Positions 1 to 40,923 of a stretch of DNA of 40,923 nt are shown here, piece after piece; the first letter of the stretch is position 1, and each line of letters opens with the position of its first letter. The notes below the pieces were generated by a model that saw nothing but the letters and a program-made list of their open reading frames with translations, made no database searches and was not told the origin of the DNA. Source of the DNA: a virus. Both the position numbers and the translations under genes were made by a program. The stretch is from positions 1-40,923 of the IMG/VR virus record IMGVR_UViG_3300037993_000262. One strand, given 5' to 3'.

Positions 1-443
1 AAGAAGAAGCATACATCCGCCTGAATGCCGCACAGGTCAAACAGCTTGCCGACGCTGAGTTTTCCCGTTTGACTAACGACCTTGATGTCACCATGGAGAG
101 CCTCATCAACACCGTGAAGTCTCTCCGGGGGGAAATCAAAGAGCATAAGCGCACGCAGGCCGACAAGTACAACATGGGGAAAGACCAAGTGAATGCCAGT
201 TGGACTTCCCACATGCCACTATTCAACGGCAGCGGCGAAATCACGACGGACACCCCCGGCAAGCTGTTGGGCGAACACAACCCCCAGCTTGAAGAGGCAC
301 TAGCCCCGGAGGATTTTGTTCCCGAGGAACCGCCGCCTGAAAAAGAGTGGGCATTTAAGAAGACCGGAGACGCCCGTCCCATACACCTGATTACCGATGA
401 CGAGCGGCTCCCACCTTCGGATGAGGAGGATGAACGAGTATGA
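1..443 (+). CDS. Unknown protein, 5' end outside the window
   Basis: The reading frame is open to the left edge (codons in phase with position 3), so this is the C-terminal part of a gene. A TTG at 69 could start an internal 124-residue product, but the upstream codons read as normal protein (EEAYIRLNAAQVK...), so I take it as partial. The visible part starts with an amphipathic, probably helical segment, followed by a Pro/Glu-rich acidic tail (around EEPPPEKEW). No family recognised. It ends with an ATGA overlap with the next gene, so the two are translationally coupled. Confidence 0.7.
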   Translation, partial: EEAYIRLNAAQVKQLADAEFSRLTNDLDVTMESLINTVKSLRGEIKEHKRTQADKYNMGKDQVNASWTSHMPLFNGSGEITTDTPGKLLGEHNPQLEEALAPEDFVPEEPPPEKEWAFKKTGDARPIHLITDDERLPPSDEEDERV

Positions 444-643
444 AGCCGGGCTGGTGCCGATTCTTTCTTGTGCTTCTCACCCCGCTATGGATAGGGGGAG
501 GGGTGGGGATGTTTCTTATCTACCACCTCCCACTGAGGTGGTTTTGGGTTGCTCCCATCGTCGTGTTCATTGGGTTTCTTATCTCGTGGCTAATCTTGGT
601 CTACGAAAAGTGGAAGAGGATAAATGGTAACACTGGAAGTTGA
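440..643 (+). CDS. Small two-helix membrane protein
   Basis: A 67-residue protein starting inside the previous stop codon (ATGA). It has two hydrophobic stretches, about residues 6-27 (FFLVLLTPLWIGGGVGMFLI) and 34-53, joined by a short turn, with basic residues at the C-terminus (EKWKR). This predicts an inner-membrane hairpin. Function unknown. An overlapping ORF at 397-630 in another frame looks like a shadow: it lacks coupling and is rich in unlikely residues. Confidence 0.65.
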   Translation: MKPGWCRFFLVLLTPLWIGGGVGMFLIYHLPLRWFWVAPIVVFIGFLISWLILVYEKWKRINGNTGS

Positions 644-1082
644 CCCCCAATTTCATGGACCCACGATTGCCGAGATAGCCTCTACATTAGCCGACATCAA
701 GGAAGACCCAGTGCGGGTTCGGTGGGGAGGCACCAAGACGGAAATCAAACTTCTGGAGAGCAGTGACCGGGCTTTCATTGTGGTCGTTCCCAGTCTCGTG
801 GAGATGAGCACGGTTGCCTTTATCTTTGGAACCCCCCTTCAACTGGGAGATAAGATTCTTGCCGAAGGCAAGGACGCTCTTATCAATAAGAAAACCTATA
901 ATTGGAAAAGGTTTACCGGGGATAATGGTCCCACGGTCACTAAAAGCATAGTAGTCAAACTGGCGGCAAACGCCGTCCGGCAGGGGCTTCGTCCCAAGCT
1001 GGCGAGAGTTGCCTCCGATGCTCTGCTTGGAAAAGTAAATGCTACCGATGCTGACATTCTGATACGCACTGCCTATGCCTAA
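624..1082 (+). CDS. Unknown protein
   Basis: A 152-residue protein with an ATG preceded by a GAAGAGGA ribosome site; it overlaps the upstream membrane protein gene by 20 bases and the downstream gene by 8. Composition is that of a mixed alpha/beta soluble protein, with no Cys clusters, membrane segments or motif I recognise. The position inside a run of coupled genes supports expression. Confidence 0.65.
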   Translation: MVTLEVDPQFHGPTIAEIASTLADIKEDPVRVRWGGTKTEIKLLESSDRAFIVVVPSLVEMSTVAFIFGTPLQLGDKILAEGKDALINKKTYNWKRFTGDNGPTVTKSIVVKLAANAVRQGLRPKLARVASDALLGKVNATDADILIRTAYA

Positions 1083-1845
1083 AATACCCCCAATTCCCGC
1101 TGTTCGTTGGTCTGAGCAAGACATTGTCGCCGCCCTTCTTAAGCGGCATCCAGCCCCGGAGTGGGCCTTCTTCCCGCAGTTAAGGAATGGCACCGGGTTC
1201 GCTCAGTTGCCCCTCACCGCCGCCGCCGTAGCGATGAACTGCTACCCCAGCCGGGGGTTGGAAGTGCATGGCTTCGAGGTTAAGACCAGCCGCAACGATT
1301 TTCTCAATGAACTCAAGAACCCTGACAAGGCTGAGTCTATTGCCAAGTACTGTGACCGCTGGTGGTTGGTATTGTCCGACCCCACCATAGTCAAGACCGG
1401 GGAGCTTCCATCGACATGGGGGCAACTCTCCATGCATGGTGGGGTTCTGCGTGTTGACGCCCCGGCATTGCCTCTAACCCCCGTTCCCCTTGACCGGCTG
1501 TTTGTAGCCTCACTCCTCCGTAACCAAGCCTACTGCCCGGATGAAGAAGCCAAGAAACAGTACGCAGAGGGGGTGGAGTATGGGAAGAAGTGCGTGGGCG
1601 GCGATTACAAGCGTCTCAGGGGGGAAGTAGACAAGTTCGAGGCTGTCTCGGGGGTCAAGATTGCTGACCGCTGGAGCCTTGGTAATGTAGCGTTGGCGGT
1701 CAAAGCACTGACAGAGATGGAGTACGAGGTCAAACACATTGCCCCCGCCGCCAAATATGCACGGGAGATAGCCGATGCTCTTGACCTGATGCTCAAGAAC
1801 GCCGGACTGACCGCTTTAGCCACGGAGCTAAAAGAAAAGAGTTAA
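1075..1845 (+). CDS. PD-(D/E)XK-like (MmcB-type) nuclease-fold protein
   Basis: 256 residues. Around residues 62-77 it reads GLEVHGFEVKTSRNDF, an E-x(n)-E-x-K arrangement typical of the PD-(D/E)XK core, followed by LKNPDKAE and YCDRWWLV. This string of motifs is characteristic of a family of bacterial and phage proteins related to MmcB/restriction-endonuclease-like folds (from memory, not searched). The family is thought to act on DNA, but its substrate is unknown. The C-terminal 90 residues are helical and charged. It starts 8 bases inside the previous gene. Fold assignment moderately sure, activity not. Confidence 0.6.
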   Translation: MPKIPPIPAVRWSEQDIVAALLKRHPAPEWAFFPQLRNGTGFAQLPLTAAAVAMNCYPSRGLEVHGFEVKTSRNDFLNELKNPDKAESIAKYCDRWWLVLSDPTIVKTGELPSTWGQLSMHGGVLRVDAPALPLTPVPLDRLFVASLLRNQAYCPDEEAKKQYAEGVEYGKKCVGGDYKRLRGEVDKFEAVSGVKIADRWSLGNVALAVKALTEMEYEVKHIAPAAKYAREIADALDLMLKNAGLTALATELKEKS

Positions 1846-1873
1846 AGTTCAGTAATATTCTTAGGGGGCTAAT

Positions 1874-2215
1874 ATGGCAGTTACCAAGCTTGATGTTTAC
1901 AAAGAAGAGAAGCAGGTTGCGGAACCCGAGGTTCTAGCGGGTCAGCAAAACACCCATCTGGCGTTTCCCAAGGCCGGTCCCGACATGGAGTCGGAGGTTC
2001 GTGACCGCATACTGACCGCCATCCGGGCAGCAAATTTTCTGGTGTTGGCACAGCGGGTTCGAGCAGACCAAGACATCATCTATTCCGGCATTGCTGGTAT
2101 AGCCGATGGAGCGGCGGCGGGAATCATCCGCATATTCAACTTTGAGCCGGGGTTCGTTAACCTGCGCAAGCCCCCCGTCAGCGATAATCTGCCGGGCAGA
2201 ATCATCAACATCTAA
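1874..2215 (+). CDS. Unknown protein
   Basis: 113 residues; ATG preceded by AGGGGG-type ribosome site in the 28-base gap after the previous gene. The stop overlaps the next start (TAATG). There is a helical central region with an Ala/Gly-rich segment (GIADGAAAGIIRIF). No family recognised. Confidence 0.6.
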   Translation: MAVTKLDVYKEEKQVAEPEVLAGQQNTHLAFPKAGPDMESEVRDRILTAIRAANFLVLAQRVRADQDIIYSGIAGIADGAAAGIIRIFNFEPGFVNLRKPPVSDNLPGRIINI

Positions 2216-2781
2216 TGGGTAAACTGGCAGAATTCGGAAACATCCTGTACTCCCCGCTGCGGTTTATGTTTGGCACCGTGCCGGACTACATTCTCAGCCG
2301 CCGTGTTCAGAATTGGCATACCTCCATGAAGGGCTGGAAGGGGGATGAAGTCCGGGTTATCGTAATGTGCGAATCCCGCCTCTGGCATTGGGCATTTGCC
2401 GACTGGCTGTGGGGTTGGCAACAGTGGCTCTGTCATTGGCTCGGTGAGGTTCCCCTACCCAAGTTTATCACCAACATTCAAGGAAGTTATGATGAGGACG
2501 ACAAAGAGCACCCCTGCACCTTCGGAGAGTGGTTCGGAGATGATGTGGGGAGCCTCTGGCATCTGTACATCTGTGAGCCGGTCTTTCAGGCGATATGGAA
2601 ACACTTCGTCGGTGAGCGGGTGGTAGATTTAGAGCTTACGCTAGAAGAAGCTCGCCAGAAGTTTGCTCATGACCCCAGTCAATATGAGTGGGTGGAAAAA
2701 GAGATTGCACGGCATGAGAAGTGGGATGCGGAAGAGCTTAGTCGGACCACTGACCCGGCGTCAGTGCAACCGCAGCAGTAG
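2215..2781 (+). CDS. Unknown Trp-rich protein
   Basis: 188 residues starting at a TAATG overlap. It is unusually rich in tryptophan and histidine in its first two thirds (for example WHWAFADWLWGWQQWLCHW at about 60-78), then an acidic stretch and a helical C-terminus. The Trp clusters are not long enough for clear transmembrane helices. No family recognised. Confidence 0.6.
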   Translation: MGKLAEFGNILYSPLRFMFGTVPDYILSRRVQNWHTSMKGWKGDEVRVIVMCESRLWHWAFADWLWGWQQWLCHWLGEVPLPKFITNIQGSYDEDDKEHPCTFGEWFGDDVGSLWHLYICEPVFQAIWKHFVGERVVDLELTLEEARQKFAHDPSQYEWVEKEIARHEKWDAEELSRTTDPASVQPQQ

Positions 2782-2840
2782 AGCAGGGCGAGGGTGCCCC
2801 CGGAGGGCGTCGGCTTGTATCTCAACAGGAGGGTACCATC

Positions 2841-3317
2841 GTGTCTGAAATCACTTTAGTAAGTAAGAATGACCAAATCAGTTTCGAGTATTTGAAGGGC
2901 ATGACTGACCGTATGGAAATGGCGTTTTATTCCTACGGGGATTACAAGAACAACTACCGGGGACGTTACAGCCGGGCATTCCTTAAAGACCTGAATGATA
3001 CCATCGGGGCCTTGATGGGGCGGTGGAAAGACGATAAGGGCACTACAGCGAACGCCAACGCCATCCTCTCAGGATTCAAACGCCTGCTTCTTTATACAGC
3101 AGGGGGAGAAACCCGTGGAGGAATCGTCAAACCGGGAAACCGGGAGTATGTGTTGGATTACGGTAACTTCGTCGGTATCGAGTATGCTTTCCCCCAAGTT
3201 CCCAAAGCATGGTTTGAGGCGGGGGACTCTTCTACTTCCCCCGGCTTACATGGAGAGGGAGAGGGGGAAGTAAGCGTAGCCGCCGATGCCCTGTACCGTG
3301 GAAAAAGTGGTGACTGA
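2841..3317 (+). CDS. Unknown protein
   Basis: 158 residues from a GTG start with a good upstream AGGAGG (2827-2832). The body looks globular; the last 30 residues are Gly/Ser/Glu-rich (SPGLHGEGEGE) and probably disordered. No family recognised. A 59-base gap separates it from the preceding gene; I see no promoter there. Confidence 0.6.
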   Translation: MSEITLVSKNDQISFEYLKGMTDRMEMAFYSYGDYKNNYRGRYSRAFLKDLNDTIGALMGRWKDDKGTTANANAILSGFKRLLLYTAGGETRGGIVKPGNREYVLDYGNFVGIEYAFPQVPKAWFEAGDSSTSPGLHGEGEGEVSVAADALYRGKSGD

Positions 3318-3340
3318 CGGATTGGACAGAGGTTGATAGG

Positions 3341-3532
3341 GTGCAGGTCCCGAAGGAATATGGAGAGTTCTTCGGGCTTGCAACCTTACGCAGATACAAC
3401 TACCTGCTGATTATCGCCCGGTTTGCCAAATGTGATGTGGTGGTGGGGCAACAGTACTTAGACGCTTGGAAAGACGTTGACGCCATCGAATACGCTATTG
3501 CTCACGCCAAACCGGAAAATTCTTCAGAATAG
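3341..3532 (+). CDS. Small unknown protein
   Basis: 63 residues from a GTG start preceded by AGAGG at 8 bases spacing. Composition is plausible for a small globular or partner-binding protein. It is the last gene before the leftward endonuclease insertion at 3583. Confidence 0.5.
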   Translation: MQVPKEYGEFFGLATLRRYNYLLIIARFAKCDVVVGQQYLDAWKDVDAIEYAIAHAKPENSSE

Positions 3533-3545
3533 AGTAATAACCCTT

Positions 3546-3650
3546 ATGATTACCGTATCGGTCGATATCAGAGAAGCGGTGATTAGGTGCTTGAATAAAG
3601 GAGACATTTTCTACGATGTCCCCCATAGGAAGAACGAGTCACTCCCGTAA
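3546..3650 (+). CDS. Possible 34-residue ORF truncated by the neighbouring insertion
   Basis: An ATG at 3546 opens a 34-codon frame (MITVSVDIREAVIRCLN...) that runs into the 3' end of the leftward GIY-YIG gene. No clear ribosome site. It reads like a genuine N-terminus, so it may be the stump of a host gene cut by the endonuclease insertion, or just chance. Confidence 0.25.
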   Translation: MITVSVDIREAVIRCLNKGDIFYDVPHRKNESLP

Positions 3651-4281
3651 ATATCCGGCTACAATGGTCACAGGTAAAGTTATATGTTTTGGTAGCTAAG
3701 GTATGAGACATCTTGTTCCTTTGTTTTTCACCCCACCTATGCCCAAAGTTAGGATTGTTTTCTCCTTTAATGGTTTGGCTTAGGCTTATAGCTTGTCGTT
3801 TGTGGGCTTCTGGGGAGAGGGAATCCTTGCCCTTTTTTGCTTTAGATATATTTTGTCTATGCTCATAAGTTTTAGGTATACCCCTTAGACGCAAAGATTG
3901 TGCTAATTTTTCTTTTTCCGTGTATGGACGGTGTTTTTTACTTTTCATCTTAGCTATTGTTTCGGGGGTGTGGTGCCAACCTCGCCTTACATTCCCGGTT
4001 CCTTTTTCGCTCAAATTGTAGTTGAACATCCATGTCGCCTGAATCCAATAGGTTTCTCGTTCCCTCATCCCTTGTTCTGGACATGGTTCGATTACCTCAA
4101 AAGAAAAGGCTTGTTCTCCATGCTTATTCCAAGAGTTTTGTAATTTTTGGTTTCCATGTGTATTATGTCTCAGTTGTTTAAGGTGAGTTCTCCATCGACA
4201 GGGGATGTTTTTAGAACTTCCAATGTAAAACACCCCCGTGACAGTATTAACTATACGATAGATTCCACAACGAGTTGTCAT
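3583..4281 (-). CDS. GIY-YIG homing endonuclease (free-standing)
   Basis: 232 residues. The N-terminus carries the GIY-YIG nuclease core: GIYRIVNTVTG...FYIGSSKN at residues 6-25, then the conserved Arg (CRWRTH) and a Glu-containing segment (ERETYWI). The middle has NUMOD3-like DNA-binding repeats (HHTPETIAKM, PKTYEHRQNISKAKKG) and the C-terminus has a CDHC...H...C zinc-finger-like motif. It lies on the strand opposite the surrounding operon and is visibly more AT-rich than its neighbours, both typical of mobile endonuclease genes. Its start codon lies only two bases from the ATG of the diverging phosphoesterase gene. Confidence 0.9.
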   Translation of the reverse strand: MTTRCGIYRIVNTVTGVFYIGSSKNIPCRWRTHLKQLRHNTHGNQKLQNSWNKHGEQAFSFEVIEPCPEQGMRERETYWIQATWMFNYNLSEKGTGNVRRGWHHTPETIAKMKSKKHRPYTEKEKLAQSLRLRGIPKTYEHRQNISKAKKGKDSLSPEAHKRQAISLSQTIKGENNPNFGHRWGEKQRNKMSHTLATKTYNFTCDHCSRIFTGVTRSSYGGHRRKCLLYSST

Positions 4282-4283
4282 AT

Positions 4284-5288
4284 ATGAGAATCGAAAAGTC
4301 GGAATATGTGAAAATCAATTTTGTTTGGTCAACAGATTGGCATCTTAGCGCCATTCCGCCCGGACAACGTGGCGATGACTATGAATCGGTCATTTTGGAG
4401 AAGCTTGATTTCATCCGGGACTTGACCGAAAAGGTTAAGGGTTTCGCACTCTGTGGTGGGGATGTATTCCACGTGAAAAAGGCCCACCACCCTGCTAACA
4501 GTCTGTCTCTCCTTGTGCGGACGCTGCGGACATTGCGGAAGTTCCCCATGGGCCGGGTGTATGGGGCGGTGGGCAATCACGACTTGGCATGGGGCGAGCG
4601 GATGGATTCGCTCTCGGGTCAGCCCCTCGGCCTTCTTATCGCTTCCGGGGCCTATGCGGACCTGACCGAAGAGTGCCTGATGGTGAGTTCGCAGTTTGCT
4701 TCCTTGAAGGTACAGGTACAGTCCTTTCCCTATGACCACGGTCAGGAGACGCTGCATAGGATAAAGGCTTCCCACAGACATGGGGATGCCAACTACTTTG
4801 TGGGCATCGTTCATGCCTATGGTCAGCCGGGCGGACCCAGCGATTACTTTGGTGAACGGGTCATCGGCTACGACGAACTTGCTGGCTCAGACTTTGATTT
4901 TTTGCTTTGGGGTCATGACCACGGGCGGCAGGAAACCAAGAAGGTGGGTAACACCACCCATGTGCATTTGGGGAGTCTCGCACGAGCGGCATTAGACAGC
5001 GACCAAGCGGAGCGCCCCGTGTCTGTAGCCGTGCTGTCATTCTCCGAGCAGGGACCGAAGTACAAGGAAATCGCCCTGCCCGTAAAGCCATTGGCGGAGG
5101 CGTTCGTTACTGCCGACCGGGAAGTCCGTCATATCGACAAGTCGGAGGAAGTCAAACAGTTCTTGACGCAGATGGAAGTAGCCGTGGGTGGTGTGGAAAC
5201 ATCCGACCCCGGCGAGGTTCTCAGGGAGCTTTGCCCCAAGGAAGATATCCGGTTGCTAATGCTGGTAAAGGAGCTATGCGGCCTATGA
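4284..5288 (+). CDS. Mre11/SbcD-like metallophosphoesterase
   Basis: 334 residues from ATG 4284 (an in-frame TTG at 4275 is an alternative). All calcineurin-type metallophosphoesterase motifs are present: D18-x-H20 (STDWH), GGDVFH near 58-63, GNHD at 97-100, a His in IVHAYGQ, and GHDHG. The segment after the second motif and the total length resemble phage SbcD/gp47-type recombination nucleases, which with an SbcC/gp46 ATPase process DNA ends; no gp46 partner is in this window. The usual ribosome site is missing upstream, where the GIY-YIG gene abuts. It overlaps the next gene by ATGA. Confidence 0.75.
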   Translation: MRIEKSEYVKINFVWSTDWHLSAIPPGQRGDDYESVILEKLDFIRDLTEKVKGFALCGGDVFHVKKAHHPANSLSLLVRTLRTLRKFPMGRVYGAVGNHDLAWGERMDSLSGQPLGLLIASGAYADLTEECLMVSSQFASLKVQVQSFPYDHGQETLHRIKASHRHGDANYFVGIVHAYGQPGGPSDYFGERVIGYDELAGSDFDFLLWGHDHGRQETKKVGNTTHVHLGSLARAALDSDQAERPVSVAVLSFSEQGPKYKEIALPVKPLAEAFVTADREVRHIDKSEEVKQFLTQMEVAVGGVETSDPGEVLRELCPKEDIRLLMLVKELCGL

Positions 5289-5485
5289 AAATCAGCATCT
5301 ACTCGTGGTTCGGTGAAGAAGACTTGGTGCTTCCCTACAAGCATAACGAGGTCATTGAAGTAGCCGAGGAACAACTGTGGAATATCGTCAAGGGTTTTTA
5401 CATGAAGGGACTCTCGGTGATGGTCCGCAGCCTCAACAAGCTCACGCTGGTAGCGGTATCACGGGATACTTTCGGGCAAAGGTAG
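5285..5485 (+). CDS. Small unknown protein
   Basis: 66 residues starting in the stop of the phosphoesterase gene (ATGA), with AAGGAG 11 bases upstream; ATG 5276 is an alternative three codons earlier. Reads as a small alpha/beta protein (KISIYSWF...). Its coupling suggests a partner role with the phosphoesterase, but this is inference. Confidence 0.5.
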   Translation: MKISIYSWFGEEDLVLPYKHNEVIEVAEEQLWNIVKGFYMKGLSVMVRSLNKLTLVAVSRDTFGQR

Positions 5486-5496
5486 AAGGAGACTAT

Positions 5497-5985
5497 TTGA
5501 TAAACATCTATCTATCGGGCGGCATTAAGGGGTTAACTGACGAGCAAGCTTACGGCTGGCGAAAGGCCGTCATTAAGCACTATCAACTTGCCACAGGGGG
5601 CTTTGGGCACAGCGGTATGGCCCCGGAGGAGCTTCAAGCCTCCAGCAAATGCCTTCACTACGGAGTGAATATCATTGTCCCCAGCCGTATGCAATATCGA
5701 GATGATGTTGACCTCAAGTCCGCTTCTCTTTGGGTAATCAAACGGGATAAGATTTCCATTACTCAGTCGGATATCGTCCTCACTTACTGTCCTGTGCCAA
5801 GCTGGGGCACGGCAATGGAAATCATGTACGCTCACGAATTGGACAAGTGGATTGTTGTCATCTGCGATGATGACAATCCAAGTCCTTGGCTGGTCGCTCA
5901 CGCTGATGTCATCGTGCCCGGCCTTGACCTTGCTTATGACGAAATAGATAAGATAGCAAAGGATATGAGGAGCCAAATGCCATGA
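5497..5985 (+). CDS. Nucleoside 2-deoxyribosyltransferase-like protein
   Basis: 162 residues. The start is TTG 5497, chosen because AAGGAGA lies five bases upstream and the protein then begins INIYLSGGIKG, the standard N-terminal strand and loop of the nucleoside 2-deoxyribosyltransferase / DUF4406 fold. Further on, SDIVLTYC near 91-98 and GTAMEIMYA with the candidate nucleophile Glu108 match the family's active-site region. Such enzymes exchange or hydrolyse the base of deoxynucleosides/nucleotides; in phages they serve nucleotide salvage. ATGA overlap with the next gene. Confidence 0.7.
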   Translation: MINIYLSGGIKGLTDEQAYGWRKAVIKHYQLATGGFGHSGMAPEELQASSKCLHYGVNIIVPSRMQYRDDVDLKSASLWVIKRDKISITQSDIVLTYCPVPSWGTAMEIMYAHELDKWIVVICDDDNPSPWLVAHADVIVPGLDLAYDEIDKIAKDMRSQMP

Positions 5986-6305
5986 ACAGCGAAAAAATCA
6001 TGAAGGTAGTCTCCGCTGTCTTGATAATTCTCACTCTCTTGCTTGTCATGGTGACGTACCAATACAGCGAGTACGCCGGGCAGTGCGAGCAGGCGGCTGA
6101 ACACGCCGAGCTTATCTACCTCCGGGCGTGGAAGAATGCTCATCCTGATACCATTAAGGTGGAGACACAGGGCGAGTGCATACAGGATGCGTTTAAGATG
6201 CTGCGTCCATTCCTGATGCCGCCTTTTGGCAATGCGATGCCGCAGCTTCCCACTATCCCACCGCCCGAGGATGCGAGACCGAAGAAAGGTACGAACATAG
6301 CGTGA
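5982..6305 (+). CDS. Membrane-anchored unknown protein
   Basis: 107 residues. One hydrophobic helix at residues 8-25 (KVVSAVLIILTLLLVMV) with an N-terminal Lys, so a signal anchor with the remaining ~80 residues outside is likely. Two Cys (in GQCEQ and GECIQ) could form a disulphide there. The C-terminus is Pro-rich. Coupled at both ends (ATGA and GTGA). Confidence 0.6.
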   Translation: MNSEKIMKVVSAVLIILTLLLVMVTYQYSEYAGQCEQAAEHAELIYLRAWKNAHPDTIKVETQGECIQDAFKMLRPFLMPPFGNAMPQLPTIPPPEDARPKKGTNIA

Positions 6306-6919
6306 TAATCCTTAACGGACAACCGAATCTATGGGTCACCGCCGACTGGCACTTGGGATACCGGTACTTTATCACCACCAAGAAGCGGCCCTTCTCCAGC
6401 GTGGAGGAAATGAACGAGGCGTACATCGCCAACCACAACGCTGTAGTTAAGAAGGGGGACCTTGTCTACGTTCTCGGGGACCTCTACCTCCAGATGAAAC
6501 TGGAGCAGTGCGTGGAAATCCAGAAACGACTCAACGGCAACTTCTACGTCATACAGGGAAACCACGACGGTATTGCTGTTCAGATGATGAAGAAACACAA
6601 CTCTTTTGTCTGGATACGCCAGCTTGAGGAAATCAAAATTGGTCAGCCATGGTTTGATGACAAGAGCAAGAAGATGGTTACGCTCTGCCACTATGCCATG
6701 CGCACGTGGAGAAATTCTTGCTATAACAGCTATCATCTTTATGGGCATTCTCATGGAATGCTCCCTGATGAGCCGCACCTTCTCTCTATGGATGTAGGAG
6801 TTGATTGCAATAACTTCTACCCTGTTTCTATCGAACAAGTTATACAGAGAATGGAGTCCAAGATGCCTACTAGGTTGGAATACTTAGAGAGTTTAAAGAG
6901 TTCTGGACGGGTGGAATAG
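6302..6919 (+). CDS. Calcineurin-like metallophosphoesterase
   Basis: 205 residues from a GTG overlapping the preceding stop (GTGA). Metal-binding motifs in order: D15-W-H17 (TADWHLG), a GD in VLGDLY near 64, GNHD near 85-88, CHY around 127 and GHSHG around 148. This is the compact phosphohydrolase type (COG4186-like), distinct from the Mre11-like gene upstream. Substrate unknown. The final 17 codons are overlapped by the converging GIY-YIG gene; that tail may have been replaced by the insertion. Confidence 0.75.
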   Translation: MIILNGQPNLWVTADWHLGYRYFITTKKRPFSSVEEMNEAYIANHNAVVKKGDLVYVLGDLYLQMKLEQCVEIQKRLNGNFYVIQGNHDGIAVQMMKKHNSFVWIRQLEEIKIGQPWFDDKSKKMVTLCHYAMRTWRNSCYNSYHLYGHSHGMLPDEPHLLSMDVGVDCNNFYPVSIEQVIQRMESKMPTRLEYLESLKSSGRVE

Positions 6920-7583
6920 GCTTACCCGATTTCAACCGCCTCATTAGTTTAGGACGTGTTATGTTAAGGTCCTTGGCTGCAAGAGAAATAGACCCATAAT
7001 TCTTTCCGTTTATCGTTATCGGTATTGACCTTGGGTGAAGGAATCCAGACTTGAATGAGGTAACGGTTGGTTTTCCGTACAGATGGTGGTTTTTGCCACG
7101 GGCATACTTTCGGTTACCAATTTTCTTACAAGTTTCTTCAGTGTGGTGTTTCCCGTAGAACGGGTTGTTTTTGCCTGTTATACAAGGCCGTGGTCCACAC
7201 AGGTGAGCACGATGCTCAAGAGATTTAGGAATTCCCTTGAGAACCTCGCTCATATGCTTACGGCGCTCAGCACTGAACGGTGCCCGTGATGTGGGACCAC
7301 CATCACCACCGGGTGTTATGTTGTATCCATTTCCCCGTGTGTGGTTTTCAGCTATCAATGAGATTTCCAGCTCAATGGCTTCAGATTTGTCGGGGGTACG
7401 TACAATAGGCTCAATCCTAAAGGCATCTTTGCCATGTTTCCTTATGGCATTAGCCAGTTTGGTGGTTGCCCCACGGTTTGTATACTTTATATGATTCCAC
7501 CATCGTTCCTTCAAGGAAAGTTTTGTGTAGCCGATGTACAATTTTCCATTCTCAAGGCAAGTGATTTTGTAAACGGTGAACAT
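6870..7583 (-). CDS. GIY-YIG homing endonuclease
   Basis: 237 residues. VYKITCLENGKLYIGYT at residues 4-20 is the GIY-YIG core, followed by the Arg helix (SLKERWWNH) and a Glu (IELEISLI). GYNITPGGDGG closes the nuclease domain; NUMOD-type repeats follow (FSAERRKHMSEVLKG, HTEETCKKIG) and a C-terminal segment resembling an IENR1/NUMOD1 helix-turn (NYGSISLAAKDLNI). Start supported by AGGGGGAG. It converges on, and overlaps by 50 bases, the phosphoesterase gene. Confidence 0.9.
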   Translation of the reverse strand: MFTVYKITCLENGKLYIGYTKLSLKERWWNHIKYTNRGATTKLANAIRKHGKDAFRIEPIVRTPDKSEAIELEISLIAENHTRGNGYNITPGGDGGPTSRAPFSAERRKHMSEVLKGIPKSLEHRAHLCGPRPCITGKNNPFYGKHHTEETCKKIGNRKYARGKNHHLYGKPTVTSFKSGFLHPRSIPITINGKNYGSISLAAKDLNITRPKLMRRLKSGKPIPPVQNSLNSLSIPT

Positions 7584-7686
7584 AGCTCCCCCTACATAAG
7601 AAATAGAAAGTTAAGTTATTCGGTCATTGTCATTTGTTACTCTAGAAAGCTCAAAAATTTGAGTAATAAGAGGATGAGGAGGGCAG

Positions 7687-8367
7687 ATGAGCAAAGGGTA
7701 CCGCACGTTCTTTTGTCAAGACAACTACACTCAGTATTTCATCGAAGCGCCGGGAGAGCCGGAGGCGTGGGAAGCGTTTAGCCAGTCTATTACGCCGGAT
7801 TGGGAAGTCATCCCCATCATCAATGAGCATGGTGGAATGATAGAGGTGGGACCGGGGAGAAAATATGAGACCATCTCCAATATCCCTCAAGGCGACCGGA
7901 ATATTCGTTCACACCTTAGATACCAGCCGCCGACTTATGTTCGATATCAGGAGGGTGGTGACCTTCATGGCAAGAACGTAGTTACTCTCCCTGAAAAACT
8001 GGACCCCACGCTCGCCGAACCCATGCCCACCGCCCCACCCAATGAAGAAGACGTGGGCCGGTATGTACAGCGGGTGATGACTGAGATGCACCTCAAGCGG
8101 GTCGCCGAGGACCATGAGGCTCGTATCGTGTGGGGGGAGAAAAAATACGGTCAGCGGCTTCGTCCCCATAACGGCAGGGATTGCCTCAAAGACCTTTATC
8201 AGGAAGCTCTGGACGGCTGCTCATATGGCGGGCAGGCCGTTCTGGAAGGTAGGGACGGAGGTTATTTCCTACGTCAGTTCGCCCGCCTCGCCGACGAAAT
8301 CCGGGATGCCATCTACAAGTATCCCATGAAGGGTCAACATGGCGACAATCACCCTTGCGCAAGCTGA
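7687..8367 (+). CDS. Unknown protein with a MazG-like looking C-terminus
   Basis: 226 residues; ATG with GGAGG four bases upstream. The N-terminal 120 residues are unrecognised. The C-terminal third (WGEKKYGQRL...LYQEALDGCSYGGQ) has the spacing of acidic helices seen in MazG-like/all-alpha NTP pyrophosphohydrolases, but the match is only by eye and the key EExxE motifs are not clear. Next gene overlaps it by 29 bases. Confidence 0.55.
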   Translation: MSKGYRTFFCQDNYTQYFIEAPGEPEAWEAFSQSITPDWEVIPIINEHGGMIEVGPGRKYETISNIPQGDRNIRSHLRYQPPTYVRYQEGGDLHGKNVVTLPEKLDPTLAEPMPTAPPNEEDVGRYVQRVMTEMHLKRVAEDHEARIVWGEKKYGQRLRPHNGRDCLKDLYQEALDGCSYGGQAVLEGRDGGYFLRQFARLADEIRDAIYKYPMKGQHGDNHPCAS

Positions 8368-8530
8368 GTTCATTCTCGGAGACTTGGGTCCCGCCAAGCG
8401 GCACCTTGTCCGGCTATTGCAGGACCCCAAGGATTGGGCTAATCCCAGCACCTATCGGGAAATCCAGCAATCTATCCAGCGTATGGAGGCTAGTCTGTTG
8501 AAACACGTTCTGGAGATAAAAGATGAGTAA
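8339..8530 (+). CDS. Small helical protein
   Basis: 63 residues, predicted to be mostly alpha-helical (IQQSIQRMEASLLKHVLEI). Starts inside the preceding gene with a weak GAAGGG ribosome site and overlaps the following one by 8 bases. No family recognised. Confidence 0.5.
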   Translation: MATITLAQAEFILGDLGPAKRHLVRLLQDPKDWANPSTYREIQQSIQRMEASLLKHVLEIKDE

Positions 8531-8987
8531 CAGTGCCCAGCAGATGTTCATCGACAAGATTATGGAGATAGACAGGACCGGACGTGTCCTCACAACAAAG
8601 GAAAATACAGACCTCTTCTTCGAGATGGTCAAGTTGGCTTGCAATCCGGGGTGCCTGGTTATTCACGGGCATGAGTTCTGCATCAGAGAGAAGAGCAACG
8701 CCACGCAAGAGGATTGGCGCAAGGAAGAAGACGAGATGAACGCTCGTGAATCTTTGGAGTCCATCGTGGATGAGAAAGACCATCCGTTCATGAAAGAAGC
8801 CAAGTTGGACACATGGCAGAAACGATTGATGTATTTCCTCAAGCCCGTCGCCCGGCATTTCAAGGTTGACGACGAATCCCTTCTACAAAGATACATGCGT
8901 CATAATCTCCCCACTCATGCCATGGAAGCGGGATTGAGTCCCCTTCCGTTCATTCAGATGGGGGAAGGAAAGGATAAAAATGGGTAA
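8523..8987 (+). CDS. Unknown protein
   Basis: 154 residues; ATG after TGGAGATAAAAG. Charged, mainly helical; contains one Cys-x(8)-His-x-His pattern (CNPGCLVIHGH) that might bind metal but is not a known finger. Coupled to both neighbours by short overlaps. Confidence 0.6.
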   Translation: MSNSAQQMFIDKIMEIDRTGRVLTTKENTDLFFEMVKLACNPGCLVIHGHEFCIREKSNATQEDWRKEEDEMNARESLESIVDEKDHPFMKEAKLDTWQKRLMYFLKPVARHFKVDDESLLQRYMRHNLPTHAMEAGLSPLPFIQMGEGKDKNG

Positions 8988-9594
8988 CCAAGACGATTCC
9001 CTGCAAGTTTACGAGAACAGCAAACATTTGGGGTTTACCGACCAGTGCCCCGATTGTAAAGGGGAGGGGGAAGTCCCTCTCACCGATGAGGAGCGCTGCG
9101 GTTGTGAGCAGCCTTGCTCCTGCTACAATTACAAGACCTGTGAGTGCTGCGGCGGGGATGGGAAGGTTGAAGCCACTCTCCCCGGTAGAGCGGGACAAGC
9201 CGCTGCCCGGCAAGCGGAGCTTTTAGACCGCCCTCCTCAGATGTTAGTTGGTACTGACGGGAGAGGTAAGGAACCATTCATCGTAAATGGCCGCTTATCC
9301 GAAATTCAGAGCGTTGTTTACAAAAACGTAATTGGAACTTCCATACCGGTCATTATCCGCCCGGCACCGCCCATTTCCCGCTGGCTACAACGGAGGGAGA
9401 AGTTCTTCAAGGCTCTGGATTGGTTGAAGCTCAAGTGGTTCAACTTCAAGCTGTGTTTCCACCCGCAATGGGTTGATGACCCTCTCTATGACTTAATGAA
9501 TGAGGATAGCATCATTCCTCCGGGAGAGCGGGAGCCGCTGTATGAGTTGGCACAAGAGGTGGTGGATGCTCCCGGTGGTGACCCCACGGAATGA
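8980..9594 (+). CDS. DnaJ-type zinc-finger protein
   Basis: 204 residues. Two Cys-rich units, CPDCKGEG at about 23-30 and CECCGGDG near 54-61, with additional Cys between them (CGCEQPCSCYNYKTC), resemble the zinc-binding CxxCxGxG repeats of DnaJ. The rest has no J-domain and a basic helical C-terminal half (QRREKFFKALDWLKLKW). It may be a small zinc-binding adapter; role unknown. Confidence 0.6.
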   Translation: MGNQDDSLQVYENSKHLGFTDQCPDCKGEGEVPLTDEERCGCEQPCSCYNYKTCECCGGDGKVEATLPGRAGQAAARQAELLDRPPQMLVGTDGRGKEPFIVNGRLSEIQSVVYKNVIGTSIPVIIRPAPPISRWLQRREKFFKALDWLKLKWFNFKLCFHPQWVDDPLYDLMNEDSIIPPGEREPLYELAQEVVDAPGGDPTE

Positions 9595-9633
9595 AAATCC
9601 GAACTATTGGATTAATTAGTGGGGGATACGGTA

Positions 9634-10371
9634 ATGAACAACGGAAAATACCATCGTGAGGATTTAACTGGACAACAATTTGGGTGGTGGACGGTGGGGG
9701 AACGTCAACCCGTAGGTTCAAGTCACTCGGGAGTAGTTTATAAATGCAGGTGCAAATGTGGCACTGAAAAGCTGGTGTCCGCTAGTGTCCTCCATCAAGG
9801 GGTATCTACAAGCTGCGGATGCAGGCGAAAGCAGCGTATGGATTTGACTAGTAAACGTTTCGGAAAATTAGTTGTGGTAGAAAGAACCAAGGCACCCCCA
9901 CATTATAAAAGCAAAAATGCACAATATTGGTTATGCCGATGTGATTGTGGAAACACCTTGATTGCTACAACAGGGAATCTCAATTTTTATCCCCGTAGTC
10001 AATCAGGGGGGTGTAAGGCTTGTTCACCAAGACGAAACAAATATAGGTTGGAAAAACATAAGTCTACCCCGGAATTCAGGCTGTGGGAAAAAGCTAAGAG
10101 CCGTGCCAAAAAGCGGGGGATTTTATTCAACATTTCTCCAGATGACATCATCATTCCAGAGGTTTGCCCCCTCTTGGATATAAAACTTACCCATAAAAAA
10201 CATGGTTGGGATGGAAATACTCCCTCGTTAGATAGGAAAAACCCCTCATCCGGGTATGTTAAAAGTAATGTTTGGGTGGTGAGTTTTAGAGCTAACTTGT
10301 TAAAAAATAACGCCAGCCGGAAAGAGCTTGAAAGGCTTATAGAAAGGATGAAAGCCCATGGAATCGACTGA
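9634..10371 (+). CDS. HNH-type homing endonuclease with N-terminal zinc motifs
   Basis: 245 residues from ATG 9634, chosen over an in-frame GTG at 9619 because GGGGGA lies seven bases upstream. Two repeats of a zinc-binding module (CRCKCGTEK...SCGCRR and CRCDCGNT...GCKACS) precede a C-terminal nuclease-like region with CPLLDIKL and SLDRKNPSSGYVKSN followed by NLLKNNAS, a combination found in phage HNH-family endonucleases. Unlike most mobile genes here it is in the same direction as its operon. AT-rich. Its end overlaps the next gene by 14 bases. Confidence 0.8.
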   Translation: MNNGKYHREDLTGQQFGWWTVGERQPVGSSHSGVVYKCRCKCGTEKLVSASVLHQGVSTSCGCRRKQRMDLTSKRFGKLVVVERTKAPPHYKSKNAQYWLCRCDCGNTLIATTGNLNFYPRSQSGGCKACSPRRNKYRLEKHKSTPEFRLWEKAKSRAKKRGILFNISPDDIIIPEVCPLLDIKLTHKKHGWDGNTPSLDRKNPSSGYVKSNVWVVSFRANLLKNNASRKELERLIERMKAHGID

Positions 10372-11329
10372 AATTTATGACCGAGTAGCGGTAAGTTTTT
10401 CAGAGAAGGTTAATGAGGTATTTGAGTCTGAACAAACCCTCAAGGATTGGTTTTTAAAACACTTTTCTAACCTTACCTTTGACCGAACAAATAACTGGGG
10501 TGGTCTTATTTACCTGCTTTTTAGAGATTCTTGGCTGGAGGCCGGGCCAGAAGTTAAGGCGGAGCCGACCGGCTATGACCGGAGTGTAGTTCTCAAGAAG
10601 CTCACAACCCTGCTGGACTACAACCTCTTCACACAGGTGATGCTCAACCTGCAATCGTATGTTGGCATGGCATACCAAGCTTTGAGCGCCGAACAGGACC
10701 TCAAGACCATGGAAGAGTGGTGGAAGAACAACAAGCGTAGCCCCTTCATGCCGGGGTCGAAAATGGTGAAGCTTTCCGCCAACATGACGACGGAGGATGA
10801 GAAGTTCAATCAGGACCTCAGCACCATCCGGTCATTGAAAATCATCGCCAACTTTACCCCCAACCTTTCATGGCGGGTCAGCCCCAAGGGCAGCACCCCG
10901 GCGCTGGTGGACAGCAATAATGTCAGCAGCCTTGGTATCGGGGCGGACAGGTATCTTAAGGTGATGCCCGGCCTGCGGGCCTCTTATGTCTTTTGGGGGC
11001 CGGGGAGCGGGCCGACCATGGCAACTATTCCCCCGGCGTCTTCTGACCACATCACTTTCCAAGCGGAAGGTATTCCCTATGTGTTCCGTTCCAAGTCGGG
11101 CGGAGAAATCCTCAATCAAGTTCTGTTCTCCCGCCGTATGGCCTACAACATTTTCTGTGCTCACGATGTGGCAAACGAGACGTGCATCATCGTCCCGAGA
11201 ATGAGTTCCATCCTCGTGGTGCATGACGACAACAGTTACAACTTACGCCATGCTATCGAGCCTTATTTGGATGGTGGTGTGATTCAGTTGGCAGAGGGGT
11301 CAAGAAGTGACCCCGCTTCAAAGGAGTAG
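10358..11329 (+). CDS. Unknown 323-residue protein
   Basis: ATG within the 3' end of the HNH gene, with GAAAGGATGAAAG upstream. The N-terminal ~120 residues look helical, the C-terminal ~200 mixed with many strands (SYVFWGPGSG, CIIVPRMSSILVVHDD). No domain recognised. It is the largest unassigned gene of the left operon. A shared ribosome region with the upstream HNH gene suggests the endonuclease is inserted directly in front of it. Confidence 0.6.
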   Translation: MESTEIYDRVAVSFSEKVNEVFESEQTLKDWFLKHFSNLTFDRTNNWGGLIYLLFRDSWLEAGPEVKAEPTGYDRSVVLKKLTTLLDYNLFTQVMLNLQSYVGMAYQALSAEQDLKTMEEWWKNNKRSPFMPGSKMVKLSANMTTEDEKFNQDLSTIRSLKIIANFTPNLSWRVSPKGSTPALVDSNNVSSLGIGADRYLKVMPGLRASYVFWGPGSGPTMATIPPASSDHITFQAEGIPYVFRSKSGGEILNQVLFSRRMAYNIFCAHDVANETCIIVPRMSSILVVHDDNSYNLRHAIEPYLDGGVIQLAEGSRSDPASKE

Positions 11330-11332
11330 CCT

Positions 11333-11644
11333 GTGCCTGTAGCCAAGAACAGAAAGTGCGGGCTTTTTATTAAGGGAAAAATCTGTGGCAAGCCCGCCTA
11401 TAACATAGAGGGAAACTGGTTTCCTCTACAGGGTTGGGGACAACTCTGGTTCTACTGCGATGAGCATTGGGCTGTCCGTAACAAACTACGACGTATCCTC
11501 GGTCAAGGGTACGCCCATGCCGTCGCCGTCTTGAACTACTGCTCCCTCGGGAGCGGCTACAATCGCCAGGGTGGTCTCCTAGCTCTGCTCTTTGTAAGCA
11601 GTGGCCTTTACGTTGATGAGCGGCTGGGTTGCAACCGCCGATGA
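11333..11644 (+). CDS. Unknown Cys-containing protein
   Basis: 103 residues from a GTG with AAGGAG six bases upstream. The first 50 residues contain a possible metal site (CGLFIKGKICGK...YCDEHW). The last ~22 codons overlap the converging leftward gene, where coding evidence favours the other strand, so the C-terminus is probably unconserved. Last gene of the left operon. Confidence 0.5.
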   Translation: MPVAKNRKCGLFIKGKICGKPAYNIEGNWFPLQGWGQLWFYCDEHWAVRNKLRRILGQGYAHAVAVLNYCSLGSGYNRQGGLLALLFVSSGLYVDERLGCNRR

Positions 11645-11944
11645 TTTGGTGGTCTTGCTGTGGGTGTGTTCCACACCCATTTGACAATACTGACAATCCG
11701 GGAATTTTTCCACCCTCTTTATTTCCGGCTTGATTTCCACGAACACCGGGCACTCATAGACCGGCGTGGTCATGCCATGCTTGACACAGTATTCATAAAG
11801 CTCCTGCTCCTTGGGGCAGTTTTCCGGGGTCCCCGGCTTGAAGGAGGCGCACTTGAAGCACAGACAGTTGCCCCGGTGCGTTCCCTTGAGCCGGTCTTCC
11901 ACAAACACCTTTACTCCGTGATGCTCGTACTGAACGATTGCCAT
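11579..11944 (-). CDS. Cys-rich phage protein
   Basis: 121 residues. Contains NCLCFKCASFKPG...NCPKEQELYEYC and CPVF, a Cys pattern seen in small phage proteins of unknown function (CxxC and NCP motifs), followed by CQYCQMG and a Ser/Thr/Lys-rich tail. Likely zinc-binding. Its ATG overlaps (TAATG) the TAA that ends the read-through extension of the upstream gene. Confidence 0.65.
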   Translation of the reverse strand: MAIVQYEHHGVKVFVEDRLKGTHRGNCLCFKCASFKPGTPENCPKEQELYEYCVKHGMTTPVYECPVFVEIKPEIKRVEKFPDCQYCQMGVEHTHSKTTKSSAVATQPLINVKATAYKEQS

Positions 11945-12012
11945 TATTTTCTCGCTTTCTTTGCTTTCTTCTCGGCGGTCCGCAGCTTCTTAATGCCGAC
12001 TTCCTCAATTTT

Positions 12013-12279
12013 CTATCCAGCGGCAATGCAGGCATCGACCTTCTTCTTGATTTGCTCTTCCGGTCCCCACCAGCATTCGCCGCCCCACACGGTGTTTCCA
12101 TTGTCTAGCTTGATGCGGGGGTTGGTGACTTCGGCCTCGTGGCACATCTGAGCAAAACCCCCGGCCCCGGCTGGGGGAACGAAGTCTCCCTCGTACACGC
12201 CGTACCCGAAAAATTTCAGGATTTTGGTCTTTTCATCACCACTGCAAATTGCTCCTACCCGTATACCTACTTCCCTCAT
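12013..12279 (-). CDS. Unknown protein with an in-frame amber at its end
   Basis: 88 residues from ATG 12279, coupled to the upstream gene (ATGA) with GAGGAGG before it. At 12013-12015 the frame meets TAG, but continues open for 22 more codons (KIEEVGIKKLRTAEKK...) to a TAA at 11944-11946 that overlaps the next gene's start in the manner usual in this genome. The Lys-rich extension looks like real protein. I infer that the longer frame is the original gene and the TAG a recent nonsense change or a read-through site. Function unknown (WGGECWWGPEEQ is the most distinctive stretch). Confidence 0.6.
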   Translation of the reverse strand: MREVGIRVGAICSGDEKTKILKFFGYGVYEGDFVPPAGAGGFAQMCHEAEVTNPRIKLDNGNTVWGGECWWGPEEQIKKKVDACIAAG

Positions 12280-13790
12280 TTTGCCTCCTCGGTGGGTTCG
12301 TCTTTCTTCTTTTGCTCGTAGACTTCCTTGAGGAGACAAGGGTCACCGGGTTTGCCGCCGCCGAGGACCGTCTCCTTGACAACCTGCACAGTGGGTTTAC
12401 CATAGTAGCCGAGCCGGTTGGCTTGGTCCATGTATTCCCAGTACTTCTTTTCGTCCAACTCGAACTCCGGGTCCGTGAACATGGGAGTGAGGATGGAGTT
12501 CAACCGGCGCATGTTGAGTTTCTCTTCCTCGGTCTTACCATTCTCTCCCCGTTCTTCCGCCCCTACCCAAATAAGAAACAGTTCCGCCTTGATGGGGTTG
12601 CGGAGGATGGACTCCAATACAGCGGCGTGGGGGTCAAGGTCGGTTTCCACAGCCGGTTCGGTTTCTTGATTGATAGGTTCGAGCTTGCCGGATTGCAGGT
12701 CCCGGCAGTCTTCGAGCGCATCCTCGGAGGCACGAGCAAGTTGTTCCCTTAACCGGTCCTCATAGGGCCTTCTTGTTACGCCGCTTAAATAGGTCATCAA
12801 ATTCATGACCAGAGGGACCTTCTCGTCAGGCCAGTCAGACTGATAGACCATGCGGAGCATGTGGTCCCGTTCAAAATCGGTGAGCCGGGGGTCAGGTAGT
12901 GACCGCAGTTGTGCCACGATTCCCACCTGCTTCAAAATCTTTGCCGCCGTGGCTCGCATGGTTGCCCGGTAAGTCAGCGCCTTCTCCAAGATGTCGGCTT
13001 CGAGGAAGACCTTGGGTTTTTCATCCTCTGTAGCCCCGGTGGTTATATCCCCGGTTTCGAGTTCGATGAAGGCGTCCACTAATGGCGTGGGTGTGTAGTC
13101 GGCGATAAGCCCCAAGAGGTCCGCCCGGAACAAGTCGAATAACCGTCTTGCCAATGGATTGGGGCTGCCTCCCTGTGAGAAGTAGTTGGGGCATTCCCGT
13201 CTAATGAACGCCCACAGGAAGTCGTCGGAGGCATCTTTAAGCTGCCGGGGGTCCTTGACCCATGCTACCAATTGAGAGTCGGCGTTGATGACCAGACCCT
13301 CTTGTTTCTCGCTACAGGTGCATTTCAGGTCTGGTTCGGGCTTCGGGACTTCCCACTTGTTGGCGGCGAGCATATCCGGGTAGAGCCGGAAATTCCATAG
13401 ACGCACGGGGCAGGTTTCGTTGGGGTGGGCAATGATGGTATGGAAATACCGGCCTTCCCCAAGGATTTCCGTGTATTCTTCCAAGTCCGCCGTGGTGATG
13501 GATACGAAGATACCATCCGCTGTCATGTACTGGCGTCCAATGCTGGCGTTGCCGCCGAATACTGCTTTGCGCTCGGTGAGGAACAGGTTCTCAATCTTCT
13601 GGAAACGAGGGTCGTGAATCATCTCCCACGTCTGTCCGAGGGTATCCACGTAGCCCTTGTCGCCAAATACCAGTTGGTCCAACATCTGGCAGTACTGGTA
13701 CTCTTCTTTCTGCACATCACCTTCGATGAAACGATAGATGCGCTTGGCATCATCAGCTATACCCAATAATTTTTGAATCGACCGGTCCAT
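12276..13790 (-). CDS. Unknown 504-residue protein
   Basis: ATG 13790 is chosen because GAGAGAGG precedes it; an earlier ATG at 13829 lacks a ribosome site. The protein is acidic and mostly helical, with one CTCSEKQ segment, and no recognised domain. It overlaps the upstream gene by 38 bases. This gene and the next one upstream are the largest of this leftward operon, so they may form a pair; that is inference only. Confidence 0.65.
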   Translation of the reverse strand: MDRSIQKLLGIADDAKRIYRFIEGDVQKEEYQYCQMLDQLVFGDKGYVDTLGQTWEMIHDPRFQKIENLFLTERKAVFGGNASIGRQYMTADGIFVSITTADLEEYTEILGEGRYFHTIIAHPNETCPVRLWNFRLYPDMLAANKWEVPKPEPDLKCTCSEKQEGLVINADSQLVAWVKDPRQLKDASDDFLWAFIRRECPNYFSQGGSPNPLARRLFDLFRADLLGLIADYTPTPLVDAFIELETGDITTGATEDEKPKVFLEADILEKALTYRATMRATAAKILKQVGIVAQLRSLPDPRLTDFERDHMLRMVYQSDWPDEKVPLVMNLMTYLSGVTRRPYEDRLREQLARASEDALEDCRDLQSGKLEPINQETEPAVETDLDPHAAVLESILRNPIKAELFLIWVGAEERGENGKTEEEKLNMRRLNSILTPMFTDPEFELDEKKYWEYMDQANRLGYYGKPTVQVVKETVLGGGKPGDPCLLKEVYEQKKKDEPTEEAK

Positions 13791-14811
13791 TATGCCTCTC
13801 TCTACTTCCGTTCCATATTGGTTGTCCATCCTCGTCCCATGCGATGGTCCATCCCAACTCTTTGAGTACGGAAGTTATCTTGTCTCTTACGTGATTTAAT
13901 TCCAGCCTTGTGGCACAGGCGTCAGCGAGCCGTCTTACTCCCGTCACTTCTTCTTTACCTACAGCGTGTGCGTGGCGGCATTGGTCCCTGATATCCTCCA
14001 AACCCGGCAACTTCTCGCCAACGAGGACCCGGAGACGACCCATTTCGGCACTGCTCTTGTCCACCTTGGATGCCAAAGCATTCAAATCCGGGTGGACCTT
14101 TTCCAACTCGTGTACCTTGCCCTCCAGACGGGTAAGCCGCTCCTCCGGGGTTTCCTGTGTTGCATTCGGTCCCCATCTCTTCTTGGGGTGTCGTTTGTCC
14201 CACTCTTCCATTACCGCCTTGATGCATACCTTAAAGCAGGTCTCCCACGTTGCCGTCTCGAAGTTGACTACAGTGTTGCCTGATGCACGGCAGCTATCGA
14301 ATGCTTGCCGGATAGCCCGCTCGCTCTCCCAGACGCAAATCCACGCCAGTGCATCCACGAGGGTGGTTTCCCCGCAGGCACGTTCGGTAGCTTCGATGAG
14401 ACTCAAGTGGTCTATCATATTATCGGCTAACTCCGCCGTTTTCTTCTCCTCATCTGTGGGGTTCGGGCTATCCCCCGCACAATCAAGCTGAGAACAACGT
14501 CTTGCCATTAAGGTGAGACGTTGCTCCACTTCTTCCATGCAGCAGGATTGCGCTTTTTCTTGCAGAAGGGTGAGAAGGTCTTTGATGGGAAATTTCTTAG
14601 GAATGTCGGTGAAAATAGTGCTTAGTCCCAGAACCACGCCGCTGGCGTACCCCGGCATTTCTCCGGGTTGATGCGGGTGGTGGTAACCCATGGCGAGGAA
14701 TTCAGCATCCCATGTCAATGACTCGAACTCAAATAGCCGGTCCCACCGGGCGTGGATAATCTGGTCGGTGTCGAAGTCCGACCGGTGAACCATCACGGGA
14801 GTAAGTTTCAT
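13753..14811 (-). CDS. Unknown coiled-coil protein
   Basis: 352 residues. Residues ~225-300 form heptad-like helices (EERLTRLEGKVHELEKV, LNALASKVDKSSAEM), predicting a coiled coil. The N-terminal part is unassigned. First gene of the leftward operon; upstream (14812-14862) is AT-rich, with no strong ribosome site and only promoter-like AT segments that I could not resolve into a spaced -35/-10 pair. Confidence 0.65.
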   Translation of the reverse strand: MKLTPVMVHRSDFDTDQIIHARWDRLFEFESLTWDAEFLAMGYHHPHQPGEMPGYASGVVLGLSTIFTDIPKKFPIKDLLTLLQEKAQSCCMEEVEQRLTLMARRCSQLDCAGDSPNPTDEEKKTAELADNMIDHLSLIEATERACGETTLVDALAWICVWESERAIRQAFDSCRASGNTVVNFETATWETCFKVCIKAVMEEWDKRHPKKRWGPNATQETPEERLTRLEGKVHELEKVHPDLNALASKVDKSSAEMGRLRVLVGEKLPGLEDIRDQCRHAHAVGKEEVTGVRRLADACATRLELNHVRDKITSVLKELGWTIAWDEDGQPIWNGSRERHNGPVDSKIIGYS

Positions 14812-14862
14812 AAAGAATAATACTGGGATTTTTCCAATTTTTGTGTATTATTTATACAGCCG

Positions 14863-15447
14863 TCAATCATCGTCCGGCTTGACTTTGTAGTGTTCTTCTC
14901 CATGGCAATTTTTACATAGTGGTTCTAGGTTATCGGGATTGTTACTTCCCCCATCTACAACATAAATTTTGTGGTGAAGTTCGATATTATAGGGTTTGTC
15001 ATACTTACATCGAACACAAATAAGGGCAGCCTTGCCGAACTGACGAACCCACTTTAATCTAAGACTAGCTCGATTAGTAATGACACCCCAATCCATGCGT
15101 TGTCCAACATTTTTGCACTGTTTTGAACAATAGTTCTTCTTTCTTTTTCGGAAACGAATGGCCGATTTATATCGTTTATATGATTTCCCACAGATGCAAC
15201 ACTTAAATTCAACTTTACCTCGACAGTTGGGGCAATAGTGGTTTTTTATCCTATCAGTTGGCATCCCGACCTTGATGAAGTAGTTTTTGCATACGGAACA
15301 CCCCACTGTGTGGGTCTTTACAGTTAATTCCCGCCGACATTTTTTACTGCAAAAGTGCCTCTGATTCCTACGTTTTAACCACGTTTGTATCCGATTTTCA
15401 GACTTTGAAAACGTTTTGTTGCAACCACTACAAATTACGTCAGGCAT
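14863..15447 (-). CDS. HNH homing endonuclease
   Basis: 194 residues from ATG 15447 (GGGGGTG seven bases upstream; an in-frame GTG lies at 15459). Three zinc-ribbon-like units (CSGCNKTF...CSKKC, CSVCKNYF...CPNC, CCICGKSY...CSKQC) precede the HNH core CVRCKYDKPYNIELHHK...NLEPLCKNCHGEEH. The repeated zinc modules are DNA-binding units typical of free-standing phage endonucleases. AT-rich and leftward, between leftward and rightward operons. Confidence 0.88.
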   Translation of the reverse strand: MPDVICSGCNKTFSKSENRIQTWLKRRNQRHFCSKKCRRELTVKTHTVGCSVCKNYFIKVGMPTDRIKNHYCPNCRGKVEFKCCICGKSYKRYKSAIRFRKRKKNYCSKQCKNVGQRMDWGVITNRASLRLKWVRQFGKAALICVRCKYDKPYNIELHHKIYVVDGGSNNPDNLEPLCKNCHGEEHYKVKPDDD

Positions 15448-15487
15448 AATCACCCCCACTATATGAAAGTCATAGTCAACGTATATT

Positions 15488-15679
15488 TTGTTTGTAGAGT
15501 ATTTTATAGTGGAGGGTTACGCCAAGGAAAATCACCTTGACCCCACCAGCCGAGAGTACGCCTTGACGGGCATATCCACGGCGAAGTCCAACGCCATTTC
15601 GTTACGGGAGGCACAGAATGCGGAAATCAGCACCGGTAAAAAAACCAAAGCTGGTAGGAAAGCCAGCGTCACAGTATAA
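15488..15679 (+). CDS. Possible small protein or gene remnant
   Basis: An open frame of 63 codons (TTG 15488; GTG 15509 possible) ending inside the next gene. No ribosome site is visible. The sequence EGYAKENHLDPTSREYALTG reads like protein, so this may be the tail of a gene whose front was displaced by the HNH insertion just upstream. Confidence 0.3.
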   Translation: MFVEYFIVEGYAKENHLDPTSREYALTGISTAKSNAISLREAQNAEISTGKKTKAGRKASVTV

Positions 15680-15941
15680 GCTGCTGGACGTGATACGAGC
15701 CGCCCTCGATTGCCGCAGCCATTTCGGCGATGTCAAGATTGTTCAATCGAAAGAGGACAAGCGGGACGGATTTCTTGTTGGTGAGAGTGCCACAGTCATC
15801 TGCGGTCTGTGCGTGGACCGGATGTGGGAGGCGCTGGGGCTGGAGAAGAGTGAACACATCCCCCAGCATGGGGAGTATTTCAACTTGCTGTGGGAGGCGA
15901 AGCAACGTGCCAGCAGCGCTCGCAAAAATCGAAAAGAGTAG
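15618..15941 (+). CDS. Unknown basic protein
   Basis: 107 residues; ATG with GGGAGG seven bases upstream. Lys-rich N-terminus, then a globular part with CGLCVDRMWEALG. Ends with TAG, which shows that amber is an ordinary stop in this genome. Overlaps the YkgJ-like gene. Confidence 0.6.
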   Translation: MRKSAPVKKPKLVGKPASQYKLLDVIRAALDCRSHFGDVKIVQSKEDKRDGFLVGESATVICGLCVDRMWEALGLEKSEHIPQHGEYFNLLWEAKQRASSARKNRKE

Positions 15942-16299
15942 TTGGCTGTGTTCCATCTGCCCGGAACCGGGAGCTTGTTGTCGCAGGTTTTGCCTGCCTT
16001 TCCATGAGAAAGACCCGGTCATCCCCGAGACTTTCTGGAAAGTTTCCATGTTTGAAGATGGGCAGGCGATGCTGACCGCTGCCGGGATGCCTTTTAAGGT
16101 GGGAGGGATAGAGGAGGAGTTTCAATCCAAGGAGGGGGAAATTGTGAAGCTTTGGTACTACTGCCCCAAGATTACCCCCGAGGGCCGATGCTCCATCTAT
16201 GAGAACCGCCCCGAGTGCTGTTCGTCCTACCAACCCATGACCGACAACCTGTGTGTATTTTGGAGACCCGATGTCCCGAGAGAATTGTCCGGTACATGA
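15907..16299 (+). CDS. YkgJ/UPF0153-family Cys-cluster protein
   Basis: 130 residues from GTG 15907, preceded by GGGAGG. It has the family signature: CSICPEPGACCRRFC near the N-terminus, a middle region, then YCPKITPEGRCSIYENRPECC and a final Cys. This arrangement of eight or so Cys binds zinc or an Fe-S cluster in YkgJ-type proteins; the biochemical role is unknown. Overlaps the previous and next genes. Confidence 0.75.
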   Translation: MPAALAKIEKSSWLCSICPEPGACCRRFCLPFHEKDPVIPETFWKVSMFEDGQAMLTAAGMPFKVGGIEEEFQSKEGEIVKLWYYCPKITPEGRCSIYENRPECCSSYQPMTDNLCVFWRPDVPRELSGT

Positions 16300-16540
16300 C
16301 GTAACCTGCTGGCAATGCGGATGGAAATTGTACCGGTGTTCCCGCTGCCGGGGATGCTATCAGTGTGAGCATGAGGTACTGTACGAAAATGGCGTGTGGA
16401 TTTGGCTTTGCCGGGACAATCGCAAGCGCCCGGCGATATGTGAAGAGTGCGGATGTGGGCAGCAAAAACAGACCCAGCCTATCCTAACCGGTTGGAAATT
16501 TCCCACCCCTATTATGCAAGATTGGCCGGTTAAATTCTGA
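16271..16540 (+). CDS. Zinc-ribbon protein
   Basis: 89 residues from ATG 16271 (GGAG five bases upstream). Cys pairs CWQC, CSRC, CYQC and CEECGC suggest two zinc-binding ribbons. Starts inside the YkgJ-like gene, so both Cys-rich proteins are probably made together. Function unknown. Confidence 0.6.
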   Translation: MSRENCPVHDVTCWQCGWKLYRCSRCRGCYQCEHEVLYENGVWIWLCRDNRKRPAICEECGCGQQKQTQPILTGWKFPTPIMQDWPVKF

Positions 16541-16604
16541 TGAAAATTAGCCGGTTTTCTTTACACCAAAATTAACAACTACCCACCCCTTTAGTGAATC
16601 CGCC

Positions 16605-16627
16605 AGAGGATGCGGTCCCTATCCTCT
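16605..16627 (+). other. Hairpin in leader of the acidic-protein gene
   Basis: AGAGGAT (16605-16611) pairs with ATCCTCT (16621-16627) across a 9-base loop, 22 bases before the start codon at 16650. It lies just upstream of the GGAGGA ribosome site and could influence translation or protect the mRNA end. The 110-base gap otherwise shows nothing definite. Confidence 0.4.
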
Positions 16628-16649
16628 AATTCAAACCACAGGAGGAATT

Positions 16650-16958
16650 ATGGCTTCAATTATGATAGAGGTAGACCTCTGGGAAGGCACCATGACGGTC
16701 ATGAGTGATGCTGAACTGGAGGAGTTGGATGAGGTGACCGAAGGTGAAGAGGTTGCCGAGGTTGAAGAAGTAGCCGAAGACGGTGAAGTCTCCGCCGACG
16801 TGGAAGTGGATGGAGAGACCGAAGAGTTCGCCGAAGAAGAGGATGAAATCGAAGCCGAGCAGGCGGAGATTGACGCTGAGCAGGCGGAACTGAACGAGCG
16901 GCAGGAAGAGCTTGACGCACGCCGGGCTGACTTCGAGGACCGCCTCAACAATGCGTAA
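16650..16958 (+). CDS. Highly acidic coiled-coil protein
   Basis: 102 residues; ATG after AGGAGGAATT, a strong site. About 45 percent Glu/Asp. Residues 60-100 show regular heptads (EIEAEQAEIDAEQAELNER), predicting a long helix or coiled coil. Such acidic proteins in phages can be DNA mimics or scaffolds; no evidence decides here. Followed directly by a terminator. Confidence 0.7.
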   Translation: MASIMIEVDLWEGTMTVMSDAELEELDEVTEGEEVAEVEEVAEDGEVSADVEVDGETEEFAEEEDEIEAEQAEIDAEQAELNERQEELDARRADFEDRLNNA

Positions 16959-16965
16959 CTGACAT

Positions 16966-16987
16966 CCCCGGAGGGCAGCCTCCGGGG
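16966..16987. terminator. Bidirectional GC-rich terminator hairpin
   Basis: CCCCGGAGG pairs perfectly with CCTCCGGGG around GCAG, followed by TTT on the plus strand. It sits between the ends of converging genes (16958 and 17001), so it likely stops transcription from both sides, though the T-run is short. Confidence 0.65.
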
Positions 16988-17000
16988 TTTCAGCTTGGCG

Positions 17001-17393
17001 TTATAGCTCTACAAATTCAATGTCTAAGACGTAGTAGGAAATGAGTGGGAGAGTTCCCGTTACTGTGATGAATCCCTCGTCCAGTTCCGGTTCTTCTTCA
17101 AGGTAATCGAACGGGTTGTATCCAGAGATGGTTTCGGCCCCGATGATTTCGACCAACTTGTCAATGAACGCCGGGTCGTCGGACTTCACTGTGAAGTCTT
17201 CCTTTTTCAGCGTCCCAAAAATTTCCGAATGCTTGCCGAGAATTTCCCCGAAGTAAACTTCCTTGCCGAGGGACTTCTCGATTTTTTCCTTGGTGGTGAC
17301 GAACAAGCCTTCAACATCGCCCATCCGTTCTTCATCCCAAAAGAATGAAACCAGTACCCTGTGCTCCGACTCAGCGTCCTTCTTTTTGCTCAT
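17001..17393 (-). CDS. Unknown protein
   Basis: 130 residues from ATG 17393, chosen for GGAGAGCC upstream over earlier in-frame ATGs without one. Starts with a Lys-rich patch (MSKKKDAE) and continues as a mixed alpha/beta protein. No family recognised. Last gene of a three-gene leftward group. Confidence 0.55.
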   Translation of the reverse strand: MSKKKDAESEHRVLVSFFWDEERMGDVEGLFVTTKEKIEKSLGKEVYFGEILGKHSEIFGTLKKEDFTVKSDDPAFIDKLVEIIGAETISGYNPFDYLEEEPELDEGFITVTGTLPLISYYVLDIEFVEL

Positions 17394-17428
17394 GGCTCTC
17401 CAGTCTTCTGCTGCAAACTTGGAACTCC

Positions 17429-17818
17429 CTATGGACATGGGTTGGTTTTGATGTCCAGCAACTCCGGGGGAAGCTCGGGGTCGGTATAAAATAGAATGGC
17501 TCCGTTTTTTCCCCAAAAATCCAGAACTTTAAGCAACTTCCCCACGAGTTCGGGATGGGTTGGATTGTACCACCTGTCCGGTCCAATGTTGACCCAAACA
17601 ATCTTACGTTGCTGGTCTCCCGGTACAAGGTCAAAGAGGAAGCGTTCCCCGACAATAACAATAACATCCGACCAATCGAACAGCACTCGCTTGGTAGCCT
17701 CGGAGGTGTATCCCAATCCTACTGATAGAACGTCTCGCTGACCATGGTTCAGCTTTAGCAGCATAGCCAACGATACCGACCTGCTGTTTCCACCGTAGTA
17801 GCAGCAAAGAATCCTCAT
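17429..17818 (-). CDS. Unknown Rossmann-like protein, faintly phosphatase-like
   Basis: 129 residues from ATG 17818, coupled by ATGA to the upstream gene. It begins MRILCCYYGGNSRSVSLA, a strand followed by a Cys...Arg-Ser loop recalling the low-molecular-weight protein tyrosine phosphatase P-loop, but the spacing (C-x6-R) is one longer than the classical C-x5-R. DVIVIVGERF later fits a strand near the acid loop, though no clear Asp-Pro is seen. Nucleotide- or phosphate-binding is plausible; catalytic activity is doubtful. Confidence 0.5.
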   Translation of the reverse strand: MRILCCYYGGNSRSVSLAMLLKLNHGQRDVLSVGLGYTSEATKRVLFDWSDVIVIVGERFLFDLVPGDQQRKIVWVNIGPDRWYNPTHPELVGKLLKVLDFWGKNGAILFYTDPELPPELLDIKTNPCP

Positions 17819-18027
17819 GCGGTCTCCAATCCCTCCGGGCGACCCTTCGTCCAGGTCTTCGCCACGGGGTACTGGATTACCCGCCCTCCAGGGTAGACCT
17901 TGTACAGCCACTCCGGGCGGTCGTCTACCTGCGCCCATACGACACGCCCGAGGTTCTCCGAGTGCCCCTTGGCATCGTTCAAGGAGGCTACGACCCTCAC
18001 GTTTCGCTTATCGCAATCGAGCAGCAT
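17815..18027 (-). CDS. Small unknown protein
   Basis: 70 residues, ATG 18027 with AAGGAACACC upstream. Mixed composition (WAQVDDRPEWLYKVYPGG), possibly a small beta-barrel. It is the first protein gene after (downstream of) the tRNA array and may be transcribed together with it. Confidence 0.5.
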   Translation of the reverse strand: MLLDCDKRNVRVVASLNDAKGHSENLGRVVWAQVDDRPEWLYKVYPGGRVIQYPVAKTWTKGRPEGLETA

Positions 18028-18045
18028 ATGGTGTTCCTTGGGAAT

Positions 18046-18120
18046 TGGAAGGGGAACCGGGAGTCCAACCCGGATTGCCCGTTTAGAAGACGGGTGCCTT
18101 TTGCGTTAGACGATTCCCCC
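18046..18120 (-). tRNA. tRNA-Arg(UCU), swapped 19:56 pair
   Basis: Acceptor GGGGGAA/TTCCCCT, D-stem GTCT/AGGC, anticodon stem CCCGT/ACGGG with loop CTTCTAA (anticodon UCU), T-stem CCGGG/CCCGG, then T73 and encoded CCA. The T-loop reads TTGGACT, i.e. G at position 56, and the D-loop is AACGCAAA with GC where GG is standard, so the tertiary pair G19:C56 appears swapped to C19:G56. It decodes AGA. Confidence 0.8.
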
Positions 18121-18127
18121 GTAAATT

Positions 18128-18217
18128 TGGTACCCCCGGCAGGACTCGAACCTGCGATGCCTTTCGGCATAGACAGTTTAGGAAACTGTTGCGATGTCCA
18201 TCTCCGCTCACGGGGGC
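18128..18217 (-). tRNA. tRNA with CCU anticodon and long variable arm
   Basis: Acceptor GCCCCCG/CGGGGGT, A73 and encoded CCA; T-stem GCAGG/CCTGC; anticodon stem ACAGT/ACTGT with loop TTCCTAA, so the anticodon is CCU (Arg AGG). Between anticodon and T stems lie 17 bases forming a hairpin ATGCC-GAAA-GGCAT, a class II variable arm normally restricted to Leu, Ser and Tyr tRNAs. Amino-acid identity is therefore uncertain. Confidence 0.75.
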
Positions 18218-18227
18218 GTAAACTTGT

Positions 18228-19025
18228 TTATTTCCTTCCTAGCCTCCAACCATCACAGAGGCGGTTAATAACTTCGGATGCCGCAATTTTGATTGCTACG
18301 CCATCTTTACATAACCAGCGCACAGGTGGTCTTTTTCTATTAGCTTCCCTCAAGGCTGCTATTACATGCACCGGTCGTGGTTTCCCACGCTTTGCCTTGG
18401 CTATTTTTTCACCAAAGCCTTCTGGCATTTTTTTGCCTTTATTCCAAGCCGAGGTTCTTCCTTTTAATGCTTCCCGCATTTTTTGCTTACTGGTATCGGA
18501 GTGTTTCCAGCCAGACTTGTGGGGAGCTTGTGGTTTTCCAGCTCTTCTCCTGTTTGATTCTGCAACAGCCTTTCTAGTGCTTTCTGGGACTGAGTGTCCC
18601 CTTTGGGAGGCACTCATCCTTTGTCTAGTCTGCTCTGAACAATGCTTACCAAACATTGGATTTCTTTCGCCTTTGTTCGCCTCTTTGAATTTTTGACGAG
18701 TAGCCTCATTCGCAACTACCCCTCCGCCTCCAAGAGTTGAGTTGTATCCATATTCAGGGTCGCACGCCTTAAACTTTTCAATATAGGAGACCTCAAGGGT
18801 ATCCAATTCTTCTTTGGAGAAGGCAACATTTATACGATAGGCTTTGAAGCTACCTTCTCCATATTTTCGGATGGCATTATAGAAGTATGCACAATTTGTC
18901 CCACCCGCTTTGGCTCTCCTACAATGAGCCAGCCATCGCTCGTGCAGGGTTCTTATGGTTTGCCCGATATATACCTTGTTGTTGACTTGGTTTACGATAA
19001 TGTATACTTCCCCATATGGCTCCAC
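18228..19025 (-). CDS. GIY-YIG homing endonuclease
   Basis: 265 residues from a GTG with AAGGAGAG upstream. VYIIVNQVNNKVYIGQT (7-23) is the GIY-YIG core, with the catalytic Arg in HERWLAH and Glu in LEVSYIEKF; GYNSTLGGGG closes the domain. Three or four NUMOD3-like repeats follow (FKEANKGERNPMFGKHCSE, SASQRGHSVPE, REALKGRTSAWNKGKK), then a helix-turn-like end (IKIAASEVINRL). Inserted between the CCU-anticodon tRNA and other array elements. Confidence 0.9.
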   Translation of the reverse strand: MEPYGEVYIIVNQVNNKVYIGQTIRTLHERWLAHCRRAKAGGTNCAYFYNAIRKYGEGSFKAYRINVAFSKEELDTLEVSYIEKFKACDPEYGYNSTLGGGGVVANEATRQKFKEANKGERNPMFGKHCSEQTRQRMSASQRGHSVPESTRKAVAESNRRRAGKPQAPHKSGWKHSDTSKQKMREALKGRTSAWNKGKKMPEGFGEKIAKAKRGKPRPVHVIAALREANRKRPPVRWLCKDGVAIKIAASEVINRLCDGWRLGRK

Positions 19026-19058
19026 TTAAACTCTCCTTCAATGAATGGGGTAAGTAGT

Positions 19059-19610
19059 TCATTTATCAAGTACAACATTCCAGTATAGGTACGGTGCGTA
19101 ATCTTTCCACTCGTTCCTTATCTTGCTGATATGCAGCTTGAAGTTGAAGCGGGGGTCCGTGGGCTTCGGCGTATAGGGCTTGCTGAGCAAGGTCATGCCC
19201 GCCTGCGCCGGGGTACGTCCGGCCTTTTCCTTGTTGCACGGCATACAGGCGATGGCAAGGTTGTCCCAGTCGGACTTGCCCTTCTGGCAAAGCGGGATGA
19301 CGTGGTCAATCGTGTATTCCGAGGTGTGGACCACCTTGCCGCAGTACTGGCATGTTGCATTGTCACGCACTAACAGGTTGCGCCGGGTGCAGGGGACGGA
19401 CTGCTTCTTACGGCGATGCCAAGCGTTGCGAACGACTATCACCCTTGGCATGCCCATTTCAAAGGACGGTGAGTGCAGGACCTTCCCGCCCTCGTCCTCC
19501 TTGACAATCTTGGCACGGTCCTCGAACCAGAGCTTGACGGCGTTCTGCCAGCCCATGAAGCCCACGGGTATCCAGTTCATGTCTAGTACAAGTACGTCAG
19601 CGTATCCCAT
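19059..19610 (-). CDS. HNH endonuclease, bacterial type
   Basis: 183 residues; ATG 19610 with AAGGAGG four bases upstream. The HNH core is RDNATCQYCGK...YTIDHVIPLCQKGKSDWDNLAIACMPCNKEKAGRTPAQAG, matching the widespread HNH family of bacterial chromosomes (RNxxxRDxxxCQYCG). It is richer in GC than the other endonuclease genes here and closer to its surroundings, suggesting longer residence. Could be a homing nuclease or a phage nuclease with another job. Confidence 0.85.
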   Translation of the reverse strand: MGYADVLVLDMNWIPVGFMGWQNAVKLWFEDRAKIVKEDEGGKVLHSPSFEMGMPRVIVVRNAWHRRKKQSVPCTRRNLLVRDNATCQYCGKVVHTSEYTIDHVIPLCQKGKSDWDNLAIACMPCNKEKAGRTPAQAGMTLLSKPYTPKPTDPRFNFKLHISKIRNEWKDYAPYLYWNVVLDK

Positions 19611-19855
19611 AGAGCCTCCTTATCTAAGATTCGGAAAACCGTTAATCCTCGCTCGTTGCCACACCGAATGTGATCGATGGCTAATTGCCGGTAAGCCTGC
19701 GCACGACCCCTATAGCCGTCCATCGCTCTTCGCACTCCGGTATCCGCCCATAGGACTAGGCGGCGAGTCAAGCTTTTAGGGTTTGGGCGGGGTGTAACCG
19801 GTCTTCTCTCAGGTTCATATCCATCGAATTGGCCGGTCTCATTGCCGTACACCAT
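19583..19855 (-). CDS. Possible unknown protein upstream of the HNH gene
   Basis: 90 codons from ATG 19855, overlapping the HNH start by 28 bases. Basic composition (many Arg). No good ribosome site. Could be coding or chance; the frame is the only long one on the transcribed strand here. Confidence 0.35.
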   Translation of the reverse strand: MVYGNETGQFDGYEPERRPVTPRPNPKSLTRRLVLWADTGVRRAMDGYRGRAQAYRQLAIDHIRCGNERGLTVFRILDKEALWDTLTYLY

Positions 19856-20199
19856 ACGGGTTGATGTGGTCGGGTTTCTTATGGTGTCTCACCCCGAGGC
19901 CCACTGCGTTGTCCTAACGCTCTCACCCCGCCCGAACAGCGCCCCTGTGACCACGCCCTTAAGACATCGCCCCCGGTTATGTCAACTCACCAGAGACTTA
20001 GGTCGGTCAGGAGCACCAACTTAAACCCAACGGCGTGCAGCCAGCGTACTGGCGGTTTGGCTTCGCTTTCTACGGGGTTAATGACCGGTCCCCCTCGTCG
20101 CCCGGAAGCCGCTTGTGCAGGCACGGTATCCCGATTTCTGCCACGACAACCGTTCCCATCAGTCTTGCCGACCCTACGGGACCTTGCACGCCATTCTTG
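19856..20199 (-). other. Non-coding, hairpin-rich stretch downstream of a putative promoter
   Basis: About 340 bases with no convincing gene. On the minus strand it contains several stable-looking hairpins (for example GCCAG-TACG-CTGGC near 20039-20052 and a GACCGGTC palindrome flanked by GGGG/CCCC near 20080-20100). It begins just after an extended -10-like motif at 20200-20208. It may be a structured RNA or a leader for the genes at 19855/19610. Confidence 0.35.
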
Positions 20200-20208
20200 G
20201 TAATACCA
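20200..20208 (-). promoter_or_regulatory. Extended -10-like motif TGGTATTAC
   Basis: One of five similar motifs in non-coding or gene-start positions (TGGTATTAT at three sites, TGGTATTAC and TGGTATACT), each resembling a TGn-extended -10 box without a recognisable -35. Confidence 0.35.
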
Positions 20209-20233
20209 CAGAGATTGAGAAACAAACGAATAA

Positions 20234-20578
20234 TTAAATTTCAGGATGGTGCTCCTTCCTGTGACAGTTAGAGCATAGTATTTCGCATTTTCTTATCTCA
20301 GCAAGGATTCGTTTCTTTCCCCAACCTTGGTTCACAGCTTGCCTTATTGACATGTCTTTTTTGCTTGAATCTCTATGATGAAAATCTAAACATGCAGGAT
20401 GATTTTCCGGGCAACGAGCACATTTTAGAGAGCGTTTGAACTCCTTGAACCAATCTCTAATTTCTTTCCTTTGGTTCTTTGCTCGGATAAGATATGGCTC
20501 TTTGTGATTTTGATAATGTTTTCTCCTGTATGCTTTCATTTCTTCTTGATGAGATGTTTTCCAAGCTTCTGTCGCCAT
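20234..20578 (-). CDS. HNH homing endonuclease (small)
   Basis: 114 residues from ATG 20578, which has GGAGGATTGT upstream; an earlier in-frame start at 20635 lacks one. Core: CARCPENHPACLDFHHRDSS...EIRKCEILCSNCHRKEHH, a compact HNH motif with two zinc-binding Cys pairs. Same subfamily as the gene at 23695-24111. Sits between array segments. Confidence 0.85.
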   Translation of the reverse strand: MATEAWKTSHQEEMKAYRRKHYQNHKEPYLIRAKNQRKEIRDWFKEFKRSLKCARCPENHPACLDFHHRDSSKKDMSIRQAVNQGWGKKRILAEIRKCEILCSNCHRKEHHPEI

Positions 20579-20653
20579 ACAATCCTCCAATATATGAGTT
20601 GCATAGCGTAGATTTGGAGACTCTATCTGCACCAAAAATTTACATTAGAATCT

Positions 20654-20743
20654 TGGCAGGGGTGGAGGGATTTGAACCCCCAGTATCCCGAAGGAAGACG
20701 GTTTTGGAGACCGCTGGGCCGAACCAGATTGCCCGTCACCCCT
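20654..20743 (-). tRNA. tRNA with CCA (Trp) anticodon and long variable arm
   Basis: Acceptor AGGGGTG/CACCCCT, G73 and encoded CCA; D-stem GGGC/GCCC; anticodon stem GCGGT/ACCGT with loop CTCCAAA, anticodon CCA (UGG). The variable region is 16 bases (TCC-TTC-GGGA hairpin), class II-like, which is not normal for tRNA-Trp. G73 suits Trp or Ser. Position 8 is A rather than T. Confidence 0.75.
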
Positions 20744-20783
20744 AAACTCACGCCGGTGTCTTATCCAAATAAACGAAGGTCAA

Positions 20784-20835
20784 GACCAAGAGTACCATGG
20801 TTATCTTGGTCACAGCTACCATGAGGCTACGCTGT
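20784..20835 (-). other. Spacer hairpins in the tRNA array
   Basis: GACCAAGA (20784-20791) pairs with TCTTGGTC (20804-20811), and ACAGC (20812-20816) with GCTGT (20831-20835). The two hairpins fill the gap between array elements and could be processing signals. Confidence 0.45.
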
Positions 20836-20839
20836 ACCA

Positions 20840-20873
20840 TGTCCTACGGGGACTCGAACCCCGTTTTTCCGGC
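20840..20873 (-). tRNA. Orphan tRNA 3' half
   Basis: A canonical T-arm (CGGGG-TTCGAGT-CCCCG) with a preceding strand GCCGG plus A-run variable region, followed by TAGGACA. The 5' half directly upstream (906-912 region) cannot pair with it, and no partner with TGTCCTA is adjacent. A leftover or trans partner is possible. Confidence 0.45.
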
Positions 20874-20882
20874 TGCATCATG

Positions 20883-20951
20883 GGAGACGCTCTACCATTG
20901 AGCTACGCCCCGCATGGCGGGGCGACGGGACTCGAACCCGCAACCTTCTCC
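20883..20951 (-). tRNA. Circularly permuted tRNA candidate
   Basis: On the minus strand the 3' half comes first (20951-20918): anticodon 3' strand GGAGA, variable AGGTT, T-arm GCGGG-TTCGAGT-CCCGT, acceptor CGCCCCG. After only CCATG the 5' half follows (20912-20883): acceptor CGGGGCG, TA, D-arm GCTC-AATGGTA-GAGC, G26, anticodon 5' strand TCTCC. In this order all stems pair (7/7, 4/4, 5/5, 5/5 with one G-U). Read conventionally with their outer neighbours neither half forms acceptor or anticodon stems. The anticodon cannot be fixed because the loop would be joined from both ends. Confidence 0.6.
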
Positions 20952-20962
20952 CTGAATCAATC

Positions 20963-20992
20963 CCCGGTATCCTACCATTGAATGACGGGTCG
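20963..20992 (-). tRNA. tRNA 5' half, possible partner of the 3' half at 21033
   Basis: CGACCCG acceptor strand, TC, D-arm ATTC-AATGGTA-GGAT, A26 and anticodon strand CCGGG. It does not pair with the T-arm immediately following. The 3' half at 21033-21066 offers CCCGG (5/5 anticodon stem) but only 4 of 7 acceptor pairs, so it may be a second, degraded permuted gene. Confidence 0.4.
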
Positions 20993-21032
20993 CTGGGGGC
21001 GTTCTGCCTGACGGGAAGGCTACTCCATGCGA

Positions 21033-21066
21033 TTATCCGGTGGGACTCGAACCCACATTTTCCGGG
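21033..21066 (-). tRNA. tRNA 3' half without upstream 5' half
   Basis: CCCGG, variable AAAAT, T-arm GTGGG-TTCGAGT-CCCAC, acceptor strand CGGATAA. It follows the CCA of tRNA-Gln by only six bases, so no 5' half can precede it. A 5' half lies 40 bases downstream (20963-20992), again the permuted order. Confidence 0.45.
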
Positions 21067-21072
21067 CTAGCT

Positions 21073-21147
21073 TGGCTCCGAGGGGAGGACTCGAACCTCT
21101 CATTAACCGGGTCAGAGCCGGTTCTCCTACCGTTAGAGGACTCTGGA
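21073..21147 (-). tRNA. tRNA-Gln(CUG)
   Basis: Anticodon stem ACCGG/CCGGT, loop CTCTGAC, anticodon CUG; G73 and encoded CCA fit Gln. D-arm CTCT/GGAG region with AACGGTA loop; T-loop TTCGAGT. The acceptor TCCAGAG/CCTCGGA has two A.C mismatches and one G.U, and the T-stem has a further A.C, which is unusual. Confidence 0.75.
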
Positions 21148-21160
21148 ATATCTTGCTATT

Positions 21161-21199
21161 TACGTCAACTTTTAGCCCCAGAGGGGTAAACTTGACGTA
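21161..21199 (-). other. Long spacer hairpin between tRNA-Pro and tRNA-Gln
   Basis: TACGTCAA (21161-21168) pairs with TTGACGTA (21192-21199); inside it TTTA-g-CCCC pairs with GGGG-TAAA around AGA. About 16 base pairs in total with one bulge. Plausible RNase III-type processing site in the array transcript. Confidence 0.5.
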
Positions 21200-21210
21200 T
21201 AAATCAATCT

Positions 21211-21289
21211 TGGTCGGCGTGGGGAGATTTGAACTCCCGACCCCTCCGCCCCGAACGGAGTGCTCTAAACCGGGCTGAGCTACACACCG
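21211..21289 (-). tRNA. tRNA-Pro(CGG)
   Basis: Acceptor CGGTGTG/CACGCCG (one G.U), D-stem GCTC/GAGC, anticodon stem CTCCG/CGGAG with loop TTCGGGG (CGG), T-stem GGGAG/CTCCC, A73 and encoded CCA. Fully canonical. Confidence 0.9.
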
Positions 21290-21299
21290 AAAATTTAAA

Positions 21300-21890
21300 T
21301 CAGACGACCCCGGAATAATCTTTGCTTTTATTTCCCGGAACCCAATCCGCAAATAACCCAAGCTCCCTAACTTTTCGCATTGTATCAGCGATTAGTAACC
21401 ACGCTTTGTAGGGCATATTTCCTCGAACAATGTTACATCTTGTGCAACAGGGAATTACGTTACTTTTCAAATGACCCCGCATGTTATCTAATCGGTCCAA
21501 CCCAATGCGTAGTTCTCTTTGGGTTACTCCACAGTATCGGCAGCCAGTGGATATAAGAGCAGCTACGTAGTTCCGGTCAAGGTCGCAGGCAAACCCATGG
21601 CGTTTATCCCAACTCTTGCAGTCGTTTGTAACATGCCTTGCTTCGCCTTTATACCTTTGGGTGCTTAGAGTCTGTTTCCTTCGCTCGTAAACCCCCTCGG
21701 TCATTCCATGTCGAGGTTTCCAACGTTTGTTATGCTTATTAAAGCAAATACGGCATAGAAATCGGTAATACTTATTCCCATTAGACCAACGTGTTGGGAA
21801 GTTCTTACCGTCCTCAGTTAATGCCTTCCCACATTTTTTGCAGATGTGTGGAAGTCTTACATTCACTCCACCAACTTCTTGACTCTTCAT
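21300..21890 (-). CDS. HNH homing endonuclease with zinc finger
   Basis: 196 residues from ATG 21890; the frame is open further upstream, but that part lies in tRNA-Pro(UGG). N-terminal zinc motif CKKCGKAL...CRICFNKH, C-terminal nuclease region GCRYCGVTQRELRIGLDRLDN...NVIPCCTRCNIVRGNMP. No Shine-Dalgarno; upstream sequence GACTTC...ATTAGT-ATG is shared with the HNH genes at 24111 and 24524. AT-richer than the tRNAs around it. Confidence 0.85.
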   Translation of the reverse strand: MKSQEVGGVNVRLPHICKKCGKALTEDGKNFPTRWSNGNKYYRFLCRICFNKHNKRWKPRHGMTEGVYERRKQTLSTQRYKGEARHVTNDCKSWDKRHGFACDLDRNYVAALISTGCRYCGVTQRELRIGLDRLDNMRGHLKSNVIPCCTRCNIVRGNMPYKAWLLIADTMRKVRELGLFADWVPGNKSKDYSGVV

Positions 21891-21934
21891 ACTAATAGAT
21901 ACTGAAGTCAGAAGATTGGTCGGAGTGATATTTT

Positions 21935-22009
21935 TGGTCGGGGCGAGAGGATTTGAACCTCCAACGACTTGCTCCCAAAGCAAGTGGGTTACCGTTACCC
22001 TACGCCCCG
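21935..22009 (-). tRNA. tRNA-Pro(UGG)
   Basis: Acceptor CGGGGCG/CGCCCCG, D-stem GGGT/ACCC, anticodon stem CTTGC/GCAAG with loop TTTGGGA (UGG), T-stem GGAGG/CCTCT, A73, encoded CCA. Its acceptor stem is identical to that of the permuted candidate at 20883-20951. Confidence 0.9.
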
Positions 22010-22046
22010 GCACAAGTTAGGCCGTTCAGCTACAGCCCGTAAACTT
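22010..22046 (-). other. tRNA 5'-half-like remnant
   Basis: The 37-base spacer between the two tRNA-Pro genes reads on the minus strand CGGGCTG-TA-GCTG-AACGGCC, resembling an acceptor plus D-arm start, but without a matching D-stem or 3' half. Probably debris of a lost tRNA. Confidence 0.3.
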
Positions 22047-22121
22047 TGGTCAGGTCCGGCAGAGTCGAACTGCCAATCACTAGTCCCCCAGACTAGGGCA
22101 TTACCATTATGCTAGGACCTG
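22047..22121 (-). tRNA. tRNA-Pro(GGG)
   Basis: Acceptor CAGGTCC/GGACCTG, D-stem GCAT/ATGC, anticodon stem CTAGT/ACTAG with loop CTGGGGG (GGG), T-stem GGCAG/CTGCC, A73, encoded CCA. Confidence 0.9.
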
Positions 22122-22125
22122 ATAA

Positions 22126-22257
22126 TGGAGGTTTGGCAGTACTCCCCCAGCTAATCAGAGCCAGTACTCGTCAACCTCCAAACGGTGACGGACAATGGGA
22201 GGTTTTCACCTCTCGGGCCTCAGCCCACATACTCAAACCGGTTAGCCTTGCCAGTCC
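22126..22257 (-). ncRNA. Two structured spacer RNAs, one cloverleaf-shaped
   Basis: 22126-22180: outer stem TGGAGGTT/AACCTCCA enclosing an AGTACT/AGTACT stem. 22190-22257: closing stem GGAC/GTCC, a palindromic AACCGGTT arm, a GGGC-TGAG-GCCC arm and a GAGGT-GAAA-ACCTC arm (minus strand). The second is tRNA-sized and cloverleaf-like but has tetraloops instead of anticodon and T-loops. Could be a decayed tRNA, a processing element or a small RNA; pairing done by eye. Confidence 0.4.
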
Positions 22258-22277
22258 AGTATGCTTCCGCCATAACT

Positions 22278-22352
22278 TGGTAGCTCGCACAGGAATCGAA
22301 CCTGTGACATCCGCCTTATGAGAGCGGCGTTCTGCCACTGAACTAGCGAGCC
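22278..22352 (-). tRNA. tRNA-Met/Ile2 (CAU)
   Basis: Acceptor GGCTCGC/GCGAGCT (1-72 G.U), D-stem GTTC/GAAC, anticodon stem CCGCT/GGCGG with loop CTCATAA (CAU), T-stem ACAGG/CCTGT, A73, encoded CCA. One of three CAU tRNAs; one of them may be an Ile-AUA tRNA needing lysidine. Confidence 0.85.
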
Positions 22353-22356
22353 AGAA

Positions 22357-22465
22357 CGTACGTGGTGTTTGGGAGCCATGATGGTTGCGCTGCGCCACAC
22401 CATGAGTATGTTACCCGACAATTACGCCGCCCAAACAATGGCCTTTTAAGGGGCACTCACGTACG
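22357..22465 (-). ncRNA. Multi-stem structured spacer element
   Basis: CGTACGTG (22357-22364) pairs with CACGTACG (22458-22465); directly inside, TGTTTGGG (22366-22373) pairs with CCCAAACA (22430-22437). Inner arms ATGGT/ACCAT and CCTT/AAGG add branches. About 109 bases between two tRNA-type genes. Looks like a defined RNA structure; identity unknown. Confidence 0.45.
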
Positions 22466-22472
22466 GCTTGAG

Positions 22473-22541
22473 TTGCATGGGTGGAATCGAACCACCGACC
22501 TCCCGGTACCCCGGTCGCTCTTCCGCTGAGCTACAAGACAA
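22473..22541 (-). pseudogene. Defective tRNA-like gene
   Basis: Good D-arm (GCTC-AGCGGAA-GAGC) and T-arm (GGTGG-TTCGATT-CCACC), but the anticodon region is ACCGG-GGTA-CCGGG with a four-base loop, leaving no anticodon. The acceptor TGTCTTG/CATGCAA pairs only with a bulge and no CCA is encoded (CTCA). Probably a tRNA pseudogene with a deletion in the anticodon loop. Confidence 0.6.
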
Positions 22542-22549
22542 CCCTAAGA

Positions 22550-22626
22550 TGGTAGCGGGGATGGGAATTGAACCCACCTTTACAGAGCTTATGAGACTCC
22601 GAAACTCACCAGAGTTATACCCCGCA
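22550..22626 (-). tRNA. tRNA-Met-type (CAU) with T1.T72 mismatch
   Basis: Acceptor TGCGGGG/CCCCGCT (first pair T.T), D-stem TAAC/GTTT, anticodon stem GGAGT/GCTCT with loop CTCATAA (CAU), T-stem GTGGG/CCCAT, A73, encoded CCA. A mispaired 1-72 is an initiator feature, but the three G-C pairs of initiator anticodon stems are absent. Confidence 0.8.
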
Positions 22627-22633
22627 TCAAACC

Positions 22634-22676
22634 ATACGCTACACCGCATATCTGTTGCTAATACGCTGTAGCGTAT
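22634..22676 (-). other. Spacer hairpin between CAU tRNAs
   Basis: ATACGCTACA (22634-22643) pairs perfectly over 10 bases with TGTAGCGTAT (22667-22676), loop 23 bases. No T-run, so not a terminator; likely a processing structure. Confidence 0.5.
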
Positions 22677-22679
22677 CAA

Positions 22680-22755
22680 GGTTGCGGAGGCTGGATTTGA
22701 ACCAGCGGCCTGTTGGTTATGAGCCAACCGAGCTACCTGACTGCTCTACTCCGCT
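22680..22755 (-). tRNA. tRNA-Met-type (CAU) with A1.A72 mismatch
   Basis: Acceptor AGCGGAG/CTCCGCA (first pair A.A), D-stem GAGC/GCTC, anticodon stem GTTGG/CCAAC with loop CTCATAA, T-stem GCTGG/CCAGC. The 3' end is ACCT rather than ACCA, so CCA would need to be completed by an enzyme. Confidence 0.8.
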
Positions 22756-22761
22756 ATAACT

Positions 22762-22838
22762 TGGTGCCTCCCCAGAGAGTCGAACTCTGTTCTCCCGCTC
22801 TTCAGGCGGGCGCTATGCACCGCATCAGCTAAAGAGGC
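22762..22838 (-). tRNA. tRNA-Phe(GAA)
   Basis: Acceptor GCCTCTT/GGGAGGC (two G.U), D-stem GCTG/TAGC, anticodon stem CCCGC/GCGGG with loop CTGAAGA (GAA), T-stem CAGAG/CTCTG, A73, encoded CCA. Confidence 0.9.
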
Positions 22839-22869
22839 AAAACCAAACTTTCAAACTTCTCGGCATTAT

Positions 22870-22906
22870 CTTGAGAGCACCTTAAGTCCTATAATACGCT
22901 CTCAAG
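22870..22906 (-). other. Spacer hairpin between tRNA-Lys and tRNA-Phe
   Basis: CTTGAGAGC (22870-22878) pairs perfectly with GCTCTCAAG (22898-22906), loop 19 bases. Same style as other array spacers. Confidence 0.5.
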
Positions 22907-22913
22907 AGCATCT

Positions 22914-22989
22914 TGGTGGGTCGGGAGGGAATCGAACCCTCAACCTTGGGCTTAAGAGGCCCCTGCTCTGCCAGTTAAGCTACCGACCC
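22914..22989 (-). tRNA. tRNA-Lys(CUU)
   Basis: Acceptor GGGTCGG/CCGACCC, D-stem GCTT/GAGC, anticodon loop CTCTTAA (CUU) on stem GGGGC/GCCCA (27.43 G.A mismatch), T-stem GAGGG/CCCTC, A73, encoded CCA. Confidence 0.88.
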
Positions 22990-22994
22990 AAATT

Positions 22995-23071
22995 TGGTAC
23001 CGCCGAGAGGACTCGAACCTCCAACTCCTCGGGCAAGAGCCGAGTACTCTGTCCAGTTGAGTTACGGCGGC
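22995..23071 (-). tRNA. Second tRNA with CUU anticodon (Lys)
   Basis: Acceptor GCCGCCG/CGGCGGT, D-stem ACTC/GAGT, anticodon stem CTCGG/CCGAG with loop CTCTTGC (CUU), T-stem GGAGG/CCTCT, A73, encoded CCA. G37 and C38 differ from the first Lys(CUU); identity Lys is by anticodon only. Confidence 0.8.
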
Positions 23072-23077
23072 ACATCT

Positions 23078-23157
23078 TGGTGGAGCCGGTGGATTGGGTG
23101 CCCACGACCGTCCGCTTAAAAGGCGGCTACGCTTAACCACATCTGCGTCACGACTCC
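23078..23157 (-). tRNA. tRNA-Lys(UUU) with aberrant T-loop
   Basis: Acceptor GGAGTCG/CGGCTCC, D-stem ACGC/GCGT, anticodon loop CTTTTAA (UUU) on GCCGC/GCGGA, A73, encoded CCA. The T-stem GTGGG/TCCAC is intact but the loop is CACCCAA, lacking the universal TTC (54-56) and A58. Confidence 0.8.
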
Positions 23158-23163
23158 ATATTT

Positions 23164-23238
23164 TGGCTCTGGAGGAGGGAATCGAACCCCCAACCATTCG
23201 GTTAACAGCCGAACGCTCTACCGTTGAGCTACTCCAGA
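23164..23238 (-). tRNA. tRNA-Asn(GUU)
   Basis: Acceptor TCTGGAG/CTCCAGA, D-stem GCTC/GAGC, anticodon stem TTCGG/CCGAA with loop CTGTTAA (GUU), T-stem GGGGG/CCCTC, G73, encoded CCA. Canonical. Confidence 0.92.
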
Positions 23239-23254
23239 AGAAACTGTCTCCTTC

Positions 23255-23378
23255 TCAGGCGGATATATAGACGAGTTGTTATGACACATCGTCCCTGAGT
23301 GCTCGCCTGAACCATACAACGGCTGGTGCTGTTTGCCCTCACAACCTGCCAACCAAGGGCGACCCTCATCACACCAGC
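23255..23378 (-). ncRNA. Structured spacer between the two tRNA-Asn genes
   Basis: TCAGGCG (23255-23261) pairs with CGCCTGA (23304-23310), enclosing GACGA/TCGTC; GCTGGTG (23322-23328) pairs with CACCAGC (23372-23378), enclosing GCCCT/AGGGC. A further AGCGA/TCGCT hairpin follows. The 165-base gap has no ORF of note. Confidence 0.45.
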
Positions 23379-23403
23379 GACACTCGCTCATACGACCTCA
23401 AAC

Positions 23404-23477
23404 TGGCTGGGACGGCAGGACTCGAACCTGCATTCTCCGGGTAACAGCCGGGCATCTTACCATTGGATGACATCCCA
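23404..23477 (-). tRNA. tRNA-Asn(GUU), second copy
   Basis: Acceptor TGGGATG/CGTCCCA, anticodon loop CTGTTAC (GUU) on CCCGG/CCGGA (27.43 C.A), T-stem GCAGG/CCTGC, G73, encoded CCA. D-stem ATCC/AGAT has one mismatch. Sequence differs strongly from the first tRNA-Asn, so it is not a recent duplicate. Confidence 0.82.
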
Positions 23478-23489
23478 ACAAACAGTGAC

Positions 23490-23620
23490 CAGTGACAACC
23501 GCCCTCCGCAGGGGCGGGAAGTGCATAGCTGGGGACCTCGCCTGTTCCGAAGAACTGGTGCCCTGCTTACCACCGAACCCATCAGACTCGCCATCCCTTT
23601 GGGTGCGTCACGTGGTCTCA
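23490..23620 (-). ncRNA. Structured spacer with UUCG-capped hairpin
   Basis: On the minus strand: ACCAC...GTGGT enclosing ACCCA/TGGGT, a GTTC-TTCG-GAAC hairpin (stable UUCG tetraloop) near 23550, and CCGCCC/GGGCGG. The UUCG loop forms only on the minus transcript, matching array direction. Identity unknown. Confidence 0.45.
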
Positions 23621-23624
23621 ATCT

Positions 23625-23704
23625 TGGAAGCCCCGAGGGGATTTGAACCCACTGACCTTCGGTTTCGTAGACCGCTGCTCTAGTCCGGGCTGAGCTACGG
23701 GGCC
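23625..23704 (-). tRNA. tRNA-Arg(ACG)
   Basis: Acceptor GGCCCCG/CGGGGCT, D-stem GCTC/GAGC, anticodon loop CTACGAA (ACG, presumably inosine-modified) on GCGGT/ACCGA, T73, encoded CCA. T-stem GTGGG/CCCCT has a mismatch. Its 5' end overlaps the last ten bases of the HNH gene. Confidence 0.85.
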
Positions 23705-24111
23705 TCAATCTTGTACCAACCTCTTTCTTTCGCTGTTTTACGACGGTGACAGTTGGCGCATCGCACGTCGCACTTAACTATCTCAGCCTTTATCGTCTTT
23801 AATGATGCCTTCATTTGTGTCATTAAAGTTGAAACGGCTGCTAATTTCTTTTCTCCTTCCCGATGGTCAAACTCAAGGACTATCGGGTCAGATTCTCCAC
23901 AGTCGATACAGGGGTGAGTCATCAAATACTGTAAGACCCACTCTATGGCTTCTTTCCTATACCTTGCACCATTCCGTTTCGCTTTTTCAACATACGAGGT
24001 CTTATTCCTCTCGTAGTTTTGCTTATTGTAGCCTCGCTGGCATTCGAGGCAGTATGGTGCTGACCGGTGCTCTTTTTCCTTACCACATTTGTAACAGTTC
24101 TTAGACCTCAT
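23695..24111 (-). CDS. HNH homing endonuclease (small)
   Basis: 138 residues. N-terminal zinc ribbon CYKCGKEKEH...CLECQRGY and HNH core CIDCGESDPIVLEFDHREG...EIVKCDVRCANCHRRKT. Same subfamily as 20234-20578, with an added ribbon. No Shine-Dalgarno; the start is preceded by GGACTTCGTAGTCC, a hairpin-forming sequence, then TTTAGT-ATG, shared with two other HNH genes. The stop codon lies in tRNA-Arg(ACG). Confidence 0.88.
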   Translation of the reverse strand: MRSKNCYKCGKEKEHRSAPYCLECQRGYNKQNYERNKTSYVEKAKRNGARYRKEAIEWVLQYLMTHPCIDCGESDPIVLEFDHREGEKKLAAVSTLMTQMKASLKTIKAEIVKCDVRCANCHRRKTAKERGWYKIEAP

Positions 24112-24150
24112 ACTAAAGGACTACGAAGTCCAATTACTGTTTTCAAATCT

Positions 24151-24226
24151 TGGAACCCCTGACAGGATTCGGACCTGCGACCATCCGGGTCGAAACCGGG
24201 CGCTCTGTCCACTGAGCTACAGGGGC
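24151..24226 (-). tRNA. tRNA-Arg(UCG)
   Basis: Acceptor GCCCCTG/CAGGGGT, D-stem GCTC/GAGC, anticodon loop TTTCGAC (UCG) on CCCGG/CCGGA (27.43 C.A), T-stem GCAGG/CCTGT with loop TCCGAAT, T73, encoded CCA. Confidence 0.85.
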
Positions 24227-24232
24227 CTAATC

Positions 24233-24310
24233 TGGAAGTCCCGGTCGGATTTTAACCGACGACCTTCTCCTTCGGAGGGAGTTGCTCTATACGGGCTGAG
24301 CTACGGGACC
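24233..24310 (-). tRNA. tRNA-Arg(CCG)
   Basis: Acceptor GGTCCCG/CGGGACT, D-stem GCTC/GAGC, anticodon loop CTCCGAA (CCG) on ACTCC/GGAGA (27.43 A.A), T-stem GTCGG/CCGAC with loop TTAAAAT (A instead of C56), T73, encoded CCA. Confidence 0.82.
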
Positions 24311-24320
24311 ATATATTGGG

Positions 24321-24386
24321 GTGAATGACGAAGTGGGCTGCCCCCGCCCCCTCGGACCAGACCGAGTACCCTGTGGGGTTCACTCA
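24321..24386 (-). other. Spacer structure between tRNA-His and tRNA-Arg
   Basis: GTGAA near 24321 pairs with TTCAC near 24379; inside, CTCGG-ACCAGA-CCGAG forms a hairpin. GC-rich, no gene. Confidence 0.35.
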
Positions 24387-24393
24387 CCAAACT

Positions 24394-24468
24394 TGGGGTG
24401 ACTGAGGGGAATCGAACCCCCGTATCCTGATTCACAGTCAGGCACTCTGCCACTGAGTTACAGTCACC
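24394..24468 (-). tRNA. tRNA-His(GUG)
   Basis: Acceptor GTGACTG/CAGTCAC with an extra G-1 opposite C73, the His identity pair; D-stem ACTC/GAGT; anticodon stem CCTGA/TCAGG with loop CTGTGAA (GUG); T-stem GGGGG/CCCCT; encoded CCA. First (most upstream) tRNA of the leftward array. Confidence 0.92.
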
Positions 24469-24523
24469 ATAAACGCAAAAAACCCACCCAAAAACCCATC
24501 TTATGACTTCCACTGTCTTTAAT

Positions 24524-24880
24524 ATGGGACAGTGGATTCATAGAATGCTTTTTGTTAACAAAGAAACTAAAACCGGGCTTTGTGCCGCCTGTGGAGATGT
24601 TAAAGTGCGACTCAAAGGTGGTAAGTATCTTTGCCGTAACTCACAAGCCCGTTGGACTGGAAGGTGTAACTACCCCTCTCATCCATACCGAGATAAGTCA
24701 AACCCCCCGAGAGTCTGCGATGAATGCGGCTTTGTTGCTAAATGCTCGTGCCAGATTGACATCCATCACATTGATGACAACCACGCTAACAATCAGCCAG
24801 AGAACCTCCGTCCTCTATGCGTATGTTGTCACCGACTCATTCACTGCAAGTGCAAAATAAAAAAGCCCACAGAACCTTGA
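24524..24880 (+). CDS. HNH homing endonuclease on the opposite strand of the array
   Basis: 118 residues from ATG 24524, chosen because the upstream GACTTC...TTTAAT-ATG matches the start regions of the HNH genes at 24111 and 21890; ATG 24503 is in frame too. Zinc motifs CAACGDVKV and CDECGFVAKC precede the HNH core QIDIHHIDDNHANNQPENLR...CVCCHRLIH. Its end overlaps the leftward terminator. Confidence 0.85.
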   Translation: MGQWIHRMLFVNKETKTGLCAACGDVKVRLKGGKYLCRNSQARWTGRCNYPSHPYRDKSNPPRVCDECGFVAKCSCQIDIHHIDDNHANNQPENLRPLCVCCHRLIHCKCKIKKPTEP

Positions 24881-24891
24881 GTTCGGTGGGC
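24854..24891 (-). terminator. Intrinsic terminator with competing antiterminator
   Basis: On the minus strand GCCCAC-c-GAAC (24891-24881), loop TCAAG, GTTC-t-GTGGGC (24875-24865), then TTTTTTATTTT. The 5' arm can instead pair over 10 bases with TTCGGTGGGC at 24950-24941, which would abolish the terminator. It would end transcripts from the non-coding region to the right before they reach the tRNA array. Confidence 0.75.
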
Positions 24892-25197
24892 ATCCTTGCA
24901 CTCTGTTCGCTTTTTCGCTATGCGACTCCTGCGAACGGAAGCCCACCGAAGCTTGGGCGGCTAAAATGCCGCTTAGGCTGCCACTGCATCGGGTTTGGTT
25001 TCCTATTTCGCATGTCTCTCCAAAACTGGTGCCCCTTTCGGGGCGTAAAATGGTAGGGGCTTTCGCCCCCTCAAACTGGTGGGCCTTTCGGCCCGGAATC
25101 TTGTGAGGCTGACCGGGTAACAATATCGTCCGGCTCCCCGCCTCAATTTTACCCCTACAAGTATAGGGTCGGTAGTTCGTTTTCTTCCTTCACTTAC
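24857..25197 (-). ncRNA. Structured non-coding RNA / attenuated leader with CCA-ended minihelices
   Basis: No convincing ORF. From a putative promoter at 25198-25206 the minus transcript contains: a hairpin closed by TGAGGC/GCCTCA (25145-25104); three short hairpins GGGCC-GAAA-GGCCC, GGGGC-GAAA-GCCCC and GCCCC-GAAA-GGGGC (25094-25077, 25070-25051, 25044-25027), each followed by ACCA at about 25-base spacing; GCGGC/GCCGC near 24960-24980; the 10-bp antiterminator stem (24950-24941 with 24891-24882) enclosing GTTCGC/GCGAAC and TCGC-TAT-GCGA; and the terminator. This density and the tRNA proximity recall large ornate phage RNAs such as GOLLD, but no family match is claimed. Confidence 0.55.
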
Positions 25198-25206
25198 ATA
25201 ATACCA
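25198..25206 (-). promoter_or_regulatory. Extended -10-like motif TGGTATTAT
   Basis: Located in AT-rich non-coding DNA upstream of the structured RNA region and preceded by an A/T-tract; the best candidate for the RNA's start. Same motif as at 39821 and 40187. Confidence 0.45.
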
Positions 25207-25264
25207 CGGTTTTGGGAGAATATGGGGATTTTTTTAATCGGCCATTTATTTACTGTGAACCTAA

Positions 25265-25421
25265 CTTTAGTTCCCGATAACTTGTCTGATTTCCATTGGT
25301 TAGCCGTTCAGCCCGTATATCCCCGGTATTACCTCAAGGGCTGTCCAAATACTTCCCACCGGTCAACAAACCCGTCACTTCCTTTGTAACCCCGGATAAG
25401 CCGATTGGAGTTAATGACCGG
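25265..25421 (-). other. Hairpin-rich non-coding stretch upstream of the RNA promoter
   Basis: CAGCCC (25309-25314) pairs with GGGCTG (25338-25343), and CCGGTCA (25359-25365) with TGACCGG (25415-25421) enclosing ACAAA/TTTGT. It follows the stop region of the leftward operon and may be part of a longer structured RNA or its own regulatory element. Confidence 0.35.
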
Positions 25422-25458
25422 ATTAGAGTAAAGCGGCATCGTGGGAACCATAATGTAT

Positions 25459-25920
25459 TCAGGTTCCCTCCCATGAAATTTCCAACCAAGTATGATACAT
25501 GTTGTAGGGTGTCTCGGAGCCGCATTCGCCGCCGCTGTTCAAATAAGCGGCACTGTCATCATGCTCCACCCACCCTTCTTTGACCGTGACTTTGTAGCCG
25601 TCTCGGCGTAGCTTGGTGATGATTTTCTTTAGCTCGGCAGCGAACTCAAAATTCTTGAAAAACTTCTGTTCCCCGGCAAGCGGGCGGTCAGTCCAATTCT
25701 CCGTGGATAGCCGGTAGTCTTCAATTTTTGTTATGCCGTCTTTTATACGGGCGTCAATACGCCATTGAATGTCTTCGAGAGTTTTGGCGTAGTACTCTTT
25801 CCGCTTTTTCTCTTCCGCAGCCGCCCGCTGAACCTTGCGCTTGGCGGACTCCTCCACTTTCTCCCGAGCAATACGTTCAGCGTTGGTCTCAGCGAGCGCC
25901 CTTGCTTCCGCTGCCCTCAT
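25459..25920 (-). CDS. Unknown helical protein
   Basis: 153 residues from ATG 25920, inside the stop of the upstream gene (ATGA) with GAGAGGAAG before it. Residues 1-55 are a charged Ala/Glu/Lys/Arg helix (AREKVEESAKRKVQRAAAEE), probably a coiled coil; the rest is globular with a Trp-rich end (WLEISWEGT). Last gene of the long leftward operon. Confidence 0.6.
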   Translation of the reverse strand: MRAAEARALAETNAERIAREKVEESAKRKVQRAAAEEKKRKEYYAKTLEDIQWRIDARIKDGITKIEDYRLSTENWTDRPLAGEQKFFKNFEFAAELKKIITKLRRDGYKVTVKEGWVEHDDSAAYLNSGGECGSETPYNMYHTWLEISWEGT

Positions 25921-26855
25921 AGCCACTTCCTCTCTTTCCAATGTTTCACGATGGCCCCGGCGACGAGCTTGCTGACCTTATCCCGGTCACATTCCGGGGG
26001 AAGCGGGGTGTTCTTCTCTGCTTCGGGTACTTCATTCCGTAAAACCCCATATAGGTCTAATACTTCTTTTAGACCAAGTTTTCCGGTGCGAATGTTAAGC
26101 AGGAGGGTCTTCTCCGGTCGGGGGAAAGTCATCCTGCCGGTCCGCAAAAGCTCAAGACATTCTTGGATGCCTCGAATCATGTGCATAGCCGCTTGGGGGT
26201 CGTAGCCGTACTCTTCCTTCTCGGCTTTCCGGGTCCCGTGCTTACCCGTGCCCTCCCCAAGCATCCGGTGGAACTGGTTATCCGCCAACCCGATAAAGGC
26301 TTTCGCCGCCCGTGCGGACAGGAAGTCATTGGTGTTGGGCAGAATCATGGTGTCCCACACCGTGTTTGTATGCGCCTCCCGGTTACGCCTCACGCACGTG
26401 CTGTCCCGGTAGCCCTCATGGTCGCTTATGCAGCTTGGATACTCACACTGCTGCGCATCATAGGGGCAGGACCAGCGTGCCTTTGGCTCCAAGGATAGGT
26501 CCTTGATGCTGTCCGGGACAAACAGGAAGGAAAGCGCCGAAGGATTGCCCTTAAGCGCCAGACCCGCCCAACGGCGTAGGGAGTAAGCTTTGATGTCAAC
26601 GTCCGCCTTGGTGTTCTTGCGCTTGTCTCCTGCCGTGCTAGCGCTCGCATGACCCATTTTACGAGGGTTCTCGTTGTCAAGTTGGAGTTCTTCTTCCGGG
26701 CGACCCACAAACACGCCGGACACATCAAGGTCGGCCTTGTCGTCCATCCGGGCACCATGCTGCCAACTCCCGGAGGCGAAGGCGAGAATCAGGCTATTGG
26801 GGGCAACCTCCCCAATCTCCACCAACGCTTGTTTGAGCTTTCCGTAGAATTCCAT
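25917..26855 (-). CDS. COG3541-type nucleotidyltransferase (Pol-beta fold)
   Basis: 312 residues from ATG 26855 (TAATG overlap). GSWQHGARMDDKADLDVSG at 29-47 is the nucleotidyltransferase core: GS motif plus Asp42-x-Asp44 catalytic pair. VDIKAYSLRRWAGLALKGNPSALSFLF further on is typical of predicted nucleotidyltransferases of COG3541, found in bacteria and phages and proposed to take part in RNA repair or modification. Its target is unproved. Proximity (about 1 kb) to the tRNA/structured-RNA region is suggestive only. Confidence 0.7.
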   Translation of the reverse strand: MEFYGKLKQALVEIGEVAPNSLILAFASGSWQHGARMDDKADLDVSGVFVGRPEEELQLDNENPRKMGHASASTAGDKRKNTKADVDIKAYSLRRWAGLALKGNPSALSFLFVPDSIKDLSLEPKARWSCPYDAQQCEYPSCISDHEGYRDSTCVRRNREAHTNTVWDTMILPNTNDFLSARAAKAFIGLADNQFHRMLGEGTGKHGTRKAEKEEYGYDPQAAMHMIRGIQECLELLRTGRMTFPRPEKTLLLNIRTGKLGLKEVLDLYGVLRNEVPEAEKNTPLPPECDRDKVSKLVAGAIVKHWKERKWL

Positions 26856-27166
26856 TAGAACACCGGTACCTTTGTGATATTTTCCTTGGTTTGCTGCGTT
26901 GTCTCCACCACCCCGCACCGTCCACAAGTCCTTATCCAACGGGGAATTTCCTGCCGGGGCACATCCGTGGGAAGTTGCCGGTCAACCCCCATGGTGCCGG
27001 GCGGGTCGCCAGCGATATGGTACGCTTCGTGGATGATGGGGTCATACACCGGTTTACTCCACGCATGGCAGCACCGCAACTCCGCCTCCGCCAGCCGTAT
27101 CTTCGCTGATTGAAGTTCGTTCTCCAGCCGGACTACCTCTGCCCTGAACACTTGTACGGGTAGCAT
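26855..27166 (-). CDS. Unknown protein with C-terminal zinc motif
   Basis: 103 residues, ATG 27166 at a TGATG overlap with GGGGGAG upstream. Helical N-terminus (EVVRLENELQSAKIRLAEAE, coiled-coil-like), then CCHAW and a C-terminal RTCGRCGVVE pair that likely binds zinc with the earlier Cys-His. Function unknown. Confidence 0.6.
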   Translation of the reverse strand: MLPVQVFRAEVVRLENELQSAKIRLAEAELRCCHAWSKPVYDPIIHEAYHIAGDPPGTMGVDRQLPTDVPRQEIPRWIRTCGRCGVVETTQQTKENITKVPVF

Positions 27167-27486
27167 CACTCCCCCCATTTCTTGGGAAACCACCGCATCG
27201 GCGAGGTCTCCGGTAACTCTTCTTCCAACATCCTTCGGCGTTCCGGTTTATCGAAGAACTTTACCAGCCTGCGCAGGAAGTCCTTGGATATCTCAATCTC
27301 CCCGTCTGCGTAAGCGAAGATGTGTTCGGACTTCACTGCCAAGACCTGCCGGTACTTGTCCTCATCCTTTATGCCGGGCTGGTCAATGTCGTTGGGATAC
27401 TTGCGCTGGAGGTCACAGATGTTGAAGGACTCCCGGCGCTTCTCCAATCCGAGAATGGGGTCGTCGGTATCCAGAATCAATCCCAT
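27166..27486 (-). CDS. Unknown protein
   Basis: 106 residues from ATG 27486, with TAGGAGG six bases upstream (better than GTG/ATG codons further out). Charged alpha/beta composition. No family recognised. Confidence 0.6.
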   Translation of the reverse strand: MGLILDTDDPILGLEKRRESFNICDLQRKYPNDIDQPGIKDEDKYRQVLAVKSEHIFAYADGEIEISKDFLRRLVKFFDKPERRRMLEEELPETSPMRWFPKKWGE

Positions 27487-27494
27487 GGTACCTC

Positions 27495-28022
27495 CTACAG
27501 TTTCCACCACTTCCCGTGACAGTCTTCCACTATCGTGGGGCAGGACGTAGGGAGTGGCTGGAAGTGTTGGTCAAGTTCCAGTCCGCAAACCTCACAAGGC
27601 ACCTGTCCACTCGCCCGGTTGCATTCCTTGGCGGGCAAGTCTTGATTGGGTGCCAAGGTTCCGTGCCGCATCGCTTTGATTATGCGCTCCAAGTACCGGC
27701 ACCGCTTTACCAAGAGACTTGTGGGATGTTTGGAACACTCGGTGATATGCTTCTTGACCTTCTCCGCCATGGTCTCCGGGGTGTCTTTGTCTCCGGGTTC
27801 AAAGGTGGTCTGGCAATAGATACACCTGACGTACATGCCCGCCCGGACATCCGCCATGACTTCGCACATCCCGCCGTACATTTCCCGGAGGATGAAGTTC
27901 TCCTGCATTACGTGGGCCGGGTCGCAGTTGGCTTCCAAGTGGTGAATGAAATCTCGGAGGCGCTGCGGCAGGGCGTTGATATCCTCGCTCGTACCTTTGA
28001 AGTCCGACAGGTCGGCTTTCAT
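27495..28022 (-). CDS. Unknown zinc-binding protein
   Basis: 175 residues, ATG 28022 one base after the preceding stop. Helical N-terminal region, then CIYCQTTFEPG...HITEC and CEVCGLELDQH...C...C, which look like two zinc-binding sites. No family recognised. Confidence 0.6.
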   Translation of the reverse strand: MKADLSDFKGTSEDINALPQRLRDFIHHLEANCDPAHVMQENFILREMYGGMCEVMADVRAGMYVRCIYCQTTFEPGDKDTPETMAEKVKKHITECSKHPTSLLVKRCRYLERIIKAMRHGTLAPNQDLPAKECNRASGQVPCEVCGLELDQHFQPLPTSCPTIVEDCHGKWWKL

Positions 28023-28023
28023 G

Positions 28024-28416
28024 TTACCTCTTTTTCTTGGTAGTTTTCTTGGCCTTCTTGACGGCTTTCTTGGCGGGCTTGGCCTCGGTCTTGGGTTCAT
28101 CGTGAGGCAGCAAGCTCTTCCAGCCGTCCGAGGGCGGTTCATCCAAAGTTCCGTCCCGCCAGTCGATGGCTTCAAAGCCAACGCTGGACAGTTCGTACTT
28201 CTGGTCGTCAGTCAGGTCCAATTCCCCCTGCTGTTCGTCAACGTAATCGTTGAGTTCGTCCTCGCTCATATCCTCTTCGAGGACTTTAATCTGCACGTCG
28301 ATTTTCGCCCAGTTGTCATCCCCGAAAAAGCTGTAACGGCGGATGCGGGGCTTCATCTCCGATAGCAGAGCGGCTTGAGCCTTAACCTGCTCTTCGGTCT
28401 TGGGTGTGATTGGCAT
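28024..28416 (-). CDS. Acidic protein with Lys-rich tail
   Basis: 130 residues; AAGGAGTAGT before the ATG. Acidic middle (EEDMSEDELNDYVDEQQGE) and a C-terminal tail of Ala/Lys repeats (PAKKAVKKAKKTTKKKR) resembling histone H1-like or nucleic-acid-binding tails. Function unknown. Confidence 0.6.
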   Translation of the reverse strand: MPITPKTEEQVKAQAALLSEMKPRIRRYSFFGDDNWAKIDVQIKVLEEDMSEDELNDYVDEQQGELDLTDDQKYELSSVGFEAIDWRDGTLDEPPSDGWKSLLPHDEPKTEAKPAKKAVKKAKKTTKKKR

Positions 28417-28417
28417 A

Positions 28418-28756
28418 CTACTCCTTGTCTAGCATGTAGACGGTGTCAGAAACCATGTAGTACAACACCGCCTTCTGGTCGTAATGCTCCATGGTCATGA
28501 TAGCGACTTTGTCCATGGTAACCTTGTCGGTGAGAAGCCGGACGGGAATCATCGGTTCTCGGAGGATGGCGTTGCCCTCCTTGCCGTTACCCCATTCATC
28601 CTTCGCCGGGGCGGAGATAGTCATCCCGCCGCCCGTAAGCTCCCGGACTTTCTCGTCCCATATTCGGTGGTGGTTAAGCAAGAGCGGAATTCCCCTGCCG
28701 TCCGAGGCGGGCACCAAAACCTCCCATAGTTGTTTGCCGGTGATGAGGTTGCTCAT
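28418..28756 (-). CDS. Unknown protein
   Basis: 112 residues from ATG 28756 (ATGA overlap with upstream gene; GAAGG before it). Mixed alpha/beta. An open frame continues upstream but belongs to the previous gene's region. Confidence 0.6.
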   Translation of the reverse strand: MSNLITGKQLWEVLVPASDGRGIPLLLNHHRIWDEKVRELTGGGMTISAPAKDEWGNGKEGNAILREPMIPVRLLTDKVTMDKVAIMTMEHYDQKAVLYYMVSDTVYMLDKE

Positions 28757-28983
28757 TCTGCCTTCGCTTCCTCCAGCTTCCTGCGCTCTTCGGCGGCTTC
28801 TTTTTCTACTTGGACCAGAAAGCGCCGAAGCTGGTCGGTGGATATGGTGATGGTGTGGGCGGAAACAAGAGTACCATTTTCCCCCCACAACGTAACTTTA
28901 GTTTCGTCCCGAAAACAGGCCCGGTCGATAAATACTCGGTGACCGAAACCTTCAAAATTGTACGTCCCCTCACATGTGCCCAT
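28753..28983 (-). CDS. Small unknown protein
   Basis: 76 residues; AATAGAGG before the ATG. Beta-rich N-terminal part, helical charged C-terminus (VEKEAAEERRKLEEAKAE). No family recognised. Confidence 0.55.
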   Translation of the reverse strand: MGTCEGTYNFEGFGHRVFIDRACFRDETKVTLWGENGTLVSAHTITISTDQLRRFLVQVEKEAAEERRKLEEAKAE

Positions 28984-28989
28984 ATGCCT

Positions 28990-29340
28990 CTATTCTCGGC
29001 GGTGGGCAATCAGTTCCAAGTAGCGGACCATCTCTTCCCCCCACCCCAGTTGTTCGGCGATACCCGCCATGCCCATTATCGACCCCCGGTACCAGCAGCA
29101 CCGAATGCAACGAATATCATCCAAAGCCGTGTATCGGCAGTCTGGACAGTCAATCATTCCCCACAATGCCGTCCGAATCTGCCGGTGAATGGTGCGATGG
29201 ATGATGTCAACTGTAGCCGGTGGTCCGCCATGAAGGCCGCACGCCTGCCCCTTGGTTTCAACCTCGTGTGGGCAATCGTGCTGTGTGCAGAGCGGAAAAC
29301 CGTGTACCTTTATCGGTGCGTCGGGGATAGTGACGTTCAT
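28990..29340 (-). CDS. Cys/His-rich unknown protein
   Basis: 116 residues; AAGGAG eight bases upstream. CTQHDCPHE...CGLHGG and CPDCRY...CIRCCW suggest two metal-binding sites, the second like a zinc ribbon. Function unknown. Confidence 0.6.
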   Translation of the reverse strand: MNVTIPDAPIKVHGFPLCTQHDCPHEVETKGQACGLHGGPPATVDIIHRTIHRQIRTALWGMIDCPDCRYTALDDIRCIRCCWYRGSIMGMAGIAEQLGWGEEMVRYLELIAHRRE

Positions 29341-29362
29341 CGGGTCACTCCTTCAACTAATA

Positions 29363-29893
29363 CTACTCTTTCGGTCGGGGTTTGTAGATGGAATTCAGAA
29401 ATTTAACGAAAGCGGCCATTCCTTCCGGCGTGTCGATGTGGTAGAAATCAATGGCGAAGCCTTCGTTCTGTTCCAGTGGAGAGGGGCAGCCGCAGTGTCC
29501 ATTCACCCGGACCTGCCGACCCCAAGTCTTGTGGAACTCTTCGGCGATGTCCGAGGGGATTCCCCTTCCGCTCGCCCGGTAGTAGTACCACGCTCGCTCG
29601 AACTTCCAGTGATGCCAGAAACCGTAGATGTTGGTCGGGGCCTCCTTGTAATAGCCATTGCCGCATCCTCGGAAGCTCTCAGGCATGGCGACTATTCCTT
29701 CACCCCTATCCAAGGTTCCCATGGGCAATCCCGCCGCCGTCAATTCCGCCGTGATAGCGTCGTCAACCTCTTTGAAAATGGCGCTCTCCTCGCCGCTGCC
29801 AACCTCTTCACTACTTAACCGGGCAAGATTGGGGAACACTCCGGGTTCGGAGTTGCTCGGGCACACCCCGGTGCTTGATATGACAAGACTCAT
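29363..29893 (-). CDS. Unknown protein
   Basis: 176 residues from ATG 29893 with GGAGGAACC upstream; an in-frame extension upstream lacks a ribosome site. Contains an aromatic stretch NIYGFWHHWKFERAWYYY and CGCPSPLEQNEG. No family recognised. Confidence 0.6.
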   Translation of the reverse strand: MSLVISSTGVCPSNSEPGVFPNLARLSSEEVGSGEESAIFKEVDDAITAELTAAGLPMGTLDRGEGIVAMPESFRGCGNGYYKEAPTNIYGFWHHWKFERAWYYYRASGRGIPSDIAEEFHKTWGRQVRVNGHCGCPSPLEQNEGFAIDFYHIDTPEGMAAFVKFLNSIYKPRPKE

Positions 29894-29901
29894 GGTTCCT
29901 C

Positions 29902-30042
29902 CTACCAGAATTTTTTGATGAAGTGAATTGCTACATACAGCAAGCCGCCGCCCACGGCGATGCTCGCTAGCACGCCAAAAATCCAAACAATAAAGGCGAC
30001 TTTGAATGTCGTACTCGGTTTGATTGTAGGAAACTGGTTCAT
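29902..30042 (-). CDS. Small single-pass membrane protein
   Basis: 46 residues from ATG 30042 (GGGGAGG upstream). One transmembrane helix at about 14-38 (VAFIVWIFGVLASIAVGGGL), basic C-terminal end. Small phage membrane protein, role unknown. Stop-start overlap with the upstream gene. Confidence 0.6.
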   Translation of the reverse strand: MNQFPTIKPSTTFKVAFIVWIFGVLASIAVGGGLLYVAIHFIKKFW

Positions 30043-30638
30043 GGGTTCCTCCCCGCTTTTTGTTTTATCCACTCTTTTGCGGCTTGTTCGGCGGAAAACT
30101 TTGATAGCCACTTGTTCTCACCCCGGACGTTCACTTCTACACCATCCACCTTGGCATAGTAGTGAATACCTCTCGGCCACTGTGTGACTTCAATCTTATT
30201 GCACTCAGGAAGCTCAAATCCTTTAACCATGTGGGTTTCTAAAAGTTCCAACCCCTGCATGTGAGCGAAGTAAGAGCCATTGTGATGGATGTAGACATGT
30301 CCATGTTTCTGAATGCAATCAAGCATGGATTTGATGATGCCATCGTCTACCCGGCAGGCGGACTCGAACAATGATTGCTCGTGTGCCATCCCATGGTAAC
30401 AATAGACCGCCGCCAGCCCATTAACGAAGTGAGAGGGGCCGTCCGTGGACATTTCGCTCGGACCAACCTTGTTGGCGTCCTGATAGCGTTTTACTTCCGC
30501 AAAGGCCGCTCGGACCTGTTTGGGACGGCGAGCCTTCCAATAGGCGTTGAGTTCATCCTCCGACCGGATATCGAACCTCCAGCCGTAGTCCAACCCCATG
30601 GCAGGCCACGTTACGTGAGATACTCTCACTTCGCTCAT
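30039..30638 (-). CDS. Unknown protein
   Basis: 199 residues; AAAGGAAC before the ATG. Mixed alpha/beta with HVYIHHNGSYFAHMQGLELLE in the middle. No recognised motif. Coupled by ATGA to the downstream membrane protein. Confidence 0.6.
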   Translation of the reverse strand: MSEVRVSHVTWPAMGLDYGWRFDIRSEDELNAYWKARRPKQVRAAFAEVKRYQDANKVGPSEMSTDGPSHFVNGLAAVYCYHGMAHEQSLFESACRVDDGIIKSMLDCIQKHGHVYIHHNGSYFAHMQGLELLETHMVKGFELPECNKIEVTQWPRGIHYYAKVDGVEVNVRGENKWLSKFSAEQAAKEWIKQKAGRNP

Positions 30639-30648
30639 GTTCCTTTCT

Positions 30649-31278
30649 TTATTTGACCCAAATCATGTCCGAAGTTACTTCCACCTGGCTTACGTCGTCG
30701 TCCACTGTTCCGTACTCCACGGTGTAGACGAGATTCCCATCTTCAACCTTTGCTTTGAAGGTCACACCGTTGTTGTATGTCATGCAATCTTTGGAGTTGT
30801 AAAAACGCACGGCGGTTCCCTCGGGAATCAGCTTTTCTACTTTAGCTAATTGGGACCTTAGAACTGGTTGGAGGGCGGGAGCAAAAGCAGGACCGGGCAT
30901 ACACTCGGTGCGAGCAAAATCATAAACTTCTCCGTCTGCCATTACGCCCGTTATTACACCAGCGCTGATGCCGTAGCTTTGCCGGTCATCGTTCATAACC
31001 ACTTGGTCACCGTCATCAAGGACTTGACAAGCCTCTTCCCGTTCTTTCTTGCAGACCGGGCATTGACAAAGCCCATCCTCTGTGGCTTCGTCATCTACAG
31101 AACCGGTGTCACAGGAAAAGTCAGGGGTGGGTTTTCTGAACCAACCGATGAGGGCATCTCCAACGCTTTGGAAATAATGGAGTTTGCCGGGAAACCAGCG
31201 GACAACGGATGCCGCCACGGTGAGTTCCAATAAGGCATAAGACAGACCACCAAGCAGAAAGACAAGAACGGTGCGCAT
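30649..31278 (-). CDS. Membrane-anchored protein with zinc motif
   Basis: 209 residues from ATG 31278 (GGAGGATATT upstream). Residues 2-24 form a hydrophobic signal anchor (TVLVFLLGGLSYALLELTVA). A CQCPVCKKE site follows near 85, then a beta-rich domain (~100-209) that could be SH3-like. Possibly first in its transcript: a TGGTATACT motif lies just upstream. Confidence 0.6.
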   Translation of the reverse strand: MRTVLVFLLGGLSYALLELTVAASVVRWFPGKLHYFQSVGDALIGWFRKPTPDFSCDTGSVDDEATEDGLCQCPVCKKEREEACQVLDDGDQVVMNDDRQSYGISAGVITGVMADGEVYDFARTECMPGPAFAPALQPVLRSQLAKVEKLIPEGTAVRFYNSKDCMTYNNGVTFKAKVEDGNLVYTVEYGTVDDDVSQVEVTSDMIWVK

Positions 31279-31294
31279 AATATCCTCCACTCTC

Positions 31295-31303
31295 AGTATA
31301 CCA
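31295..31303 (-). promoter_or_regulatory. Extended -10-like motif TGGTATACT
   Basis: Sits 17 bases upstream of the start of the gene at 31278, in a 47-base gap inside the otherwise continuous leftward operon. Possible internal promoter. Confidence 0.4.
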
Positions 31304-31325
31304 CAGTGAGAGGGATTTTTGAGGA

Positions 31326-31716
31326 TTATTCTTCGAGCGGCGGGTCCCACCCGTCGTGCGCCATGGGGAACTCGAACACCGGGTTCTCCGTCTTGCAGTA
31401 GGGTACAAACCCCCCAGTCATCGGCCTAATGGCGTAATACACGTTCTCCGTGTAGGTGTAGCGGAACTTTGCCCGTACGGACCAGAAAACCTTCCTTGTT
31501 GGCGTCCCACCGGGCTAGTTTGCCGTTTCTTCCCCACCCATAGTAGTAAGCGCCATGCTCAAGCTTCTCCAGAGGTATTGGCTCCGTGGCATCCTTGGTG
31601 GGGTCGGGGCAGTGGTCATCCCACCAGCCCCTTCCCTCCGAGACTACCTTAATTTTCCCGCATCGGATACATACCTGGTCTTGTTTTCTCTCTTCTTCAT
31701 CCGTTGGGAATGCCAT
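31326..31716 (-). pseudogene. Frameshifted paralogue of the next gene
   Basis: From ATG 31716 (GGAGG upstream) the frame reads CIRCGK..., LEHGAYYYGWGRNGKLARW, then near 31485 loses similarity and stops at 31426. Reading one base ahead from about 31486 continues AKFRYTYTENVYYAI...TENPVFEFPM to TAA at 31326. That continuation matches the paralogue at 31697-31984 (TKFYDTYPECIGYWV...LDNPRFTIPL), so one base has been gained or lost. Either a real frameshift mutation, a +1 recoding site, or a sequence error. Confidence 0.65.
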
Positions 31717-31984
31717 ACACAAATCCTCCACTGGCGTTAAATTCTTCCTCCGTCAAGGGAATGGTGAATCGAGGGTTATCCAACTTGGCAAAAGGTTGAA
31801 ACTCATCAAATCGAATCTCACCCGGCTTCGCATCTACCCAGTAACCGATGCACTCCGGGTAAGTGTCGTAAAACTTGGTGCGCCAATGGATGAAGAATCC
31901 TTTCTCATTCCACCGGGCAATGCTGGCGTTGCGGCAAGTGCCAGTGTAATAGGCACCGTGTTCGAGTTGGTCTTTAGGCAGCAA
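31697..31984 (-). CDS. Unknown protein, intact paralogue
   Basis: 95 residues from TTG 31984, chosen because GGTGGAG precedes it by five bases and the paralogue aligns from here (LEHGAYYTGTCRNASIARW). A longer GTG-started frame (32056) runs through the upstream gene's end. Short beta-rich protein; no family recognised. Tandem duplicate of the gene at 31326-31716. Confidence 0.6.
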   Translation of the reverse strand: MLPKDQLEHGAYYTGTCRNASIARWNEKGFFIHWRTKFYDTYPECIGYWVDAKPGEIRFDEFQPFAKLDNPRFTIPLTEEEFNASGGFVYGIPNG

Positions 31985-32016
31985 TGATTCTCCACCTAAT
32001 AATACTAGATTTTCCG

Positions 32017-32376
32017 CTATTTCCGCAGAGCTTCCAAATACCAATGGGGAGGCCACTCAAGTTCAGGGTCTAGGTAACCGGGGCGCATCTCGAAGCGGTA
32101 TTGGTAGAGCTTGTTGACCGCTTTCATGTGACGGTCCCATGCACGGGCATCGGGATAGCACCAGTGTTGCTTGCCATCACGCTTCCAGTTGTAGACATCG
32201 TTCCAGTGGCATTCACGGAAGTGGGGGAATATAATATCGGTTTCGGGGTCTTTGAGAGCTTGGTGGACCCAAGCATTTTGAGAACGACGGACACCTCGGT
32301 GAGCTATCCGTTTGTCGTCCTTGCAGGAGCCGACACCACAGACAGCCACGTAGGGTTTGCGGTAAGAGCGGGACAT
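32017..32376 (-). CDS. Unknown basic protein
   Basis: 119 residues with AAGGAGG upstream. N-terminus SRSYRKPYVAVCGVGSCKDDKRIAHRGVRR is strongly basic with two Cys, typical of nucleic-acid-binding proteins; a similar SRSYRK start occurs in small phage proteins of unknown function. Aromatic/His-rich middle. Confidence 0.6.
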   Translation of the reverse strand: MSRSYRKPYVAVCGVGSCKDDKRIAHRGVRRSQNAWVHQALKDPETDIIFPHFRECHWNDVYNWKRDGKQHWCYPDARAWDRHMKAVNKLYQYRFEMRPGYLDPELEWPPHWYLEALRK

Positions 32377-32461
32377 TAAGCACCTCCTTTAGGTAGCCTA
32401 ATGCACAGCCCCTCGTTCATCTTTAAAAGTAACATCCATACTAAGGACTCCGGTAGGTGGT

Positions 32462-33382
32462 TTACTTGGGTCCTTTTTCGTTCATACGATTTATCTCCTC
32501 CTTCATAAACCGCAGTTGTTGCAGAGTTTTTTCTGGTATTCCTTTGCATCCAGGATTGATGTTTTTTACCAAAGTTTGAAAAGCCACTGCCAAGTTTGCT
32601 TGGGCGGTCTTGATGATTAAGTACGGCCATATCCTACGAAGAATATCTTCAGCTTTTGAACTCGTCCATATCATCGTATAGCAGTCCTTGTGGATTTTCC
32701 TTCGCCCTTTTCTTCTAACCGTAGTCGCTCCCCATCTTTTCTCAAGGTAATTTTTGAGGGTTTCTGAAGTATTATAGACCCTTATGGATAGACGGTAAGC
32801 CTCCCGGCGCTTTGTTTCCCTTTTTACGATTGAAATGGTCCCTTCTCCATCTACGAGGGCAGCGAGATGAGAAGCACTTTGTACGGGGTCATTAAGGTCT
32901 GGAAACTCGTTCCTTTGTATTCCCCAGGTTTCTAGCCACTCTATCTCTTGAGAACTAAGCGGACATGGAGACGGATTTCCCGGCTTCCAAGGGTGGATAT
33001 GGTCGGGGAGATTATTAAGTTCTGGGGGCCTCTGTCCGGTGTATACCCATATAGATGTTTGTAGGGCGTTAAGCAGGTTCCACATAGCTTGTGAAAGATG
33101 GGGTTCACTTCTGTCACCCTCTAAATGAGCGGTTATATGCCTTATAGCGCTATCAAGCAAATCCGCAATCTTCATCCCGTTCTCCCAATTACGGGTGTCT
33201 CCATTACCTGTTCCACCTGAGAGAAGGTCTCGTTGTTTGTTACCTATTTCATAGATGCGAGAAACCATCTTAACGGCTGTCCAGGGCATCCAGTGAAATG
33301 CTCCCTTGCCTATACGACTGTCTCGTTGTGCTCCAGTGGAATATATAGTCTCTGCTGTGGCACTTTTTTTGAATTGTTCCAT
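32462..33382 (-). CDS. DUF5664-like dNTP diphosphohydrolase fused to a LAGLIDADG endonuclease
   Basis: 306 residues. Residues ~25-112 (GAFHWMPW...RNWENGMKIADLLDSAIRHITAHLEGD...AMWNLL) match the phage dATP/dGTP diphosphohydrolase-type (DUF5664, MazG-like) pattern: RNWExG, RHIxAxxEGE-like, and the ...xxAxWN helix. From 173, LAALVDGEGTISI is a LAGLIDADG motif followed by a single endonuclease domain (SIRVYNTSETLKNYL, WTSSKAEDILRRIWPYL). No stop or intein splice residues separate the two, so it looks like a C-terminal fusion. Start ATG 33382 lacks a ribosome site. Confidence 0.7.
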   Translation of the reverse strand: MEQFKKSATAETIYSTGAQRDSRIGKGAFHWMPWTAVKMVSRIYEIGNKQRDLLSGGTGNGDTRNWENGMKIADLLDSAIRHITAHLEGDRSEPHLSQAMWNLLNALQTSIWVYTGQRPPELNNLPDHIHPWKPGNPSPCPLSSQEIEWLETWGIQRNEFPDLNDPVQSASHLAALVDGEGTISIVKRETKRREAYRLSIRVYNTSETLKNYLEKRWGATTVRRKGRRKIHKDCYTMIWTSSKAEDILRRIWPYLIIKTAQANLAVAFQTLVKNINPGCKGIPEKTLQQLRFMKEEINRMNEKGPK

Positions 33383-33398
33383 GTTTATAGATACTGCT

Positions 33399-33596
33399 TT
33401 ATTCTGATTTCTTCTCAGCTTTCCCTATGGCTTCTTTCACCTGTGGGAGGTCTTTTACCCACATGAGCCGGGGGTCATCCAGCATTTCCTTGGTGATGAC
33501 GATGGGAGCCGGGGGCTGCATTGCTGAAAGCTGGATGATGGACTTAACCTGTTCCCGATGCATCAGGCACAGGTACAGAGCCAGCGCTCGAAGCAT
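33399..33596 (-). CDS. Small unknown protein
   Basis: 65 residues from ATG 33596 (GGAGAG upstream; GTG 33611 alternative). Helical N-terminus with a conserved-looking PPAPIVITKEMLDDP middle. No family recognised. Confidence 0.5.
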   Translation of the reverse strand: MLRALALYLCLMHREQVKSIIQLSAMQPPAPIVITKEMLDDPRLMWVKDLPQVKEAIGKAEKKSE

Positions 33597-33646
33597 TTTG
33601 GAACTCTCCACTCACGAAGATGATACAGATTACAACCAAGGCAGTT

Positions 33647-33919
33647 TCACTTAGCATTTCTCTTCCCCCTTGCTTTGAATTCTTGAATCTGACCCACCAT
33701 CTTCATGTGGTTCCAGAGAGACACCTGTAATGCCTCTATCAGATGGTAAGTCTGTAAAGACTCCCACTGCATCCCGCCAAGCTCCCATGGCTTGGCTTCC
33801 ACCCCCTTGGGGTTGGCGACGGAGACGCTTTGCACACAGAATTTCTTCCAGTTTGCTAAGACTTTGGCGAAGTCAATCAACGTCTCCATGTTTAAGGCGT
33901 CATGTTTGCGGGTTGCCAT
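33647..33919 (-). CDS. Small unknown protein
   Basis: 90 residues; AAGGAG six bases upstream, TAATG overlap with the preceding gene. Mostly helical, basic C-terminus (EFKARGKRNAK). No family recognised. Confidence 0.55.
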   Translation of the reverse strand: MATRKHDALNMETLIDFAKVLANWKKFCVQSVSVANPKGVEAKPWELGGMQWESLQTYHLIEALQVSLWNHMKMVGQIQEFKARGKRNAK

Positions 33920-34122
33920 TAACTCTCCTTGGGTACCGGAACTAGCCCCGACCCGTTACAGGTCGGACAAACTTTGTGCTTGGTCGGTTCGGGAGCCAAT
34001 AGTCGGGGGTCATAGCTGCCGCATCCGGCGCAAACGTAGCACCCGCATTCCGGGCAAGTAATATGCCGGTATCCATCACAGCTACCGGTTGGCGCACAAT
34101 GCTTACATGCAGGCTTGTCCAT
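33919..34122 (-). CDS. Small zinc-finger protein
   Basis: 67 residues from ATG 34122 (GGGAGG upstream). CKHC, CPECGCYVCAGCG and CPTCNGSG, the last like a DnaJ Cys-rich repeat, give at least two zinc sites. Function unknown. Confidence 0.65.
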   Translation of the reverse strand: MDKPACKHCAPTGSCDGYRHITCPECGCYVCAGCGSYDPRLLAPEPTKHKVCPTCNGSGLVPVPKES

Positions 34123-34165
34123 AGGACCTCCCATATAAAATACTCAGTTTTATGGGAAAATTAAA

Positions 34166-35014
34166 TCATATTTGACAATGTTGGCATCTTAAAACTGAAA
34201 TTCCTCGATTTATATGCCAACGTTGATGGTTTCCTAAGTTACTTTTACCTAGGTTCTTTGAAGCTTCCAAATGTTTAGGAGTTAAAAGGTATGGTCTTTT
34301 TATCCTTTTTGGCATTAATATACGGATGGGCATCACAGGTTTAATGCCTTGTTCTTTCTCTCTTTTGCGTCTAAGGAGTTGTGCATTTGACCTATTAGTA
34401 TAACATTGTGGGGATTGAATAGCTCTACGAAGACTTTTTAACCTTTTTATTTCACTTTCTTCGTTTTTTGGTTGTTTAGAATAACACAAATGTGAACAGT
34501 ATATTTTTTCTTTCCTTCCAAATGAAACAGAAAATGATTTACCACACACCGGACAGACCTTGTTTATCTTTGGTCTACTATTTAATTTCTTGGTTTCACT
34601 AATTTTTATATTAGAAAGTCTTTTAGTTTCAGAATTTCTAGGGTCTCTGTGCCAAGCCATTTTCATTTTGCTTTGATTTTGCTTCCATTCCTCAGAATGC
34701 GGCCCTGTAAATCCCTCTCCTCCCCGGCATATGTTGTACCCACACTCAGGGTCCTGCGACCGCAGGAACTTAATAAAGTCTCTTTCGGTCTGGTCAAGCT
34801 CTGTTTTATTCTGGATATCGGAACGTAGGGCGTAAATAGACCAGAGAGAAGACTGTGGATATTTTCTCATTGCATTGAAAAGGTGAGAACTTCCATTGTG
34901 CTGATGCCGAGCAGCGGATAACTTGGTTTGAAGATACTTTCTAAGATTGTTTCCCTTATGCTGACCGACATAATATTTGCCGGTCTTATGATTAACGATA
35001 AGATAAATGAACAT
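34166..35014 (-). CDS. GIY-YIG homing endonuclease
   Basis: 282 residues. FIYLIVNHKTGKYYVGQHKG at 2-21 is the GIY-YIG core variant (YLI-YVG), with ELDQTERDFIKFL carrying the Glu and GYNICRGGEG closing the domain. A zinc motif CPVCGKSFSVSFGRKEKIYCSHLC follows and a basic C-terminal DNA-binding region ends in CQHCQI. Markedly AT-rich against its neighbours. Confidence 0.88.
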   Translation of the reverse strand: MFIYLIVNHKTGKYYVGQHKGNNLRKYLQTKLSAARHQHNGSSHLFNAMRKYPQSSLWSIYALRSDIQNKTELDQTERDFIKFLRSQDPECGYNICRGGEGFTGPHSEEWKQNQSKMKMAWHRDPRNSETKRLSNIKISETKKLNSRPKINKVCPVCGKSFSVSFGRKEKIYCSHLCYSKQPKNEESEIKRLKSLRRAIQSPQCYTNRSNAQLLRRKREKEQGIKPVMPIRILMPKRIKRPYLLTPKHLEASKNLGKSNLGNHQRWHINRGISVLRCQHCQI

Positions 35015-35059
35015 TTTGAACTCTACTCCTATAAATACTTTGGAAAGTTCATTTTTCCA

Positions 35060-35335
35060 TTATCTTAAAATATAGGCGAGAGTTAATTCATCATGGTCAA
35101 GGATGCGGTAGCTTTGCAGTTCGGCATCCTCGGGGACCACTCCCTCTTGCTTGAGGGTCTCGAAGGGGGGTAAAAAGCACTCTATCACGGGAAACACCCT
35201 CATGTGGGGCATGAGAATGCACACCTCTTCCATGTAGGGTGCCCCAATGCCGGTGTATCCTGATAAGAGAAAGCTTCTCAAGTGCTTGGCTTCCTTGGTC
35301 AAATAGCGAAGCTGCACTTTGACGTGATTGGGCAT
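35060..35335 (-). CDS. Unknown protein
   Basis: 91 residues from ATG 35335 (start uncertain; no clear ribosome site; the frame is open up to 35434 within the upstream gene). Alpha/beta composition (VCILMPHMRVFPVIECFLPP). No family recognised. Confidence 0.5.
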   Translation of the reverse strand: MPNHVKVQLRYLTKEAKHLRSFLLSGYTGIGAPYMEEVCILMPHMRVFPVIECFLPPFETLKQEGVVPEDAELQSYRILDHDELTLAYILR

Positions 35336-35369
35336 CACGGAAGCGATGCCAATTTTAGTATCCGGGATT

Positions 35370-35996
35370 TCAGCGGCGGCGGTCAAGGAATTTCTCCACA
35401 ACACTGGCAATGTTTTGTACCGGAGGAGTTCCACCCGTGGGAGGAGCCTGTGGAGTCGTGGGGGTCGGGGGAGCCACGGCGGATTGACCCCTCTCCACTC
35501 GCTTATTGATTGTCATGGGTTGGCCGGTCTTCTGCTGGGTCAAATATTCCCGCAGATGAATGTCTCCCTCGGCAAGGACGATGTTTTTGAGACCGCTGAA
35601 CATTAGCCGGGTTCGGCTTCCGGCTCCGGTGCTGAAAGAGGTAACCCGGACCCCTTCTCCCTCTTTTCCAAGGTAGGCGAAATCCATTTGATAGACATCA
35701 AGTCCGTGCCTGCCCAACAGAGTGTAGATGGTGTCGGAGTTAAGGTGGATAGCGATGGCAACCTCGTTCAGGGCAATCTCTTCCTCTCGAAGGGTGGTTT
35801 CACCGTCTTCGTCCCAGTACTCCTCCAAAAGGTCAATGATGGATTCCTTGGCGGCACTGATGACACCCCGGTCAGAGGTCATGCCGTACAGGAAAATCTC
35901 CATCTCCCACACTTTTCCGTGACTGAGGCTCTCCATTATCCTCATTCCCTCGTAAAGGGTAGCCAGCCGGTCTTCGTCAATCCACATGAAATCCAT
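35370..35996 (-). CDS. Unknown protein with Pro/Thr-rich tail
   Basis: 208 residues; AGGGGGAAATT before the ATG. Globular first 155 residues, then a disordered Pro/Thr/Gln linker (PPTPTTPQAPPTGGTPP) and a short C-terminal helix (ASVVEKFLDRRR), an arrangement used for tethering interactions. No family recognised. Confidence 0.6.
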   Translation of the reverse strand: MDFMWIDEDRLATLYEGMRIMESLSHGKVWEMEIFLYGMTSDRGVISAAKESIIDLLEEYWDEDGETTLREEEIALNEVAIAIHLNSDTIYTLLGRHGLDVYQMDFAYLGKEGEGVRVTSFSTGAGSRTRLMFSGLKNIVLAEGDIHLREYLTQQKTGQPMTINKRVERGQSAVAPPTPTTPQAPPTGGTPPVQNIASVVEKFLDRRR

Positions 35997-36027
35997 AATT
36001 TCCCCCTAATAAGGGGTCCAAAATCTG

Positions 36028-36267
36028 TTATTTGGGTGGGTGTTTTCCGAAAAGGCTTGAAAACAAATCACCGAAGTCTCCCCCATCTTTTCCGAATATC
36101 TGGTCTACAAACCGCTCACCAGCGGTCTGAGGCTGCGGGGGACTGCCGGGCGCTGGGGCTAAAGATACGGAAAGCTCCGCAACCTCGGCTATGCGGATAG
36201 TCACCGTCTCTCCCGAGGCTATCTTTCGGAGAGTCATCTCGCTAAGTCTCACTTGCGCTTTAGTCAA
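36028..36267 (-). CDS. Small unknown protein
   Basis: 79 residues from TTG 36267, supported by GGAGGTGGGT. N-terminal half beta-like, Pro-rich middle (APAPGSPPQPQ), C-terminal Gly/Phe helix (FGDLFSSLFGKH). No family recognised. Confidence 0.55.
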   Translation of the reverse strand: MTKAQVRLSEMTLRKIASGETVTIRIAEVAELSVSLAPAPGSPPQPQTAGERFVDQIFGKDGGDFGDLFSSLFGKHPPK

Positions 36268-36279
36268 AACCCACCTCCG

Positions 36280-36747
36280 TTAAGGTTTCCTCACATAATC
36301 TTCCGCCATCCCGATTTCGGTCAAGCCGAGGTTACACTCACCGAGGAATTTCCTCGTAGCATTGAAGGAAGCTGTCCAGCGGGTCAGAGCGTCGGCGGAT
36401 GGGTTGGGGGCCACAAAGTGGAAGATGCCTGCCTGTGCCATCTGCACGGCACAACGGATGCAACTCATGAAAGGCCACATGTAAAGAACGCACCCGTTTA
36501 CCGGTCTATTGGCGAAAAGCAGGGCGTTGATTTCGCAGTGAACCACGTGGTCATATTTGTACGTCCGGTCAGCGTAAAGCTCGGGGTCATCCTTGGCTCC
36601 CTGCGGAAAGCCGTTGAATCCCACACCCACGACAGACTTGTTCGGGCGCACGATTACCGCCCCCGTCTTAGTACTTGTATCTTTTGACCATGAGGCTATG
36701 TGTGCTGCTAGTTCTAAAAATCGCCTATCCCATTTTTCGTTGAACAT
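36280..36747 (-). CDS. dCMP deaminase-like (cytidine/deoxycytidylate deaminase family)
   Basis: 155 residues; AAAGGAG before the ATG. HCE at 70-72 (VVHCEINALL) and PFMSCIRCA at 92-100 give the zinc-binding His, catalytic Glu and Cys-x-x-Cys of the family; the usual PC before the second Cys pair is SC here. TGAVIV near 28-33 and GFNGFP fit dCMP deaminases, which make dUMP for thymidylate synthase; ThyX lies 0.7 kb upstream in the same operon. The HNH gene inserted upstream overlaps its start by 23 bases. Confidence 0.85.
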   Translation of the reverse strand: MFNEKWDRRFLELAAHIASWSKDTSTKTGAVIVRPNKSVVGVGFNGFPQGAKDDPELYADRTYKYDHVVHCEINALLFANRPVNGCVLYMWPFMSCIRCAVQMAQAGIFHFVAPNPSADALTRWTASFNATRKFLGECNLGLTEIGMAEDYVRKP

Positions 36748-37378
36748 GCCACTCCTTTATGCTCTGGCTAATCTTTCTTCTGCTTTTAGGACTATGACGC
36801 CGAGAACATCTTTCTAATACTTGTTCGGGAGACAATTTTCTTCCCCTTAATGCCGAAGATATTCTGAGTTTTTCGTCCTTGGTCCGAGATTTCCCAAACT
36901 GGGGGTTACGTGCTCCCCCTTGGGCTTCCCGCATTTTCTCTTTGGTCTTGTCACTATGATGTCGCCCCTTCCAATGAGTAGGAACAGAGGAGTATCTTTC
37001 CCGCTGTGCTGTGGACATATTCTCTTTTGCTCTATCAGAAAACCTTCTGCCTGTGTTTAGGATACTTATAGAAATGGCGGCTTGCTGCCTTATATACTCG
37101 TACTCCCTAGAATTTATATGAAGCTCACAGTTCTTGCTATGTAGAAATCTATGCAAAGCCAGAATCATTTTACATCGGTTTCTACCTTCGGTAAACTTGG
37201 CTAGAAGACGGTGAGCAATGAAGTGCTGCTTTCCAGTTAGCCACACCAAGTTGTCTTTCCGAGAGCTACCACCCAAGGATTGGGGGATTATGTGATGAGA
37301 TTCATAATATCTACTTAGCTCAAGAGGGCTGTTCTTAGCTTTATCTATAAGCTGGTAGTAGATTTTCTGGTAATTCAT
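36725..37378 (-). CDS. HNH homing endonuclease with NUMOD3 repeats
   Basis: 217 residues; AGAAGG before the ATG. ESHHIIPQSLGGSSRKDNLVWLTGKQHFIAH at ~27-57 is an HNH core of the phage type (I-HmuI relatives and similar). C-terminal half is a series of NUMOD3-like repeats (RERYSSVPTHWKGRHHSDKT, REAQGGARNPQFGKSRTKDE, SSALRGRKLSPEQ) for DNA binding. Inserted between ThyX and dCMP deaminase, a usual type of target for phage homing genes. Confidence 0.88.
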   Translation of the reverse strand: MNYQKIYYQLIDKAKNSPLELSRYYESHHIIPQSLGGSSRKDNLVWLTGKQHFIAHRLLAKFTEGRNRCKMILALHRFLHSKNCELHINSREYEYIRQQAAISISILNTGRRFSDRAKENMSTAQRERYSSVPTHWKGRHHSDKTKEKMREAQGGARNPQFGKSRTKDEKLRISSALRGRKLSPEQVLERCSRRHSPKSRRKISQSIKEWHVQRKMG

Positions 37379-37431
37379 TGCTATACCTTCTGTATAAGGA
37401 TTGCATAGTCAAATGTGCTGGGGTCTTTAGA

Positions 37432-38085
37432 CTAACTGGTCTCCTTTGGTCGCTCCGGCATGATTATTGGTATCAAGTCATCAAAAATCACGGGAATGAC
37501 TCTCTGGAACTCCTTGAGTAGTGGTACAGCAATCTCTTTCATCTGAACGTGCGCCCCGGCGTTGCAGGCCCGCTTCTTGAAGAAGTTTCGCCAACTTGTG
37601 AGGTTCAGGCTCATGATGATTTCGGTCTTGAGACTGTTGGGAAGGACCGACCGAGCAATCTCCGGGCGTGCCCCCAAGCGGCGAAGCTCATTGTAAGCTT
37701 TTTCCGCTTCGTTCATGGCATAGGTCCAGACATCGAACTGCGCCGAGGTCATGAACTGTTTGATGTCGATGACTTGAATCTGCCCCGCCTTGGTATAATC
37801 GCAATAGCGGGTAGACTCTTGCAGATAAGCGGCGATGCGGTGCCGGACTATTTCATGGCTTATGCCCCGGTCACAGACTACCCGCACGGTAATCATATGG
37901 TGGTCGGCAATGCCCTCATGTTTGAGGGTATGGAGAAGTTTCTTCACGAACGCCTTCGTGCCATCCATGTCCGTGGTCTTGGCTTCGGACTTGTAACAGT
38001 TGCGAGCGTACTTCTCTATCTGACGGAGAATCTTCTCGCCGTCGTAGTCTTCCTCAATGTGGACCTCTGCCAGTCGGATAATCAA
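37432..38085 (-). CDS. thyX: Flavin-dependent thymidylate synthase ThyX
   Basis: 217 residues from TTG 38085 overlapping the preceding stop (TTGA), with GGAAGAAA upstream. RHRIAAYLQESTRY at 81-94 is the ThyX signature RHRxxSxxxxSxRY (first Ser replaced by Ala). LTSWRNFFKKR and QMKEIAVPLLKEF near the C-terminus match the family's substrate-binding helices. ThyX makes dTMP from dUMP with FAD and methylene-tetrahydrofolate, fitting the neighbouring dCMP deaminase. Confidence 0.92.
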   Translation of the reverse strand: MIIRLAEVHIEEDYDGEKILRQIEKYARNCYKSEAKTTDMDGTKAFVKKLLHTLKHEGIADHHMITVRVVCDRGISHEIVRHRIAAYLQESTRYCDYTKAGQIQVIDIKQFMTSAQFDVWTYAMNEAEKAYNELRRLGARPEIARSVLPNSLKTEIIMSLNLTSWRNFFKKRACNAGAHVQMKEIAVPLLKEFQRVIPVIFDDLIPIIMPERPKETS

Positions 38086-38399
38086 AACGTTTCTTCCGTG
38101 GGTAGTTGTTTGGCTACTTCCTCCAGCGTGGCGGCAATCTTGTCTACAAACTCATCGTGGGTGTAGGTCTTCGGTTGTTCCACCTCATCCCCCCGCCCCC
38201 GGATATAAGTTCCGTCACCCCGGTGGAGCATACTGATGTCTGGACCAAAGCTGTCGCAATCTTTATTGCTGCATCCGTCCCCACCGCTACAAGTGAATGT
38301 AAATTCCTGCGGGTAGTTCAAGGCGATAACTTGGAAGTCCGCCTCGGGGTTAACCCGCTTTAGACGTTCAATTAACTCTTTGACCTTGATATTTTTCAT
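38082..38399 (-). CDS. Unknown protein
   Basis: 105 residues; weak ribosome site (CGGTGA). Starts KNIKVKELIERLKRVNPEADFQV, a helix and strand pattern seen in small phage proteins, with a Cys cluster CSGGDGCSNKDC in the middle that might bind metal. Coupled to thyX. Confidence 0.6.
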   Translation of the reverse strand: MKNIKVKELIERLKRVNPEADFQVIALNYPQEFTFTCSGGDGCSNKDCDSFGPDISMLHRGDGTYIRGRGDEVEQPKTYTHDEFVDKIAATLEEVAKQLPTEETF

Positions 38400-38440
38400 A
38401 TGTCACCGTTCGCCTACTTATCTGGCGAGTCGTCGTTCAC

Positions 38441-39313
38441 TTACTTGGGGAGTAAGTCCTTTCGCATACTGATGTTATGCCCGCCACAGAAGAGACAATC
38501 TCCATCCCCGTTGGTGTCAGTTCCTACACCGCACTTGGGACATGGGACACCGTCATGTATGGGAAAGGTTTCTTTTTCCTTCTTCGCCTTCACCGCATCG
38601 GGCATCACGATTTCATAGTGAAGGTCAGACTGGGAGTTCAACCAACGGATTGCCTTATCAGCATGTTCAAGAAGAATCTTGACTCGGGCACGATTGAAGG
38701 TCGGGTAGATGACCATCTCGCCGCTGAATCCCTGTAGGTGCCGTTTCTGGTCGCAGGTAGTGTCTCCGTAGACTTCAACGTGAATGAAGCCGTCCGCAGC
38801 AACCGCCTCCGGGGGAATTTTTAGTGGACCCGAGGGCGTTTCAAAGGCCATGAAGTACATGTGCATAGGGTCCCGGAATTCTATATCGGCGTGCGGACAC
38901 ACCCGAACTTCCTTCTCAAAATTCACCGTGAAATCAAAGCTCTTGGTGATAACCTTGGGTGGATACCGTTTGACAAACCACTTGGGGAACTTCGGATGTT
39001 GTTTCAACATATCCCACCACGTCTCTGGCAGCGCCAGAGTTTCTGTGACCGTTTTGGTTCCGGTCTCATGTTTGTTGCTATCCCGGAGAATCCACGCCGT
39101 CAGGTTCATCACCATGGCTCGCATGGTGTGTTCCAACCGGGTATGCAATTTCAGGGTGTTCTTGACCTGCGGCATTTTGTTGAGGTCTTCAATAAGCCGG
39201 TCATTCTCTTCATCACCCTGTACAAACACACGGCTAACTCCGACGTGCAGGGGTTCCAGCATGTACTTCGTCTCCCGATACTCAGGAGGAAACTTCCCCA
39301 TCCGGTCGAACAT
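38441..39313 (-). CDS. Unknown protein with C-terminal zinc ribbon
   Basis: 290 residues; AAGGAG eight bases upstream. N-terminal ~220 residues unassigned (includes ETWWDMLKQHPKFPKWFVKRY); a C-terminal zinc ribbon CPKCGVGTDTNGDGDCLFCGGH. Start overlaps the Nudix gene end by 32 bases. Confidence 0.65.
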   Translation of the reverse strand: MFDRMGKFPPEYRETKYMLEPLHVGVSRVFVQGDEENDRLIEDLNKMPQVKNTLKLHTRLEHTMRAMVMNLTAWILRDSNKHETGTKTVTETLALPETWWDMLKQHPKFPKWFVKRYPPKVITKSFDFTVNFEKEVRVCPHADIEFRDPMHMYFMAFETPSGPLKIPPEAVAADGFIHVEVYGDTTCDQKRHLQGFSGEMVIYPTFNRARVKILLEHADKAIRWLNSQSDLHYEIVMPDAVKAKKEKETFPIHDGVPCPKCGVGTDTNGDGDCLFCGGHNISMRKDLLPK

Positions 39314-39815
39314 TATAAATCTCCTTAACGTTAAAGCTGTCTGCCCGCTCGCCCCGCTGGAATGAGAGTGCCATGGCGATAATCCAGTTGGCGTTGTGAA
39401 CTAAGTCGGTGTAGTCTTGTAGGTCCCGTACCACGTGGATGCCCACGGTTTCATCAGTTTGAGTTGCTACCTTGTCATAGGCGGGACTGACGGTCCAGAA
39501 GAACCACACTCGTGCTTCGGGGAAGTCCAAGGTGCAGATGGTTTTCCAATCGGTGTGCCAAACCCCTGTCTCCTCGAAAAATTCCCGGCTCATGGCACCG
39601 AGGGGGTCTTCATCTTTCTCTACCTTCCCGCCCACTCCGTTGAGCAACCCATATTGCCATGATGGCCGGTTTTTGCGAATGAGAACAATCTTGGAGAAAT
39701 CGGGGCTGAACATATAGCCGACGACATACCACTTCTTTGTGACCAACTCTTGCAGTTCACCAATCAAGTTGTTGGTACGCTTGATGGAAAAGTCCAACTC
39801 TGTGGTTAAGCCCAT
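39282..39815 (-). CDS. Nudix hydrolase
   Basis: 177 residues. The Nudix box is at 62-85: GG-KVEKDE...REFFEETGV, matching G-x5-E-x7-R-E-U-x-E-E-x-G-U. WYVVGYMFSPDF and WFFWTVSP flank it. Nudix enzymes hydrolyse NDP-X compounds such as damaged dNTPs or RNA caps; substrate unknown. No ribosome site precedes ATG 39815, and a TGGTATTAT motif lies only six bases before it, so the mRNA may be leaderless or a later start is used. Confidence 0.88.
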   Translation of the reverse strand: MGLTTELDFSIKRTNNLIGELQELVTKKWYVVGYMFSPDFSKIVLIRKNRPSWQYGLLNGVGGKVEKDEDPLGAMSREFFEETGVWHTDWKTICTLDFPEARVWFFWTVSPAYDKVATQTDETVGIHVVRDLQDYTDLVHNANWIIAMALSFQRGERADSFNVKEIYNVRPDGEVSS

Positions 39816-39820
39816 GGTAC

Positions 39821-39829
39821 ATAATACCA
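39821..39829 (-). promoter_or_regulatory. Extended -10-like motif TGGTATTAT upstream of the Nudix gene
   Basis: Identical to the motifs at 25198 and 40187. A transcript from here would start about at the Nudix ATG. Confidence 0.45.
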
Positions 39830-39833
39830 GTTT

Positions 39834-39962
39834 TTACCACATTATTGGCGAACCAAAAATGTGATGACCGCCCGGATGCACAGGACAGGAAATGTGGACG
39901 CCCTCGGGTGGAATGACCATCCACAGGGGCTTGTTAAGAGTGCAGCGGGCATCCCTCCACAT
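39834..39962 (-). CDS. Small protein of 42 residues
   Basis: ATG 39962 to TAA 39834. The sequence (PLWMVIPPEGVHISCPVHPGGHHIFGS) is protein-like, with a Cys and three His that might bind metal. No Shine-Dalgarno is visible. It fills the 133-base gap between its neighbours and ends just before the Nudix promoter motif. Confidence 0.45.
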   Translation of the reverse strand: MWRDARCTLNKPLWMVIPPEGVHISCPVHPGGHHIFGSPIMW

Positions 39963-39974
39963 AGCGATAATACG

Positions 39975-40244
39975 TCAAACGCAGCCGACTCTGGTCTGTT
40001 CTTTCCACTCATCCGCCCATTGCGCATAAGCGACGATTTGGGCATCCGTATACATTGGTGGGTAATGTAGGGTAGTGGCAAACATCGTCGCCAACTTACG
40101 AGAGTCTTTATCGTGAACGCTCTGCCCGTGGCTTTTGAGACTATCGAGATACCGGAACATGTCATCGTGTGTAGGAACCATACCCCATAATACCATCTCC
40201 GCCGTAAAGAAAAACCGGTTATAATCCGCAAAAGTGAGTATCAT
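39975..40244 (-). CDS. Small unknown protein, start uncertain
   Basis: 89 residues from ATG 40244, or 68 from ATG 40181, which follows both a TGGTATTAT motif (40187-40195) and a GGGG stretch. Helical, His/Asp-rich (HDDMFRYLDSLKSHGQSVHDKD). First gene of the leftward operon. Confidence 0.5.
   Translation of the reverse strand: MILTFADYNRFFFTAEMVLWGMVPTHDDMFRYLDSLKSHGQSVHDKDSRKLATMFATTLHYPPMYTDAQIVAYAQWADEWKEQTRVGCV
40187..40195 (-). promoter_or_regulatory. Extended -10-like motif TGGTATTAT
   Basis: Third identical copy; would start transcription just ahead of ATG 40181. Confidence 0.4.
40219..40224 (+). promoter_or_regulatory. Possible -10 box (TATAAT) for the vault-like gene
   Basis: Consensus TATAAT about 75 bases upstream of the start at 40300, without a clear -35. 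It lies over the start region of the diverging gene. Confidence 0.35.
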
Positions 40245-40299
40245 CTTGTGATGACCCTTTGTACTCGGGTCTCTACTTTAGAAAACTTGCGGAGGAATC

Positions 40300-40923
40300 A
40301 TGCCAGAGATTCAGGGTCAACTGGTGCTTGCCCAAAACCAGTATGCCTTCATTCAGGACGCCACAAAGGGCACTGTCTCGGTCTATGCCGGGCCGTATGT
40401 CCTCGCTTTGTCAGGCAACGACCGCCCGGTCACCTACAACAAGGAAACCGACACCTTCACCCAAGTCCAGCTTACCGAAGCCATCAAGCAAAACCCGCTG
40501 GTCCCCGAGGGACACTACTTGGTTCTCGAAAATCCCGCCATCGACAACAAGGGAGAGTTGACTTTCCCCAAGGCGGGAAGCAATAATCCCATCAGTTTGG
40601 AAGTCGGACGCAAGATTAACATCCTCGGTCCGGCGACCATGCCGCTCTGGCCCGGACAGGTAGCCCAAGCCATCTCGGGTCACCACCTGCGTTCCAATCA
40701 GTACCTCGTGGTTCGGGTCTACAATGCCGAGCAGGCAAACAAGAACTGCCCGACGTTCCTCAAGTCCACCGGCAAAGACCTCACCCCCGGTCAGCAAATC
40801 GTCATCAAGGGTACCGACGTATCCTTCTTCATCCCGAAGACCGGATTCGAGGTTCTGCCGGACGGCAACAACAACAATGCCTACGTGCGGGAAGCTCTCA
40901 CGTTGGAGTTGCTGGAATACTGC
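40300..40923 (+). CDS. Major-vault-protein-like repeat protein, 3' end outside the window
   Basis: 208 codons, open to the right edge; ATG preceded by GCGGAGG. Residues 9-40 (LAQNQYAFIQDATKGTVSVY-AGPYVL...) align by eye with vault repeats of eukaryotic MVP, whose pattern is LDxNxxIYVQDVKTGKVRAVxGxxYxL. Then PEGHYLVLENP matches MVP PPRHYCTVANP, and PLWPGQV followed about 18 residues later by LVVRVYN matches PLYPGEV...LHLKAL; FFIPKTGFEVL matches YIPRKEVEVV, and LTLELLEYC starts what looks like the next repeat. MVP repeats build the wall of the vault particle. A homologue in a phage would be remarkable; only the N-terminal repeats are visible, so the shoulder and cap domains cannot be checked. 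Confidence 0.7.
   Translation, partial: MPEIQGQLVLAQNQYAFIQDATKGTVSVYAGPYVLALSGNDRPVTYNKETDTFTQVQLTEAIKQNPLVPEGHYLVLENPAIDNKGELTFPKAGSNNPISLEVGRKINILGPATMPLWPGQVAQAISGHHLRSNQYLVVRVYNAEQANKNCPTFLKSTGKDLTPGQQIVIKGTDVSFFIPKTGFEVLPDGNNNNAYVREALTLELLEYC

What the first reader, a model, noticed from the sequence alone, without database searches (positions are those of the whole stretch)
40300..40923. Phage-encoded homologue of major vault protein
Seen: a 208-residue N-terminal fragment with tandem units in the order strand-PG-strand found in MVP: QxxYAFIQDxxKGxVSVYAGPYVL, PEGHYLVLENP, PLWPGQV...LVVRVYN, FFIPKTGFEVL. Known: MVP repeats (about 55 residues each) form the barrel of vaults, ribonucleoprotein shells of eukaryotes with scattered bacterial homologues. 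Inferred: this phage makes a vault-like shell or ring, possibly to enclose or shield something during infection. It heads its own rightward transcript, diverging from the operon to its left, with a good ribosome site.
Basis: partly seen in the sequence, partly recalled or inferred. Interest (0 to 1): 0.93.

Follow-up and report, generated by a model that had tools for sequence, protein, structure and literature searches.

The report
Vault protein encoded by huge phages
A virus that infects bacteria carries a gene for a true relative of the protein that builds vaults, the large hollow barrels of animal cells, which suggests that some giant phages build a vault-like shell during infection.

Summary
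The window ends inside the gene: 208 codons are visible and match no profile alone. A contig 99.99% identical to the window over 10.6 kb carries the whole gene: 810 residues with the MVP shoulder domain (8e-22) and an MVP repeat (2e-10), both over Pfam cut-offs. Its best PDB match is MVP (3e-16; as a profile 1e-36). The predicted fold is MVP-like, with about seven beta repeats instead of nine, a shoulder domain and one long helix; Foldseek ranks 1-16 are all MVP.

Homologues lie on 47 IMG/VR contigs, in named 735-kb and 462-kb phages and on 73 prokaryotic genome contigs. 32 of 37 viral copies in the tree group together. The gene is under purifying selection, stands alone and lacks a membrane anchor.

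Assembly into a shell, and its purpose, are inferred. Some MVP phages also encode PARP or Ro60/TROVE proteins, but not significantly more often than control huge phages. One relative packs Ro60, a Y-RNA-like RNA and MVP within 6 kb.

The parts
40300..40923 (+). N-terminal 208 codons (of about 810) of the phage MVP homologue: about the first three repeats and the start of the next; the gene runs off the record
   Evidence: full gene at L007:10001-12433 on a contig 99.99% identical to window 30300-40923; repeat borders read by eye from the sequence and the model
40291..40295 (+). GGAGG ribosome-binding site, 4 nt before the ATG
   Evidence: sequence
39975..40244 (-). 89-aa ORF on the other strand, diverging from the MVP gene; function not known
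   Evidence: ORF only, no homology tested
39282..39815 (-). NUDIX hydrolase, first identified gene to the left; NUDIX was found in 2 of 89 viral neighbours tested
   Evidence: Pfam NUDIX 1.8e-8; neighbour tally

Best explanation
The ORF is the start of a genuine major-vault-protein homologue of a huge tailed phage. SHOWN by sequence comparison and structure prediction: the full protein (810 aa) has the MVP order of parts, namely an N-terminal array of about seven antiparallel beta repeats, then the SPFH-like shoulder domain, then one long helix, with no membrane-spanning segment; in the window's lineage it is under purifying selection. INFERRED: as in the eukaryotic vault, the long helices bundle into a cap, the repeats form the thin wall of a cup with dozens of subunits, and two cups join at the N-termini into a hollow barrel, shorter than the animal one by about two repeats per half. 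It would assemble from this single gene in the cytoplasm of the infected bacterium; animal MVP made in E. coli does assemble into particles, though of somewhat different shape. LEAST CERTAIN: the barrel serves as a sequestering compartment, holding a phage RNP or enzyme or trapping host or defence factors. I put the family assignment at about 0.97, a vault-like closed or half-closed shell at about 0.75, and sequestration as its role at about 0.4.
For: Pfam MVP_shoulder 8.2e-22 and Vault_3 2.2e-10, both over curated cut-offs. phmmer to PDB MVP chains 3.1e-16; the 76-sequence profile gives 1.2e-36, and the first non-MVP chain has E 0.77. AlphaFold2 of the full protein: mean pLDDT 78.7, beta repeats, shoulder 498-617 at pLDDT 90-95 by blocks, helix 619-756. 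Foldseek: ranks 1-16 are MVP (best 1.8e-34), SPFH proteins follow at 1e-7. VIA: ten full MVP entries Z 20.6-22.6, then prohibitin 12.6. N-terminal half alone: all 13 leading rows are MVP (Z 11.2-15.7; against the R1-R7 crystal 3gnf Z 15.1, rmsd 5.0, 329 aligned), first non-MVP Z 3.2. No 19-residue window with mean hydropathy of 1.6 or more in 104 of 104 homologues. 43 of 46 IMG/VR loci examined had an open frame of 726 aa or more. dN/dS about 0.13 for L007 and L008; two more distant pairs 0.20 and 0.21 with dS above 1. MVP forms particles in E. coli: PMC9778704, passages read.
Against: No assembly evidence of any kind; no multimer was modelled. Sequence similarity to eukaryotic MVP is significant only over the C-terminal half; the repeats are matched by fold and weak local alignments. 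The model's pTM is only 0.50, segments 229-249 and 390-427 are unresolved, and the cap helix has pLDDT of about 52-81. About seven repeats, not nine, so waist and wall contacts cannot simply be carried over. No conserved neighbour gene points to a cargo: no Pfam family hits more than 3 of 89 neighbours tested. Companions of the animal vault (TROVE, PARP) are not significantly enriched in MVP phages, and DUF4062 is absent in 27 of 27 records. E. coli-made MVP particles differ in shape from native vaults (PMC9778704). Nine of the 16 control phages were chosen as portal relatives, and they do without the gene, so it is not essential to that phage group.
Confidence: 0.75

Rival explanations
1. It is an SPFH-type scaffold (like flotillin, HflK/C or prohibitin) that forms a dome on the inner membrane rather than a free vault; the repeats only enlarge the dome.
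For: The shoulder is an SPFH-like domain: VIA Z 12.6 to prohibitin, Foldseek 1e-7 to flotillin. One relative has a separate Band_7 protein directly downstream of MVP (L013:12687-14483, Pfam 2.8e-27).
Against: No membrane-like segment in 104 of 104 homologues. MVP matches are far above SPFH matches in sequence and fold. The repeat half matches MVP at Z 11-16 and SPFH proteins only at Z 3.2 or less.
Confidence: 0.12
2. The shell works as a sponge for nucleotide immune signals: the shoulder pocket, which in human vaults binds NAD+, ADP and ADP-ribose, would soak up NAD-derived signals or keep NAD+ away from defence NADases.
For: The human vault shoulder binds these ligands and the TEP1 NADase is kin to an antiphage NADase (PMC13174449, passages read). 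ADP-ribose-related genes lie near MVP in some phages: NUDIX here, Macro and PARP in LR756500, NADAR in 2 of 89 neighbours tested.
Against: Pocket residues could not be compared: the paper that describes them is not held. The PARP difference from controls is not significant. No DUF4062 in 27 of 27 MVP records.
Confidence: 0.12
3. It is a part of the virion or an ejected internal protein, not an intracellular compartment.
For: Phages over 300 kb carry many internal proteins (recalled).
Against: No structural gene family was seen among the 25 families shown for 89 neighbours (51 matched). The gene diverges from its left neighbours and is followed by a tRNA array in the window lineage. Relatives with a similar portal lack it.
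Confidence: 0.06
4. The contigs are misassigned bacterial DNA and the gene is a cellular one.
For: Prokaryotic genome contigs carry 35-49% identical homologues.
Against: Named huge-phage records of 735 and 462 kb carry it together with portal and terminase. A 317-kb relative of the window has RIIA, UvsX-like and a weak terminase-like match. 32 of 37 rows of the group holding the window lineage are viral.
Confidence: 0.02

Closest known systems
Eukaryotic major vault protein (rat 4HL8/4V60, human 9BW5; 78-mer vault)
   Same: Order of parts: beta-repeat array, SPFH-like shoulder, long cap helix; significant sequence match over residues 442-733; similar length
   Different: About seven repeats instead of nine (alignments); repeats too diverged for Pfam Vault PF01505 (16 bits against a cut-off of 27 in L002, none in L001); encoded by a phage; assembly unknown
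Prokaryotic MVP-like proteins (Myxococcota, Bacteroidota incl. a Saprospira MAG, Rifleibacteriota, Spirochaetota and others)
   Same: Homology at 35-49% identity, full length in most, and similar length (67 of 73 loci with an open frame of 741 aa or more), so probably the same number of repeats, though none was modelled
   Different: 32 of 37 viral rows group apart from nearly all cellular rows
Predicted vault protein and TROVE proteins of Borg elements (PMC12660748, PMC9605863)
   Same: A predicted vault protein on giant extrachromosomal elements of an archaeon; all Borgs carry TEP1-like TROVE proteins that the authors compare with vault or Ro particles (passages read)
   Different: Archaeal Borgs, not tailed phages; their sequences were not compared here
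SPFH proteins (flotillin, prohibitin, HflK/C, stomatin)
   Same: Shoulder domain fold and following helix
   Different: No membrane anchor here; the repeat half matches them at Z 3.2 or less
Klosneuvirus Harvfovirus protein A0A3G5A4K1 (giant virus of eukaryotes)
   Same: Best viral structural match in BFVD, E 3.6e-14 over 913 columns, 802 aa
   Different: Annotated as prohibitin domain protein; 12% identity; not studied further

Membership tests
MVP family (vault repeats + MVP shoulder + cap helix) | Pfam MVP_shoulder over curated cut-off | tested here: met
   77.9 bits against 25, E 8.2e-22
MVP family (vault repeats + MVP shoulder + cap helix) | At least one MVP repeat model over curated cut-off | tested here: met
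   Vault_3 41 bits against 28.8; the general repeat model PF01505 did not reach its cut-off (16 against 27 in L002, no hit in L001)
MVP family (vault repeats + MVP shoulder + cap helix) | N-terminal array of antiparallel beta repeats with the MVP fold | tested here: met
   Predicted model of residues 1-498: 13 leading rows all MVP, Z 11.2-15.7; first non-MVP Z 3.2
MVP family (vault repeats + MVP shoulder + cap helix) | Single long C-terminal cap helix after the shoulder | tested here: met
   Helix 619-756 in the model, block pLDDT about 52-81
Canonical (eukaryotic) MVP | Nine repeats R1-R9 | tested here: not met
   In 11 of 13 rows residues from about 2-6 to 484-488 take up MVP residues up to 375-379, i.e. 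R1-R7; two rows (9bw6, 9r86) gave another register. Phage residues 216-344 and 450 onward align to MVP 280-409 and 461 onward, the last repeats before the shoulder; MVP repeat borders there are recalled. So about seven; not filed as canonical MVP
Vault particle | 78-mer of two 39-fold half shells | not testable with these tools
Vault particle | TEP1-like (TROVE), PARP4-like and small vault RNA partners | tested here: inconclusive
   Window lineage (G001-G003, G008): no TROVE, PARP only below cut-off, and only tRNAs from Rfam in the window. Across 27 MVP records: TROVE 5, PARP 7 over cut-off; not significant against 16 controls
SPFH membrane scaffold | N-terminal transmembrane or membrane-embedded segment | tested here: not met
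   No 19-residue hydropathy window of 1.6 or more in 104 of 104 homologues
Tailed huge phage (carrier) | Portal or terminase on the same record | tested here: met
   Portal_T4 in 10 of 27, Terminase_6N in 8 of 37 MVP records; none of these is of the window lineage, for which there is only a weak terminase match (3.2e-8) plus RIIA 4.9e-113 in G008

The most novel reading that the evidence does not exclude
Huge phages build a reduced vault ribonucleoprotein: an MVP shell that works with a Ro60/TROVE protein and its Y-RNA (in other lineages with a PARP), serving as an RNA-handling or RNA-hiding compartment during infection. The link of MVP with TROVE and PARP proteins would then be older than eukaryotes and present in phages. 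Basis: L013, in the same phage MVP subclade as the window, encodes within 8 kb on one strand a Ro60 protein (TROVE 7e-41 and Ro60 vWA 4e-52), a Y-RNA-like RNA (RF01656, 40.2 bits, gathering 38), a YrlA-like match below its gathering score, MVP and an SPFH protein. TROVE lies within 10 kb of MVP in 3 of 5 TROVE-bearing records, P 0.04 with a distance chosen afterwards. All Borgs carry TROVE proteins and some a predicted vault protein (PMC9605863, PMC12660748, passages read).
Probability: 0.15. Interest if true: 0.96.

Novelty: new variant of a known kind. Interest (0 to 1): 0.83.

Why it matters
Vaults are often described as eukaryote-only (PMC9778704 passages read; abstract of PMC11855390 in the listing), and their function is still called unclear (PMC13347060, passages read). 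A vault protein kept under selection in phages gives a one-gene system in which loss of the gene could be tied to a phenotype of infection. It adds a possible new kind of protein compartment to the phage nucleus and vesicle already known in jumbo phages (PMC13282480, passages read), and it bears on where the eukaryotic vault came from.

Tried and rejected
Profile searches with the 208-aa fragment alone gave nothing; dropped in favour of the full gene.

Conserved partner gene: 89 immediate neighbours of viral MVPs and 102 of bacterial ones (a selection made by hand from the 137 viral and 231 bacterial neighbours) showed no Pfam family in more than 3 and 2 members. No partner found.

tRNA arrays beside MVP: tRNA genes in 8 of 33 viral loci scanned, none in 25; not a general feature.

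PARP and TROVE as vault partners: 7 of 27 and 5 of 27 MVP records over cut-off, against 1 of 16 and 2 of 16 control huge phages without MVP. Fisher two-sided 0.22 and 0.70 over cut-off; 0.086 and 1.0 at E 1e-3 (11 of 27 against 2 of 16, and 5 of 27 against 3 of 16). Not significant. Some of the 27 records are near-copies of one phage, and many are fragments; nine of the 16 controls are portal relatives and seven were named from memory. TROVE and PARP in jumbo phages were already reported without any mention of vaults (PMC7824862, passages read). In bacterial MVP genomes (50 of the 73 loci were given to the search) TROVE is in 14 of 50 (12 over cut-off), with no background measured.

A larger control set picked by portal in IMG/VR gave mostly short contigs and was not used.

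The Y-RNA-like match folds little better than shuffles (z -0.93). No such match was found near the TROVE genes of L032 and G023.

Closeness to eukaryotes: best phmmer bits to MVP chains were 61.9 for the window lineage, 54.1 for one other phage and 50.8 for one bacterium; too few to say which is closer. No eukaryotic sequence was placed in the tree.

VIA of the full model gave differing registers for the repeats (the first aligned residues of the model against MVP residues from 5 to 136); the N-terminal half alone agreed on one register in 11 of 13 MVP rows.

In print: the papers listed by the searches (30 of 42 shown; 25 of 964; 25 of 5,649; 25 of 384; 15 of 1,311; 20 of 57), judged by title and start of abstract, include none on a phage-encoded MVP; 'vault' is absent from the main text of the huge-phage paper PMC7162821 and of the jumbo-phage reviews PMC7824862 and PMC13282480. 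Supplements could not be read and many papers are not held, so this does not show that nobody has noted it.

Full report
OBSERVATION. The record is 40,923 b long and ends inside an open frame at 40300-40923 (+), 208 codons from ATG with GGAGG four bases before it. The NUDIX gene and the next ORF to its left point left. The fragment alone matches no family in Pfam or PHROGs and only one PDB chain at E 0.93, so it could not be judged from the window.

THE WHOLE GENE. Four IMG/VR contigs encode close relatives. Window 30300-40923 is 99.99% identical to the start of L007, where the frame runs on to a protein of 810 residues. L007 and L008 differ with dN 0.037 and dS 0.288 (ratio about 0.13), so the protein is under purifying selection, also in its first 205 codons (0.036 / 0.342).

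FAMILY. Pfam finds MVP_shoulder (8.2e-22, residues 509-618) and Vault_3 (2.2e-10, residues 455-498), both over the curated cut-offs. phmmer against the PDB finds MVP chains at 3e-16 over residues 442-733; a profile of 76 homologues gives 1.2e-36, and the first non-MVP chain has E 0.77. AlphaFold2 on that alignment (pLDDT 78.7, pTM 0.50) gives beta repeats, an SPFH-like domain at 498-617 and a helix from 619 to 756. Foldseek ranks 1-16 are MVP entries, the best at 1.8e-34, followed by flotillin and other SPFH proteins at 1e-7. VIA-align gives Z 20.6-22.6 for the ten full MVP entries that lead its list and 12.6 for the next family. The N-terminal half modelled alone (pLDDT 74.8) matches 13 MVP entries at Z 11.2-15.7; in 11 of them its whole length takes up MVP residues up to about 378, which is R1-R7, and two give another register; the first non-MVP protein has Z 3.2. 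So the protein has about seven repeats, where animal MVP has nine (nine: PMC13347060, passages read). No homologue of 104 has a membrane-like segment.

CARRIERS. Profile-guided scans, which need a conserved peptide and so give lower bounds, found 47 IMG/VR contigs and 73 genome contigs of bacteria and archaea. In GenBank phages it is in LR756500 (462 kb), LR756501 and LR756503 (735 kb both) at 41% identity over the full length; no match was found in the plasmid collection. Of 46 viral loci examined, 43 had an open frame of at least 726 aa; of 73 genome loci, 67 had one of at least 741 aa, two of the rest with a premature stop and four cut by the contig end (L009, a near-duplicate, was left out). 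These are phages: Terminase_6N in 8 of 37 and Portal_T4 in 10 of 27 records searched, a sheath hit in 3 of 29 (2 over cut-off). For the window lineage the evidence is thinner: a 317-kb relative with RIIA (4.9e-113), UvsX-like (6.3e-29), DnaB-like (9.9e-12) and a weak terminase match (3.2e-8) among 10 of its 80 large ORFs scanned, and 60 tRNA genes called; the window itself has 19 tRNAs and homing endonucleases. Sixteen other huge phages, nine of them portal relatives (LR756502, LR756504, LR745206, three Lak phages, PTm1, PAU, pT24), lack the gene.

HISTORY. In a quick maximum-likelihood tree of 104 proteins (eight near-duplicates, L009 and ORFs under 700 aa left out; SH-aLRT support only, root unknown), 32 of 37 viral rows lie on one side of a branch of support 97 with five rows from MAG contigs, which may be phage DNA binned with cells. 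The window lineage sits in a fully viral group of eight with support 100. Other viral rows (L029 and L032, L049, L046, L016) lie elsewhere, so phages probably have this gene from more than one event; at least seven label changes are forced, against a shuffled mean of 30, but some of the seven come from the five MAG rows. No eukaryotic MVP is in the tree.

SURROUNDINGS. No neighbour family recurs. In the window lineage MVP is followed by a tRNA array on the other strand. In some other phages MVP has companions that recall the animal vault. PARP catalytic domains are in 7 of 27 MVP records over cut-off (11 at E 1e-3), TROVE in 5 of 27, DUF4062 in 0 of 27. Control huge phages without MVP have PARP in 1 of 16 (2 at E 1e-3) and TROVE in 2 of 16 (3), so the difference is not significant. 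TROVE lies within 10 kb of MVP in 3 of 5 (P 0.04, distance chosen afterwards). In L013 the order on one strand is Ro60 (6604-8328), Y-RNA-like RNA (8468-8540, 40.2 bits), a YrlA-like match (8890-8954, 32.3 bits, gathering 69), MVP (10001-12490) and a Band_7 protein (12687-14483). The RNA family is a nematode sRNA; that nematode stem-bulge RNAs are homologous to Y RNAs is stated in the abstract of PMC4726728 (listing), and that RF01656 is one of them is recalled.

MECHANISM. Best reading: a one-gene, cytoplasmic, vault-like shell, shorter than the animal one, which sequesters something during infection. The fold and parts are shown by comparison and prediction; assembly is inferred from homology and from the report that animal MVP made in E. 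coli forms particles, of a shape unlike native vaults (PMC9778704, passages read); the cargo is unknown. Rivals are a membrane SPFH dome, a nucleotide sponge and a virion part.

NOVELTY. A phage-encoded form with about seven repeats was in none of the papers listed by my searches (titles and starts of abstracts) nor does the word vault occur in the main text of three huge-phage papers. I rate it a new variant of a known kind and of high interest.

Noticed in passing
L013:6604-14483 (IMGVR_UViG_3300005533_000001): Ro60-like gene, Y-RNA-like RNA (RF01656, 40.2 bits), YrlA-like match below gathering, MVP and a Band_7 protein in a row on one strand. A phage Ro60/Y-RNA module beside a vault protein.
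   Followed up: partly
L006:4517-5791 (LR756500): 424-aa protein with a PARP catalytic domain (1.6e-21) about 6 kb from MVP on the same strand, and a Macro-domain protein (1.3e-4) at 15680-16456.
   Followed up: partly
window 18046-24467: 19 tRNA genes, with homing endonucleases nearby; the 317-kb relative G008 carries 60 called tRNA genes.
   Followed up: partly
L022:13477-13552, L028:9068-9141, L038:13536-13609: tRNA with CTA anticodon (called tRNA-Pyl) near MVP in three related phage contigs: these phages may read TAG as an amino acid.
   Followed up: no
L141:845-2491 and L141:2469-11549 (G008): ADP-ribosyltransferase of polyvalent proteins (ART-PolyVal 3e-18) and a 3027-aa protein with a weak PARP-like stretch in the window lineage.
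   Followed up: no
UniProt A0A3G5A4K1 (Harvfovirus): 802-aa protein of a giant eukaryotic virus, annotated as prohibitin domain, is the best viral structural match to the phage MVP; it may be an unrecognised viral MVP.
   Followed up: no
L110 (Lokiarchaeota MAG), L056, L075, L086, L126: MVP genes from five MAG contigs group with the phage copies, so these contigs may be phage DNA binned with cells.
   Followed up: no
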